This document shows, in pieces, positions 1-64,000 of a DNA stretch of 64,000 bases. Source of the stretch: Limnomonas spitsbergensis. Lineage: Eukaryota > Chlorophyta > Chlorophyceae > Chlamydomonadales. Each line of letters starts with the position of its first letter. Within the stretch, counting starts at the first letter, position 1. The stretch covers positions 434,001 through 498,000 of the forward strand of contig JAYJMM010000040.1 in NCBI GenBank assembly GCA_037349105.1, in the 5' to 3' direction. The notes under the pieces are model-generated. The model saw nothing but the letters and a program-made list of their open reading frames with translations. It had not been told where the DNA came from and did not search any database. The translations under genes and the position numbers were made by a program.

Positions 1-463
1 GGGTAGGAGGTGAGGGTAAAGGTGCTGCAACACCAGAATGCGGTTCCCTTGCGATCTCTCTGAACTCAGCACTGATATCAGAGTAGAGGTACTGGAGGAC
101 TGGTATGCCTGCCCGCAGGGTCATCTCAAGGCCGGCACACAGGCCGCCGAATGGTTATATGGGGACAACGCCTTTAGTGCAGAAGGTGCTGACGGTCACT
201 GAGGGCACACATGTTGTGTTAACCCTTAGATCCTGCCTTTGCTGCGTGTCTCTTGGCAACTGACTTACAACACTGGAGACCAGGGTGCGTGCCCGCTCCC
301 TGCTAGTGTGAAGGAGTTCCTGAGCTGACGGTGGCTGAGGTCTCTCGTTATCGCTATGTATAGCACATGTGACATCCATGTTCCAGGTGGCGGAGGCAAA
401 CGCGGACTCAGCTGCCCTCAGGCGCTGGGCACTGCGCCTGCCCTCTTGGGCCATCCTGACCAC
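1..463 (-). pseudogene. Copy A: start of retrotransposon DNA methyltransferase region, cut by window edge
   Basis: This is the start of the methyltransferase module of the damaged Gypsy copy A, read leftwards and running off the window. Residues up to about position 155 parallel the region preceding the methyltransferase of element B (a shared VRMAQEGRR block and a shared ERAR block). After an in-frame TAA at 155-157 the frame continues with PFGG, a CAGLE block and LYSDIS, matching methyltransferase motif I of element B (FEPFGG, CSGLE, LYADIS). The stop falls exactly where element B has Glu before PFGG, so this copy is broken at motif I. The catalytic part lies outside the window. Homology to element B is direct; the loss of function is inferred from the stop. 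Confidence 0.7.
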
Positions 464-960
464 CTGATCGGCGTGCCGGAGGTTACAGCAGGCAAGGCCT
501 GTGAGGGCTGCAATATGGGTGGAGTTTTCAGCATCACCCAGGGCGGGAGAGACCGTGTCAGGTCCAGCCTGGCGCCCGTGTGGTCTGCTGTGGAGGGGAT
601 GGGGGGACGTGAGGGTACATCAGCATTCTGGTGGCAAGCACCCTGGCGGTGGACAATGGTTATGTCCAGCTCCTGTAGGGTGACTGCCCACCGGGCATGC
701 TGGCCCACCAGCTCCTGGTTCGCCATCAGATAGGTCAGGGGTTTATGGCCGGTGATGAGGTTGAATTTGCAGCCAAAAAGCATGTGGCAGTAGGTACGGG
801 CACCATAGACAGCGGCTAGCATTTCTCCCTGGAAGGATGAGTAATTCTTTTCACTCTTGTTCAAGGACCGGGAGGTGCAAGCTACCATGTATTCCCTACC
901 ACTATCGTCACACTGCCCTAGGACGGCCCCGATGCCTTTAATTGAAAAATCCGTATACAC
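418..960 (-). pseudogene. Copy A: Ty3/Gypsy RNase H domain, active site altered
   Basis: This is an RNase H domain of a Gypsy polyprotein, which degrades the RNA strand of RNA/DNA hybrids during reverse transcription. YTDFS supplies the first catalytic Asp, QGEML the Glu and a NAD near the end the last Asp. The third acidic position reads ITGHKPL where element B has ITDHEPL, so a catalytic Asp is replaced by Gly. The C-terminal end (from about position 530 leftwards) shifts frame relative to element B, where the methyltransferase leader should begin. The upstream connection to the RT is interrupted by an insertion at 991-3276. It is a dead copy. Confidence 0.85.
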
Positions 961-1739
961 AAAAAAGGGGCGGGGTGGCCCCCGCCCATCGGGTTTTGGT
1001 ACCGCGCAGGGACCAAGGGGGTGGGGGGGAAAAAGAGGCAGGGACCAAGGAAAGGGGGGGGAAAAGGAAAAGAAGGGGGGAAAAAGAAAGGGGTTTTACG
1101 CTGAGATATCCTCTAATTGCTCTGCCTTGCACTTACGACGCGCTTAAAGGTTTTCCCCCCTTTTGTGTGAACTTTTCCCCCCATCAGAGCTGTGATAGCT
1201 CCACATGTCAATTTTAACACATTTTAAAGGTGAAACATATTTTGGTGTGCATAAAAAAAATCTGTAAGATGTTTAGAGTCTGTTGGAGCACAGTGGGTAT
1301 TACTACCGTTCCACCTTGGCATGCCACTCACATCACACAAGTCAATGACGTTAAACCTTCGAGAGTTGCTAAAAAAAAGCAGCCGCATGGGCGCCCCAAT
1401 GTCCCGTTGGTAGGAAAAAAGAAATTCAATGCAAGAGGAGGAAAAAAAGAGAGGAGCATGAGGGACCCCCCCTCCCCAACAAAAGAAGGAAAGTCAGTTA
1501 TAAGCATGCCACACAAGTGTGAAACGTGCTCATGAACAACTGTATCATCATCATCATCAGCCATACATTGAACCCTGTGCCATTCAAGCTGTCTTAACAC
1601 ACAAACCTAAAAACTGGAGTTCTGCTGAAGTCGCTCAACGTGCTACTAAGCCCTCTCCATCTCCTTCTTCATCTCAACAGATGCCTCGATCGTATCAAAA
1701 CTGTTGCGCTCACACCTGCATGCAATGCATGTCAACATG

Positions 1740-1935
1740 TATTTCAGTGATTCAGCTACAATTCAGCTACAATCCAGGGCTCAATTCAGGTACAATTCAG
1801 CTACAACCCAGGGCTCAATTCAGCTACAACCCAGGGCTCAATTCAGGTAGAATTCAGCTCAGTTGCAAATTAGCAATCCATGGCTCAACTACAATATCCA
1901 GGGCTCATCTACAATTCAGCTCAGCTGCAATTTAC
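1740..1935. repeat. Minisatellite of ATTCAGCTACAA / CCAGGGCTCA units
   Basis: Tandem imperfect copies of a roughly 30-bp unit built from ATTCAGCTACAA and CCAGGGCTCA blocks, degenerating toward the right end. It lies inside the inserted 2.3-kb segment. No coding function is proposed. Confidence 0.75.
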
Positions 1936-1942
1936 CTACAAT

Positions 1943-2487
1943 CTAACTGGGAGCATCGTATGAGACTGTCATAGCAGCTTGCATTGCATACACGTTTTGT
2001 AACACAAGCTCCACATAACAGCCAAAGTATACCTCGAAGCCATGATCCAGCTTAATGATGTGGTGACAGAAGGTGCCCTGGATGATCCGATGCGTCTTGA
2101 GGAGCTGCTCCACTGCCTCCAGGTACATCTCAGACAGGAACTGTGATGCATTGTGCTAGCAGAGGTCATGTCAGGGTAGGCGAATTTCTCTTGCCCAAAG
2201 CTCTGCCCTGGCCGACTGAGCTTCTCATACAGATCATGCTCCTGACGTGCATGTTCAGCATGCATAAGGCTGTTGAATGCATTGGCCAGCTGGGTGAAGG
2301 TCACCCCCTGAGGGATGAGCGTCATCATCAAGGCTTGCAGGTCAGAGGGTATGCCTGACTGTGGCGAGCGTTCCACTGGGATCAGGTGGCGAACAGCAGC
2401 GGGCATCTGATCCAGCAAATTGATGTCTTGCACGTAGATGATGGCAATGGGCAGAATGTCAAAGTAAAAATATTCCGTTCTGAGGTT
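1943..2487 (-). pseudogene. Unknown protein-like frames carried by the insertion
   Basis: Two adjoining minus-strand open frames read as protein-like sequence. The first (from about 2487 to 2150) contains LLDQMPAAVRHLIPVERS and FTQLANAFNSLMHAEHARQ. A frame change near 2140-2160 then leads to a second stretch, 2128-1943, with EMYLEAVEQLLKTHRIIQG. No ATG start is evident and an AG precedes the first stretch, so these could be exons of a captured host gene. I do not recognise the family. Capture of gene pieces by a Mutator-like element would fit, but that is inference. The frame change may equally mark an intron edge or decay. Confidence 0.35.
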
Positions 2488-2639
2488 TGGATTTAGCTAG
2501 GTCAGGCCATGCCTTGATTATAACAGGCCTAGTTGTTTGTGGGCATGATTACACATGCTTAGCGCACAATGGCACTCTCATGCAGCATGAGCAAAGTGGA
2601 AACAAGGATGCCATGCATGCCATGACGCCCATGCAACCA

Positions 2640-2762
2640 GCCCAGTCTCCATCAGTCAGCCCATCATGCTCCATCAGTCAGCCCATCATGCTCCATCAGT
2701 CAGCCCATGCTCCATCAGCCAGCCCATGCTGCATCAGTCAGCCCATGCTCCACCAGTCAGGA
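2640..2762. repeat. Minisatellite of CATCAGTCAGCCCATGCTC units
   Basis: About six imperfect copies of a 15-20 bp unit with core CATCAGTCAGCCCATGCTC, next to a hypothetical minus-strand frame inside the insertion. Confidence 0.8.
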
Positions 2763-2772
2763 AAACTAAGAA

Positions 2773-3126
2773 TCATTCAGTCACTGGCCTGACGACCAGC
2801 TGCCTCCCCTCTAGGTCGCAGTCGAGGTGAGTCACGGCCCTATCCTTCATCATCATGGCAGGGATCCACGAATACGTGACGTCTAGGGCCCTCAGGCTCG
2901 GCGCCTTCCCGTTAGGTGGACAAATCGAAGCGCCAATCGCGTTGCCCACATGGCCGAGCAGGTTGCTCCAGGCCGACGCGCTGTCCAGTTTGATCCCGTC
3001 TCCACCCGCTGCATCATAGCTTTTATTACTATCGCCTTTTAGACGCAGGTCGGACAATGTTTGGCCTGTGACAGTGAATAGAATCCTCGGGTCATTGCCG
3101 AGTAGGGGGTATTGCAGCGTCGTCAT
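2773..3126 (-). CDS. Hypothetical protein, 117 aa, inside the insertion
   Basis: An ATG-initiated frame of 117 codons ending in TGA. The translation is balanced in composition (for example LLGNDPRILFTVTGQ and SAWSNLLGHVGNAIG), with no low-complexity bias, so it could be coding. No signal peptide, membrane segment or known motif is visible. It lies near the right terminus of the 2.3-kb insertion and is oriented toward the minisatellite. It could be a captured gene fragment or an element-encoded protein. No function is proposed. Confidence 0.3.
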   Translation of the reverse strand: MTTLQYPLLGNDPRILFTVTGQTLSDLRLKGDSNKSYDAAGGDGIKLDSASAWSNLLGHVGNAIGASICPPNGKAPSLRALDVTYSWIPAMMMKDRAVTHLDCDLEGRQLVVRPVTE

Positions 3127-3276
3127 GAATAAAACATTTTTAATATTCGAATGAGCTGAATTGTTGAAATTGTGGTGTCTAATTCACTTGGGCGTTGTGG
3201 AGTAGGCCGTGTACGGTTGGGGGGGAATTTTTCCCCCTTGGTCCCTGCCCCGTACCGCACCTCGATAGGGTTTTGG

Positions 3277-4372
3277 CGGGCCTGTTCCGCTGTAGTCTGG
3301 CCGCCTCGGGACCATGCCACCCTCGCACATATCTGTTTTTAGGTCTTGGAAAGCGCGGTTTTGGGCGGGACCCCATTCAAAGGGGACTCCGTTGTGTCCC
3401 AAGTACTCTACCGTTGCGCATCCGAACAGGGATTTATCTGGGTGTGCTCTGAGGCCCACCCAGTATACCATATCCAGCATGGCCTGGACGTGGCCAATGT
3501 GCTCTTCAGGGGTGTCGGCGCTAAAAACCAGCAGGTCGTCAATAAAAGCTACACAAAATCTGCTGAGGCGGGTCGCTGCTATTTCTCCTTCCATCATTCT
3601 TTGAAAGTAAGGGGGGCCGTTTCGAGCCCAAAATTAAGTTTCTTGTACATCCACAGCTCGGGTCCCATCCAGAATGCCGTTTTAGGCTGGTCTTCCTCTT
3701 TGATCGGGATCTGCATGAACCCAGACCTGAGGTCGACCTTACTAAAGACCCTGGCAGATCCTAGGTTTTGGAAAATTGTTTCCATCCTTGGGATTGCAAA
3801 CTCTTGTTTAGCTGTGCGTTCATTTAGGCGGCGCATGTCATGCGCTATGCGGTGTTGGTCCATTCCCCCGTGTCGGCGCATTTCTTTGCCGCAACTACTG
3901 AGTTGGATGCATATTTAATGCGACCGCCCTGGGGTACTTAAACAATAATACCCGCGTCTATCATTGGTTGGTATTTGTCTCTAAAAATGGCGTCCTTGGG
4001 GGGCACCATGATCCTGGCCCTCTGGAAACACGGCAGATTTTCCAGAGCTAGTGCGAACTCACTCGCTTGGCCGTGATAGCCGGGGAGGTCCATCATGTCG
4101 TACGCGAAAGAGCTTTTGCGGTCCCTGATGCTCTGCTCGAATCGCTGCTGCTGCTCCAGCGTGAAGTCCGGGTGCATGCCCAGCAGCCAGCCATCGGCTG
4201 TCTTTGTATAGGCGCAAGGCGGCTCGATCGTGCCGCCCGGCTGGAAGACGTCGATGACTGCTGACGCAGGCTGCTTGGCGCCCCCTGCCTTGCAGCGGGG
4301 CGGGACGCCGTTGCTGGGTGCGAACGGAGCTGGCATAGGAGGCGGCCACTGCCGTTGCGGCGCTATGGACAC
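3277..4372 (-). pseudogene. Copy A: Ty3/Gypsy reverse transcriptase, frameshifted and internally deleted
   Basis: This is the reverse transcriptase of copy A. From right to left it shows a linker with VFQPGG and HPDFTLEQQQRFEQ, the fingers region (RIAHDMRRLNERTAKQEFAIPR), the VDLRSGFMQIPI block, and the active-site motif FIDDLLVFS near 3540, followed by EEHIGHVQ and VEYLGHN. All of it parallels element B. At least two frame changes break it, near 3910 and 3620. Relative to element B, about 57 residues are missing straight after YLGHN, where the frame jumps to GVPFEWG. This removes most of the connection between RT and RNase H. It is clearly non-functional. Confidence 0.85.
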
Positions 4373-5400
4373 TTCCCTGTCAGCCTAGCCGGCTCTTGGG
4401 CGCTGTCCCCTGACTGTTGATGAAAGCCCCCTCGCCGGAGGTGAAGCTGCTGAAGCGTGCTTGCTGGTAGCCCGCCTGGCATCGTGGCGGGCAGAGCTAC
4501 AGCACTATGACGACCAGGAGGACAAAAACTTCCCTGAGGAAGCTCTTGTACGTGGGGCTAGGCAGCGCCGTCGCCCCCAGTGGTCTAACCGGCGGGGGTG
4601 GCTCGTGCTGTGGCTGCTCCTGCCTCTGGCGAGCCTTCCTTGCATTTTTGCCCCCACTGACCCTGGCTGCTCCTCGGGTGACGGCCAGGCTGCCAGACTC
4701 AGAAGACGTGGCGAGCCTCGTCTGCTATGCACGCTGTGGGCGGCTGGGTTCGGCCATGGAGTTGGTCGCCGTGCGTGGCTGGACGGCCGGCTGGCGTCCC
4801 GATCTCCTCTTAATTGGAAGGCCTTACCATTGCTGATCTCCACAGTTATCCTCCCGCCCGGCTTGCCAACCCTGCCTTCCTTCTTGACCTCCAACACCGT
4901 TGTACTATCCATATTATTGAGCTCGGATTTACCTCCAATCTGCAATTCTGCCTTTCCCACAAATCCGCACCACATGCACAATTGGTACAATTGCTTCGCG
5001 CCGCTGGAAGGACCCTCACTACACCTATCATACACCCTCTCCACACTCCTGCCCCCCACCCTCTTACACATCCATTACCACCCCCTGCTACAGACATCCT
5101 CAACCCCTATGTTCATCTCGCCATCATTGGTTGCTCATATTTTCTATAAATATACCATGCACCTCTTTCCAGTCCTTGGTATCCCACCCCTCAACGTCCC
5201 CCCACTGCTTAAACAACTAACAGTTCACACTGTCCAATCTGATTTTTCCATTCATCGGCTCCGACGTTTCCTTGAAAACAGTCCACCCGACTGCCAGCCA
5301 GCATCTCCCCCTGTTCTAACTGACCCGCCGTAGCCCCTTTCTCCCTTAAAGGGTATACAGACCGGGGCTTGGGCGACTCGTCAACCTGTACTTCCCAAAA
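4373..5400. other. Unassigned sequence upstream of copy A RT
   Basis: This stretch should hold the 5' part of copy A on the minus strand, but no gag, protease or zinc-knuckle signal is recognisable. A TAG interrupts the RT linker frame near 4387. Several long frames exist on both strands because the region is GC- and then C-rich. A plus-strand frame at 4814-5149 reads more protein-like than the rest, but I could not assign it. I treat the stretch as degraded element sequence or flank. Confidence 0.4.
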
Positions 5401-5433
5401 TCCACGCCGCATCGGCGTTCTCTTTTCTTTTCC

Positions 5434-5646
5434 TTCTACAACGCGTCGCGCTTATTCAGTGAAGGTGCTGCACAGGCGCAGTTGACCTCGTATGGGCTCA
5501 CGCTAGTTCCATGCGAAGTTCAGAGTTCTCGCATCATATCACAGGGAATAAATATAAGGGCGGGAGTTCGGGATCTCAGCGATCTGGAACGGTACTCTTT
5601 CGACCTGATAAGGAATGGTTTCCATCCCCAGCCACACCAGAAGGCA
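5434..5646 (+). pseudogene. Left half of an open frame split by element B
   Basis: A plus-strand open frame reads toward element B (blocks ASRLFSEGAAQ, TSYGLTLVPCEV and DLSDLERYSFDLIRNGF). It ends at the element boundary at 5646. If the 15.3-kb element and one copy of its target duplication are removed, the frame stays in register with the plus-strand frame that resumes at 20972. No family is recognised. The start is unclear: a pyrimidine-rich stretch at 5420-5440 could be a splice acceptor. It may be a host gene or an older element. Confidence 0.45.
5643..5646. repeat. Target-site duplication (left) of element B
   Basis: GGCA at 5643-5646 abuts the TG terminus of element B and recurs at 20968-20971 directly after its CA terminus. 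Extending one base gives AGGCA on both sides if the terminal A is counted in the duplication. Confidence 0.65.
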
Positions 5647-5892
5647 TGTCGCACCATAAAGCAGTAAACGTGCTAATATGGTAAACTCCGTAATCTCCGG
5701 TAAAGGCACCTTAGAGAGGAGTCCTTCTACTCATAACTACGGTACATTACCGTACACACAGGCTCCTTGTACTTCAGACAGGAGCTGTTAACTGGCTACT
5801 GTAAGGTTCAGCCCTAGCAGGAAGTCTCTCTGCCTAGGGGTAAGGTCTGGGTGTCCCTGTCTCGTGGGTACCGCCCCTACTACTTCACTCGC
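5647..5892 (-). repeat. Terminal block B2 of element B
   Basis: The outermost block at the 3' end of element B (minus sense), 246 bp, starting TGTCGCACC on the plus strand. It differs from block B1 (6524-6767) by one substitution and one 2-bp indel. Joined to A2 it gives an 875-bp unit with TG and CA ends, which would be a complete LTR. Confidence 0.8.
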
Positions 5893-6521
5893 GATGTGCG
5901 CTTCAGGTCCGTGGCGGACTTCTCCCTCACGACAGTGATGGGCGCCTACGAGCAGACTTCGTGACTACTCACTGGCTGCGGGTGCTCAACGAGTTAAGCT
6001 TCTCAATTTGTCTTTGGATGTCAGGAAATAGCTAGGATTGGCGCAGGCCTTCTGGCCGTCTGGTCGCGATCCAGCTAGGCTATGTCAAGGGCACTTACCG
6101 CGTCACACGCGGTGAGGGGACGAGAGCGCAGACTGCGTACTTCTGTTCTGCAGGGGCCTCGATCCTCAACTGAGGTTTTTTTATCTCCTGCTATCTCAGC
6201 AGAGGCTGATCTAGTCTTGACTTGTTGCAGGTACTGACGTTTGGAACACCTCGGGTCTCACGCACTGGGTGACGGCCGGAGCTTGTTACAGAAGAGGTCT
6301 GTCCTTTTGAAAGGGACGAAGTAGCTAGTTTGGCCATTGCCGAGAAATAAATTGAATCGGCAAACCCCAATTCAGAGTACGGGAAAGCTTAACCCCTAGC
6401 GTAAGCGGGTTTCTAGGTTCCGGTTCAAATAAGGAGGATCCGGAGGGAAGCTGCGAAGTCTCCGTGGTCGCTAACTGCGACCTAAACGGTTCTGGCACGT
6501 ATACTGTAATATACCGTGACA
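5890..6521 (-). repeat. Terminal block A2 of element B
   Basis: A 632-bp copy of block A, matching A1 at 20336-20967 with about 15 substitutions and no length change. It begins (minus sense) TGTCACGG and joins directly to B2. It is the A part of the putative 3' LTR. Confidence 0.85.
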
Positions 6522-6523
6522 GC

Positions 6524-6767
6524 TGTCGCACCATAAAGCAGTAAACGTGCTAATATGGTAAACTCCGTAATCTCCGGTAAAGGCACCTTAGAGAGGAGTC
6601 CTTCTACTCATAACCACGGTACATTACCGTACACACAGGCTCCTTGTACTTCAGACAGGAGCTGTTCTGGCTACTGTAAGGTTCAGCCCTAGCAGGAAGT
6701 CTCTCTGCCTAGGGGTAAGGTCTGGGTGTCCCTGTCTCGTGGGTACCGCCCCTACTACTTCACTCGC
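6524..6767 (-). repeat. Internal block B1 of element B
   Basis: A second copy of block B (244 bp), separated from A2 by the dinucleotide GC at 6522-6523. In minus sense it follows a purine-rich stretch (GAGGAGCGGGGGGG, rc of 6768-6781), the position expected for a polypurine tract. The B1-GC-A2 arrangement resembles an LTR-LTR junction. Confidence 0.8.
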
Positions 6768-7495
6768 CCCCCCGCTCCTCAGCGTTAAGCCTATCGGGCA
6801 TGCGCTGGGAGCCGGAAAAAGGGGTCGGTACTGTTAGGAAGAAACTTCTGGCAATATGTACACCTCAGAAGATCAAAGTATCAAAGCAAATCTGCCTGGT
6901 TCAGGCCTCCTCCGCCTCTGCCTGATTCAGGCTATATACACATATCTGCCTGGTTCAGGCTGTCTTCAAAGCAAAAATCACATAATCTCCGCAGGCAATG
7001 CGCACATACTGCGAGTCATTCTCAGCATCTCAGCTGCTCAGCACCAAATGTGGCTGTTAATCAGAATCATTAGGCCAGGCTAGGTATAACCGCTGCTCTC
7101 GCCCCACTGCGCCATAGACGCCTGGTCTTCAAGGCCACATGAAATGTGCGCCGCAGCAGCGGCATTCTGCCCCCTTGAGTACTATCACTACTCCACAAAA
7201 TCAAGTCTTGTCGCCCATTGCTCCAGCATATGTACTACCGCAGCCTTGCTGCTGCGGCTCTTTGAGAAACAAATTTTCATAACCCGTAGCTGCCTTAGGT
7301 CTTGTCGCCACCTAGCATAATCCGCCATTGGCCCGCTGGCCGCCGGCCCAGCACCTGCCGTGTACTAGGACCAGATGCGCTGCGCCTGAAAGTGTCTTCT
7401 GCTGCTCAGTTTCCTGCCCTTTCCTGCCGGTTACGGCGTGGGTATCGTCATATGCTCAGCGGCCTTGCCGCTCTGGGCTTGGCCTTCCCTGAGGT
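6768..7495. other. Element B 3' non-coding region
   Basis: This lies between the end of the PHD-containing frame and block B1. It contains three near-palindromic TGCCTGGTTCAGGC-type motifs between 6890 and 6962 and no convincing open frame. It probably holds the 3' untranslated region and transcript-end signals of the element. Confidence 0.5.
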
Positions 7496-8917
7496 TCAGG
7501 TATCGGTGCACCCTTCTAGTGCCGATTCCTCCTCCTCCCTTGCTGCTTCCTTGGCCACCTTGGCCCTTCTGGCAACTGCCCTCGGGGTGACATTGGCCTC
7601 TCCCCGGCCAGTGGTGTACGAGATGTCGTACAACCCGTTCGCCATTGGCCTTGCGATGCCCCGCTCCATTTGCCGTGTGGCCGGGTTGGTGGCCATAACC
7701 TCCACCTCAGGCTTATCCATGATGTCGGCATCCGGGGCCGCCCTGGCTGCCGCCCTGGCGGCTGGGCTCGGCCGCCCCTGGATGGCTGCGCTGCGCTCTG
7801 GCTCTACAGCGGGCCATGCTATCTCAGCGGGCCCAGCTTCCTTGTCGTCCGGCTGGCACCGCGGGCACAACCATTCGCCCTCAGGCACCTCATCAAGTGC
7901 TGGTACCAAGCAATCCATGTGCCAACCTGTGTTGCAGACATCGCACAACAGCATCACATCTCCGCGATCTGGCAGTTGGCACACCTCACAAGACAAGCTG
8001 TTATTGGGCCTCGCCCCACTGAAATCTACCACACCCCGGAGGTTGGGCAAGTTGCACGGGGAGCAGTTGACAGCGTTCTCTGTCTCTGTCAAGCCGTCTG
8101 CTCCCTCCAACACCAGTGTGCCTGTTTCCCCCAGCTTTTTAACTCTGGGGATCTCTGGCCTAGCCTTAGGATCCAGGCTACGGCGCTCCGATGAATATCT
8201 GACATACACGTAATCGCCCTCTGCGAAACGTCTGACCTGGGGGACGTATCCTCCCCCCCTGATCCTTGCATATCGCAGCTTATCGCGGTGCTGTGCGATC
8301 TTTAGGTGCTCACCCGCTAATGGCAGCGCCTCTTTGATCCTAGCCACTCTGGCCAGGAGCAGGTCCGCTGCCTCCTCTGCTGTTGCCACCTTGGCGGTGC
8401 TTCATAGGTCCGCCCCCACTCTGGAGGGGAACGTGGGTCTCTGCCCAAAAAGAACCTCGTAGGGCGCCATGCGCGTGGCCTGCTGCGGCGAGCAGCGAAA
8501 GCCCAGGGCCACCCATGGTACCATCTTGTCCCAGGATTCGTCGCTGCTGCCCTCCTGGCAGCATTTGCGAAGTCCTGTCTTGAGGGTCTGGACTGCCCTC
8601 TCGGACAGCCCGTCTGCCTGGGGGTGATTGGCAGAAGTGGTGCGGTGGTCAATAAAACAATCCAGCAACATGTCCTGGAATTCTCCCTGGAATTCTGTCC
8701 CCTGGTCCGTCACCACCTCTGCGTAGCCCCCGAATCTTGCTACCACATTCTGGAAGAAAGCCAAGGCCGTCACATCTGACGCCTTGCTTGGAATGGGGAT
8801 TAACTCCACCCACTTGGAGTAATGCTCCACACCACACACACCATCACAAATCGATTGCCCCTGGGCGTGGTGGTGAATGGTCCACACAGATCCACTCCCC
8901 ACCGGAAAAATAACCAC
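7496..8917 (-). CDS. Element B: DDE integrase core, C-terminal domain and PHD finger
   Basis: This is the C-terminal part of the polyprotein. The integrase core has VTDQGTEF (second catalytic Asp, near 8705) and NHPQADGLSER (catalytic Glu, near 8600). The first Asp is at the end of the preceding frame, which shifts near 8825 in a GT-rich tract. A TGA at 8402-8404 interrupts the frame without changing it, and the downstream residues continue the integrase C-terminal domain (AQHRDKLRYARIRGG, then a GDYVYVRY barrel-like stretch). Next, C134-C137, C149-C152, H157-C160 and C175-C178 of the last frame (7990-7856) form a C4HC3 PHD finger, a histone-tail reader fold. The frame ends at a TGA at 7496. 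A PHD replaces the chromodomain expected in chromoviruses. A role in integration targeting is inference. Confidence 0.88.
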
Positions 8918-10914
8918 TCAATGGGTAGAGGGTGCAGGTCGGGCTGTATGTGATTGAATGTGGACGCCCTGGCCCGATCACACACACCGCACTCCTGCAC
9001 CACCTTCCTGACTGCTGCTCTGAGCCTTCTCCACCAGTGTTGCTGCATGACCATGAAAGCCGTGCGGTGGCTGCCAAAATGGCCTGTACCAGCATGGGCC
9101 TCCTGGATCACTGCCAGCCTGTCCTCTGGCCTGGGTACTACACATCGTCTTCCATCAGGCATCAGCCGTATCAAAACTCCTCCCCTCTCTGATTCCCACA
9201 GGAAAGGGGCGGCCCTGCGCTGTACCCTTGCCTGCTCTCCTAGCTCCGTTCCTGGAGCGTGTATTTTCTCACGTAGGTATCTCAAAACTGGTTCATCTGA
9301 CCACACATCCACCTTGGCTGGGGTCCCTGCCCCAAAACCGGGTGTATCACATTCTCCCTCTTTGTCACCACTCTCAACACTGCCAGCATCTGCCTTGGCC
9401 ACAAGCGCGTTCCCACCTGGTTCATGCGCTGCATCGGCCCAATCTGCCGCAGCGGATTCTCCCAGGCACTGCCTGTACGTCGCTGCCACCTCCCCACTGC
9501 CAGAGCATGCGTTTCCTGCAGTAGCAAGGGCGTAGTGGCTGGACATTAAGGTTGCACCAAGCACATGATCCCTGTCCTGGCCTGGCAACCGTGCTCTGCG
9601 CACCAGTTCATTTGGTAATATTTTGGCACACTCAAGTGCCACAGTGAACCACGCACTCAATGCCCACGATTCCATGCACCTGCCCAAGGCTGCCCTCCTG
9701 GCAGCCTCTGGGAAGTCTGGTCGCGGCATCGTGGATCCTACAGCGTAACCCATGGCACGTTCCCGTTCATTTGCATTGGGCTCCTGCAGATCACCCATGG
9801 GCCTGTACACCATCCCATTCTGCCCATTCCTGAAAGAATATGATGCGGGAGTCGCCATCAAGCAGGGCAGCACCCTCCTGGGCTGTCTTGTCACATTGAT
9901 GCGATACCCCCCATTGTCCGGGCAAGCGACCACCTGGGCCCTGCTGCCCTTGTCCAGAATATCATCTACGACCCCCTCATGGGGCCTGGTCGAAGCACAA
10001 ATCACAAACTCGATATCTGCCGACGGGGCTATGTTCCCCCAGTAGTTGCGCGTGCGGTGGGCGTAAGACCCCACCTGTGCCGCATCAAACAGTGCAGGCG
10101 TCCCCAGAACCCTACACACTTCATTGAACCCGTCTACACTGGCCTTTGTGCTCCTCTGATTCAGCTGTATCGCAACATTCTCAATCAGGTATGCGGGCGG
10201 CCTGGACATCTGCAGGACCTGCAAAGTGCCCAACAGCTTGACCAGCGGGAAGAAAGACTTGCTTCTTTCACCCGCCAGCCCACGCCCCTTGCCTGCTGAT
10301 GAGAGATCTTGACACTCCCATCCAGCCACCATAACCCATTGGCGCCCATCCTGGGCGCCTGCTCCCCGGAGGTGCTCTGCCGTAATGGCGTACACATCCT
10401 GGGGCAGCGCTCTGAACACATCCTCAAACGCTTTGACTGGGAGCAACTGGGGAAATCGCTTGTGCAACTGCACCAAACGACCCCCAGCAATCTCCCTCAC
10501 TTCTTCGCTGATATCCGCATACAAATATCGCACCACTGGAATTCCTGCCTTGAGCACCATTTCCAACCCAGAGCACATACCTCCAAAGGGTTCGAAGAGA
10601 ACCACTCCCTCTGTCTCCATGGTCCGCACAGCTTGTACCGGCAGGCACGCTGTGTCCACCCCTGCATGTGCGAGAGGCGGTGCAACCCGGGGAAGGTCAG
10701 ACAGTACCTCGCTGATGATTCCCCTGGCCCGTTCCCGACCACTGAACGCCTGTTCTGCCGTACTGACAGGCTGTGCCTGCTCATCATCCTCAGTGGCGGC
10801 GGAGGATATCTCCTGCCCAACCACTCCTGTCGCGCAAGCTGCCTCTGCAGCCCGCAACAGTTCACTCCCCTTCTTCCTTCCTGTGCCATACGGACCAACT
10901 GGTCGGCATGCCAC
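8800..10914 (-). CDS. Element B: DNMT3-like C5-cytosine methyltransferase fused to integrase HHCC domain
   Basis: A single 704-codon frame. Residues 105-430 (about 10602-9625) match a C5-cytosine DNA methyltransferase, which transfers a methyl group from S-adenosylmethionine to DNA cytosine. Motif I is FEPFGGMCSG (107-116), the catalytic loop GWECQDLSSAGKG has Cys201, motif VI is ENV (245-247), motif VIII is AHRTRNYWGN (285-294, very like the AHRARYFWGN of DNMT3 enzymes), and the closing motif is GRCMESW (411-417). The residue before the catalytic Cys is Glu instead of the usual Pro. Residues 607, 612, 642 and 645 form the HHCC zinc site of a Gypsy integrase, and D675 is its first catalytic Asp. 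The frame is reached from RNase H through two homopolymer frameshifts (C runs at 10967-10972 and 10867-10870), and it leaves by one near 8825. Confidence 0.9.
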   Translation of the reverse strand: MACRPVGPYGTGRKKGSELLRAAEAACATGVVGQEISSAATEDDEQAQPVSTAEQAFSGRERARGIISEVLSDLPRVAPPLAHAGVDTACLPVQAVRTMETEGVVLFEPFGGMCSGLEMVLKAGIPVVRYLYADISEEVREIAGGRLVQLHKRFPQLLPVKAFEDVFRALPQDVYAITAEHLRGAGAQDGRQWVMVAGWECQDLSSAGKGRGLAGERSKSFFPLVKLLGTLQVLQMSRPPAYLIENVAIQLNQRSTKASVDGFNEVCRVLGTPALFDAAQVGSYAHRTRNYWGNIAPSADIEFVICASTRPHEGVVDDILDKGSRAQVVACPDNGGYRINVTRQPRRVLPCLMATPASYSFRNGQNGMVYRPMGDLQEPNANERERAMGYAVGSTMPRPDFPEAARRAALGRCMESWALSAWFTVALECAKILPNELVRRARLPGQDRDHVLGATLMSSHYALATAGNACSGSGEVAATYRQCLGESAAADWADAAHEPGGNALVAKADAGSVESGDKEGECDTPGFGAGTPAKVDVWSDEPVLRYLREKIHAPGTELGEQARVQRRAAPFLWESERGGVLIRLMPDGRRCVVPRPEDRLAVIQEAHAGTGHFGSHRTAFMVMQQHWWRRLRAAVRKVVQECGVCDRARASTFNHIQPDLHPLPIEWLFFRWGVDLCGPFTTTPRGNRFVMVCVVWSITPSGWS

Positions 10915-10949
10915 TGGTTCACCCTGCTCATCCCTGTGAGCATGGCTAC

Positions 10950-11666
10950 CTACCTCCCGCTCTCCTCCCCCCTGACCACCGGCTCTGATGCAACTGCATC
11001 CAGCCTAGCCCCTGTGCGGTCAGCGGAGGACGGAAGAGGCGACCTGGACGGAATGTCCGCATTCTGGTGGCATGCTCCAGAGCGGTGGACAATGGTTATG
11101 TCCAGTTCCTGGAGCATGAGTGCCCACCTAGCATGCTGGCCCACTAGCGTCTGGTTGTCCATGAGGTAGGTCAGTGGCTCATGGTCAGTGATGAGGTGCA
11201 CCTTGCACCCAAACAGCATGTGACGGTACGTGCGCGCGGCAAACACTGCAGCCAGCATCTCCCCCTGAAATGAGGAATAGTTCTTCTCACTCTTGTTCAG
11301 GGATCTGGACGTGCATGCAACCATATATTCCCGCCCACTGTCATCGCACTGCCCTAGCACTGCTCCAATGCCCTGCTTAGAGAAGTCAGTGTACAACAAG
11401 AAGGGCCTTGGCGGTCCTTTGCCATCTGGCCCCGTTCCACTGTAATCCGGCCTGCGCAGGACCCTACCGCCCTCGCACATCTCCGTTTTGATCAACTGGA
11501 ACGCCTGCGACTGCTTTGGCCCCCACACAAACGGGACCCCCTTGACCAGCAATGCATTGATGCACGCTGCCTTCTTGGAGAAATCCGGAATGTAGCGGCA
11601 GTAGAAGTTCAGGAAGCCCATGACTTCCTGAGTGTTCTTCACCGTTGCGGGCTCAGGCAGCGCCAT
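10950..11666 (-). CDS. Element B: RT connection and RNase H domain
   Basis: This begins within the RT thumb/connection (GFLNFYCRYIPDFSKKA, FVWGPKQSQAFQLIK) and continues into RNase H. All four acidic residues are present: YTDFSKQG, QGEMLAAVFAA, LITDHEPL and NADIPSR. These residues bind the two metal ions that cut RNA in RNA/DNA hybrids. The frame is separated from the RT frame by a one-base shift near 11665, and from the methyltransferase frame by a run of six C at 10967-10972 (restoring one base there joins them). Similarity to copy A at 418-960 is close throughout. Confidence 0.9.
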   Translation of the reverse strand: MALPEPATVKNTQEVMGFLNFYCRYIPDFSKKAACINALLVKGVPFVWGPKQSQAFQLIKTEMCEGGRVLRRPDYSGTGPDGKGPPRPFLLYTDFSKQGIGAVLGQCDDSGREYMVACTSRSLNKSEKNYSSFQGEMLAAVFAARTYRHMLFGCKVHLITDHEPLTYLMDNQTLVGQHARWALMLQELDITIVHRSGACHQNADIPSRSPLPSSADRTGARLDAVASEPVVRGEESGR

Positions 11667-11701
11667 AACCGCTGCAATTTAGCTGCATGTGGCGTGAGAC
11701 C

Positions 11702-12360
11702 CTAGGCTGACACGTTGTGACCCAGGTATTCCACCGTCGCACTCCCAAACAGCGACTTGTCAGGGTGTGCCCGCAACCCGACATTGTGGAGCATGTCCAG
11801 CATGAGCTCCACATGCTTGATGTGCTCTGCTGGTGTATCACTGTACACCAGCAGATCATCAATGAAAGCCTCACAAAAGGAACTCAGGCCCGCTCTGGCT
11901 ATCTCCTCTTCCATCACCCTCTGGAAGAAAGGAGGCCCATTGCGCAGCCCAAAATTGAGCTTGGTGTACATCCACAGCTCAGGTCCCATCCAGAATGCCG
12001 TCTTAGGCTGGTCCTCAGCTTTGATCGGTATCTGCATGAACCCCGATCTGAGGTCCACCTTACTGAATATCTTGGCCGTACCCAGGTTCTGAATAATTGT
12101 CTCCATCCTGGGGATGGCAAACTCCTGCTTAGCCGTACGCAGGTTCAACCTGCGCATATCGTGCGCTATGCGGTGATCTGTCCACTCGCCTGTCTCAGCA
12201 CTCTTTTTGGCCGCAACCACAGAGTTGGCTGCGAACTTGATAGGTCCCCCCTGGGGCACCTTCACAATGATACCAGCCTGTATTATCGGCTGGCACTTCT
12301 CTTTAAAAAATGGCAGCCTTTGGAGGCGGCATGTCCCGCGCCTTCTGAAAGCACGAGCTG
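11702..12360 (-). CDS. Element B: Ty3/Gypsy reverse transcriptase core
   Basis: This is the RNA-dependent DNA polymerase domain. From right to left it shows QPIIQAGIIVKVPQGG, DHRIAHDMRRLN, the catalytic block FSKVDLRSGFMQIPI (first Asp), FWMGPELWMY, NFGLRNGPP, and the active-site box FIDDLLVYS with its Asp pair, then DKSLFG and YLGHNVSA. A TAG at 11702-11704 follows YLGHNVSA and the same frame continues GLTPHAAKLQ, as expected for the Gypsy thumb, so the stop interrupts a real domain. The frame is entered through a run of six A (plus strand 12305-12310), where one base fewer gives a continuous reading from the upstream linker. FIDD is an accepted variant of YIDD. Confidence 0.9.
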
Positions 12361-14294
12361 ACCTCGTCTTCCAAAGCCAATGTAAACTCACCCTGCGTGT
12401 CGCAGTAGCCTGGCAGGTCCTCCATTGAGTAAGCGAACGCTCCCTGGCGGTCCCTGAGGCTCTGCTCATGGGACGCCTGCTGCTCTTCCGTGAAGTCAGG
12501 GTGCTTGCCCAGCAGCCATCCTTCCTCAGTCTTGACATATTCCGAAAGTGGTTCCACCACTCCTCCTGGCTGGAACATGTCAATCATCTCTGCCGCCTGC
12601 GGATCTTCCTCCGCGGCTGGTGCTTCCCCTCCAGCGCTGCTGTTGCACTGCCAGTCCTCCTGCTGGCTGTAAGCGCCCCCCGCCCTGCTGGCACCCCCCA
12701 TAGGGATGACAGCCGGCGGACGCAGCCATCCTGACGTAAGCTTTGCCGCAGCCTCCTGGCTGGACACAAAAGCACCTTGGCCTGCTGTAAATCCCCCGCC
12801 TCGGACTCCCTGCCCAGTGGCCCGCGTACCCGGGATGCACACTGACAGCAGGAGCCACACCAGCATCAGCTGGAACGCTCCCGTAAGCACTCCCTTGAAT
12901 GCTGTACAATTCAGGAGTCCCCTGCATGCTGGCGGCTGTCGCACAACTTGCGGCTGTTGCTCTGCCGGTTGCGCAACTATAGGCTCTGCAGCCGGCCCTG
13001 GCCGTAGCTGCTCCGTGGCCCATGTGATCTCTAGGTTAACCTGGCTGATCTTGACCGGCTGGCAAGGGCAATCCATGCCTGGTCTGCCGCCGCGATCCCT
13101 GTCTGCGGCCTTCCGCTGCGCTTTCCTTGCGCGGCGCCTAGCCTTTTTTGACTTCTTTCCCTGAAGCTCGGCTGTTTCCGCCCAGGTTGCATCGGCCCCC
13201 ACTGGCCACGCTCCTGACGGCTGTCCCCTGCAGCGCTTGGCCTGCTGCCCCTGCCTGCTGGTGGGGCGCGGCATTTCTCCGCTGCCGTCTGCACCTGCAG
13301 ACCCTGCTGGTTCCTTGCACTTCTTCCTGCTGCCCCCAGCGTTGGCAAGCTGCATAGCTTGGTAGTCCACTCCGCTGGATTGAGCTGGGTTGCGCCACTG
13401 CGCTGGCCACCCACGGATAGGCCTGCCCTGGCCTGGCTGGACCCCGTCTGCATATGCCAGTGCCAACACGCTCCCAAAGGATCTGCGTCCGCTGGACCGC
13501 ACCCATATATCCCTGCAAATGCCCGCCGTCTGCGATCCTGTATCATTCTCTGATGAGCAGAGGGCGCCTGCCCTTGACCTCAGCCACAGCCGCCTCACGC
13601 TCCCAACGCGCTTGCCTGGCTTGCTGCAGTTCACCTGGCAAGTCCAACCCCTGGACGGCCCGTAACACCACAGCCCTTTCGCTGGGGAGCTCCTCTTCCC
13701 AGGCGCAATACCACCTGCAGCCTTCTGCCTTGTCTGCGGCCAACTGCCGCTTTCTGATGGTTCCCAAGGGCGTATCCCCCTCTGGACAGTCCTTGGCCCG
13801 ATGGCCACTCTGGGCGTAGATGAGGCACCTGCCTGCCATCCCCTCTGGGACTGAAAAGGCGTGATAGTCGTGCCCATGCTTGCCGCATCGCAGGCATGGC
13901 TCCCCGGTAGCTGACCCATGGCCCCAGGCTGGTTGCACCAAGTCACTGCATATATGGCATGCCCACACTCCTCTGCGGGTGCCGCCGATGCCCTTAGTGC
14001 TGGCACACGCCTCACAGGCTGTACCGCTACACTTGCAGCACTTCCTGCTGGTCCCTTCCTCTAAGCTGCCCATGCAACCCAGACACTGCTGGGGCATGTC
14101 TGCGTCATTCCCGAGCAGTGGCTCCCCGCTGACTGCGCTGCAGCTCCCTTGGCTGCGCCCCCAGCCCGGCTCTCTGGCCTGGGCGGGTGCTGCACTGGCG
14201 CCTGGCTGCTGGCGGGTCCCTCCCGGCCATTGCCGCCTGCCGCCGCCTGCGCACCCCTGTCGCCCTGCTCATCGCCTGAGCTAGCGCTGTCCAT
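12303..14294 (-). CDS. Element B: N-terminal part of pol with zinc-binding modules, basic linker and hydrophobic segment
   Basis: Probable start of the second large frame: an ATG near 14294 or 14097 follows the stop of the preceding frame at 14312. The first part (14097-13800) is Cys-rich: CLGC, CCKC, CEAC, CHIC and CLRC pairs, then a knuckle-like CLIYAQSGHRAKDC in which the second Cys of a CCHC is Tyr. A long Gln/Arg/Ala-rich, very basic stretch follows (KKSKKARRRARKAQRK near 13140), then a hydrophobic segment (FQLMLVWLLLSVCIPG, near 12860), then an acidic linker (PAAEEDPQAAEMIDMFQPGG) leading to the RT. Frame changes occur at least once within the Cys-rich part. No DTG/DSG protease motif was found. 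Function of the module is unknown. Confidence 0.55.
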
Positions 14295-14311
14295 TCCTGC
14301 ACCCTGAGTGC

Positions 14312-17300
14312 TCAGCTTCCAGGTGATATTGCCTGGTAGCCACATATTGCCTGGTGCTCCAGGACGTGCATGGCAACCCTCAATCCCTCCAGCTGCCTGT
14401 CCGACTGCGCTTTGGCATCGTCCAGGCCTTCCCCTTCTGAGGAGTCTTCTTCACTCCACACTGCAAATTCTCCAGCGCTGTCGGCACCGTCGCTGTTGCA
14501 AGTCAGCCGATGCGCGGCGACTTCCGCTGAAACCCCATCTATGAGGGCTATCCTTCTGACGTCCAGCTCCTCCTCCAGGTCTTTCAGCGCCTGGTTGTCC
14601 TGCCACATCTTGGGATCTGGATTTGGCTCTGGCAGCATTCTGATCTTGAACAGCAGGCCGGATTCTGCCATGGTTGCGCTGCTGGCGACCAGCTCCTGAC
14701 CCGCCTCATGCAGGCCCATCTCCTCCTTCCTCTGCTTATCAAGCTGCCCCACAAATCTCTTCAAGGTAGACTTCCAACGCTGAGTGCTGTACATGGCAGG
14801 GTCCCCCCAGGGGTCCCTCGCCACTGGCTGCACCGACTCACTCATTTGTCCGTCCCCTGAGCTGTCGCTGTTTGTCCCGCCTTCCGCTGCGTCCCAGGAA
14901 GCTGCCATGAGCGGGTCTGCAGCCTGCCGCGGGCTCACCCCCACTGCAGGCAGGCGCCCCCCCAGCTCAAACTCCCTGTCGAGGTTGCGCCTTGTTTCCT
15001 CAATGGCGTCCCTCTCCCAATCTCCGTTGCTCATCCATTTTTGCCTCAGCTGCTCCATCGCCTCCTCGAGGCTCTGCCCCGGACTCTGTGGTCCTAGGCA
15101 TGCGGAGGCTGGCTCCCCCGGCCTGTCTACACTCCTGGCCACTGGCCAGCCGGCGCTGATGACGCCCATAGGCAGCTGGGGGCTGTTTGCTCCATACTCC
15201 CCATCTGACTCCGAGTCAGCCACCAGCGGTGGCAACCCCTCCAAGGGGTCTTCGCTCTCCCCGCCTGGTAGGCCCGTGTCCCACTGGCTTGGATCCTCCC
15301 CCTCGCGGAACCCCTGGTTCCTGCGGTCAGGGTGTCCTGCTACCAGTCTGCGTTCGCTGTTTGCCCTCAGAACACTGGTCCCGCCGCAGCTACTTGAGAG
15401 TGTCCGGGGCTCTGCCCGGTCCCTGGGTTCCACTGCCAGCTCTGACATTTCCAGCTCCTGGTCCATTGATTCTAGCCACTCCCACTCTGATGCCTTTGCA
15501 CCCAGTGTAGTGACGAAAGCTGCCTGGAATGGCGCAAACGGCCCTGGCTGCTCTGACGACTCTTGGGACCCATCATCACTTTCATGATTGGGGTCCCACC
15601 TGCGGGCACCCCACCTGCCGATCCTCCAGTGACCCAGCGCTGGCTGGTCCCTCAGCTCCACCAGCTCTGCCTCGTAGGTTCCTGATCCTACTCCCTGGAA
15701 CAAGGGATGCAGCGTGCGCACCCCTGCTGGGTGTGCCTGCTTCCACAGCTGCACTGTCACTGAATTGGCCTGCCAGTGTGGCGCCACGCTGCTGGCCCTG
15801 TCCTCCTGCCAGGCTCTCCTCTCCCTGCGCACCCACTGGTGTACACAGTCCTCCAACCGTTCTAGCGCGAACGGCGAGCGAGCCAGCTCAAACTCCCCCT
15901 CCCACATGGATCCACTGTCGGACGCTGGTCTCGCCCCGTATGGCCATGTGGGGCAATCCATCTCCGCAGGTGCCCACTGCGCTACAACACCCCACACATG
16001 CTGCATGGCTGCCGACATCTGTCCAGGCAGCATGGTCCTTTGCATCACCATCATCATGATGGTCCACACTGCGGGGTCTGCACCCATGGCGTACTCGTGT
16101 GCATGGGACTCTGCCTCATCCACATTGGCACACTTGACACAATGGCTACATTCTCCTCGCTCCTTTCGAAGAAGAATACCGGCAGGTCATTCCTGGAAGC
16201 GTGCATGTGGATCCACGCCTCTGACTCCGGGATCTCTCCCTCCTGCACCTCATCATAGTAGTATGACACTACCCGCTGCACCGGGATGGCTGCCCTGGCA
16301 TCCCCAGGCGCCAATCCCCACGGTACAGCCTGGCCTGCTACCACTCTGGGTATGAGGATGGCTGCCACAATGATCTCCTCAAACCGCCTAGGCTTGCCCC
16401 CATGGCAGAGCCCAGCGCCGTCATAGGTTCCCTCGGCTGTCCCAGTAGACTCCCTCCGTACGTCCCTGCGGCAACTGCCTGCACGGGCACGTAGAAGGCG
16501 CAATTTCTCAGGCTGGAATGCTCCAGCAAGCTGTGGACGCAGTGCTGCTCCCATGGCGCGTTCATAAATCCTAGCTGCGCCCCTTGCCACACTCCATCTG
16601 TGCGCACGCTGTCAGGCACCTCCCATCGTGCCATGTCCGCAGCATTCACCGCTGTTACTCCCTCCTCGCCCACCATGTGCTCGACCCTGTCAACGCAGTG
16701 AGACCAGATGGGAAGCCCCCACTCTTGCTGCATGAAATTGGCCATCACCGTGCTGGGCTTTATGTACCCTTTGAGCGCCGCGACCAGCAGCACCGTTGTT
16801 ACTGCGTCCCAGGGGAAAACCAGCCTGGCCACTGCCTGCATGGCAGCCTGCCGATTGACGCAAACCACCTCTCGGCCAGGCAGCAGCCTGTGGTTTTGGA
16901 TCCTGCAAAGCCCATCCTGGTAATCCTCAGGTACTGTAAGCATTGCCTCTGTGGCTGTTGACTCTGGCAACTCATCGCCCAGGCGGTACCACTGTACCAA
17001 GCCCCTGCTCTCTGGCGGGCCTGGCTGTACAGGCCTGTGGCGGATATGCTCTCTACTGCTGGATCCGTCACGGTGGCCCTCACCGTCCTGGTCATACTCC
17101 ATATCCTCGTCCCTTCCGGCGGACCACCTGTCGCTGATTCCACTGCCGGGCGGCCTACTGGTCATCTCAACCCACCCCTCAGGATTGTACCTGGAGGTTG
17201 TGCAGTGGTGGCCTCTAAGGGGCCCTGTCGTGTTGTCCCCTGAACTCAGCGCTGCGGCTCCCTGAGCCCTTCGGCGGCGACCTGTCCTGCTGACTGATCC

Positions 17301-17378
17301 CAGAGCCCTGGCAGCTGCTCCTGTTGCCACGTTTCCGATGTGCAGAGATACCTCCGGGGTACCTGGGTATGACAACAC
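14312..17378 (-). CDS. Element B: long unassigned coding region between gag and pol
   Basis: Three overlapping minus-strand frames read as one protein with frame changes near 16395 (a run of five C) and near 16100. Regions with clear protein character include VVCVNRQAAMQAVARLVF, ALKGYIKPSTVMANFMQQE, EIIVAAILIPRVVAG, ESEAWIHMHASRNDLPVFFFE and WQDNQALKDLEEELDVRR. Large parts are acidic and Ser/Gly-rich. The last frame runs 603 codons to a TGA at 14312. I do not recognise any domain. By position it may be a capsid or nucleocapsid extension, or an additional element protein. It is much longer than anything usual between gag and pol in Gypsy elements. Confidence 0.5.
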
Positions 17379-19636
17379 AGACCTTGGTCAGGCATCGGGG
17401 TATCCTCCCTGGAATCCGACCCTCTATCGGAGTCGGCGGAGCCATCCTCACTGGGACTGGCCTCCCCCTCCTCATCACCATGCTGGTGCATAGCAGCCCG
17501 CGCCACCCTGTCTACTTCCTCCATCCTGTCGTAGTGATCGGCCAACTCCTTGATCAGAAACTTCTGTAACAAGTTAGGCCAATCCTCACACGGAGCTGGG
17601 CAACCCCTGCGCTTGAGATCCCTCAGGATCTCGCATGCATGATGGACGGACCTGGCTGAACCTGCAGGCATAGTGCCGTAGTGATTCATAGCCAGTGACT
17701 CCATCACAACCTTCCAGTGGTGCTTCTGAAGGGGCACCTGCCCTTTTTGCACCCACTGGGTCCCTCCCGGCACGTCTGCCTCCTGTTGTTCTCAACCTGG
17801 GCTGTGCCGGTGGCCTGGTCAAAAACCCCATGGACTGACACCAGGCACGTGTGCCTCATGTGACCTTCCCACCTGGGAGCATCTTGCATCGTTACTGCGC
17901 CCTGCCGTCCTGGCGGGCCTGGCAGCTCGCGCCGGCCTGCTGCGGCCCTCCGCGCTTTCCACTCCTGAAAGGAAGCGCTTTGCTCGGCCTCGTAGGCCCT
18001 CCTCAGCTGGTCATCTGTGCCTTCCAGGCCTTGGCTGGGCCCCTCAGCCTCTGGGCCCCTCTCTGGGCCGGCTGGAGCCCTAGGTCTGTCCAGGCGACCG
18101 CTGTTGCCTGCTTGCACTGGCCTCCTGTACTCAGGGCAGTCGCTGGCGTAGTGCCCCGGCTGATGGCAGTTGAAGCACACTTCCCCATCTCGGGGTCCCA
18201 GGACAATTGGCCTAGCTGCCCGTCCCTGCCCAGCCAGGGCCCTGCCCGGCGGACTCCGGTGAGCTGCCCTCCTCCTATCCTGTTCTTGGTCGTCCTTCCT
18301 GAACGACCTGGCTAGGCTCCCTGAGCCTCGCTCTAGGGAGCGGCCTCGGGGCTGGCTGCCCCTCTGCCCTGGTCCTGGGCTCTCCTTCCTCGTATGGATA
18401 CGCCTGTCGCTGCCCCCCTCACTTGGGGACCTGCGCCACCTGCCCCTGGCCTGTACATCGGCCGGGCTGCTATCTCCGGTGTTGTGCTCCGTCAGCTGGC
18501 TCTTGACCCCTGGCATGGGCACCACCCCCTGGTGCTCCCTCACCTGCCCTCTCTGGGCGCTCCTGCTGCGCTCCCTGGGAGCCTTGTCCGCGGCCTCAAC
18601 CGCCGCCGTTGTCCCCTTCCGCTCCCTGCGGGTATCGGGACTAGCCATCTTAGCTCTGTCGGCGCCCACCGGGTTTTGTAGACCAGGGTCCTTCTGATCT
18701 GCCTCCGCCGGTACCACCGTGCTGAGGGGCTCGCCTTCCCCCTCTGGGTCGCTATCCCACGGGGACGCGGGTAGAAACATCTCCTGGATGCTGGCTGCCA
18801 GCTCCGGGTCCACTGGCACCTGGTTTTGCGGCCTCCCCACCTGCAGGTCTCCAATGGCCTGATACAGGCCTGGCAGCTGGTCTGCCTGCAAAATATACTC
18901 CTTCTGCACTTCTGTCATGACGCTATCCACGGACTTGATGTCACCCCACCTTGCCATCTGCAGGCGTAGGTACTTGCGGCTCTGCACTGGCCTGCCAGAC
19001 CTGCCTGGTCACCGCTAACTGGGCACCTGCCCCCTCGCGCTTGACCACTGCAGGCACTCGCCTGCTCCCCATTTCCTCTCCACCTGGCTGAAATCTGTCA
19101 TGGCCTGCTAGCCCCTCTGGGGCTGCAGCGATCTCTGCACTGTGTTCCGGCTGGCAGGAGTCCACCAACACCCGCTGCGCAACCCTTGCCACCCTGGGCG
19201 GATTCTGTTGCGCAGCGGTGTCTGGACCATTGTCACGCCGTATGCCGCTGCTCTGAGACACCTCAGCCACCTGATCCAAGATCAGGTCTGGGGTTCCCGC
19301 CTGCGTCGGACCCTGCTCAAATTCCAGGCTACTCCTGGAATCAGCGGGCAGTGGGCCTCCTCGCCCAATGCCTGTCCTCGTCACGCACACAGCACCATCG
19401 GCCAGCATTCCTGCCTCTTTGGGCTGGAAGCGGTCAGGTCCCGATACCTTGCAGGCCCCTGCGGCCAGATCCACTGGCCCTGCCAGTTTCTCCGCCATCC
19501 GGAGGGCTTCCTCTGCAATCAGTGAATCAGCCACCTCTATCAGGTCTGCACCTGGCTCCAGCCCCCGTACGCGCCCACTTCGGCGTCGGGCGTCGGGGTG
19601 CTGGTGCCTATCAGGATGCAGGTTACACTCTGCCAT
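17246..19636 (-). CDS. Element B: gag-like region with CCHC zinc knuckle
   Basis: The first ATG is at 19636. Three frames follow with changes near 18960 (a CCCC run) and 17745 (a GGG run). The N-terminal part is Ala/Gly/Pro-rich. The middle part contains VDSVMTEVQKEYILQADQLPGLYQ and a long Arg/Ser/Gly-rich stretch. A canonical nucleocapsid knuckle CFNCHQPGHYASDC lies near 18137-18178 and would bind the RNA genome. The last part holds MNHYGTMPAGSARSVHHACEIL and LLQKFLIKELADHYDRM. Order and motif indicate Gag. Exact limits of capsid and nucleocapsid are not visible. Confidence 0.65.
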
Positions 19637-20335
19637 TCTTATAGACAATTATACGATCCACACGATCCTGCAATGTGCTGGCAACACAAGACCAGGATCT
19701 TGCTAACGCTCAGGCTTCTGCCTCTTGCACCTACTGCAGCCTGGTGAGGGTCTGCCAGTCAGGTCAAGACGACAGGTACAGAAAAAAACAGGATAGGCCC
19801 TGCCTTCCTGCTTTTCTTGCTAATTAATCGGAATCTGGCGGAATCCTCCGTCGCCTTCAGCACTTCCCACCTTTCTGGCTGGGCAGCTTCTAGATGTCAC
19901 ACGCCCTGCGTGGATGTAGCCTCTTGCGTGGTGTCCGCTCAGCTCTGCGGTCCTGCGGGGATGCTTTGGCCCACCAAAAAATGTCAACCTTGGATCTTCT
20001 ATCCACAAGTTCACTTCTGTCAGTGATGACAGATTGGATCCACCTGATCACAATCTTCAATCACACAGGTACAAATTGCTGGGTGTATAAATCCACAGCC
20101 AATTCTTCAAGCCTCTCCTGGACCCAGCATTGTGTTGCCACACACAATGATTCACAGGGTTTAACTTGGCAATCTCTCTCTGGAGATTACCTCAGCCAAA
20201 TTGCAGTTCAAGCACCAAATTCCAGGCTGTTTGCTGACAAGCAAAATTCAAAATTTTGAAGCACAAACACCTTCTGCAGGAACTGGCAAATCAGGCTGAT
20301 CAGGCTCAATCTACTTCGTCCCTTTCAAAAGGACA
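19637..20335. other. Element B 5' leader
   Basis: This lies between the A1 block and the first gag ATG, about 700 bp, with no convincing open frame. A primer-binding site should lie near its right edge, but no obvious TGG-starting tRNA complement directly follows A1. The 25 nt next to A1 (20311-20335) are an exact inverse copy of 20746-20770 within A1. Confidence 0.45.
20311..20335. repeat. 25-nt inverted copy of an LTR segment at the A1 junction
   Basis: CTACTTCGTCCC to CAAAAGGACA at 20311-20335 is the exact reverse complement of 20746-20770, within block A1. It lies immediately against the left edge of A1. Confidence 0.85.
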
Positions 20336-20967
20336 CGCGATGTGCGCTTCAGGTCCGTGGCGGACTTCTCCCTCACGACAATGATGGGCGCCTATGGGCA
20401 GACTTCGTGACTACTCACTGGCTGCGGGTGCTCAACGAGTTAAGCTTCTCAATTTGTCTTTGGATGTCAGAAAATAGCTAGGATTGGCGCAGGCCTTCTG
20501 GCCGTCTGGTCGCGATCCAGCTAGGCTATGTCAAGGGCACTTACCGCGTCACACGCGGTGAGGGGACGAGAGCGCAGACTGCGTACTTCTGTTCTGCAGG
20601 GGCCTCGATCCTCAACTGAGGTCTTCTTATCTCCTGCTATCTCAGCGGAGACTGATCTAGTCTTGACTTGTTGCAGGTACTGACGTTTGGAACACCTCGG
20701 GTCTCACGCACTGGGTGACGGCCGGAGCTTGTTACAGAAGAGGTCTGTCCTTTTGAAAGGGACGAAGTAGCTAGTTTGGCCATTGCCGAGAAAGATATTG
20801 AATCGGCAAACCCCAATTCAGAGTACGGGAAAGCTAAACCCCTAGCGTAAGCGGGTTTCTAGGTTCCGGTTCAAATAAGGAGGATCTAGGGGGAAGCTGC
20901 GAAGTCTCCGTGGTCGCTAACTGCGACCTAAACGGTTCTGGCACGTATACTGTAATATACCGTAACA
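20336..20967 (-). repeat. Terminal block A1 of element B
   Basis: A 632-bp block at the 5' end of element B (minus sense starts TGTTACGG). It aligns end to end with A2 (5890-6521), with about 15 substitutions. It is followed directly by interior sequence without block B, so on its own it is a truncated LTR or one arm of a split repeat. Confidence 0.85.
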
Positions 20968-21244
20968 GGCATTCAAGACGCTTGACTAGCAAAGCATGTT
21001 AACGGGGAAGTTCTGCGAGACGTCCGACATGAAGAACCCCATGGCTGTGGTACAGTGCATTTCCAATAAGGCCCTGTGCAACGTGTGCTGGCTCGAGACC
21101 ATAAACAGGGGGGGGCCTCAGGCCAACAAGGTGACGATTGATGTCAGGCCGGGAAGGTGTGGCTGCTGGCTTGTGATGGAGTACATGTGCGGCACATGCC
21201 TCGATCTGAGGCCACCCATCTCAACGTGTAGTGAGTGGTTATAG
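20968..21244 (+). pseudogene. Right half of the open frame split by element B
   Basis: It starts with the GGCA duplication and continues in the frame of the left half at 5434-5646: FKTLD, a TAG at 20987-20989, then a Cys-rich stretch with GKFCETSDMKNPM, ALCNVCWLET, GRCGCWLVMEYMCGTC and a final TAG at 21242-21244. The paired Cys suggest metal binding or disulfides, but no family is recognised. The internal TAG means either the frame was already dead, or this is an exon end. Whether it is a host gene or an older element is open. Confidence 0.4.
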
Positions 21245-21382
21245 CCCCGGTTCTATTACGGCTAACGTCTAGGGGGGAAGACCTTTGTATTGTGGAGTCT
21301 GAACGGAGAAAGTTTGGCGATACAAATGATGGCTCCATTCATTCAGATAAAAAATATAATCAAACGGTCGTTCAGGCAAACT

Positions 21383-21387
21383 ATTTC
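21383..21387. repeat. Target-site duplication (left) of element C
   Basis: ATTTC directly before the 5' LTR, repeated at 26904-26908 directly after the 3' LTR. Confidence 0.9.
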
Positions 21388-21790
21388 TGTAATGGTCATC
21401 CAACCAGTACACCAGAAATACTAGTGCTGATGCGACCTGGCCTACGTTATCGGCGCTTACGCACCGATACGGAAGCTGCAGGGTCGCCTGGCAAGCCCAG
21501 ACTAGAACCCTCACGGGTTAAACTCTGCACCTCCCATATAAGCGAGCTCTGCTAGTTATCGGGAAGTCTCAGACGAGATCAATCCATCCGGCTCAATACC
21601 TGACTGTCCCACTATCAAATCTCTAGTCTCCAGCAGTCTCCCCTCGTGAGCACCTAGTCCCCCCTCAGTCAACTCTCCGAATACTCGTCTACCCTCAACA
21701 CCGTCCCGGACTCCCCTCCACGTTCCTCTACCAGTGAGTCCCTGTCTAGATATAAGAGTCCTGCCCCCTAGGGCCCCTAGGACCTCTTCA
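21388..21790 (+). repeat. 5' LTR of element C
   Basis: 403 bp, starting TGTAATGGTC and ending CCTCTTCA. It matches 26501-26903 with about seven substitutions and no indels. Confidence 0.95.
21535..21542 (+). promoter_or_regulatory. Putative TATA box in 5' LTR of element C
   Basis: CATATAAG inside the LTR, followed by a GC-richer stretch; the same site is in the 3' LTR at 26648-26655. By position it could drive the genomic transcript. This rests on the motif alone. Confidence 0.35.
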
Positions 21791-21791
21791 G

Positions 21792-21804
21792 TGGTTCCAG
21801 AGCC
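21792..21804 (+). other. Primer-binding site of element C
   Basis: TGGTTCCAGAGCC starts one base after the 5' LTR. It resembles the complement of the initiator-tRNA-Met 3' end (TGGTATCAGAGC) used by many Gypsy and Copia elements, with changes at two positions. Confidence 0.7.
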
Positions 21805-21947
21805 TTATCGGTTCGATCCTGTCGCAGTTTCATTGACAGAACCCTGCCGTCGGCTCGAAAGAGTTTTGAGACACGCGCGCTGGGCATTCGCGTCCCTTAG
21901 ACCTGTCAGGGTTAAACTATTCGAATTCCAGTACCGACCCCAGTCCA

Positions 21948-22421
21948 GTGTCCGGATCAGGGCCAAACCCAGAGCAACTCGACAGTATTTACTACTGGTC
22001 TGACAAGCTCGGCGGAGCCGACGGATTTCCAGCCCTTGGAAATGGTGCACCAGCCCCAGTCCCAGCTGCTGCACCTGTTGCAGTTGCTACCTCGAGGCCA
22101 GCACTGCAGCCCGTCGCTGTGGCATCCGAGAACGTACCGGTACCTCCTGTGCCTTCGTACGCAACAGTGGTTGCACCCCAGGTCATTGTGACACCTTGCG
22201 TCGCTGGTTGCATCACCCACCCGCTACCAGACCAGGCCGACTCACCCCCTCCCCAGTTCTCTCGAGCAATGTACCGTGAACTCGAGAAGCGACTCAAGCA
22301 AGGTGACACGCAATTACTGCAGTCGCTGTTTGAAATTCTAGATCCGACTTCAGTCACTGTCCAGCCTGTCGTTAACCATGTCGATAAAAATATCGTGAAT
22401 CCTGTCGTGCATCCTGCCTAG
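21948..22421 (+). pseudogene. Element C: short gag remnant
   Basis: An open frame rich in Pro, Ala and Val, with the helical stretch FSRAMYRELEKRLKQGDTQ near its end. It ends at TAG 22419-22421 and the same frame continues into the protease region. There is no capsid-like core and no CCHC knuckle, and the length (about 160-170 codons) is roughly half that of a usual Gypsy Gag. An internal deletion is likely. The TAG may be a nonsense mutation or a gag-pol readthrough site. The start used here is GTG; no ATG is in a good position. Confidence 0.6.
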
Positions 22422-24830
22422 TACCATACCAGTCCGATAATAATCCCTGATGACGAGAACTTGCCATGCATGAGCCCCAGACCTCGAGTTTCCGGGCAGG
22501 TATCTCCCTTATATGAAAGTACACGTGTGTGCGATGCAATCGATAATCAATTGTCCGATTTAGTGAACTCCAGCTCCCTGCTTTTTGATCAAGTATTTTG
22601 TAACCAAGATCTGAAATGCACATGTACGCTCCTAGTCCTTGAATCCAGCTCTCGTGACAAACACCAGATTTTCGTTGCAAAAACCCGAAGCCAAGCCAGG
22701 TTTTACTTGAACAACAGACCCAACACTAGCTCATGTCTTCTAGTTTCCTCCAGACAATCAGCAGGTTTACAAAAGCAACTCAAGCACTCACACCTAGTCA
22801 AGAAATTCGAATCTAGTTCAGCGCTTGGTACCGCTATGAATAAGGGAATGAAACCCTCACCAATGCTTGCATTTGTAATCCCAGCTGACACAAGAGAAAC
22901 AGCCCAGTGCCCAGTTCTAGCTCAAGCTCAAGTTGATGATCCAGCCCAGATTTTGCATACTAGGCATACCAGTCAAGACAAGGATGGAAAACAAGATGGG
23001 ATTTACAATGAATGTGATGACCAGTCTCTAGCAGCAACCTACTACGGCCAAGCACATAGCAAAAACCTCAAGTGTCTATTTGATTCGGGGGCATCCTCAT
23101 GTTTCATGGGAGCCAAACTTGCCAAGAAACTCGGACTCCAGATTCGTTCAAGTAAATATCTAGCAGTGGCCACTGCGGCTGGTCGAGACTGTACTGTCCT
23201 AGGTTCTGTGAGTCTCATTGTTACGTTTGGCCGGACTGACTTTGAAGCTACAGTTCACATCCTCCCAGCGTTTCTCGATACCATTGATTTAATCATTGGC
23301 GAGGACTTCATGAAAACACACTCTTGTAATTTGCAGTACAGCCCAGGCCAGTCTAGTCTCATGACCATCTTTGCAAACATGGACCATGTGCACCCAGACC
23401 AGCGTACAGCGATTACTTCACTGATCGACGAGTACGACATTTTTTCAGAAACCCCTCGAGCTGGCGGAGCGAAAGTCCCACCTCTAGAGCACACGATCGA
23501 CCTGATCGCTGGGGCTAAACCACCTTTTCGCAGGAACTTTCGTCTCTCCCCAGCCGGAGGACTTAGGTTCTGCCTAGATTACCGAGCCTTGAACGAACTC
23601 ACTGTCGAGCTACGATACCCATTACCCAGGATTGATGATCTTCTAGATGCAGCTCGCGGAGCTTCATGTTTCTCTTGTCTAGACATGGCAAGTGGCTTTC
23701 ACCAACTGCTCATTTCCGAGGAAGACCAGCCCAAAACAGCTTTTGCTACACCCTTTGGCCATTATGCATGGCGTTGCCTGCCAATGGGTCTTTCGAACGC
23801 GCCCAGTCAATACCAGAGCACCGTGAACAAAATATTTGCAGACCTAGCCTTCGTCCTCATTTATATTGACGACATCATGATCCTGTCCCAGTCTCCCGAG
23901 CAAGACCTCCAGCACTTACGACAGGTGTTCGCCAAAATTCGAGAATCCGGGCTCCAGGGTATTTTCCAAGTGCAAATTCTTTCAGGCTCAAGTCAAGTAT
24001 CTAGAGCATATTCTTTCGAAAGAAGGGGTAGCTGCTGATCCAGACAAAATCAAATCGCTAACAGAGTGGGAATTTCCAACCAGTGCGACAGGTGTGTTGC
24101 TGTTCCTAGGCCTGGCCAACTATTTTCGAAAGTTCATACCAAATCTTTCCAGGCAGGCAGCACCCCTGTACCATTTGACCAAGAAAACCGTCCAGTTCTC
24201 AGGAGGAGCTGACGCTCTGCTGGCTTTTCAAGCCATCAAGGAAGCGTTAGCTTCGCCTCCAGTTCTTGCAAACCCAGATCCAAACCAATCGTCCGAACTC
24301 GTTTCAGATGCCTCCATCACTGGATGTGGTGCAGTGCTTACGCAACAAGGCCGACCAGTAGCATACTTCTCTGCCAAGTTCTCACCTGCCGAGCGCAATT
24401 ACACTACTGGCGAACAAGAACTCCTTGGCATTATCAAAGCTCTCAAGGAGTGGCGATGCTATCTAGAAGGCGGCAATGGCCTAAACATTGTGACTGACCA
24501 CACCCCCCTGACATTTTTCTCCAAGCAGCCCACCCTGTCACGTAGGCAAGCAAGATGGGGCGAGTTCCTATCACGGTTCGAGTTCACTGTAAAGTACCGT
24601 CCATGTGCTACCAACCCAGCTGATTCCATGTCCAGGTTGCCACACCAAGGACCTGCCCATCCTGCAATGCTATTTGCAATCACAGTTAACGAGTCCTGCC
24701 CAGATTTCATGCAACGAATCAAAAACGAGTCTAGCATTGATCCAGAGTTCAAAAATTCCAGTACAACTCGAGAATGGTCCCTTAGCAATGGCTACTGGTC
24801 ACATGAGGGTCACATGAGGGTCTAGTAATC
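22422..24830 (+). pseudogene. Element C: protease, reverse transcriptase and RNase H, broken
   Basis: The aspartic protease has CLFDSGASSCFMG (active-site DSG at 23082-23090) and the LIIGEDFM flap region. RT follows with LRFCLDYRALNELTV, FSCLDMASGFHQLLI and the catalytic YIDDIMILS near 23860. Between RRNFRLSPAGG and LRFCLDY about 35-40 residues of the usual RT fingers are absent. A one-base gain in the GGG at 23957-23959 shifts the frame; the rest of RT continues from about 23960. RNase H has SDASITGCGAVL, GEQELLGI, VTDHTPL and NPADSMSR, so its four acidic residues are intact. The frame ends after an 11-bp tandem duplication at 24799-24820. Confidence 0.92.
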
Positions 24831-26123
24831 ATCCCAGCAACACTTCTACAAGAAGTCATTCGAGACCATCATGATACTCCCCTTGCAGGACATTTCAACT
24901 GGAAAACAACATTGGACCACATCAAACGTCAATTCTGGTGGCCCTCAATCCAAGCAGATGTACAGCTGTATGTCTCATCATGTGCATCTTGCCAGAGAAA
25001 CAAGTCTGCAAACAAGAGGCCTTTTGGTCTAAACCAGCCTCTAGAAATCCCAGACTCCAGATGGCACACTGTTACCATGGATTTTGTGTTTGACTTGCCC
25101 CAGTCTGCTAGTGGTCATGATGACATCATGGTCATTGTGAATAAGCTTACCACGTTTGTTTGTCTAGCCCCAGTCAGGAAATCTAGCACATCTGAGGATA
25201 TTGCTCGAGTTTTCATCTCTCATGTATTCCAGCATCACGGTTTTCCTAGAAACATCATTTCTGACAGAGATGCACAATTCACTTCGTCATTGTGGAAGAC
25301 CATGTGTTAACGCCTTGGTGTACAGCCTAGATTTTCAACTGCTTTTCACCCCCAGACAGATGGTCAAACGGAGCGAATGAATCGAGTCGTCGAAGAAGTG
25401 CTGAGGCATTTCATTGATGGAAACCATGTCACTTGGGAAGAACTCCTACCAGTTGTTGCTTTGTCCATTAACAATGCCAAGACCAGTACGACTAGGCACA
25501 CCCCGTTCTACCTGAACTGCGGTCGCAACCCGCATACCCCTTTGTCAATCGACATTCCAGACAAGCAAATTCCAGCACTAGATTCTGTCTTCAGTGACCT
25601 GGATGACACACTAGTACAGGTTCAGAAGCTGCTGCGAGCTTCACATGATCGGCAATCATCGTACGCTGACACGCACTTCCGAGCACCTCACACTTTTCAA
25701 GCAGGTGACCAAGTCCTTCTGTCAACAAGAAACTTCAAGTTCCAGACCGGAGTTAAGAAACTTCATCCCAAGTATATCGGCCCAGTAACAATCCTGAGTT
25801 TAACTTCTGGTGGCGATGCTGCTAAGGTGCAACTTCCAGAGAATTACACCCGTATTCACCCAGTCTTTCACGTGTCACTCTTACGACCGTTCAAGCCCAG
25901 CACAAGTTCAAATCCAGTACCTGAAGAGCCTCAAGTCAGCGATGGTTTACCATTGTGCCTAGTCGAGTCGCTCTTGTCGCATCGCATTCGACGATTAGGC
26001 AAAAAGCGAATCAAGCAAGTCCTCATCAAATGGGTTGGCTATGACAATACTCACAATTCGTGGGAGCCACTCAATAACCTGACTCCAGAATTACTCCTTG
26101 TCGCTCAGAAACTCTTTGAGTAA
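24831..26123 (+). pseudogene. Element C: integrase with C-terminal chromodomain, nonsense codon inside
   Basis: This continues the polyprotein after the 11-bp duplication. The HHCC zinc domain is visible as DTPLAGHFNW and SSCASCQRNK. The catalytic core has VTMDFVFDLP (first Asp), ISDRDAQF (second Asp) and FHPQTDGQTER (Glu). A TAA at 25308-25310 lies between the second Asp and the Glu, where related enzymes have a polar residue. After the core come the KLHPKYIGP and HPVFHVSLLRPF blocks typical of Gypsy integrases, then a chromodomain (QVLIKWVGYDNTHNSWEP, about 25960-26100) that would bind methylated histone H3. The frame ends at TAA 26121-26123. Confidence 0.92.
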
Positions 26124-26488
26124 CCAGCATAAAGAGCCACCAGCTTTTGAAGTCCTTACACCTAGTTCCCAGACCGAGACCTAACTCTAAACCAGACCAG
26201 TCAGATTTTTTTTTACTCTGAACCTTGTCTTGAATTCCTTTGAGAACCGATACTGCCCAGCCTGGCAAGCTGCTCAGATTTCACTTCTCGTTAGAATTCA
26301 ATCTATAACCAGACTTGAGTTAATTTTTTTTCCAGCGGACAATCCAGTACTCAAACAGATTTTTACTGAACCAGTCACAAGATAACTTGATCCAGATTTC
26401 ATGTTTGAGATTTAATTAATTAAATACTCCAACATTCCAGGTTCCAGTTCACCGACATTTACCTTCCACCGCGCTCGGCACGCAGCCT

Positions 26489-26499
26489 AGGGGGGAGGT
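26489..26499 (+). other. Polypurine tract of element C
   Basis: AGGGGGGAGGT immediately before the 3' LTR, the position where RNase H leaves the plus-strand primer. The interval 26124-26488 before it is non-coding and T-rich. Confidence 0.8.
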
Positions 26500-26500
26500 A

Positions 26501-26903
26501 TGTAATGGTCATCCAACCAGTACACCAGAAATACTAGTGCTGATGCGACCTGGCCTAAGTTATCGGCGCTTACGCTCCGATACGGAAGCTGCAGGGTCGC
26601 CTGGCAAGCCCAGACCAGAACCCTCACGGGTTAAGCCCTGCACCTCCCATATAAGCGAGCTCTGCTAGTTATCGGGAAGTCTCAGACGAGATCAATCCAT
26701 CCGGCTCAATACCTGACTGTCCCACTATCAAATCTCTAGTCTCCAGCAGTCTCCCCTCGTGAGCACCTAGTCCCCCCTCAGTCAACTCTCCGACTACTCG
26801 TCTACTCTCAACACCGTCCCGGACTCCCCTCCACGTTCCTCTACCAGTGAGTCCCTGTCTAGATATAAGAGTCCTGCCCCCTAGGGCCCCTAGGACCTCT
26901 TCA
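26501..26903 (+). repeat. 3' LTR of element C
   Basis: 403 bp with the same ends as the 5' LTR; followed by the ATTTC duplication at 26904-26908. Confidence 0.95.
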
Positions 26904-26929
26904 ATTTCCCTCGACCCCTATCCTGTATA

Positions 26930-27310
26930 TGGCCGTTCTAGCCGTTATAATCGTTCTAGCCGTCCAGGCCGTTCTGGCTATTCCGGAAACTCTTCCCTCG
27001 ACACCTGGCCATCCTACCTGTGCTACCCTTTCTAGCCGTTCTAAACCCCCCTCCCTCGACCCCTCTCCAGTATAGCCGTTATAACCGTTTTAACCGTTGC
27101 GGCTATTCTGAGAACCCTCCCCTCGACACCTTGCCGTTTTAACCGTTCTTGTCGTTCCGACCGTTCCGACTATCTTGCAACTCCTCCCTTCGAAAGCTCG
27201 CCGTGCTAACCGTATTAACTCCTCTGGCCGTTCCAATGGATGTTCTGACGACCCCTTCCGTCGCCTCCATGATGACCGTTCGGGCCTTTCTAGCCGTTCT
27301 AAACGTTCTG
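26930..27310 (+). repeat. 9-bp GCCGTTCTA minisatellite (copy 1; also 33237-34130 and 40057-40950)
   Basis: Tandem GCCGTTCTA and variants (GCCGTTCTG, GCCATTCTG, GCCGTTATG), organised in a longer period of about 120 bp marked by CCCTCGAC and ends such as TTCTGAGAACCC. Because 9 is a multiple of 3 it stays open in every frame, giving repetitive Ala-Val-Leu or Ser-Arg-Ser translations. These are unlikely to be real proteins. Confidence 0.9.
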
Positions 27311-27394
27311 GTCTTTCATACAATTTTCGCTCTCCTCCCCACTTCACATACTTGATCCAACCAACAGCCAAACTGGCTGTTCTCGCAACCTAAT

Positions 27395-27512
27395 CTAATG
27401 TTTAGATTTTAGGGATTAGTTCAGTCCAAGGGTTTAGTTTCAGCCCTAGGGTTTGGGGTTTAGGGTTTATGGTGTAAGGTTAAGGGTTAAGGGTTTAGGG
27501 TTTAGAGTTTAT
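27395..27512 (+). repeat. Interstitial telomere-like tract (copy 1; also 34211-34328 and 41031-41148)
   Basis: Degenerate TTTAGGG/GGTTTAG repeats (for example GGGTTTAGGGTTTATGG, AAGGGTTAAGGG). This is the plant-type telomere repeat in diverged form, at the same place in each 6.8-kb unit. Confidence 0.75.
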
Positions 27513-28020
27513 GCGGTGGGTTCGGGGGCGGCAGTCCCCCAATTAGTTTTCTTTGGCGGGGGATGCGGGGGGCGGCAACCCCCGATTAGTTTTATTTGGC
27601 GGAGGGTGCATGGGCAAGCATGCCCCCGATCATTTTTCTTTGGCGGGTGGTGCGTTCAATTCCCATGTGAAGTGAAACGGAATGTAAGGGATAATGGGGG
27701 GGGTAAAATGTGTAGGTACCGTAAAACGGCATAGACTCCGCGCACCCCGCTTCGGAATAACAATATCAAATTCGTCGCGCAGCAAAAAAAGACCATACTC
27801 CGCGCACGCGCAGCTGGGAATTTTTTAATAGTTGTTTGCTATATCGCGCAGCCGGTCAGAAACAATTAATTAAACACCGCGCAGCACTTTTAGTGACTGT
27901 CGTTTACTCAACTCCGCGTAGCGCTTATAGCCACTACCATATGTTCAGTCAACACAATATCGTAGAGAAACGCGTTTCCTACAGGGAAGCACCGTATGCT
28001 ATCAGCAGAAATCCTGGTAC

Positions 28021-28270
28021 TCATCCTCCTCCTCCCCCTCCTCCCCCCCCCCTCTCCTCCTCCACCTCCTCCTCCTCCTCCTCCTCCTCTACCTCCTGCT
28101 CCTTCTCTTGCTCATGCTCCTCCTCATGATACTGCTCTTCCTCTTGTTCCTCCTGAAACTCATCCTGTAATTGCTCATCCTGATCCTGATCCTGATCATG
28201 TACGGTGCTGATCCTCTTGATCCTCTTCCTGGGTACTACCTCTTCCTCCTCCTCCTCCTCCTCCTCCGGC
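28021..28270. repeat. CTC/CTT-rich triplet repeats (copy 1; also 34840-35092 and 41660-41912)
   Basis: Blocks of (CTC)n, (CTT)n and CCTGAT repeats with a C run of different length between copies. On the minus strand they keep an acidic Glu-rich frame open (28320-28021) that starts MVTVTQSEQ and contains VVPRKRIKRIS. The frame may be only a by-product of the triplets. Confidence 0.8.
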
Positions 28271-28512
28271 ATCTTGACTGACAGCACAGTATATTGTTCG
28301 GATTGAGTCACAGTGACCACAACAACCGTTAAAACGGTAACGGTGAGCAGCCTTAACAGGATTAATCAGGGCAAAAATCTCTCAGCCGCCGACTACAAAT
28401 GGCGTCGCCTTCACCATGCAAAGTTGAGGTCGAGCCTACCCGTAAGAGACCCGGCTTCATGAGCGCACCCCCCAAGATCTGCCCGGTTTGAAAATTAACG
28501 CTGAGCGGTGCC

Positions 28513-28734
28513 ATGCCCCCGCCATGTCCCTTCATCTACGACATGTCGCAAATCTGCTCGTCGTGCCAGGATGCTAATGAGGAGGAGGAGGAGGAGGAGG
28601 AGGAGGAGGAGACAGAGGAGGAGATGGAAAATAGGGAGGAAAGGGAGAAGAGGGGAGCCGTGTACGAGCGTTGGGTAGCCTATGCTACCATGCCCACTGC
28701 CAAGAAATTCAGATTCCATTCAAGCTACCGGTAG
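28513..28734 (+). CDS. Hypothetical 73-aa acidic protein (copy 1; also 35335-35556 and 42155-42376)
   Basis: An ATG frame of 73 codons ending TAG. It begins MPPPCPFIYDMSQICSSCQD with a Cys pair, followed by a run of Glu from a GAG triplet repeat and a basic tail KKFRFHSSYR. It is present in all three units with one amino-acid change. It could be a short conserved protein or a chance frame around the triplet repeat; codon evidence is too thin to decide. Confidence 0.2.
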   Translation: MPPPCPFIYDMSQICSSCQDANEEEEEEEEEEETEEEMENREEREKRGAVYERWVAYATMPTAKKFRFHSSYR

Positions 28735-28989
28735 TGTTCTGCGGTACTACTTGATCAGACTTGACAAGGATCACTGAATGGTTGTCGAGTTGAACAGTTG
28801 CACGCTAGCGCTTTTTTTTGTAATATTTGGCGCCGGAAAAACTACTCCGCGTACCCCCAGAAATAGTTGTTTTGGTCCGTGACTGACCGGCCGCGCACAC
28901 TGTTTGCTATTATTTAATCTATCGCGCATACACTCCGCGCACCTCTGAAAATAATTAATTTATAGGGGAGTCAAACCCCTTCTACGGTA

Positions 28990-29420
28990 TGTGGGTGACT
29001 GAGTAAAAAAATCTTCTCTGATTGGAAAATAAGATGATGCATTGGATCATGCACGAACTATGTGATGTATTCGCCGTGCAAAAAAAATGAAACCGTGCTG
29101 ATAACGACATTTCCCCTGAATATTCGTTGAAATGCTAATATTTTTCGTAGCCAGCGCTAACAAGTTCCGCCTATTTTTCTTTGTCCATATCAATTTTTCG
29201 GTAGCATTTCTTCAGTCTTTCGCTAAGCTTTTGCGACGTTGGAAAGTGAATTCCGACTTCCCCCCCAAATATCCGTTGAAATGCTAGACTTTTGTCCATA
29301 GCCAACGCTTAGTCTTTCAAAAGCTTTCGCGACGTTTTTTATTGTTTCCCTGTCGGAAGTCTATCGCTTTCGCTGAATCGGAACTTAAGGAATAATGTAG
29401 TAAGTATCGTGGGTAGGTAT
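28990..29420 (-). repeat. Dispersed repeat family member, minus (copy 1; also about 35810-36240 and 42630-43065)
   Basis: Sequence with AAGCGATAG, GCGACGTT, TTCGGTAGC and CGTAGCCAGCGC motifs, homologous in reverse orientation to 46250-46533, 61850-62130 and 32490-33095, and in the same orientation to 54290-54880. Recurrent core words are GCGAACGACTGTCGAAAGCC and AATAAGCGGAACTTGTAAGC (and complements). The family is non-coding or anciently coding, and its origin is unknown. Confidence 0.6.
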
Positions 29421-30718
29421 GTATAAAGTAGGCTCCTTTGTATGATAGAGTATCTAATTGATGGCCCTTTCCACCTTCCTCTCCCATGCAGAGTTTTGTG
29501 GCCTTCCATGCAGAGTTTATTACGGAATACCGGTATCCGAATGTCCGCCCGTTTCGTACATCCAAGTGCCCGATTTTGCATAGCTAAAGCTTCAAATTTC
29601 CGCATGCCGTTTGTTGTCGCTTGCCATTATGTCACATAAGCATTTTGATAGTCTTTAGCAACACTTAAGATGAAGCTTTTGTTTCCTTATTGGGAGTATT
29701 TCAATTATGCGCTCGGAAATATGTCCCAGTTTGGCTTATGGTTGTCTTGGAGTCGTGACCAAACGGCTATGAAAATGATGGTAGCCGGTAGCTAGGTGGA
29801 AGGGGCAGGCGGCATAAGCTGGTACATTTACAAATGGAAAACGTGGCATTTGTCTATGAAAAAAATGGAAACGATATTTGGTTGCAGTTGTGTACATCCC
29901 TTGATTATAAATGCAGAATGCATAATTGTCAGTCTTGTAGGGGGTCTGAGGGGTAAAAGGGCAAATGGTGGATTGGTCAGAGCATGAATTGAGTGTACAT
30001 ATACCGGTAACTCTTTGGACAATCTAGCAAAGGCTCTCTCTCGAAGGAGACCTCCAAAGTGCATCAAGGAATTGTGTTCTAGAACTACATGGAATTACAG
30101 TATAAATACTAAGGAATCTAAATTCTAGTTAGTCGTGATAAACCTTGGGAGTACAGTCTAAAATGTTAGTAGGCCGTGATGAGTTCTACGCCTTATACTG
30201 TGAAGTCATGTATGACGAGCGAGTTATATGGTAGAAATATACCCTAGAGTGGCTTCCAACGCGAAAGTGACATCTTGTGATTTACGTATTCTTTCCATTT
30301 CCTAGACGTGAGCCGGATCGGGCTTTAGTGCTTTGCACATTTTGTCGATGAAGCGTTCCCGTTCCGTATGGGAGGTCCACATGGAGGCGAGGAGATGTAC
30401 ATCGGTCAAGGAACTAGGCATAGTCAATGGCACTCGCATATTTCCAGCATTGAGATGACTGTGAGATGTAACCAAGTGCAAGAACCACGCCTCGTCGAGG
30501 AAAGATACGCCTTGTGCAAAGTTGTCCGTGTAAGCGTAACCTAGCTAGGTGAAGGGGGATGCCACAACGTTTGGCTGACACTGTTCATGCAACGTCAATG
30601 CTGTCGTCCGTAAGTTGCACTTTCTCGTGTGAGAACGTGATGTGTGGTGCGATGAAAGGGTGGATGCATTTGTCATTGTCAAACAACTTGGTCATGATGA
30701 TATAATGCATGTTAATAT

Positions 30719-31192
30719 TCATGCATGCACGTGTATGGTTGACAAAGTTGACATGTAAGAATGGTTAGTTTGGATGTCATGCTTGCCAATATGAAAGACA
30801 AATGGATTGGAAGATCCCTTAATATGCGGGTATATATACTTAACGAAAACGGGTAGACTTACCGAAAATGTCGTTGATCTTGTGGGCACGGGGACGGATC
30901 CCTCCGGAACATCCATGTCGATCGCCCGTGAAGAATTAGCCAAGAATGTTGGCATGTCCCCGGTTATTGTTTGATATTGAATATCAAGCTCTCGCATAAT
31001 TCGTTTGGACTGTTGTTTATTTGTTGTCTTCTCCACGTCCTTGCATCTCCACATGAAGAAACGCTGCCCCAATACTTGTGCATAGTTGTGGGTGAGACGT
31101 AGATTGATGCCGGGCTTTAAATTGTTGCGTAATTTGACGATATCTCGGGAATTGAGGGACAGGTGCCATGTTTGGCCCGGACTGTACAACAC
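30719..31192 (-). pseudogene. Unknown protein-like frame in the 6.8-kb unit (also 37539-38012; longer form 44352-44930)
   Basis: A minus-strand frame of 157 codons with protein-like character (WHLSLNSRDIVKLRNNLKPG, RFFMWRCKDVEKTTNKQ, RIMRELDIQYQTITGDMPTF). In copy 3 an extra segment of about 178 bp (44577-44757) sits after TGDMPTFLA. Copies 1 and 2 lack it, and the junction is a 6-bp GCCAAG that flanks the segment in copy 3. The shorter forms are therefore likely deletion products. Family unknown; it may be a fragment of a mobile-element protein. No ATG supports a start. Confidence 0.3.
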
Positions 31193-31552
31193 GAGCGTTG
31201 ATGGCGTCTAGCATGCTCGCAACCTGTGTATGGTATACATGTTACGGATGGTCAAAGGACCTTATGGTTTGTGTTACGGGTTGGCTACGGTTGTATCATG
31301 TCAATAAAATGCGGTATGCACTAGGAATCGTGTACATGTAATGTTATAAATGTCCGTGCAAGTACAAGCAAACCATACACCGGTTGTTTTGCCCGTGAAT
31401 ACAAAGTTCGCGCAACATGAAAAAGTCAAGTCAACATAAGTGGGCTCCTTTGTCGCAAGTCCCGTGTGAAGGGTATACCGGTAGGATAGGAGCCTTCACT
31501 TGTTTGTGTGCCGAGTGGCCTGATTTATTTTGTGATGTGAGACCAAGCTTGT

Positions 31553-32495
31553 GACACTTCACCCCAGGGCTTTCCACTTCACCTTAGGGCTTTCCACTTC
31601 ATCCCAATGCTGTCTACTTCACCCCGGGGCTTTTCACTTCACCCCATGGTTTTCCACTTCACCCCAGGGCTTTTCACTTCACCCAGGGCTTTCTACTTCA
31701 CCCCGGGGATTTCCACTTCACCCCAGGGCTTTCCATTTCACCTCTTGGTTTTCCATTTCACCTCAAGGCTTTCCACTTCACCCTAGGGCTTTCCACTTCA
31801 CCCTTTGGTACCCTTGACTTTCCACATCACCCCAGGGCTTTCCACTTCACCCAAGGGTTTTCCACTTCACCCCATGGCTTTGTACCTCACCCAAGGGCTT
31901 TCCACTTCACCCACGGGCTTTCCAATTCACCGCAGGGTTTTACTCTTCACCTCATAGCTTTCCACTTAACCCCTTGGCTTTCCACTTCCCCTCATGACTT
32001 TCCACTTCACCCCAGGGCTTTCCACTCCACCCCAGGGCTTTCCACTTCACCCCAGGGCTTTCCACTTCACCCCTTGGCTTTCCACTAAGAATCAAGAAAG
32101 AAAGCTACGCCCCGTGGGGGCGTGAGGGTTAAGGAAACAACGCAGCCTTTCCACTTCACCCTCGGGCTTTCCAATTCACCCCAAGGCTTTCCACTTCACT
32201 TCATGCATTTTCAATTCACCCCGGTCCTTTCCACTTCACCCCAGGGCTTTGCACTTCACCCCGGGGCTTTCCACTTCTCTCAAGGGCTTTCCACGTCACC
32301 CCGGGGCTTTCCACTTCACCCCAGGGCTTTCCACTTCTCTCAAGGGCTTTCCACGTCACCCCGGGGCTTTCCACTTCGCCTTAGGGCTTTCCACTTCACC
32401 CCCGGGCTTTCCACTTCACCCAAGGGCTTTCCACTTTCCCCCGGGGCTTTCCACTTCACCCCATGGCCACGCACTTCACCCCATGGACGACGGAA
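31553..32495 (+). repeat. 20-bp CCACTTCACCCCAGGGCTTT minisatellite (copy 1; also 38373-39315)
   Basis: More than 40 imperfect copies of a 20-bp unit, interrupted by a non-repetitive stretch at about 32080-32140. Copy 3 ends before reaching this block. A single isolated unit, reversed, is found at about 55415-55440. Translations such as HPRAFHFTLGLSTS are artefacts of the repeat. Confidence 0.95.
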
Positions 32496-33095
32496 CAACA
32501 TCGCTAACGGTTTGCAAAAGACTCCCGAAAGAATACCGAAACTATCGACATTGACAAGGAATAATCAGCGACACGCTCACGAAAGGCTACCGAAAAACTT
32601 CGCTACCAAATTGCATCGCTGAAACTTTGCGAAAGACTGTCGAAAGGCTACCTAAAACTTGACATCGACAGCAAAAAAGCGGAAGTGGTCAGCGATGGCT
32701 ACAAAAATAGGATTTCCAACGGATATTCGGGGACATCGTAATTCACACAGCGCGCTCACCATGCTTCGGGACAACGTCGCAAAAGCTTTGCGAGCTACTG
32801 TCGAAAGTCTACCGAAAACATTGCCAGCGACCTTGCAAAATTAAGCGGAATGCGATGGCTGCGGTAAACATAAGTATATGAACACATTTTCGGCCTGAAA
32901 TTCCCATTTCACACGTTTTCATACTTTTGGCACGGTGATTGCTTCACGCTATTCGTGCGTGATCCATTGCAACAATTATAATTTCAATTGGAGAAGTTTT
33001 GTTTTACTCAATCAGACACCTTCCTACATACATATCTATTTTACCCCCCTAATATTCCTTACGTTCCGTTTCACTTCATACGGGACTAAATGATC
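32490..33095 (+). repeat. Dispersed repeat family member, plus (copy 1; also 39310-39915)
   Basis: Plus-orientation member of the family described at 28990-29420. It includes TCGCAAAAGCTTTGCGAGC, ACTGTCGAAAGTCTACCG and TTTTCATACTTTTGGCACGG, and ends with a short degenerate TACC tract and TTACGTTCCGTTTCACTTC. The ending matches the flank of the large ACCT microsatellite at 47856-47900. Confidence 0.6.
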
Positions 33096-33719
33096 TCCGA
33101 TGCGTAAGGCCACAACATTGAATGCACGGCATTTCAGTGCGTTGCTGCTTTCGGTTGCTGGTCGCTGGGCAATCGCGAGAACGAAAAGATTCCGTGATGA
33201 GCGTTGTCACACTTACGGCTGAGCGTTCACACTTCACTCTCTTCGGAGCGTTCTGGTCGTTCAGGCCATCCTCTACGTTCTGGCCGTTGAGGCCATTCTG
33301 AATGTTCTGGCCGTCAGAACGGTAAGAACGGCCAGATCCGTTCTGGCCGTTGTTATCACCCCTTCCCTCGACACCTCACCGTTCTAGCCGTTCTAGCCAT
33401 TCTTGCCGTTCTTGCCATTATGGCAAACCACTTCTCACGACCCCTCTCCAGTATAGCCGTTCTAGCCGTTCTAGCCGTTCTAGCCGTCCTAGCCGTTCTG
33501 GCTATTCTGAGAACCCTTCCCTCGACACCTCGCCTTTCTAGCCGTTCTAGCCATTCTGGCCGTTATGGCCGTCATGGCAAACCACTTCCCTCGACCCCTC
33601 TCCATTCTAGCCGTTCTAACCGTCCTTGCCGTTCTGGCTTTTCTGAAAACCCTTCCCTCGACACCTCGCCGTTCTAGCCAATCTAGCCGTTATGGCCGTT
33701 CTGGTCGTTCAGGCAAACC

Positions 33720-36700
33720 ATTTCCCTCGACCCCTATCCTGTATATGGCCGTTCTAGCCGTTATAATCGTTCTAGCCGTTCAGGCCGTTCTGGCTTTTCC
33801 GGAAACTCTTCCCTCGACCCCTGGCCATTCTACCTGTTCTACCCTTTCTAGCCGTTCTAAACCCCCCTCCCTCGACCCCTCTCCAGTATAGCCGTTATAA
33901 CCGTTTTAACCGTTGCGGCTATTCTGAGAACCCTCCCCTCGACACCTTGCCGATTTAAACGTTCTTGTCGTTCCGACCGTTCCGACTATCTTGCAACCCC
34001 TCCCTTCGAAAGCTCGCCGTGCTAACCGTATTAACTCCTCTGGCCGTTCCAATGGATGTTCTGACGACCCCTTCCATCGCCTCCGTGATTTCCGTTCGGG
34101 CCTTTCTAGCCGTTCTAAACGTTCTGGTCTTTCATACAATTTTCGCTCTCCTCCCCTCTTCACATACTTGATCCAACCAACAGCCAAACTGGCTGTTCTG
34201 GCAACCTAATCTAATGTTTAGATTTTAGGGATTAGTTCAGTCCAAGGGTTTAGTTTCAGCCCTAGGGTTTGGGGTCTAGGATTTATGGTGTAAGGTTAAG
34301 GGTTAAGGGTTTAGGTTTTAGAGTTTATGCGGTGGGTTCGGGGGCAGCAGTCCCCCAATTAATTTTCTTTGGCGGGGGATGCGGGGGGCGGCAACCCCCG
34401 ATTAGTTTTATTTGGCGGAGGGTGCATGGGCAAGCATGCCCCCGATCATTTTTCTTTGGCGGGTGGTGCGTTCAATTCCCATGTGAAGTGAAACGGAATG
34501 TAAGGGATAATGGGGGGGGGGGTAAAATGTGTAGGTACCGTAAAACAGCATAGACTCCGCGCACCCCGCTTCGGAATAACAATATCAAATTCGTCGCGCA
34601 GCAAAAAAAGACCATACTCCGCGCACGCGCAGCTGGGAATTTTTTAATAGTTGTTTGCTATATCGCGCAGCCGGTCAGAAACAATTAATTAGACACCGCG
34701 CAGCACTTTTAGTGACTGTCGTTTACTCAACTCCGCGTAGCGCTTATAGCCACTACCATATGTTCAGTCAACACAATATCGTAGAGAAACGCGTTTCCTA
34801 CAGGGAAGCACCGTATGCTATCAGCAGAAATCCTGGTACTCATCCTCCTCCTCCCCCTCCTCCCCCCCCCCCCCCCTCCTCCTCCACCTCCTCCTCCTCC
34901 TCCTCCTCCTCTACCTCCTGCTCCTTCTCTTGCTCATGCTCCTCCTCATGATACTGCTCTTCCTCTTGTTCCTCCTGAAACTCATCATGTAATTGCTCAT
35001 CCTGATCCTGATCCTGATCATGTACGGTGCTGATCCTCTTGATCCTCTTCCTGGGTACTACCTCTTCCTCCTCCTCCTCCTCCTCCTCCGGCATCTTGAC
35101 TGACAGCACAGTATATTGTTCGGATTGAGTCACAGTGACCACAACAACCGTTAAAACGGTAACGGTGAGCAGCCTTAACAGGATTAATCAGGGCAAAAAT
35201 CTCTCAGCCGCCGACTACAAATGGCGTCGCCTTCACCATGCAAAGTTGAGGTCGAGCCTACCCGTAAGAGACCCGGCTTCATGAGCGCACCCCCCAAGAT
35301 CTACCCGGTTTGAAAATTAACGCTGAGCGGTGCCATGCCCCCGCCATGTCCCTTCATCTACGACATGTCGCAAATCTGCTCGTCGTGCCAGGATGCTAAT
35401 GAGGAGGAGGAGGAGGAGGAGGAGGAGGAGGAGACAGAGGAGGAGATGGAAAATAGGGAGGAAAGGGAGAAGAGGGGAGCCGCGTACGAGCGTTGGGTAG
35501 CCTATGCTACCATGCCCACTGCCAAGAAATTCAGATTCCATTCAAGCTACCGGTAGTGTTCTGCGGTACTACTTGATCAGACTTGACAAGGATCACTGAA
35601 TGGTTGTCGAGTTGAACAGTTGCACGCTAGCGCTTTTTTGCAATATTTGGCGCCGGAAAAACTACTCCGCGTACCCCCAGAAATAGTTGTTTTGGTCCGT
35701 GACTGACCGGCCGCGCACACTGTTTGCTATTATTTAATCTATCGCGCATACACTCCGCGCACCTCTGAAAATAATTAATTTATAGGGGAGTCAAACCCCT
35801 TCTACGGTATGTGGGTGACTGAGTAAAAAAATCTTCTCTGATTGGAAAATAAGATGATGCATTGGATCATGCACGAACTATGTGATGTATTCGCCGTGCA
35901 AAAAAAATGAAACCGTGCTGATAACGACATTTCCCCTGAATATTCGTTGAAATGCTAATATTTTTCGTAGCCAGCGCTAACAAGTTCCGCCTATTTTTCT
36001 TTGTCCATATCAATTTTTCGGTAGCATTTCTTCAGTCTTTCGCTAAGCTTTTGCGACGTTGGAAAGTGAATTCCGACTTCCCCCCCAAATATCCGTTGAA
36101 ATGCTAGACTTTTGTCCATAGCCAACGCTTAGTCTTTCAAAAGCTTTCGCGACGTTTTTTATTGTTTCCCTGTCGGAAGTCTATCGCTTTCGCTGAATCG
36201 GAACTTAAGGAATAATGTAGTAAGTATCGTGGGTAGGTATGTATAAAGTAGGCTCCTTTGTATGATAGAGTATCTAATTGATGGCCCTTTCCACCTTCCT
36301 CTCCCATGCAGAGTTTTGTGGCCTTCCATGCAGAGTTTATTACGGAATACCGGTATCCGAATGTCCGCCCGTTTCGTACATCCAAGTGCCCGATTTTGCA
36401 TAGCTAAAGCTTCAAATTTCCGCATGCCGTTTGTTGTCGCTTGCCATTATGTCACATAAGCATTTTGATAGTCTTTAGCAACACTTAAGATGAAGCTTTT
36501 GTTTCCTTATTGGGAGTATTTCAATTATGCGCTCGGAAATATGTCCCAGTTTGGCTTATGGTTGTCTTGGAGTCGTGACCAAACGGCTATGAAAATGATG
36601 GTAGCCGGTAGCTAGGTGGAAGGGGCAGGCGGCATAAGCTGGTACATTTACAAATGGAAAACGTGGCATTTGTCTATGAAAAAAATGGAAACGATATTTG

Positions 36701-39700
36701 GTTGCAGTTGTGTACATCCCTTGATTATAAATGCAGAATGCATAATTGTCAGTCTTGTAGGGGGTCTGAGGGGTAAAAGGGCAAATGGTGGATTGGTCAG
36801 AGCATGAATTGAGTGTACATATACCGGTAACTCTTTGGACAATCTAGCAAAGGCTCTCTCTCGAAGGAGACCTCCAAAGTGCATCAAGGAATTGTGTTCT
36901 AGAACTACATGGAATTACAGTATAAATACTAAGGAATCTAAATTCTAGTTAGTCGTGATAAACCTTGGGAGTACAGTCTAAAATGTTAGTAGGCCGTGAT
37001 GAGTTCTACGCCTTATACTGTGAAGTCATGTATGACGAGCGAGTTATATGGTAGAAATATACCCTAGAGTGGCTTCCAACGCGAAAGTGACATCTTGTGA
37101 TTTACGTATTCTTTCCATTTCCTAGACGTGAGCCGGATCGGGCTTTAGTGCTTTGCACATTTTGTCGATGAAGCGTTCCCGTTCCGTATGGGAGGTCCAC
37201 ATGGAGGCGAGGAGATGTACATCGGTCAAGGAACTAGGCATAGTCAATGGCACTCGCATATTTCCAGCATTGAGATGACTGTGAGATGTAACCAAGTGCA
37301 AGAACCACGCCTCGTCGAGGAAAGATACGCCTTGTGCAAAGTTGTCCGTGTAAGCGTAACCTAGCTAGGTGAAGGGGGATGCCACAACGTTTGGCTGACA
37401 CTGTTCATGCAACGTCAATGCTGTCGTCCGTAAGTTGCACTTTCTCGTGTGAGAACGTGATGTGTGGTGCGATGAAAGGGTGGATGCATTTGTCATTGTC
37501 AAACAACTTGGTCATGATGATATAATGCATGTTAATATTCATGCATGCACGTGTATGGTTGACAAAGTTGACATGTAAGAATGGTTAGTTTGGATGTCAT
37601 GCTTGCCAATATGAAAGACAAATGGATTGGAAGATCCCTTAATATGCGGGTATATATACTTAACGAAAACGGGTAGACTTACCGAAAATGTCGTTGATCT
37701 TGTGGGCACGGGGACGGATCCCTCCGGAACATCCATGTCGATCGCCCGTGAAGAATTAGCCAAGAATGTTGGCATGTCCCCGGTTATTGTTTGATATTGA
37801 ATATCAAGCTCTCGCATAATTCGTTTGGACTGTTGTTTATTTGTTGTCTTCTCCACGTCCTTGCATCTCCACATGAAGAAACGCTGCCCCAATACTTGTG
37901 CATAGTTGTGGGTGAGACGTAGATTGATGCCGGGCTTTAAATTGTTGCGTAATTTGACGATATCTCGGGAATTGAGGGACAGGTGCCATGTTTGGCCCGG
38001 ACTGTACAACACGAGCGTTGATGGCGTCTAGCATGCTCGCAACCTGTGTATGGTATACATGTTACGGATGGTCAAAGGACCTTATGGTTTGTGTTACGGG
38101 TTGGCTACGGTTGTATCATGTCAATAAAATGCGGTATGCACTAGGAATCGTGTACATGTAATGTTATAAATGTCCGTGCAAGTACAAGCAAACCATACAC
38201 CGGTTGTTTTGCCCGTGAATACAAAGTTCGCGCAACATGAAAAAGTCAAGTCAACATAAGTGGGCTCCTTTGTCGCAAGTCCCGTGTGAAGGGTATACCG
38301 GTAGGATAGGAGCCTTCACTTGTTTGTGTGCCGAGTGGCCTGATTTATTTTGTGATGTGAGACCAAGCTTGTGACACTTCACCCCAGGGCTTTCCACTTC
38401 ACCTTAGGGCTTTCCACTTCATCCCAATGCTGTCTACTTCACCCCGGGGCTTTTCACTTCACCCCATGGTTTTCCACTTCACCCCAGGGCTTTTCACTTC
38501 ACCCAGGGCTTTCTACTTCACCCCGGGGATTTCCACTTCACCCCAGGGCTTTCCATTTCACCTCTTGGTTTTCCATTTCACCTCAAGGCTTTCCACTTCA
38601 CCCTAGGGCTTTCCACTTCACCCTTTGGTACCCTTGACTTTCCACATCACCCCAGGGCTTTCCACTTCACCCAAGGGTTTTCCACTTCACCCCATGGCTT
38701 TGTACCTCACCCAAGGGCTTTCCACTTCACCCACGGGCTTTCCAATTCACCGCAGGGTTTTACTCTTCACCTCATAGCTTTCCACTTAACCCCTTGGCTT
38801 TCCACTTCCCCTCATGACTTTCCACTTCACCCCAGGGCTTTCCACTCCACCCCAGGGCTTTCCACTTCACCCCAGGGCTTTCCACTTCACCCCTTGGCTT
38901 TCCACTAAGAATCAAGAAAGAAAGCTACGCCCCGTGGGGGCGTGAGGGTTAAGGAAACAACGCAGCCTTTCCACTTCACCCTCGGGCTTTCCAATTCACC
39001 CCAAGGCTTTCCACTTCACTTCATGCATTTTCAATTCACCCCGGTCCTTTCCACTTCACCCCAGGGCTTTGCACTTCACCCCGGGGCTTTCCACTTCTCT
39101 CAAGGGCTTTCCACGTCACCCCGGGGCTTTCCACTTCACCCCAGGGCTTTCCACTTCTCTCAAGGGCTTTCCACGTCACCCCGGGGCTTTCCACTTCGCC
39201 TTAGGGCTTTCCACTTCACCCCCGGGCTTTCCACTTCACCCAAGGGCTTTCCACTTTCCCCCGGGGCTTTCCACTTCACCCCATGGCCACGCACTTCACC
39301 CCATGGACGACGGAACAACATCGCTAACGGTTTGCAAAAGACTCCCGAAAGAATACCGAAACTATCGACATTGACAAGGAATAATCAGCGACACGCTCAC
39401 GAAAGGCTACCGAAAAACTTCGCTACCAAATTGCATCGCTGAAACTTTGCGAAAGACTGTCGAAAGGCTACCTAAAACTTGACATCGACAGCAAAAAAGC
39501 GGAAGTGGTCAGCGATGGCTACAAAAATAGGATTTCCAACGGATATTCGGGGACATCGTAATTCACACAGCGCGCTCACCATGCTTCGGGACAACGTCGC
39601 AAAAGCTTTGCGAGCTACTGTCGAAAGTCTACCGAAAACATTGCCAGCGACCTTGCAAAATTAAGCGGAATGCGATGGCTGCGGTAAACATAAGTATATG

Positions 39701-40539
39701 AACACATTTTCGGCCTGAAATTCCCATTTCACACGTTTTCATACTTTTGGCACGGTGATTGCTTCACGCTATTCGTGCGTGATCCATTGCAACAATTATA
39801 ATTTCAATTGGAGAAGTTTTGTTTTACTCAATCAGACACCTTCCTACATACATATCTATTTTACCCCCCTAATATTCCTTACGTTCCGTTTCACTTCATA
39901 CGGGACTAAATGATCTCCGATGCGTAAGGCCACAACATTGAATGCACGGCATTTCAGTGCGTTGCTGCTTTCGGTTGCTGGTCGCTGGGCAATCGCGAGA
40001 ACGAAAAGATTCCGTGATGAGCGTTGTCACACTTACGGCTGAGCGTTCACACTTCACTCTCTTCGGAGCGTTCTGGTCGTTCAGGCCATCCTCTACGTTC
40101 TGGCCGTTGAGGCCATTCTGAATGTTCTGGCCGTCAGAACGGTAAGAACGGCCAGATCCGTTCTGGCCGTTGTTATCACCCCTTCCCTCGACACCTCACC
40201 GTTCTAGCCGTTCTAGCCATTCTTGCCGTTCTTGCCATTATGGCAAACCACTTCTCACGACCCCTCTCCAGTATAGCCGTTCTAGCCGTTCTAGCCGTTC
40301 TAGCCGTCCTAGCCGTTCTGGCTATTCTGAGAACCCTTCCCTCGACACCTCGCCTTTCTAGCCGTTCTAGCCATTCTGGCCGTTATGGCCGTCATGGCAA
40401 ACCACTTCCCTCGACCCCTCTCCATTCTAGCCGTTCTAACCGTCCTTGCCGTTCTGGCTTTTCTGAAAACCCTTCCCTCGACACCTCGCCGTTCTAGCCA
40501 ATCTAGCCGTTATGGCCGTTCTGGTCGTTCAGGCAAACC
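33720..40539 (+). repeat. 6.8-kb tandem unit, copy 2 (hybrid)
   Basis: In its first part (to about 35640) it matches copy 3 and not copy 1. In its later part (from about 36150) it matches copy 1 and not copy 3. All three agree between those points. This is the signature of the middle unit made by unequal crossing-over between two older units. Confidence 0.9.
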
Positions 40540-43500
40540 ATTTCCCTCGACCCCTATCCTGTATATGGCCGTTCTAGCCGTTATAATCGTTCTAGCCGTT
40601 CAGGCCGTTCTGGCTTTTCCGGAAACTCTTCCCTCGACCCCTGGCCATTCTACCTGTTCTACCCTTTCTAGCCGTTCTAAACCCCCCTCCCTCGACCCCT
40701 CTCCAGTATAGCCGTTATAACCGTTTTAACCGTTGCGGCTATTCTGAGAACCCTCCCCTCGACACCTTGCCGATTTAAACGTTCTTGTCGTTCCGACCGT
40801 TCCGACTATCTTGCAACCCCTCCCTTCGAAAGCTCGCCGTGCTAACCGTATTAACTCCTCTGGCCGTTCCAATGGATGTTCTGACGACCCCTTCCATCGC
40901 CTCCGTGATTTCCGTTCGGGCCTTTCTAGCCGTTCTAAACGTTCTGGTCTTTCATACAATTTTCGCTCTCCTCCCCTCTTCACATACTTGATCCAACCAA
41001 CAGCCAAACTGGCTGTTCTGGCAACCTAATCTAATGTTTAGATTTTAGGGATTAGTTCAGTCCAAGGGTTTAGTTTCAGCCCTAGGGTTTGGGGTCTAGG
41101 ATTTATGGTGTAAGGTTAAGGGTTAAGGGTTTAGGTTTTAGAGTTTATGCGGTGGGTTCGGGGGCAGCAGTCCCCCAATTAATTTTCTTTGGCGGGGGAT
41201 GCGGGGGGCGGCAACCCCCGATTAGTTTTATTTGGCGGAGGGTGCATGGGCAAGCATGCCCCCGATCATTTTTCTTTGGCGGGTGGTGCGTTCAATTCCC
41301 ATGTGAAGTGAAACGGAATGTAAGGGATAATGGGGGGGGGGGTAAAATGTGTAGGTACCGTAAAACAGCATAGACTCCGCGCACCCCGCTTCGGAATAAC
41401 AATATCAAATTCGTCGCGCAGCAAAAAAAGACCATACTCCGCGCACGCGCAGCTGGGAATTTTTTAATAGTTGTTTGCTATATCGCGCAGCCGGTCAGAA
41501 ACAATTAATTAGACACCGCGCAGCACTTTTAGTGACTGTCGTTTACTCAACTCCGCGTAGCGCTTATAGCCACTACCATATGTTCAGTCAACACAATATC
41601 GTAGAGAAACGCGTTTCCTACAGGGAAGCACCGTATGCTATCAGCAGAAATCCTGGTACTCATCCTCCTCCTCCCCCTCCTCCCCCCCCCCCCCCCTCCT
41701 CCTCCACCTCCTCCTCCTCCTCCTCCTCCTCTACCTCCTGCTCCTTCTCTTGCTCATGCTCCTCCTCATGATACTGCTCTTCCTCTTGTTCCTCCTGAAA
41801 CTCATCATGTAATTGCTCATCCTGATCCTGATCCTGATCATGTACGGTGCTGATCCTCTTGATCCTCTTCCTGGGTACTACCTCTTCCTCCTCCTCCTCC
41901 TCCTCCTCCGGCATCTTGACTGACAGCACAGTATATTGTTCGGATTGAGTCACAGTGACCACAACAACCGTTAAAACGGTAACGGTGAGCAGCCTTAACA
42001 GGATTAATCAGGGCAAAAATCTCTCAGCCGCCGACTACAAATGGCGTCGCCTTCACCATGCAAAGTTGAGGTCGAGCCTACCCGTAAGAGACCCGGCTTC
42101 ATGAGCGCACCCCCCAAGATCTACCCGGTTTGAAAATTAACGCTGAGCGGTGCCATGCCCCCGCCATGTCCCTTCATCTACGACATGTCGCAAATCTGCT
42201 CGTCGTGCCAGGATGCTAATGAGGAGGAGGAGGAGGAGGAGGAGGAGGAGGAGACAGAGGAGGAGATGGAAAATAGGGAGGAAAGGGAGAAGAGGGGAGC
42301 CGCGTACGAGCGTTGGGTAGCCTATGCTACCATGCCCACTGCCAAGAAATTCAGATTCCATTCAAGCTACCGGTAGTGTTCTGCGGTACTACTTGATCAG
42401 ACTTGACAAGGATCACTGAATGGTTGTCGAGTTGAACAGTTGCACGCTAGCGCTTTTTTGCAATATTTGGCGCCGGAAAAACTACTCCGCGTACCCCCAG
42501 AAATAGTTGTTTTGGTCCGTGACTGACCGGCCGCGCACACTGTTTGCTATTATTTAATCTATCGCGCATACACTCCGCGCACCTCTGAAAATAATTAATT
42601 TATAGGGGAGTCAAACCCCTTCTACGGTATGTGGGTGACTGAGTAAAAAAATCTTCTCTGATTGGAAAATAAGATGATGCATTGGATCATGCACGAACTA
42701 TGTGATGTATTCGCCGTGCAAAAAAAATGAAACCGTGCTGATAACGACATTTCCCCTGAATATTCGTTGAAATGCTAATATTTTTCGTAGCCAGCGCTAA
42801 CAAGTTCCGCCTATTTTTCTTTGTCCATATCAATTTTTCGGTAGCATTTCTTCAGTCTTTCGCTAAGCTTTTGCGACGTTGGAAAGTGAATTCCGACTTC
42901 CCCCCCAAATATCCGTTGAAATGCTAGACTTTTGTCCATAGCCAACGCTTAGTCTTTCAAAAGCTTTCGCGACGTTTTTTTTATTGTTTCCCTGTCGGAA
43001 GTCTATCGCTTTCGCTGAATCGGAACTTAAGGAATAATGTAGTAAGTATCGTGGGTAGGTATGTATAAAGTAGGCTCCTTTGTATGATAGAGTATCTATT
43101 TGATGGCCCTTTCCACCTTCCTCTCCCATGCAGAGTTTTGTGGCCTTCCATGCAGAGTTTATTACGGAATACCGGTATCCGAATGTCCGCCCGTTTCGTA
43201 CATCCAAGTGCCCGATTTTGCATAGCCAAAGCTTCAAATTTCCGCATGCCGTTTGTTGTCGCTTGCCATTATGTCACATAAGCATTTTGATAGTCTTTAG
43301 CAACACTTAAGATGACGCTTTTGTTTCCTTATTGGGAGTATTTCAATGATGCGCTCGGAAATATGTCCCAGTTTGGCTTATGGTTGTCTTGGAGTCGTGA
43401 CCAAACGGCTATGAAAATGATGGTAGCCGGTAGCTAGGTGGAAGGGGTAGGCGGCATAAGCTGGTACATTTACAAATGGAAAACGTGGCATTTGTCCATG

Positions 43501-44945
43501 AAAAAAATGGAAACGATATTTGGTTGCAGTTGTGTACATCCCTTGATTATAAATGCAGAATGCATAATTGTCAGTCTTGTAGGGGGTCTGAGGGGTGAAA
43601 GGGCAAATGGTGGATTGGTCAGAGCATGAATTGAGTGTACATATACCGGTAACTCTTTGGACAATTTAGCAAAGGCTCTCTCTCGAAGGAGACCTCCAAA
43701 GTGCATCAAGGAATTGTGTTCTAGAACTACATGGAATTACAGTATAAATACTAAGGAATCTAAATTCTAGTTAGTCGTGATAAACCTTGGGAGTACAGTC
43801 TAAAATGTTAGTAGGCCGTGATGAGTTCTACGCCTTATACTGTGAAGTCATGAACGACGAGCGAGTTATATGGTAGAAATATACCCTTCCAACGCGAATA
43901 TGACATCTGGTGATTTACGTATTCTTTCCATTTCCTAGAGGTGAGCCGGATCGGGCTTTAGTGCTTTGCACATTTTGTCGATGAAGCGTTCCCGTTCCGT
44001 ATGGGAGGTCCAGATGAAGGCGAGGAGATGTACATCGGTCAAGGAACTAGGCATAGTCAATGGCACTCGCATATTTCCAGCATTGAGATGACTGTGAGAT
44101 GTAACCAAGAGCAAGAACCACGCCTCGTCGAGGAAAGATACGCCTTGTGCAAAGTTGTCCGTGTTAGCGTAACCTAGCTAGGTGAAGGGGGATGCCACAA
44201 CGTTTGGCTGACACTGTTCATGCAACGTCAATGCTGTCGTCCGTAAGTTGCACTTTCTCGTGTGAGAACGTGATGTGTGGTGCGATGAAAGGGTGGATGC
44301 ATTTGTCATTGTCAAACAACTTGGTCATGATGATATAATGCATGTTAATATTCATGCATGCACGTGTATGGTTGACAAAGTTGACATGTAAGAATGGTTA
44401 GTTTGGATGTCATGCTTGCCAATATGAAAGACAAATGGATTGGAAGATCCCTTAATATGCGGGTATATATACTTAACGAAAACGGGTAGACTTACCGAAA
44501 ATGTCGTTGATCTTGTGGGCACGGGGACGGATCCCTCCGGAACATCCATGTCGATCGCCCGTGAAGAATTAGCCAAGGGAGGTCCCGACATGTGCTGCCC
44601 ATACCGCTATCGGTGGTTAATATCCATATTGCATTGTCACGTTCGTCTGCATTGCATGCTCGTCTGGGTGAAGTATCCAATGGTCTCCATGTTGTTGACC
44701 CATCACATTTCAGGAATGGAGCTATCATAGTGCACGTATTTACATCCGGGGAAGAACGCCAAGAATGTTGGCATGTCCCCGGTTATTTCTTGATATTGAA
44801 TATCAAGTTCTCGCATAATTCGTTTGGACTTTTGTTTATTTGTTGTCTTCTCCACGTCCTTGCATCTCCACATGAAGAAACGCTGACCCAATACTTGCGC
44901 ATAGTTGTGGGTGAGACGTAGATTGATGTCGGGCTTTAAATTGCA
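40540..44945 (+). repeat. 6.8-kb tandem unit, copy 3 (truncated)
   Basis: Matches copy 2 up to about 42970, then differs by scattered substitutions, a 2-bp gain in a T run and a few small indels. It has the extra 178-bp segment at 44577-44757. It stops matching at about 44945, inside the unknown minus-strand frame, and lacks the 20-bp minisatellite and the second dispersed element. Confidence 0.9.
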
Positions 44946-46249
44946 AGGAGGTTATGTCATGACTTGATATCAGTTACACATTGACTGTGCTCTAATCTGA
45001 TTGCTAGTAGTGCACTAATACTGGTAGGCACCAACTGGTAGGCACCAACTGGTAGGCACTAATACTATAGGCACCATCAAACGCAAACACAATGGGCTTA
45101 AGGAGTCCACTTGACAGAATCACCAACTCCAATAAATTTATGTTTTGAGATAACTTGGCGATGCTGAGAGGCCTGCCTCTAATTATTTGAGGATGTTATA
45201 TTGCAGTGCTGGCCTCCATAGCTGAAGTATAACCTGATGTAAAGCCTAGGGTTGTGGCTCTGAAACCACCAGTGCTGTTTTTTTCACCCTCTCGCAAAAC
45301 CTGTCCTCGGCAGATCTGGCTGGCTCAGCTCAGATAAGAAGGGGGGCCTGGAATAAAGGACATGCAAATCAAGATGTGTGAATAAAAAGTGGATACCTGA
45401 CTTAAGGCATTCTGGAAATCAGTGGCAGTGATATGGGAGCTTGCATGGCTAAGGGGCTGCATGGGGCAAGGGGCATGGCTTCCTGCCAAGCCACCTTTGC
45501 CCCAAATTTGTAGCCTATGGAGTGGGGAATGGTGCAAAAATTGGTTGGGCAGTCTTAATGAGCTACTCTCAGGCTCTCTGAATCACCAAACATCATAGCA
45601 ATCAGACAGGTATGGAGTGAATTCCAATCCATCAAAGACAGCCCTGATGTGGGCCACATGGAATGCCATATCTGCATGCTGGATTGGCCAAATGACCAAG
45701 GGAAGGTGGCAATGCCTCCGTCTATGCCCCACCTACACCCACTAAGGTTCTAATTTAACCGGGTTTTGGCCACTTTTCAGGCTCAGCCGCCGCAAGGTTG
45801 GTACCCAGCGGGGCAGTTTTTGGCATCCAACTGCCATTCGGATTCAAATGATACCCCAACATACCTCAATAAACCGTGTATGGCAAGCTGATTACAGCAC
45901 TTGACGATGTAGCAACACACCAAGTCGATTGAGGCAGTTCCTAGAGATACTACTTCAAATTGCAGTTGTAACTGCTAGTGTCAACCATGTTGGGACGGTG
46001 GGTCAAACCTCAGTACCCCTAAAACGTGTCGATACATCTGACCCGCCCCGAACGCCCACATTCGGGGGCCAGTCGTAATTCACACCGCCCACTATTATAC
46101 CTTAGAGGCGATTCACACCTAACCAACTGAACCCCGGGGTTGGGTTTTTCGAACCCCAGTCACTTCATGATCCCAACCCCGACAGCTCGTCGACCGATCC
46201 ACACCACACAATGCTGCGATTCGCGATATTTGAACCTCAGATGGCCCTT
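44946..46249. other. No gene recognised
   Basis: Mixed-composition sequence without a persuasive open frame. A short 14-bp tandem repeat (ACTGGTAGGCACCA) is at about 45028-45060. Nothing else could be assigned. Confidence 0.5.
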
Positions 46250-46533
46250 GTCCTAGAACAAAAGAACTTGACATCGACAGCGAAAAATAAGCGGTACATG
46301 TAAGCTCTGGCTAAAAAAAATAGGATTTGCAATGCATATTCGGGGGACAGAACCACGCATCCTGAAAGCTGTGCGAACGACTGTCGAAAGCCTATCGACA
46401 ACATTTTCAGCGACTCTGCGAAAAATAAGCGGAACTTGTATGCGAGAGTTGCGGAAAACAATACCATTTAAACAGGTTTTCGGGCGGAAAGTTGCCATTC
46501 ATCACACGTTTTCATAATTTTGATCAATATGAC
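46250..46533 (+). repeat. Dispersed repeat family member flanking the ACCT microsatellite
   Basis: Plus-orientation member with TGCGAACGACTGTCGAAAGC, AAAAATAAGCGGAACTTGTA and CGGGCGGAAAGTTGCCATTC, ending ACACGTTTTCATAATTTTG just before the microsatellite. The family ending (CGTTTCACTTCACACGGGAC) resumes at 47872 on the far side, so the tetranucleotide array has grown inside this copy. Confidence 0.65.
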
Positions 46534-47855
46534 ACCTACCTACCTACCTACCTACCTACCTACCTACCTACCTACCTACCTACCTACCTACCTACCTACC
46601 TACCTACCTACCTACCTACCTACCTACCTACCTACCTACCTACCTACCTACCTACCTACCTACCTACCTACCTACCTACCTACCTACCTACCTACCTACC
46701 TACCTACCTACCTACCTACCTACCTACCTACCTACCTACCTACCTACCTACCTACCTACCTACCTACCTACCTACCTACCTACCTACCTACCTACCTACC
46801 TACCTACCTACCTACCTACCTACCTACCTACCTACCTACCTACCTACCTACCTACCTACCTACCTACCTACCTACCTACCTACCTACCTACCTACCTACC
46901 TACCTACCTACCTACCTACCTACCTACCTACCTACCTACCTACCTACCTACCTACCTACCTACCTACCTACCTACCTACCTACCTACCTACCTACCTACC
47001 TACCTACCTACCTACCTACCTACCTACCTACCTACCTACCTACCTACCTACCTACCTACCTACCTACCTACCTACCTACCCACCTACCTACCTACCTACC
47101 TACCTACCTACCTACCTACCTACCTACCTACCTACCTACCTACCTACCTACCTACCTACCTACCTACCTACCTACCTACCTACCTACCTACCTACCTACC
47201 TACCTACCTACCTACCTACCTACCTACCTACCTACCTACCTACCTACCTACCTACCTACCTACCTACCTACCTACCTACCTACCTACCTACCTACCTACC
47301 TACCTACCTACCTACCTACCTACCTACCTACCTACCTACCTACCTACCTACCTACCTACCTACCTACCTACCTACCTACCTACCTACCTACCTACCTACC
47401 TACCTACCTACCTACCTACCTACCTACCTACCTACCTACCTACCTACCTACCTACCTACCTACCTACCTACCTACCTACCTACCTACCTACCTACCTACC
47501 TACCTACCTACCTACCTACCTACCTACCTACCTACCTACCTACCTACCTACCTACCTACCTACCTACCTACCTACCTACCTACCTACCTACCTACCTACC
47601 TACCTACCTACCTACCTACCTACCTACCTACCTACCTACCTACCTACCTACCTACCTACCTACCTACCTACCTACCTACCTACCTACCTACCTACCTACC
47701 TACCTACCTACCTACCTACCTACCTACCTACCTACCTACCTACCTACCTACCTACCTACCTACCTACCTACCTACCTACCTACCTACCTACCTACCTACC
47801 TACCTACCTACCTACCTACCTACCTACCTACCTACCTACCTACCTACCTACCTAC
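46534..47855 (+). repeat. ACCT tetranucleotide microsatellite, about 1.32 kb
   Basis: About 330 uninterrupted ACCT units with a single T-to-C change at 47081. Because 4 and 3 are coprime it reads Thr-Tyr-Leu-Pro in every plus frame without stops. The long frames at 46492-47907 are therefore not genes. Confidence 0.98.
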
Positions 47856-48143
47856 ATATAATCCCTTACTTTACGTTTCACTTCACACGGGACTGAATAA
47901 GTCATAATTCTTGACATATGTTAACCGCACATAGTGATTGCGCACCCTAAAACACAATTCATTACACGCGGAGTGACACTGATTACTCGGTATGTTGATA
48001 AATGAACGGTGGGAAAGAAATCTCTACCGTTTTGCATGGAGTAGGCAGGGGGGTCGACGATTGTTTATACAAGGATGGACTTGGTCCCTGTTTCACATGG
48101 TTAGTTATAACAACCCATTCCATATGAAATGTCTTACCTCCGT

Positions 48144-48548
48144 TCATGACAATTCCACGGTTGACCAAAGTTGTTGTACGATGTCCCACAACGCCTTGCC
48201 GCCGGGCGTCGTCGTGCTGAAGCGATGTTGATGTTGTAGGATGACCACATTGTCGATAATCTGCTACAATTTGTGTCCTTGAATATCTCTGTTTGCCATG
48301 GTCTTGTTGAGTTTTGTGCCCCCCGCTGCGGCGTTTGCGAGTATAAGAGACGACCAACTGGCAAAGTAGGAGAGCGCTTTCCCTTGCGTTGGCTGATGTT
48401 GCAAGAAATCAAGGGTTGTGACGTAATGATATTCACTCAAGAAGGTGCCATCCTTCACGGCGCGGCCATTGTTCGCTGCGAGATTGTTCATAGCGGTATT
48501 CATGCCAAGCAATAGCGGCGACATGGCAGTTGCGGCAAGTTGCGGCAC
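48144..48548 (-). pseudogene. Unknown protein-like frame with internal TAG
   Basis: The frame opens MPQLAATAMSPLLLGMNTAM and contains VKDGTFLSEYHYVTTLDFLQ. A TAG at 48264-48266 follows DIQGHKL, and the same frame continues QIIDNVVILQHQHRF, TTTPGGKALWDIVQQLWS to a TGA at 48144. Residues on both sides of the TAG look equally protein-like. No family was recognised; it may be a piece of a mobile-element or viral-type structural protein, but that is a guess. Confidence 0.3.
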
Positions 48549-48559
48549 ATTATATGATA

Positions 48560-48780
48560 GTGTTTTAAACCTTAAATCCTGAACCCCAACTAATCACCTT
48601 GCACCCGAAACCCTTAACCCATGTAAACATCATATGTTCTAAACTTTACAGTGCAATTTCGGCGATTTCTCTATTTGCATGCCAACGTGTAGTGCATGTT
48701 TCTCCTCTATGTACGCTTATGGTGCATACACCCTTAAACATAAACCCTAAACCCTCAATACGAAAAGAATTCCACCCGAA
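48560..48780 (-). repeat. Sparse telomere-like CCCTAAA motifs
   Basis: Scattered AACCCTTAA, CCCTAAACCCT and related motifs, far more diverged than the tracts in the 6.8-kb units. From about 48780 to 48960 the sequence is a loose ATTCCCAT-rich stretch. Confidence 0.4.
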
Positions 48781-49155
48781 TCCCCATGGATTCGCATATA
48801 TTCCCATTCCCAACGATCACAATTAATTGTCATTACTTCCATTGAATCATAATTCATTCCCATAAAGTCCCAATTTATTCCCATCCATCCCACGTAATCC
48901 TCATTGAATTCCATGCATTGCTTCCATGCAATCCTAGTGAATGCCCATACTGTGATTGTAAGCACCCGCCATATGTGAGGGTTTACGTCGTTTGTACCTC
49001 CCATATAAATGTAGTACATGGAGTTGCCACCATCGCCTTATAGGTGCGTTGCTTGCATTATCTTAAACGTTGGTTGTCCGTGACATGAGACAAAATTGGC
49101 ATTGAAGAACATTTCACTTTTGGAACATGTTTAAATAAGGAAGTGTGGAGATGAT

Positions 49156-49641
49156 TTGTACCTAACCTTAAAAAAATACAGGCTTATGGTCGCTCCTTTC
49201 TCCCTTAACAACAACTTGACGTCCGAGTTGCAACATTTCCGGTTGTCTGCTGATTTTCCTGGTATGTTGCGGCCGTATGAATTGATGCCGAAGAATCGAG
49301 ATGCGCTCACGGCTGGACAATGCGGCGTCCTGGCCATGATGGCGGCCTTTCATTGGTACGATGACGTGCTGCCAATGTACCGGCTAATATCATGATGAAA
49401 TGCAAATCAGATGATGCATTTCATGACCTCGCTCCTGCCCGTGCTTGCTTGTCCCATAATTATATATCATGCGGAGTTGTTGAGGGGCGTCACCATTGTT
49501 TTCACCCAGAAGTGTCCGGGAGATGATACGGAAGGCGAATGTTTTCTCATGACTCAAGCCGAAGAATGTTATGCAATCCGACTCGGCTGGTCCATTTTCA
49601 CATTCGGGGATGTGGGCGCCACACCAGTTCCGTGTAGATGA
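49156..49641 (+). pseudogene. Unknown protein-like frames
   Basis: Plus-strand sequence with MLRPYELMPKNRDALTAGQ and GVLAMMAAFHWYDDVLPMY, then two adjacent TGA codons near 49393, then the same frame with LLPVLACPIIIYHAELLRG and MTQAEECYAIRLGWSIF, ending at TGA 49639-49641. It could be one decayed protein or two exons; a GT-AG pair exists around the stops. Other frames continue weakly to about 50066. No family was assigned. Confidence 0.25.
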
Positions 49642-50066
49642 TGGATGCGATTTTGCCGTCTTCGGTGGCAGAGTCCGACGTGTCATTGACAACTTTTAGT
49701 GGAGGCACGAGCCGGCCTTCAACAGATTATGGTACAAAACCAGCCGCTCCAATTTTGCGTCCTATATTGTGTTCAGTGTTTTTTTGTTGCCTTGCTTTGC
49801 CGCAAATTCCCGATTGTGTTTTTGACGGCCTCCATGTTGAGCGACGTGGCTTTGTTCAATTTGACGCGGACATCAGCGCCCTTCGTTGGCAAGTTAAAAA
49901 TCATGTACATGTTAGTGTCAATATGCATTTAGATAGCCGAGTGGCAAAAACTGTTGTCAGACTGTGTTGCATGTTGAGGTTAGAAGAGTCTGGGACACAT
50001 TCCCGCTTTCAACTAAGTAATGGAATACGTTCACCAGCGTCTAGCAACTCATTATACACCCCTTGA

Positions 50067-51240
50067 ACATTTCATAAAGCCGATCTAGAGTCAAGCTCAT
50101 TCAACTAGGTATTCCCCCCGCCGTTTATTCCAGTGATTTCAATAGATAGTAGATGGTACCTTGGACCAGGATTTTGAAAATAGAGAGACATCCAGCGGAG
50201 GAATGTTGGCGAGGGCGTACTTGGTGCTGTCCGAATGATGTTGGTGTTGGTCGTTGTACATGTCAGTCGCCCGTTGCCACAACTCCATGTCTCATGTAAT
50301 AGCAAATCCTTGGTTCTCAGATTCCTCCGAGTCCTTGTCATCTAAATCTCATTTATTTACATTCCGTCCTCGATATAGGTCATCTTCTTGCTCTGCATGT
50401 TGACCCTTCAACGCCTCTTGCGTTTGTTTCCCCTACGATTATCAGGATGGAGGCATGTGGATGGTATGTCGCATTACTTGACTGTGGGGTTGAGTATATC
50501 GTGTTAGCATGTCATGCAATGTGTTTTTTAAGAAATGATTGAAACCGTACAATTTCATTACTTAGTTAACATATCGTGAATGATTGCAAGAAACAACCGT
50601 TTTCAAAACGTATTTGCATGTGTGTCCACGATAATCTGTACCGTAGGCCAAAAAATAACAAAAAAGTGAATGTTTTAGCCCCATAGCCTAAAACAATCAC
50701 CACACAAAGCGTAGCGCAATTCATGTCGCGTACACGCTCCTTTCGCATGGACATTTTGTCGTTGTGAGCAAAAGGCAGTTAACGTTTGTTGATTCAATTG
50801 CTAAAGCGAAGGACCAGTGTTTGCCGTTTTGAGTGGTTCTGGAGCAAAAAACGAACATGTGATCGTAACAATTTCAAGAACAGAGAAACTAACCACTAAA
50901 ACCAAACTGTGAATTTTGTTAATTAGCAGGTTTCAAAAATAAACGAATTCGATATAAAACGAAAATTGACTGATACTACGGTACTTGATTTATGCATGTA
51001 TAATACAGCCATGTATTATATCCCTGGATATATGCATGTTATTACCATATATAATGTTCATTTACACGGCACTGTTATTTTGTTTATTTACGGTCACTTG
51101 TCTCCGGATGATTTTCGAATCTGCTTTGTTCACGAGGCGCGCATGCGCTTGCAATTCCACGTTGCCAAGCATTTGGCGTGCGAGGATGACCAATGTTCCG
51201 GCTGGTCCTCGCCCATCGCGCCCTCCAGTCTCCCATGTTT
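50067..51240. other. No gene recognised
   Basis: AT-rich sequence with only short frames. Nothing here could be supported as a gene or element. Confidence 0.5.
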
Positions 51241-51744
51241 TCAGCCGATCCCACCATGTGGTTTCAAGACCATCGTTGTTGTCGAGACATATTTAATGCG
51301 GTCGCTGTAGAACAATGTCAACGCGTACACTCCATAGTCATCTATGTCCTTGTCGTTGGCCATGTCGGCTGACCTGGCAAAAAGATAGATGCATAATTGA
51401 GGGTTACAAACGGTGTGCGGACGGAGCTCGTTTCCATGGTTCGCATGTAGGCCGGATGTCTGTCGCATGTCTCCAATGACGATTTCATTGCAACATCGAA
51501 CTTGAACATCACTGGCCACCTCTACTTGCGACAAGTCGTCCATGGCTTTATTGCAGTGTTGGTAGTGTTGCACTTCGGACGTCAACATCACATATGTCGT
51601 GTCAACTTGTGTGTCCCCTTCAACGGATAGAAGCGTTTCCATCATGGACGTCGATGGAGTGAGTGACGTTAACGGTATCGTGCACACATGCAAATAGACG
51701 ATTTCCCACTTCCTTGTGGAAAGCATGTATGTAGGCTGCAACAT
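51241..51744 (-). CDS. Hypothetical protein, 167 aa
   Basis: A minus-strand frame ending TGA, with an ordinary composition (VDTTYVMLTSEVQHYQHCN, CNEIVIGDMRQTSGLHANHG, DKDIDDYGVYALTLFYSDRI). It could be an exon of a host gene or part of an element. No motif is recognised and there is no clear start context. The interval 51745-52139 to its right holds a C run at about 51948-51961 and no gene. Confidence 0.3.
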   Translation of the reverse strand: MLQPTYMLSTRKWEIVYLHVCTIPLTSLTPSTSMMETLLSVEGDTQVDTTYVMLTSEVQHYQHCNKAMDDLSQVEVASDVQVRCCNEIVIGDMRQTSGLHANHGNELRPHTVCNPQLCIYLFARSADMANDKDIDDYGVYALTLFYSDRIKYVSTTTMVLKPHGGIG

Positions 51745-52139
51745 CGACTTTCTGAGTTACGATGGAGATGTTGTGGTCGCCATACCCGAGGAGGACATGC
51801 GTTGCGAAGACAACTCCGAATTAATTATTGTGAGCGAAGTGTAGGCGATTATACAGTATGAATTAATACATCAAAATACCTTACAATGTGCAATGTGTGT
51901 GTCACACCTATCTTAAGCATGAAACATGACATGGTGTATGCAGTTTGCCCCCCCCCCCCCCTATATATGTGTAAGGTTGCATGTTGTTTGTCATCCCCAT
52001 TAGAATCCTGGACCATGTACGGATCTTTGGAGTATGCCTATTTTCTTTAGCAAGGACATACGTCTTACAGTGTTAAAGTCACCGGCCTAGCATCGAGGAT
52101 ACTAGTCCGGAGTTATTTACCAAAGTCAGTACCTTCAGA

Positions 52140-54270
52140 TCAGTCAAATCTAGCCAAAGGAAGAGAGGACATCAAAGAAAGAAAGAGGCGGAGATAGACA
52201 GCCCGCGGAGAACGAAGGCCCACCAAGGTCTTCACAACCCAAGGCCGCGCCCAAGCCTTCGCCGCAAGATACGCGGCAAGTCCCCCCCAGACCTTCCGGG
52301 CAGCGACCCCGGAAGCTAAATGCAAGCACCCATAATTTATAGCCTTCATCAAGAACACAAGTCGTCGCAAGCTATCGTGCGCACACTCGCGACCAATGGT
52401 GCAAGACGCTGAGCTCGCCCGTAGGTGTCCATCATTTGTGAGGAAGAAGTCCACCACGGACCCGAAACAACTCTTAGGCGTGAAGATGTAGGGAATGATT
52501 TTTATGTTGTTTCGTTGGTGCCCGTTCAAGATCAGTAGCTCAACGAGGTCAGTGTGCTGGTTTAAGCTAGCTTTTAATTGGTCCCCATGCTCGGTGTCTC
52601 GGCAATATTTCAATTCCCCAATGTGGACTACAACGTCCTTATTTTGTCCTGTCGATTGCATCAACAGCATGTCAGGCTGAATTTTCGTCTTAATTTGGAC
52701 GGCTCCAAGTGCTGGTGCCTCATCGAGGGGGATTAAGTACGAGGGGACTTAATTCATCAGCATGGCTGGTGCTCCTGCTTTCTCACACTTATCGGCCGTC
52801 CCCATGTCTCCCATGACGATGTCCCTCTCATGCTGCTTTTCGATATAGCCCTCAGCAAAATCCTTCGTTTGCCATGGTGGCGCTCAATGTACATCTTTTG
52901 CATTTCGGGGCGTCTGCATGAGCCTATGATATGGCCTACACTGTCATGCTCTCCACATAAGGGGCATTTGTCCGTGGCACTTTTGCCCCACCATAAAGCC
53001 ACCTTGTTATTCCAAAGGCATCCATGTCGCCATCGAAGGGCTGTTTTCTTCTCCGCCAGAGGAACTCCTGAGTGGTTAAAGAAACTTTTGCTGAGGGCTC
53101 CATCAGCAATCGAGGGCAACCGTTGACACCCTTGAAAGTAAACGCTATCGATGTTGGATCGGCCCAGCTTTTGGCGCTTGTGAATGTGTGTCTTCAGGGC
53201 ACCCTTCAGATCTTATAATCCTTGCGGCTCCCTGAATAGGGTCCTCTTCCTTAGGTTTTGTGAAAAGCAAAAAATAACCGTAGTGCGAGGGTTCGGAGCT
53301 CACATGTACGGTCATATCGCATTCTCCCCTTTGAGTGGCCGCCCGTTTAGCTACCCCGTCGGCTTTATCGTTTCCGATATCTCCGTTATGGGCTTTCACC
53401 TTATGAAATTCAACTATGTTCCCTTGGGACGCCATGAGCTGGAGTTGGCTCACGAAACGATGGAGGAGGTCTATGTGCTTGTGGAAGGTGAGAGACATGG
53501 GGGATCGGATGGCTTAGCGAATTTGGTACATGGAGGTGGCGCTGTCAACAACTATTTCTGTCTGTTCTTTTACTAGGGCTCCATAAATCCCTGCCAGCTC
53601 GGCTCTGTTTATGGTGTTTGTGGGACCCTCTCCTGCCGGATTAATGGTGGTGTCTTGTTGATCGGCGGTGGCGCTCGGGGTGTGGAGGCCAGCGCCAGTC
53701 AGTTGAGCTTTCATGCCATCTTTAAGGCTGATTTCACTGCAACTGCTATCAGTGTAGGCTATCTCCCTCCAATTGTGCTTCAGCGCGCTGTTTTCTTGGA
53801 ACCACTCCAGGCAATTGCATGTGTCCATTGGGTATGCCTTTGTTGCTCTAGGGATATCTGTGTCCCGTGGAGATTGTTGGAAGGAGCGTGATCCTATGAA
53901 GGGCTGGGCATGGTTATGTTCTCCTTGATCCTCGTCCACCCTATCTCCACATGGGGGAGGAGGTCGGGTCCATGTTGTGGTTAGGAGGGGGGTGGCCCTG
54001 GCTTGTGGGTGTTTATCTACATGTGCGAGGGTTGTGCGGAGCAATCTGATGATGTCATCCTGTTTCCACCGGATTTGCTGGGACTGGGCTTCATTGTTCC
54101 ACACAACGATTATGTCCATGTGGCATTTGTGCATTGGTGGCGGGGTTGCTCCTTGCGTCCAACTCTCCTCTTTCCACAGGAGGAAGGGGGAGCTTTTGGT
54201 GCTGGCTATTCTTGTAGAGTATTGCGGATATTTGTCCAACCACTTCAGGTATTCCCGTGTGAAGCGTAGC
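52140..54270 (-). pseudogene. LINE-like retrotransposon fragment: RNase H, CCHC finger, PD-(D/E)XK-like motif
   Basis: A minus-strand fragment of a non-LTR retrotransposon, downstream of the missing RT. RNase H is visible as AYTDSSC, NRAELAGIYGAL and VVDSATSM, then VKAHNGDIGNDKADG. A TAA at 53514-53516 and a frameshift near 53205 break it. Next comes a zinc finger CPLCGEHDSVGHIIGSC (C-x2-C-x7-H-x4-C, near 52966-52913). A second in-frame TAA lies at 52749-52751. Further on, QPD followed 18 residues later by GELKYC fits the PD-(D/E)XK pattern of restriction-like endonucleases found in some LINE clades. Green-algal Dualen-type elements combine such an endonuclease with RNase H; assignment to that clade is tentative. 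The copy is truncated and dead. Confidence 0.7.
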
Positions 54271-54289
54271 GTAACGTAAGGGATAATAT

Positions 54290-54880
54290 GGGGGTAAAAT
54301 ATGTAGGTATAAAGGTAGGTAGGTAGGTAGGTGAGAAAAGAAACATCTTCTCCGATTGAAAACAAATTGGTGCGATGGATCATGCACGAACTGTGTGATG
54401 TATTGACCAAGTCAAAAGTGTGAAAACGTGTGAATGCTGACTTTTCGCCCGAAAGTCCGTTGAAATGCGATTGTTTCCGCAGCCATCGCTTACTAGTTTC
54501 GCTTATTTTTCGCAGGGTCACTGTCAAGTTATTTCTGTAACCTTTCGTCAGTCTGCCGCAAAGCTATCGCGACGTTGTTCCGAAGCGTGGTAAGGGATAA
54601 TAGTGGGCTGTGTGAATTACGACTTTCCCCCGAATATCCGTTGAAATCCTATTTTCCGTAGCCAGCGCTTACCAATCTCGCTTATTTTTCGTTGTTGATG
54701 TTAAGTTTTTCGGGAGCCTTTGGTCAATCTTTCGCAAAGTGTGAGCGATGTTGTTCGGTAGCCATGTTTTTCGGTAGCCTTTCGTGGGTCTGTCGCTTAG
54801 TACTTCTCTCGCTCGAAAAAAATACCGGTATCTGAATGTCCGCTCGTTTTGTACAAGTGACCGATTTTCCATAGCCAAAG
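54290..54880 (-). repeat. Dispersed repeat family member, minus, with AGGT tract
   Basis: Begins with a short (AGGT)n tract at about 54309-54332 (reverse of ACCT), then the family core in reverse (TTTCCGCAGCCATCGCTTAC, GCTTATTTTTCGCAGGGTCA). A second partial copy starts at about 54590. It abuts the truncated LINE. Confidence 0.65.
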
Positions 54881-54884
54881 CGGT

Positions 54885-55340
54885 CTAGGAGGTCAGGAGG
54901 TCTAAGAGGTCTAGGAGGTTTAGGATCATATCGGTCTAGTAGGTCTAGTAGGTCTAGTAGGTCTAGTAGGTATAAGGGTCTAGTAGGTCTAGTAGGTCTA
55001 CAGATCTACAGATCGACGGGTCTACGGGTCTAGTAGGTCTACGGGTAGTCTAGTAGGTCTAGTAGGTCTAGTAGGTCTGCGGGTCTACGGATCTTATCTA
55101 CGGGTCTAGTAGGCATACGGGCCTAGAAGGTCTCAGGGTATAGAAGGTCTAGGAGGTATGGGAGGTATAGGTTCATATATGTCTAGGAGGTCTAGGGGGT
55201 TTAGGAGGTCTAGGAGGTCACCGATATAGGTCTTGAAGGTCTAGTAGTTCCACAAGGTCTAGTAGTAGGTCATAATATATGTCGAATAGGCATAATATGT
55301 ATAATGGTCTAATAGGTCTTAAATGTCTATATGTCTATAT
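54885..55340 (+). repeat. 10-bp GGTCTAGTAG minisatellite
   Basis: Tandem GGTCTAGTAG, GGTCTAGGAG and GGTCTACGGG variants, ending in AT-rich degenerate copies. A short TTAGGGTTTAGGGTTTAGG telomere-like tract follows at 55359-55377. Confidence 0.9.
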
Positions 55341-55526
55341 GTCATCATGGTCATAACATTAGGGTTTAGGGTTTAGGCATCAAGGTCAAGGTTCCTACAA
55401 AAGAAACGAGGGGGGGAAGTGGAAAGTCCCGGGGTGAAACCGCCCCCGGGAGGTCGGGGACTCGTCACTTGCACCTTTCGATCGGCGCACGTACAAGTAC
55501 GCACTTCCATGCTACTTTATCCCTTA

Positions 55527-55769
55527 CCCCCGGGAGGGCCATGTCGTGTGACACTGACCTCCGAGAGGGCCGGGACGTGTGTCAACGACCCCTAGGAGGG
55601 CCGGGACATGTGTCATTGATCCATGGGAGGGCTTTGACGTGTGTTTCTGACACCTGGGAGGGCCGGGATGTGTGCCAACGAAGGCCTGGACATTTTCTAA
55701 CGTCCCTTGGGAGTGCTACTACGTGTGCCACCAACCCCTAAGAGGGCCGGGAGATGTGCCATGAAGTGT
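55527..55769 (+). repeat. About 40-bp minisatellite with GAGGGCCGGGACGTGTGTCA
   Basis: Six imperfect copies of a 38-42 bp unit containing GGGAGGGCCGGGACGTGTG. Diverged copies in reverse occur at about 61460-61560. Confidence 0.8.
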
Positions 55770-55807
55770 CACTTGCCTAGTCTCACACCACGAAGTCAAT
55801 CAAGGCA

Positions 55808-55890
55808 TTCGGCACACACACTCTTGGAAGCACCTTTCCTACCAGTATACCCTTCACACGGGACATCGACAGAGGAGCCTACTTATAAGG
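55808..55890 (+). repeat. Dispersed repeat shared with the 6.8-kb unit
   Basis: Sequence with CCTACCAGTATACCCTTCAC and CACGGGACATCGAC is the reverse-oriented relative of 31437-31520 (and 38257-38340). In both places it lies close to CACTTCACCCC-type sequence. Confidence 0.6.
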
Positions 55891-56129
55891 GTTTGCCAAT
55901 CGACTTCATCCCTCTGGGCAGGTAAAGAAAACGCAGCAAATTAGAAGGGCTCCTTGTGAATCAACATGATTCGGCCTTGTTCCGTCGGTTGGGGCATGGC
56001 TCGTTGAGACAGTCACATCCTGGCTCATTGGGTCAACCTGCATATCATAAATATGTGAACTTCCATGCGAACGTACCCTTTCAAGTCGAGACATGTCAAG
56101 ATACCCCGGATTATGTCGATATATGTCGC

Positions 56130-56202
56130 GGTTCCGTAGCTGAATTGGTAGAGCATCATTCTGCGAAGAATGGGGATGTGGGTTCGAATCCCACCGTAGC
56201 TT
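56130..56202 (+). tRNA. tRNA-like gene, possible tRNA-Arg (anticodon GCG) or pseudogene
   Basis: A 73-nt span with a good T arm (GTGGG, loop TTCGAAT, CCCAC), a D arm GCTGAATTGGTAGAGC that pairs at three of four positions, and an acceptor pairing GGTTCCG with CGTAGCT at six of seven positions, counting two wobbles. At standard numbering the anticodon would be GCG at 56163-56165. However, the anticodon stem pairs well only when shifted by one base (CATTC with GAATG), leaving a six-base loop. No CCA is encoded, as in eukaryotic nuclear tRNAs. A CTCAGTG sequence follows. It is either a slightly decayed tRNA or a tRNA-derived repeat. Confidence 0.5.
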
Positions 56203-56739
56203 CCTCAGTGACAGGTAAAACCTCTCGGCGATATGTGTGCGTGTACGTACGCGCCGTAGCCAGTCATATGGAAAATCGCAAAGTAAAAGAGGTACCGACG
56301 AGGGACTGATCCACAGTTACTATGACTCGGTGGAGGGTGAGCGTATACCGTACGGGCAGGTTTACCTACGGGTCGCCTATACCTAGGGATCCGTCAAATT
56401 CACAAACGATTGGAAACGACACGTAGTTCTTACTTCTTACTTCTTATGTCGCGGTACCCCGATAAATGACGAAACATCCCGAAATAGTTTGCCAATTTTC
56501 GACGACGACGACGAGATCGCCCCGGGAATCGCCCAGTACTAGATGTGACACAAAGTCAGGGATGTAGCGACGACGTTGGACAGGAGAAGCCGCGGCCTCG
56601 AAGGAAATGAAAGAATCACTTCTTAGGGTTGTCGCCAAAACCGGACAAAATGTGTGGCATATCCTCTATTGACGGCGTTCGTAAAGATGTATCAACAGAT
56701 ATTAACATAGCATCACGTAGGGTCAGTTATGTACGTCAC

Positions 56740-57770
56740 GCCACAGGGGTTTTGTTGCCAGCTTGGTAGCCTGGCAGGTAGGCAACGTCACGCACCCGAG
56801 GTTTTTGCAAGGTGGCAGCCTGACAGGTACGCAACGACACGCCCCTGGGGATACTTGGCGAGGCGTGTAGGCTGGCCGGTAGGCAGCGTCACGCCCCTTG
56901 GGTGTTTTGCAATGTCGATAGTATGGAGGCCAGGCCGGTAGGTAGCGTCACGTTCCCTTGGATCTATTGCAAGGCTGGGAGCCTGGTCGGTAGGCAGCGT
57001 CACGCGGACTCACGCCCTTTGGGTGTTCTGCAATGTCGGTAGCCTGGCCGGTAGGCAACGTCACGCCATTGGGGATGTTTGTAAGGTCAGTAGCATGGAC
57101 GGTAGGCAGCGATACATCCCGGAGAATGTTTGCAAGGTGGCAGCCTGGATGTAGGCAGCGTCATGCCCCTTGGGAGTTAAGCAAGGTTGTTAGCGACTTG
57201 CCACCGAGGATTTTTAGTCGGTAGCATGCACAGTAGGCAGAGGCACGTCCCTGGATGTTTATTTGCAGCCTGTCCGGTAGGCAAGGACATACCACCGGGG
57301 TAGTTTGCAAAGTGGCAGCCTGGCAGGGAGATTAAAGGGTGATTACGAAATCAGGGCGTCACGGCCCTAGGTTTGTTTGCAAGTCAAGTAGCCTAGCTGC
57401 TCGGCAGAGTCACGTCCCGGACGATGTCTGCATGGTCGGTAGCCTGCCCGTTGGACAGCAACACGTCCCTGGGGATGTTTGCATGGTGGCAGCCTCACAT
57501 GCAAGCAACGAGACGCACCCGGGAAATTATGCAAGGCTGGTTTTTGGCCGGTAGGCAACGTCGTGCCCCTTCAAGGCTTGGGTGTTTTACAATGTCGGTA
57601 GTCTGGGAGCCTGGCAGGAAGGCATCGTCACGTTCACTGGGACTGTTTGCAAGGCTCGGAGCTTGACCAGTAGGCAACGTCACGCATTTTGGGTATTTAG
57701 AAATGTCGGTAGCATGGCCGTTAAGCAACGTCACGTCATTGGGGATTTTTGCAAGGTGCAAGGACGACAT
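56740..57770 (+). repeat. Minisatellite of 50-60 bp with GTAGGCAACGTCACG core
   Basis: About 18 imperfect copies of a unit of roughly 50-60 bp, each with GGTAGGCAGCGTCACG, a TTTGCAAGG or TTTTGCAATG stretch and AGCCTGGCCGGT. Open frames across it are artefacts. Confidence 0.9.
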
Positions 57771-58700
57771 CTCCTGCAGCGCCCTCAATACATTGGCGAA
57801 ATCCTGCCCCGAGATCCTGCGCTTGAACTAAAGAAAACGCAGAAAATTAGAAGAGCTCCATGTAAGCGCGCCTTCTTCTCCCACCCCCCAAGCGACACTG
57901 GGGGGAGCCGAAAATGTTGGTCCATCCTGTTCTCGTGCTCGGTTTTGAAATCGTCGCCGGCTACAGGTTCCACAAAGGGTATTATTATTTATCAACACAA
58001 AAGGGGGCATTTGCGTTTACGGAGAGTACGGCAGCAAACGCATTGACAGAGGCTATTTCCTCGTTCGCGTGAGACAGCGACACACGTGAAAGTGTAAATA
58101 AATTTAGTTGACATATTTAAGCACGATATGGCCTGAAAACGGGTCCAAGTCGGCTCATGCTCGGATCATCGGAATAGCATGTTCTCCAACTCGGTTTCAC
58201 GCTACACTGTGGCTCGTAACTAATCTTTTCATATACTAAAAGGATCGCCAAAAACAAAAGGGGGCATTTTTTTGTTAAATTTCGTCTAGGACGTCCAGAA
58301 CGTCTGACACAAAAAAACATATGGGTTGGACTAGGGCCCTGGACTGGATTGAGATGCAAGCCATGCAGACATATGCACCACCGGTATGCCAATGACGTTT
58401 CACCTATAGGCGTTGCTCAAAAGGCTCGACTGGACAGTAAAAAGAGACATTGTCATTTACAGATCAGCAACATCTATGCATTCGCACACAAGCATTACCC
58501 GACATGCACAGCCCATAAAATAGTAGCACACACATCTCATTCAACCAACGCAACGACAGCGTAATTCCGCTTGTTCGAAAGGCAGAAGAGCGAGCTGCGC
58601 AGTGACTGGCTAATGCATTGGGTTTGAAATGCAAGGTTCAGAGACCATGTGTGTGCCACCTCACGCATGCTTGTAAACATGACGGAAATGGCCGCGGATA
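57771..58700. other. Non-coding sequence with a short repeated block
   Basis: A block AAAGAAAACGCAGAAAATTAGAAG at 57829-57852 recurs nearly unchanged at 55924-55947, near the start of the tRNA-bearing segment. No gene is supported in the rest. Confidence 0.4.
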
Positions 58701-58708
58701 GCGGGGTG

Positions 58709-59077
58709 TTAGAAGATGCGGTTGATGCAGTCCCGGTCTACCCCAGCTTGGTTGGTGAACTGCTCGGATGTATGGTGGTTGAGAGCAGGCGCCATGCATG
58801 ACTTGACTGCATATGTGCCGCGAGAACACATATCTAGGTGGAAGGGGCGATCCCCTTCCGCCTGTATGCATGTGACGGTGCAGAACTTTACTTGGTTCAA
58901 CACGCACATCACATCCTTGGCCTGAGGCTTGTAACCCGAATTGTGAGCATGAAGCTGGCTTAAAAGAGTCTCACAACAATCAGAGTCCGTGCTCTCCATG
59001 TTGACGGCGTTACCACGGGGGGCAACTCCAGTCTGCTGCCCAGTTGTTGCTGCTACTGGGCGGGGCCCCTCCATCAT
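58709..59077 (-). CDS. Hypothetical protein, 122 aa
   Basis: Two ATG codons open the frame (59077), which ends at TAG. The middle and C-terminal parts read as protein (DCCETLLSQLHAHNSGYKPQ, KDVMCVLNQVKFCTVTCIQA, FHLDMCSRGTYAVKSCMAP), with several Cys. No family was recognised. It lies downstream of another minus-strand frame (59605-59177), and the two could be exons of one gene. Confidence 0.3.
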   Translation of the reverse strand: MMEGPRPVAATTGQQTGVAPRGNAVNMESTDSDCCETLLSQLHAHNSGYKPQAKDVMCVLNQVKFCTVTCIQAEGDRPFHLDMCSRGTYAVKSCMAPALNHHTSEQFTNQAGVDRDCINRIF

Positions 59078-59176
59078 GTGTGGTCATAGCGTATGTAGAG
59101 GAATGGTGGCCAGGGTGCGGCGGCTGGATTCACCTGCCCGCCTAGCTACATGTGTGCTTCCAGTGCCCCTCGTGCA

Positions 59177-59605
59177 TTACGGGAACGGGGGTGGGCAGTT
59201 CCTCCGGGCACTGCCACTTACTTCCACCAGCTGTACCATGCTGATCATGGGTGGAATGAACTTGCTTTGTGGACTGTGTTGTGGGCATTGTTGAGGGTTG
59301 GTCTCTAGGGATTCTGAGGCGCCGGTGTCGTTTGCCTTTCCGGCCTTCTCTTTTTGGTCCTTTTCTTTTGTTGTTGTTGTTGTTGTTGTTGTTTGCCCCC
59401 TTTTTAGTTTCTTCTCTTCTCCCTTCTGATCAGTGGGGCGCCCTCGCGGCCAATCAGGGGTGGGATACGCTTGCTTTTGTGACGATCCAACGCCACTATC
59501 ATTGCCAGTCCCCTCTGACACCGATCCCTCCATAACATAACCGCCGTCCCCAGGATTCCCATGCTGGCTACTGCCCGAAGAATTTGTCCCGACCCGTCGG
59601 TCCAT
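59177..59605 (-). CDS. Hypothetical low-complexity protein, 142 aa
   Basis: An ATG frame preceded by an in-frame TGA. Gly/Ser/Gln-rich N-terminus, a basic Lys/Arg stretch, an eight-residue Thr run coded by a GTT/AAC triplet repeat (59369-59392), then a basic KEKDQKEKAGKAND segment. It ends at TAA. A chance frame cannot be excluded. Confidence 0.25.
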   Translation of the reverse strand: MDRRVGTNSSGSSQHGNPGDGGYVMEGSVSEGTGNDSGVGSSQKQAYPTPDWPRGRPTDQKGEEKKLKRGQTTTTTTTTKEKDQKEKAGKANDTGASESLETNPQQCPQHSPQSKFIPPMISMVQLVEVSGSARRNCPPPFP

Positions 59606-59939
59606 GCCATGTCCTCGTCACCAGAAGATCCATGTGGCTCCATACTGGCAATTTGCCCAAGGACTGCCCAGGCTCGTCAACCTCGAACCATCGTCCTTGT
59701 AACTGGCATGCTTTACCAAGCAACATCTCCTCATATCCCCATCTCCGCCCCGCATCGCCATCGTCAATGCCTACAACTATCCTCGACTCCCCGTCATTGC
59801 CACCAGCATCGTCCCGTCATCGTCTCTACTTCATTTACGGTCCCTGTCGTTATCATCACCGCCCATTGTCCCCGTCATTGTCACCGTCACCGGCTTGTTC
59901 CTTCTTGTACCCGCTACATTGTAACGATGCGCCACTACA

Positions 59940-60260
59940 AGGGGTATTGATAGTGATGTAAAAGGATCTAGATGTATTGGAGCGTCTCATAGGGGTATAT
60001 ATAGGGGTATATATACCCCAAATCGCTACATACCTCCCCCCTTAATCCACCCGTCCGTCCTCGAGTGTGGCCTCCCTCTCCCAATCTTTCGAAATGGGTT
60101 GGACTACAGCCTCGAATCGGATTCGAACTAGGTACTACGTTCCATACCGTGGTGCTCGGTCTAGCGTAGCGGTTGGGGATGCACTTTTACGTTGCCAAGG
60201 ATCGAACCCCGGCCTGTCTACATACTAAGTGTACGTCTCATAAGGATATGTATACCCCGG
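59940..60260 (+). repeat. Palindromic and tRNA-related repeat region
   Basis: GGGGTATATATACCCC at 60004-60019 is a perfect 16-bp palindrome, followed by AAATCGCTACA. A related CATAAGGATATG, TATACCCCGGGTCGCTACA occurs at 60239-60269. Between them, TAGCGTAGCGGTTGGGGATGC and GGATCGAACCCCGG (60163-60217) resemble A and B boxes of a tRNA-related polymerase III promoter. A small tRNA-derived SINE or decayed tRNA would fit. Confidence 0.35.
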
Positions 60261-60373
60261 GTCGCTACACTTGGGCTAATGACGACGTTCTTAAAAAGAA
60301 AACAAAAAGGGGGCGCTAGAGAAGGGGTGAGACATACAAATAAACTGTACAGTACGTAAAGAGAATATAAACA

Positions 60374-60470
60374 TCTTGTACGCCAGCCTACGTCCGGACC
60401 TTGAAGGAGGTTCTAGTCGGACTTCGGCAAGGGGTTGTCGCGTGGCTTGACGTTTGATAGGTCAGTGGCT
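60374..60470 (+). repeat. Direct repeat, copy 1
   Basis: CTTGTACGCCAGCCTACGTC through GACGTTTGATAGGTC matches 60956-61045 at about 80% or better. The two copies are some 580 bp apart. Confidence 0.6.
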
Positions 60471-60955
60471 TCTGATGACAGTCGGGTGGATGGGGGGCTT
60501 CCGACACGTCAGCCAGCACCTCCCCCCGAACGAACGGCCCACCTCCAACGTCAGGGACATGAGCATCGCAACTTGCAAAGAAAGTACTCGAAACATTATG
60601 GGATCAACTCTGTCGGTCATTTACCTATTGATAAGTTAAGCCTCCAGATCCGAACCCCTCCGGAGACCCCCTGGCCGGTTCCCGGTCACAGGATACGTGA
60701 TGTGGCGATTGGGGGATTGTATGTGGATTGGCGACCCGGAACGTCAGCAGTCGTCAACACCCTTCCTTGCCCACGCCCCCCATGATCGAGGTTCGCGCTC
60801 CAACCACGGGACTGACATAACCTTCACCGACACCATCACCGACACCATCAACATGCGCGTTTGGCGCCAATGGCACTGTTCTTGTATGATTTAGACATTG
60901 TGTGGTTTCGGGGACATAGTCTAGCTAAAGTGAATGGCGTAACAAAGAGATGAAA

Positions 60956-61045
60956 CATCTTGCACGCCAGCCTACGTCCTGACCTTGGCAGGTTCCAGCC
61001 GGACTTCGGCCCGGGTCGCGTGACTTGACGTTTAAGTGGTCGGCG
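60956..61045 (+). repeat. Direct repeat, copy 2
   Basis: Second copy of the block at 60374-60470. GTGGTTTCGGGGACATAGT-type words also recur at 60901 and 61149. No coding capacity is seen from 61046 to 61600 apart from diverged minisatellite copies at 61460-61560. Confidence 0.6.
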
Positions 61046-61849
61046 GGTTCGGGGGGTACAGGCTCGCCAGATTTTGCTCTTCCTCATGCGCCCATTTTGG
61101 CAGCAAACAGGACAGCTTTCGAAAAGAATAATGTCTGTATGGTAGTTTGTGGTTTCGGGGGCATAGTATTGCTACATTGACTGTGGCTTAAACAAAAGTA
61201 AGTTGTAGTCGAAGTGGGCCAAACAGAGAAGTGAAGGAAATCTAAACAAAAATGAGAGGAAGAAGGGGAGGAAACCAAGGGACATGAAAGAGGGGAAGAA
61301 GATAGGCAAAATATAAGGAGGAAGGAGGAGATACTAATCCCGGGGATCTTCTAAAGCGTCCGCTACTATCGAGGTTTTCCACCTTGGAGTGTTGCAATTT
61401 TTTCTCCGTTTGTCTCGGCAAGGATGAGCCTCCATAGTCCCAGCCATCTTGGGGGTCGGTAACGCATATCATGGCCTTCCCGGGCCGAGGTCGGTGACAC
61501 ACGTCCCCGCCCTCTAGGGGGGGGTGACACACGTCTCGGTCCTTCCGGGGCTCATTTGCGATGGAAAGACGAGGTGAACACGTCACGCAAGCCATGCCTG
61601 ATCAAACGCACCAAATTCTGATACACTCTCTTGACCAACGACAGCGAAAGATATGCGTAAGTTTATTTGAAGCACTTTCAACAGGCATTCGGACATTTTT
61701 TCGAAGTTACATTGTTCCTAGTTTTGTGACGGTGAATACTTCATGCAATTCTTGCATCGTAAATTGCACCAATTTCTTTATCGGAGAAGAACTTCATTCC
61801 ACTTCACACGGGGAACATATTTCGAACGATCAGCGATAGCGATAGACAG

Positions 61850-62130
61850 CCAATAGGGAAACATTATCAACAACGTCGCGAAAGCTATGCGAACGACTGT
61901 GGAAAGCCTACCAAAAACATTGTGACCCTGCGAAAAATAAGCGGAGCTTGTAAGCCATGGCTACGGAAAACTTTCGGCGGAAAAAGTCGGAATTCACACG
62001 TTTTCATACTTATGGCACGGTTATGGCACAGTTCGTGAATGATCTTTTGCATACATTTTTACTTCAATCCGAGTTTTTTCTAGTTAATCACCTACATACC
62101 TGCTAACTACCTACCGACCTACATACAAGG
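61850..62130 (+). repeat. Dispersed repeat family member, plus, with degenerate ACCT tail
   Basis: Contains GTCGCGAAAGCTATGCGAAC, CTGCGAAAAATAAGCGGAGC and CACACGTTTTCATACTTATG, then CACCTACATACCTGCTAACTACCTACCGACC. This gives the ancestral short form of the tract that is 1.3 kb long at 46534. Confidence 0.65.
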
Positions 62131-62496
62131 TTGTGCGATTACGCCGTAATCCGTTTTGTGTGTAAGTAATTACGGTCAATTAAGGCGTTACCCGTAATTG
62201 CGCGCAAGCAAGGCTTTTTAGCTTACACGCAATTAAGATCGAGTTGTAATCTATACCGCAAGCACGTTTTGGTGGATTTTGGGCTTTTGGGGACATCAAT
62301 CATACATTTTCGGTGGTGGGAAGTTGCACATCGTTGTGCGTCACCTCGTAGGGGGATATCGTGACGACGGATTTGAACAACCTCCACGTTAAAATGTCAC
62401 GAGCTAAAAACCTCATTTGCGGTCCGTCATGAGGGTTTTGTCTGTGGTTAGGCCATACGCAACTTGTAGTGATTGCGGTGCACTCTGGGCGGTCAT

Positions 62497-63106
62497 GGTA
62501 AATTGCGCGCAATTTGCACTGTCGGCGCAAACGGTAATTTCACAAACCGTAAGGAAGCACAGCACTGCCTACATACGCATTCTACCCCCCTTATTATCCC
62601 TTTCGTTACGCTATGCTTCACACGGGAATAGACTAAGCATCGACCCATGTTCTTTGTGGCTGAGGGATTCCATGCACGCTTGTCCACGCTCAGATCGACG
62701 ACTGAGTTGGGTGAGCCAAGCCATTGAGAAAGAAGAACTGAGATTTCGAAAGTTGGGACATGAGGTCCCGATGGGCGAATTTGAGGGGTATAAAAAGCGC
62801 GCTAGACGCGCAGGATCTAGATAACTAAGGCATGTTACAAAGTCTTTGCTGCGATGCTGTGGAGCGAAAGCGAGTTGAAGACTTTTACTGTCGTCAATGC
62901 GCAATGTTGCGTTGGTCTGCTCGCTCTGGTTAGAAATTTGTGCGACGACATGACATTATCCGATAGATGAAGGCAAGGGCGGTGGTGTGTACACCATATG
63001 ACTTCAATTTTTTTTCGATCGCACATGCTGCAATCAGTAGTGCAGTGCTTCCTTGCGGTTCGTGAAATTTCGGTTTGCGCTGACGGTACAATTTGCGCGC
63101 AATTCA
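62497..63106. mobile_element. MITE-like segment with inverted repeats of about 70 bp
   Basis: Arm 62497-62570 (GTAAATTGCGCGCAATTTG, then GCAAACGGTAATTTCACAAA, then AAGGAAGCAC) is an imperfect inverse of 63037-63106. The interior of about 470 bp carries one small plus-strand frame. No target duplication could be fixed. It may be a non-autonomous DNA transposon or a chance-preserved inverted duplication. Confidence 0.4.
62672..62824 (+). CDS. Hypothetical small basic protein, 50 aa
   Basis: ATG frame inside the inverted-repeat segment, with SWVSQAIEKEELRFRKLGHE and a basic tail GYKKRARRAGSR, ending TAA. Composition is protein-like but the frame is short; no family was recognised. Confidence 0.2.
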   Translation: MHACPRSDRRLSWVSQAIEKEELRFRKLGHEVPMGEFEGYKKRARRAGSR

Positions 63107-63205
63107 CTACTACTGGCCTACCGATTCCTCTGCTGTCGCTACCATATTTACCTACCAATTAGCATAATTTGTTCCATCAGGCGTTGCCCAGAATAGGCCG
63201 ATTGC

Positions 63206-64000
63206 GCCGCCACCAATCCCCCCTCCCCTCAACGCACACTGACATCCACCGCCACCGGCCCCCCCTCCCCTCAGCGCACTCTGACATCCACCGCCAACAG
63301 CCCCCCATCCCCTAAGCGCACTCTGACATCCACCGCCACCAGTCACCACTCACCTCAGCGCACTCTGACATCCACCACCACCAGTCCCCCCTCCCTTCAG
63401 CGCACTCTGACATCCACCGCCACCAGTCCCCCCTTCCCCCAGCGCACTCAGACCTCCACCGCCACCAACCCCCCTTCCCCCAACGCACTCTGACACCCAC
63501 TGCCAACAGCCCCCCCTCCCCTCAGCGCACTCTGACATCCACCGCCACCAGTCACCCCTCCCCGCATCGCACTCTGACATCTACCGCCACCAGTCCCCTC
63601 TTCCCTCAGCGCACTCTGACATCCACCGCCACCAGCCCCCCCTCCCGTCAACGCACTCTGAAATCAACCGCCACCAGTCCCCCCTCCCCTCAGCGCACTC
63701 TGACATCCACCGCCACCAGTCCCCCCTCCCCTCAGCGCACTGTGACATCCATCTCCACCAGCCCCCCCTCCCCTCAGCGCACTCATACCTCTTCCGCCAA
63801 CAGTACCCCCTCCCCTCAGCGAACTCTGACATCCACCGCCACCAGCCCCCCCTCCCATTAACGCACTCTGACATCCTCCACCACCAGTCCCCCCTCCCCT
63901 CAGCGCACTCTGACATACACTGCCATCAGTCCCCCCTTCCCCCTGCGCACTCTGACATCCACCACCACCACCCCCCCCCCCCGCCCCTTCCCCCAGCGCA
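63206..64000 (+). repeat. 42-bp minisatellite running off the window
   Basis: About 19 copies of a 42-bp unit with CAGCGCACTCTGACATCCAC and CGCCACCAGTCCCCCCTCCC. 42 is a multiple of 3, so it keeps long minus-strand frames open with a 14-residue Cys/Gly/Trp-containing repeat. I treat these as artefacts. Confidence 0.95.

What the first reader, a model, noticed from the sequence alone, without database searches (positions are those of the whole stretch)
9625..10602. DNMT3-like cytosine methyltransferase inside a Gypsy pol, between RNase H and integrase
The C5-methyltransferase motifs (FEPFGG, ECQDLS, ENV, AHRTRNYWGN, GRCMESW) and the integrase HHCC site lie in one uninterrupted 704-codon frame, so the enzyme is part of the element's polyprotein. 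Capture of DNA methyltransferases by retrotransposons has been reported in charophyte algae and dinoflagellates, so the principle is known; this arrangement with a PHD finger and unusual termini may not be. The residue before the catalytic Cys is Glu, not Pro, which raises the question of whether it methylates DNA normally. Self-marking of element copies is one inferred role.
Basis: partly seen in the sequence, partly recalled or inferred. Interest (0 to 1): 0.9.

Follow-up and report, generated by a model that had tools for sequence, protein, structure and literature searches.

The report
Algal jumping gene with DNA-methylating enzyme
A retrotransposon with hundreds of copies in the genome of what is likely a green alga carries, inside its own replication polyprotein, a DNA methyltransferase domain of the DNMT3 type that selection has preserved, and it would likely use it to mark its own new DNA copies.

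Summary
Confirmed and extended. The stretch encodes a C5-cytosine methyltransferase domain with the DNMT3 fold (AlphaFold pLDDT 94; the 50 listed PDB fold matches are DNMT3 structures), in frame with the integrase zinc domain of a Ty3/Gypsy Pol, between RNase H and integrase. The window copy is broken, but the domain is no accident: 123 scored genome matches are 89-100% identical, two diverged families of the same genome keep it in the same place, and so do 45 of 45 database relatives that show both neighbours. dN/dS is about 0.05, so it likely works for the element. The Glu before the catalytic Cys is common among relatives (Pro, Ser, Met also occur). A PHD finger follows the integrase. Closest known: KnitGypsy-Dnmt3 of Klebsormidium (2018), which also has DIRS-like repeats. 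Not found in print in my searches: 4-bp target duplications at the A1/B2 ends, a 24-nt self-complementary site next to A1, and an A2|B2 joint where cDNA ends would meet. Together they suggest self-primed reverse transcription and integration from a circle by a DDE integrase (inferred). Self-methylation is untested; my CpG test was inconclusive.

The parts
5647..20967 (-). whole element copy, A1-internal-B1-A2-B2, flanked by TGCC target duplication (5643-5646 and 20968-20971)
20336..20967 (-). terminal repeat A1 (632 bp)
   Evidence: 97.5% to A2; length
20746..20769 (-). site inside A1, 24 of 24 complementary to the stretch after A1; candidate self-primer
20312..20335 (-). 24 bases after A1; candidate primer-binding site
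18130..18180 (-). CCHC zinc knuckle of the gag-like part
   Evidence: Pfam zf-CCHC 5.7e-6
11711..12175 (-). reverse transcriptase
   Evidence: Pfam RVT_1 5e-24
11106..11525 (-). RNase H
   Evidence: Pfam RT_RNaseH 4.4e-31
8800..10914 (-). 704-codon frame: methyltransferase plus integrase zinc domain
9580..10632 (-). DNMT3-type methyltransferase domain as modelled (351 aa)
8965..9126 (-). integrase H2C2 zinc domain
   Evidence: Pfam 5.8e-12
8621..8830 (-). integrase catalytic core (other frame in this copy)
   Evidence: Pfam rve 2.7e-8
7856..7990 (-). PHD finger
   Evidence: Pfam PHD 2.2e-11
6765..6780 (-). purine-rich run just before B1, candidate polypurine tract
   Evidence: sequence
6524..6764 (-). 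repeat B1
   Evidence: 98.8% to B2
6522..6523 (-). GC spacer in the B1|A2 junction GCGACA-GC-TGTCAC
5890..6521 (-). repeat A2
5647..5889 (-). repeat B2, right end of the element

Best explanation
This is a methyltransferase domain of the DNMT3 type built into the Pol polyprotein of a Ty3/Gypsy retrotransposon, between RNase H and integrase, and it would likely methylate the element's newly made DNA copy before or at integration. Shown: predicted fold by model, motifs, position, many copies, purifying selection, the same layout in three families of this genome and in database relatives, and a PHD finger behind the integrase. Inferred: as part of Pol the enzyme stays with cDNA and integrase and puts 5-methylcytosine on the cDNA or the insertion site; the PHD finger, similar to readers of histone H3 unmethylated at K4, tethers the complex to chromatin. 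Also inferred, from the ends: reverse transcription primes on the element's own RNA; the cDNA ends (end of A, start of B) are joined to a circle; and the integrase opens it at CA-GC-TG inside the repeat, giving A1-internal-B1-A2-B2 with 4-bp target duplications.
For: Fold: model pLDDT 93.9, 50 of 50 listed PDB matches are DNMT3 structures; profile DNMT3A 1.3e-20. Copies: 123 scored of 958 candidates, 89-100% identity, 6 with an in-frame stop. Layout: 45 of 45 relatives that show RNase H and integrase zinc domain, plus two more families here. Selection: dN/dS 0.046 between subfamilies (126 pairs), 0.053 and 0.056 within (36 and 91 pairs), 23 copies. PHD. Ends: A1-B1-A2-B2 in the window and 9 of 10 further copies; 4-bp duplications in 8 of 11, cross-pairing control 2 of 110; 23-24 of 24 complementary bases in 11 of 11, best of 300 shuffles per copy 18.
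Against: No methylation data. CpG observed/expected is 0.58 in the element and 0.80-0.90 in neighbouring window stretches, but 0.64 in histone loci; young C>T changes are 13 of 250 CG sites against 39 of 1381 other C/G sites, while other changes rise as much (5 of 250 against 12 of 1381): inconclusive. The published yeast assay of the Klebsormidium Gypsy DNMT showed no methylation and was called inconclusive (PMC5890265). Relatives were found with the methyltransferase as query, so the share of relatives lacking it is unknown. One copy has no target duplication, one matches 3 of 4, one lacks B2. PHD specificity and circle are untested.
Confidence: 0.55

Rival explanations
1. The enzyme acts on host chromatin or on the insertion target rather than on the element's cDNA; the element gains from altered chromatin around insertions.
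For: A PHD finger sits in the same Pol behind the integrase.
Against: Pol is made in a particle with the RNA and cDNA in related elements (established knowledge), so cDNA is the nearest substrate; nothing tested here separates the two.
Confidence: 0.25
2. The domain is catalytically idle and kept as a structural or nucleic-acid-binding part of Pol.
For: Glu (also Met) before the catalytic Cys instead of the usual Pro; yeast assay of the Klebsormidium enzyme was negative though inconclusive.
Against: Catalytic Cys, Glu-Asn of ENV and the motif VIII Arg are invariant in 31 aligned sequences; relatives with Pro lie scattered in the same tree.
Confidence: 0.12
3. The split repeats arise in linear cDNA by an unusual strand transfer, and no circle is involved.
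For: Ty3-type integrases act on linear cDNA (established knowledge); ends are TG..CA with 4-bp duplications.
Against: The A2|B2 joint lies where a primer-site-defined end and a purine-run-defined start would be joined, and the integrated ends lie inside the would-be LTR at B|GC|A.
Confidence: 0.35
4. Chance capture by one copy, without function.
For: The window copy is broken.
Confidence: 0.01

Closest known systems
KnitGypsy-Dnmt3 of Klebsormidium nitens (de Mendoza et al. 2018, PMC5890265)
   Same: Gypsy domains, Dnmt3-type enzyme in the Pol frame, DIRS-like repeat arrangement, purifying selection on the enzyme (text and Fig. 4 legend)
   Different: Host likely chlorophyte, not charophyte; PHD finger (the word PHD does not occur in that main text); position of the enzyme in the Klebsormidium Pol could not be seen (figure not held); target duplications, self-complementary site and circle reading not mentioned in the parts I read
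Closterium-type proteins P0016, P0017 and unnamed P0068, P0069
   Same: related methyltransferase in a retroelement protein
   Different: enzyme after the aspartic protease or before RT, not between RNase H and integrase; separate group in the tree for the three rows included (SH-aLRT 96)
SymbioDIRS-Dnmt3 (PMC5890265)
   Same: Dnmt3-type enzyme in Pol and split repeats
   Different: tyrosine recombinase instead of DDE integrase
Animal DNMT3A/B
   Same: methyltransferase fold and motif order; also paired with a reader of unmethylated H3K4 (ADD domain; recalled)
   Different: about 21% identity; the PHD here sits behind an integrase
Tf1/sushi self-primed Gypsy elements
   Same: primer site complementary to the element's own RNA (PMC7175516 passage)
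   Different: 24 rather than 11 bases, about 200 bases inside A; RNA start unknown

Membership tests
Ty3/Gypsy (Metaviridae-type) elements | RT, RNase H, integrase zinc domain and DDE core in this order | tested here: met
   L018; window; profile best PDB match Ty3 polyprotein 1.2e-89
DNMT3-type C5 methyltransferase | fold and catalytic residues | tested here: met
DNMT3-type C5 methyltransferase | placed with DNMT3 in a rooted tree of DNMT classes | not tested
   no reference DNMT sequences were at hand for a tree
Plant DRM | rearranged motif order | tested here: not met
   motifs run in the usual order from FEPFGG to GRCMESW; the DRM order is recalled and also mentioned
KnitGypsy-Dnmt3 kind | Gypsy domains with Dnmt3 in Pol and DIRS-like repeats | tested here: met
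KnitGypsy-Dnmt3 kind | common descent with the Klebsormidium copies | not tested
   no named Klebsormidium sequence appeared
DIRS | split direct repeats A1-B1-A2-B2 | tested here: met
DIRS | tyrosine recombinase and no target duplication | tested here: not met
   no such Pfam match in the ORFs scanned; rve present; 4-bp duplications in 8 of 11 copies
Tf1/sushi self-primed elements | primer-binding site complementary to the element RNA | tested here: met
Tf1/sushi self-primed elements | complementary stretch at the very 5' end of the RNA | not testable with these tools
   no RNA data
Chromoviruses | chromodomain behind the integrase | tested here: inconclusive
   no Pfam Chromo in window or L018; the model shows strands and a helix after the PHD with no clear fold match for that part; relative P0060 has a Chromo

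The most novel reading that the evidence does not exclude
A clade of green-algal Ty3-type elements integrates from self-primed, circularised cDNA, its DDE integrase opening a head-to-tail CA-GC-TG junction, and carries a reader (PHD) and writer (DNMT3) pair that puts new copies, already methylated, into chromatin unmethylated at H3K4: a de novo methylation machine rebuilt inside a retroelement.
Probability: 0.3. Interest if true: 0.85.

Novelty: new variant of a known kind. Interest (0 to 1): 0.62.

Why it matters
DNA methylation usually silences transposons, so an element lineage that keeps its own DNMT3-type domain at dN/dS about 0.05, in families only 40-60% identical, suggests that writing 5mC helps it. 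With 996 terminal junctions in one genome and copies whose two A repeats are 99-100% identical, the question can be tested by long-read methylation calls. The ends matter separately: a DDE integrase that takes its ends from an inner circle junction would link Ty3-type and DIRS-type integration, usually held to be distinct.

Tried and rejected
Passenger or one-copy artefact: rejected. Glu before Cys as a sign of a dead enzyme: rejected as an argument. Plant DRM: motif order does not fit. CpG depletion and C>T signature: inconclusive. A first dN/dS run used a wrong RT frame and dropped most copies and was replaced. The '90%' set is not homogeneous: L062 and L016 are about 93% identical to the rest. 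Open-frame length is no proof of completeness: the C124:4629746 copy (5,124 codons) has no RT or RNase H match, and the C27:1625336 copy's frame stops about 480 bases after the methyltransferase. In one search, codons 601-1050 of L018 had no partner in L014 for the same reason. Fold match of the part after the PHD was not resolved. Paper searches; listings only, apart from PMC5890265 (parts 1-4 of 7 and passages), and passages of PMC6338049 (cites that paper), PMC12477816 (a Sola1 DNA transposon with another methylase) and PMC7175516. Subscription journals, preprints and Repbase are not covered.

Full report
The observation. The 704-codon frame 8800-10914 (-) carries the quoted motifs, a Pfam DNA_methylase match just over its cut-off (5.7e-5) and an integrase H2C2 domain (5.8e-12). 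RT and RNase H lie upstream, integrase core and a PHD finger downstream, on the same strand but in other frames, so this copy is broken. In another copy one frame holds RT, RNase H, methyltransferase, integrase zinc domain, integrase core and PHD, and the neighbouring upstream piece is open for 3,022 codons with CCHC knuckles.

Is it the DNMT3 fold? The domain aligned with 30 relatives gave a model of pLDDT 93.9, pTM 0.91. The 50 PDB fold matches listed (of 166 at E 0.001 or better) are DNMT3 structures, best E 9.8e-18, about 21% identity. A profile reaches DNMT3A at 1.3e-20. Catalytic Cys, the Glu-Asn of ENV and the motif VIII Arg are invariant in the 31 rows (motif names recalled). No reference DNMT sequences were at hand for a rooted tree.

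The Glu. Of 71 domain sequences (68 database proteins, 3 from this genome) the residue before the Cys is Glu in 59, Pro in 10, Ser in 1, unread in 1. The third family of this genome has Met.

Copies and families. Of 958 candidates in the own genome (260 Mb, 124 contigs) 123 were scored, 89-100% identical; 6 have an in-frame stop; 20 by my count lie in open frames over 5,000 codons, though two of those I looked into are not intact Pols. The B-GC-A junction occurs 996 times (567 and 429; control 0; up to 2 mismatches). A second element at the left edge of the window and beyond has the domain at 57-59% identity in its two long pieces, with frame breaks. A third family has RNase H, methyltransferase, integrase zinc domain and core in one frame in the one locus fetched, 40% identical; seven rows have a frame of exactly 2,253 codons.

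Selection. NG86 dN/dS of the domain is 0.046 between two subfamilies (126 pairs), 0.053 (36 pairs) and 0.056 (91 pairs) within; RT 0.022-0.036, RNase H 0.033-0.078, integrase zinc domain 0.015-0.056. dS between subfamilies is about 1.1, near saturation, and pairs are not independent. Sliding windows: 0.05-0.08 over the methyltransferase, 0.02 over the integrase, 0.06-0.54 in the upstream part of L019 against L015, and 0.05-1.15 there for L019 against L017.

Relatives. Two searches with the domain gave 17 and 52 proteins. Of these 69, 39 show RT-RH-MT-IN-rve-PHD entire; in 45 of 45 that show RNase H and integrase zinc domain the enzyme lies between; one (P0017) has it before RT. Names that sources gave include Haematococcus lacustris, Cymbomonas tetramitiformis and Closterium; most rows bear no organism. 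Because the query was the methyltransferase, the share of relatives without it is unknown. P0060 has a Chromo and P0043 a Tudor domain after the PHD.

Host. rbcL fragments look green-lineage by recall. For H2B, the full-length matches of highest identity are unnamed (93, 84, 82, 81%), then Chlamydomonas sp. UWO 241 (79 and 78%); several top E-values are longer animal entries (73-77% over 70-76% of the query). I take the host as likely a chlorophyte.

The ends. The window copy and 9 of 10 further copies read A1-internal-B1-A2-B2, A about 630 and B about 225-245 bp; C37 lacks B2. Ends are TGTCAC (TGTTAC in the window) and GCGACA. Identical 4-bp flanks occur in 8 of 11 copies, against 2 of 110 cross-pairings; C4 matches 3 of 4, C109 none, C37 cannot show one. 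B1 and A2 are joined by two bases, GCGACA-GC-TGTCAC; a purine-rich run precedes B1. The 24 bases after A1 are complementary to a site about 200 bases into A in 11 of 11 copies (24 of 24 in five, 23 in six); the subfamilies differ at one inner position on both sides and still pair; the best of 300 shuffles per copy is 16-18. Tf1 self-primes with 11 bases (passage in PMC7175516).

How it likely works. If the stretch after A1 is the primer-binding site and the purine run primes the plus strand, ordinary Gypsy reverse transcription would give a linear cDNA B-A-internal-B-A. The A2|B2 joint is then the joined ends of that cDNA, and the integrated ends lie at B|GC|A inside the repeat. Cutting each strand behind CA would leave 2-base overhangs, as retroviral integrases do (established knowledge). 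This points to a circle opened by the integrase: inference. The methyltransferase, made as part of Pol, would act on cDNA or insertion site, and the PHD, whose nearest solved relatives include CHD4, WSTF, KDM5-type, ATXR5, PHF21A and BAZ2A/B (preference for unmethylated H3K4 partly from titles, partly recalled), would tether the complex.

Against. Self-methylation was tested only through CpG content and young mutations, without a decision. The published yeast assay of the Klebsormidium enzyme was negative and called inconclusive.

What is known. I read parts 1-4 of 7 of PMC5890265 and passages. It already reports Dnmt3 in a Gypsy Pol, purifying selection, DIRS-like repeats and the idea of self-methylated cDNA. 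Not found in the listings: the PHD-bearing layout, 4-bp duplications, self-complementary site and circle-junction reading for such elements.

Noticed in passing
window 1-4255 (-), continuing into L066: Second, diverged Gypsy element with the same RNase H-methyltransferase-integrase order, frames broken, other sequence between its RNase H and RT.
   Followed up: partly
window 26904-44577: A unit of about 6.8 kb repeated head to tail (26904-37764 against 33720-44577, 99.4%) with nested shorter repeats.
   Followed up: no
window 46533-47858: 52-bp tandem array in a stretch with GC skew -0.73.
   Followed up: no
window 63207-64000: Tandem repeat with shifts of 42-84 bp running to the window edge.
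   Followed up: no
L014 (G000:C124:4624246-4634145): Copy with methyltransferase and an open frame but no RT or RNase H match.
   Followed up: partly
G000:C28:3837016 and 3837896; C4:3625452 and 3626336: B-GC-A junctions about 880 bp apart, as expected for tandem B-A-B-A arrays.
   Followed up: no
L022 (C28 copy, 5' flank): The end motif TGCGACA of another copy lies five bases before A1.
   Followed up: no
G000 genome: Very many histone genes: 150 scored of 443 candidates, about a hundred with the same top score, not read individually.
   Followed up: no
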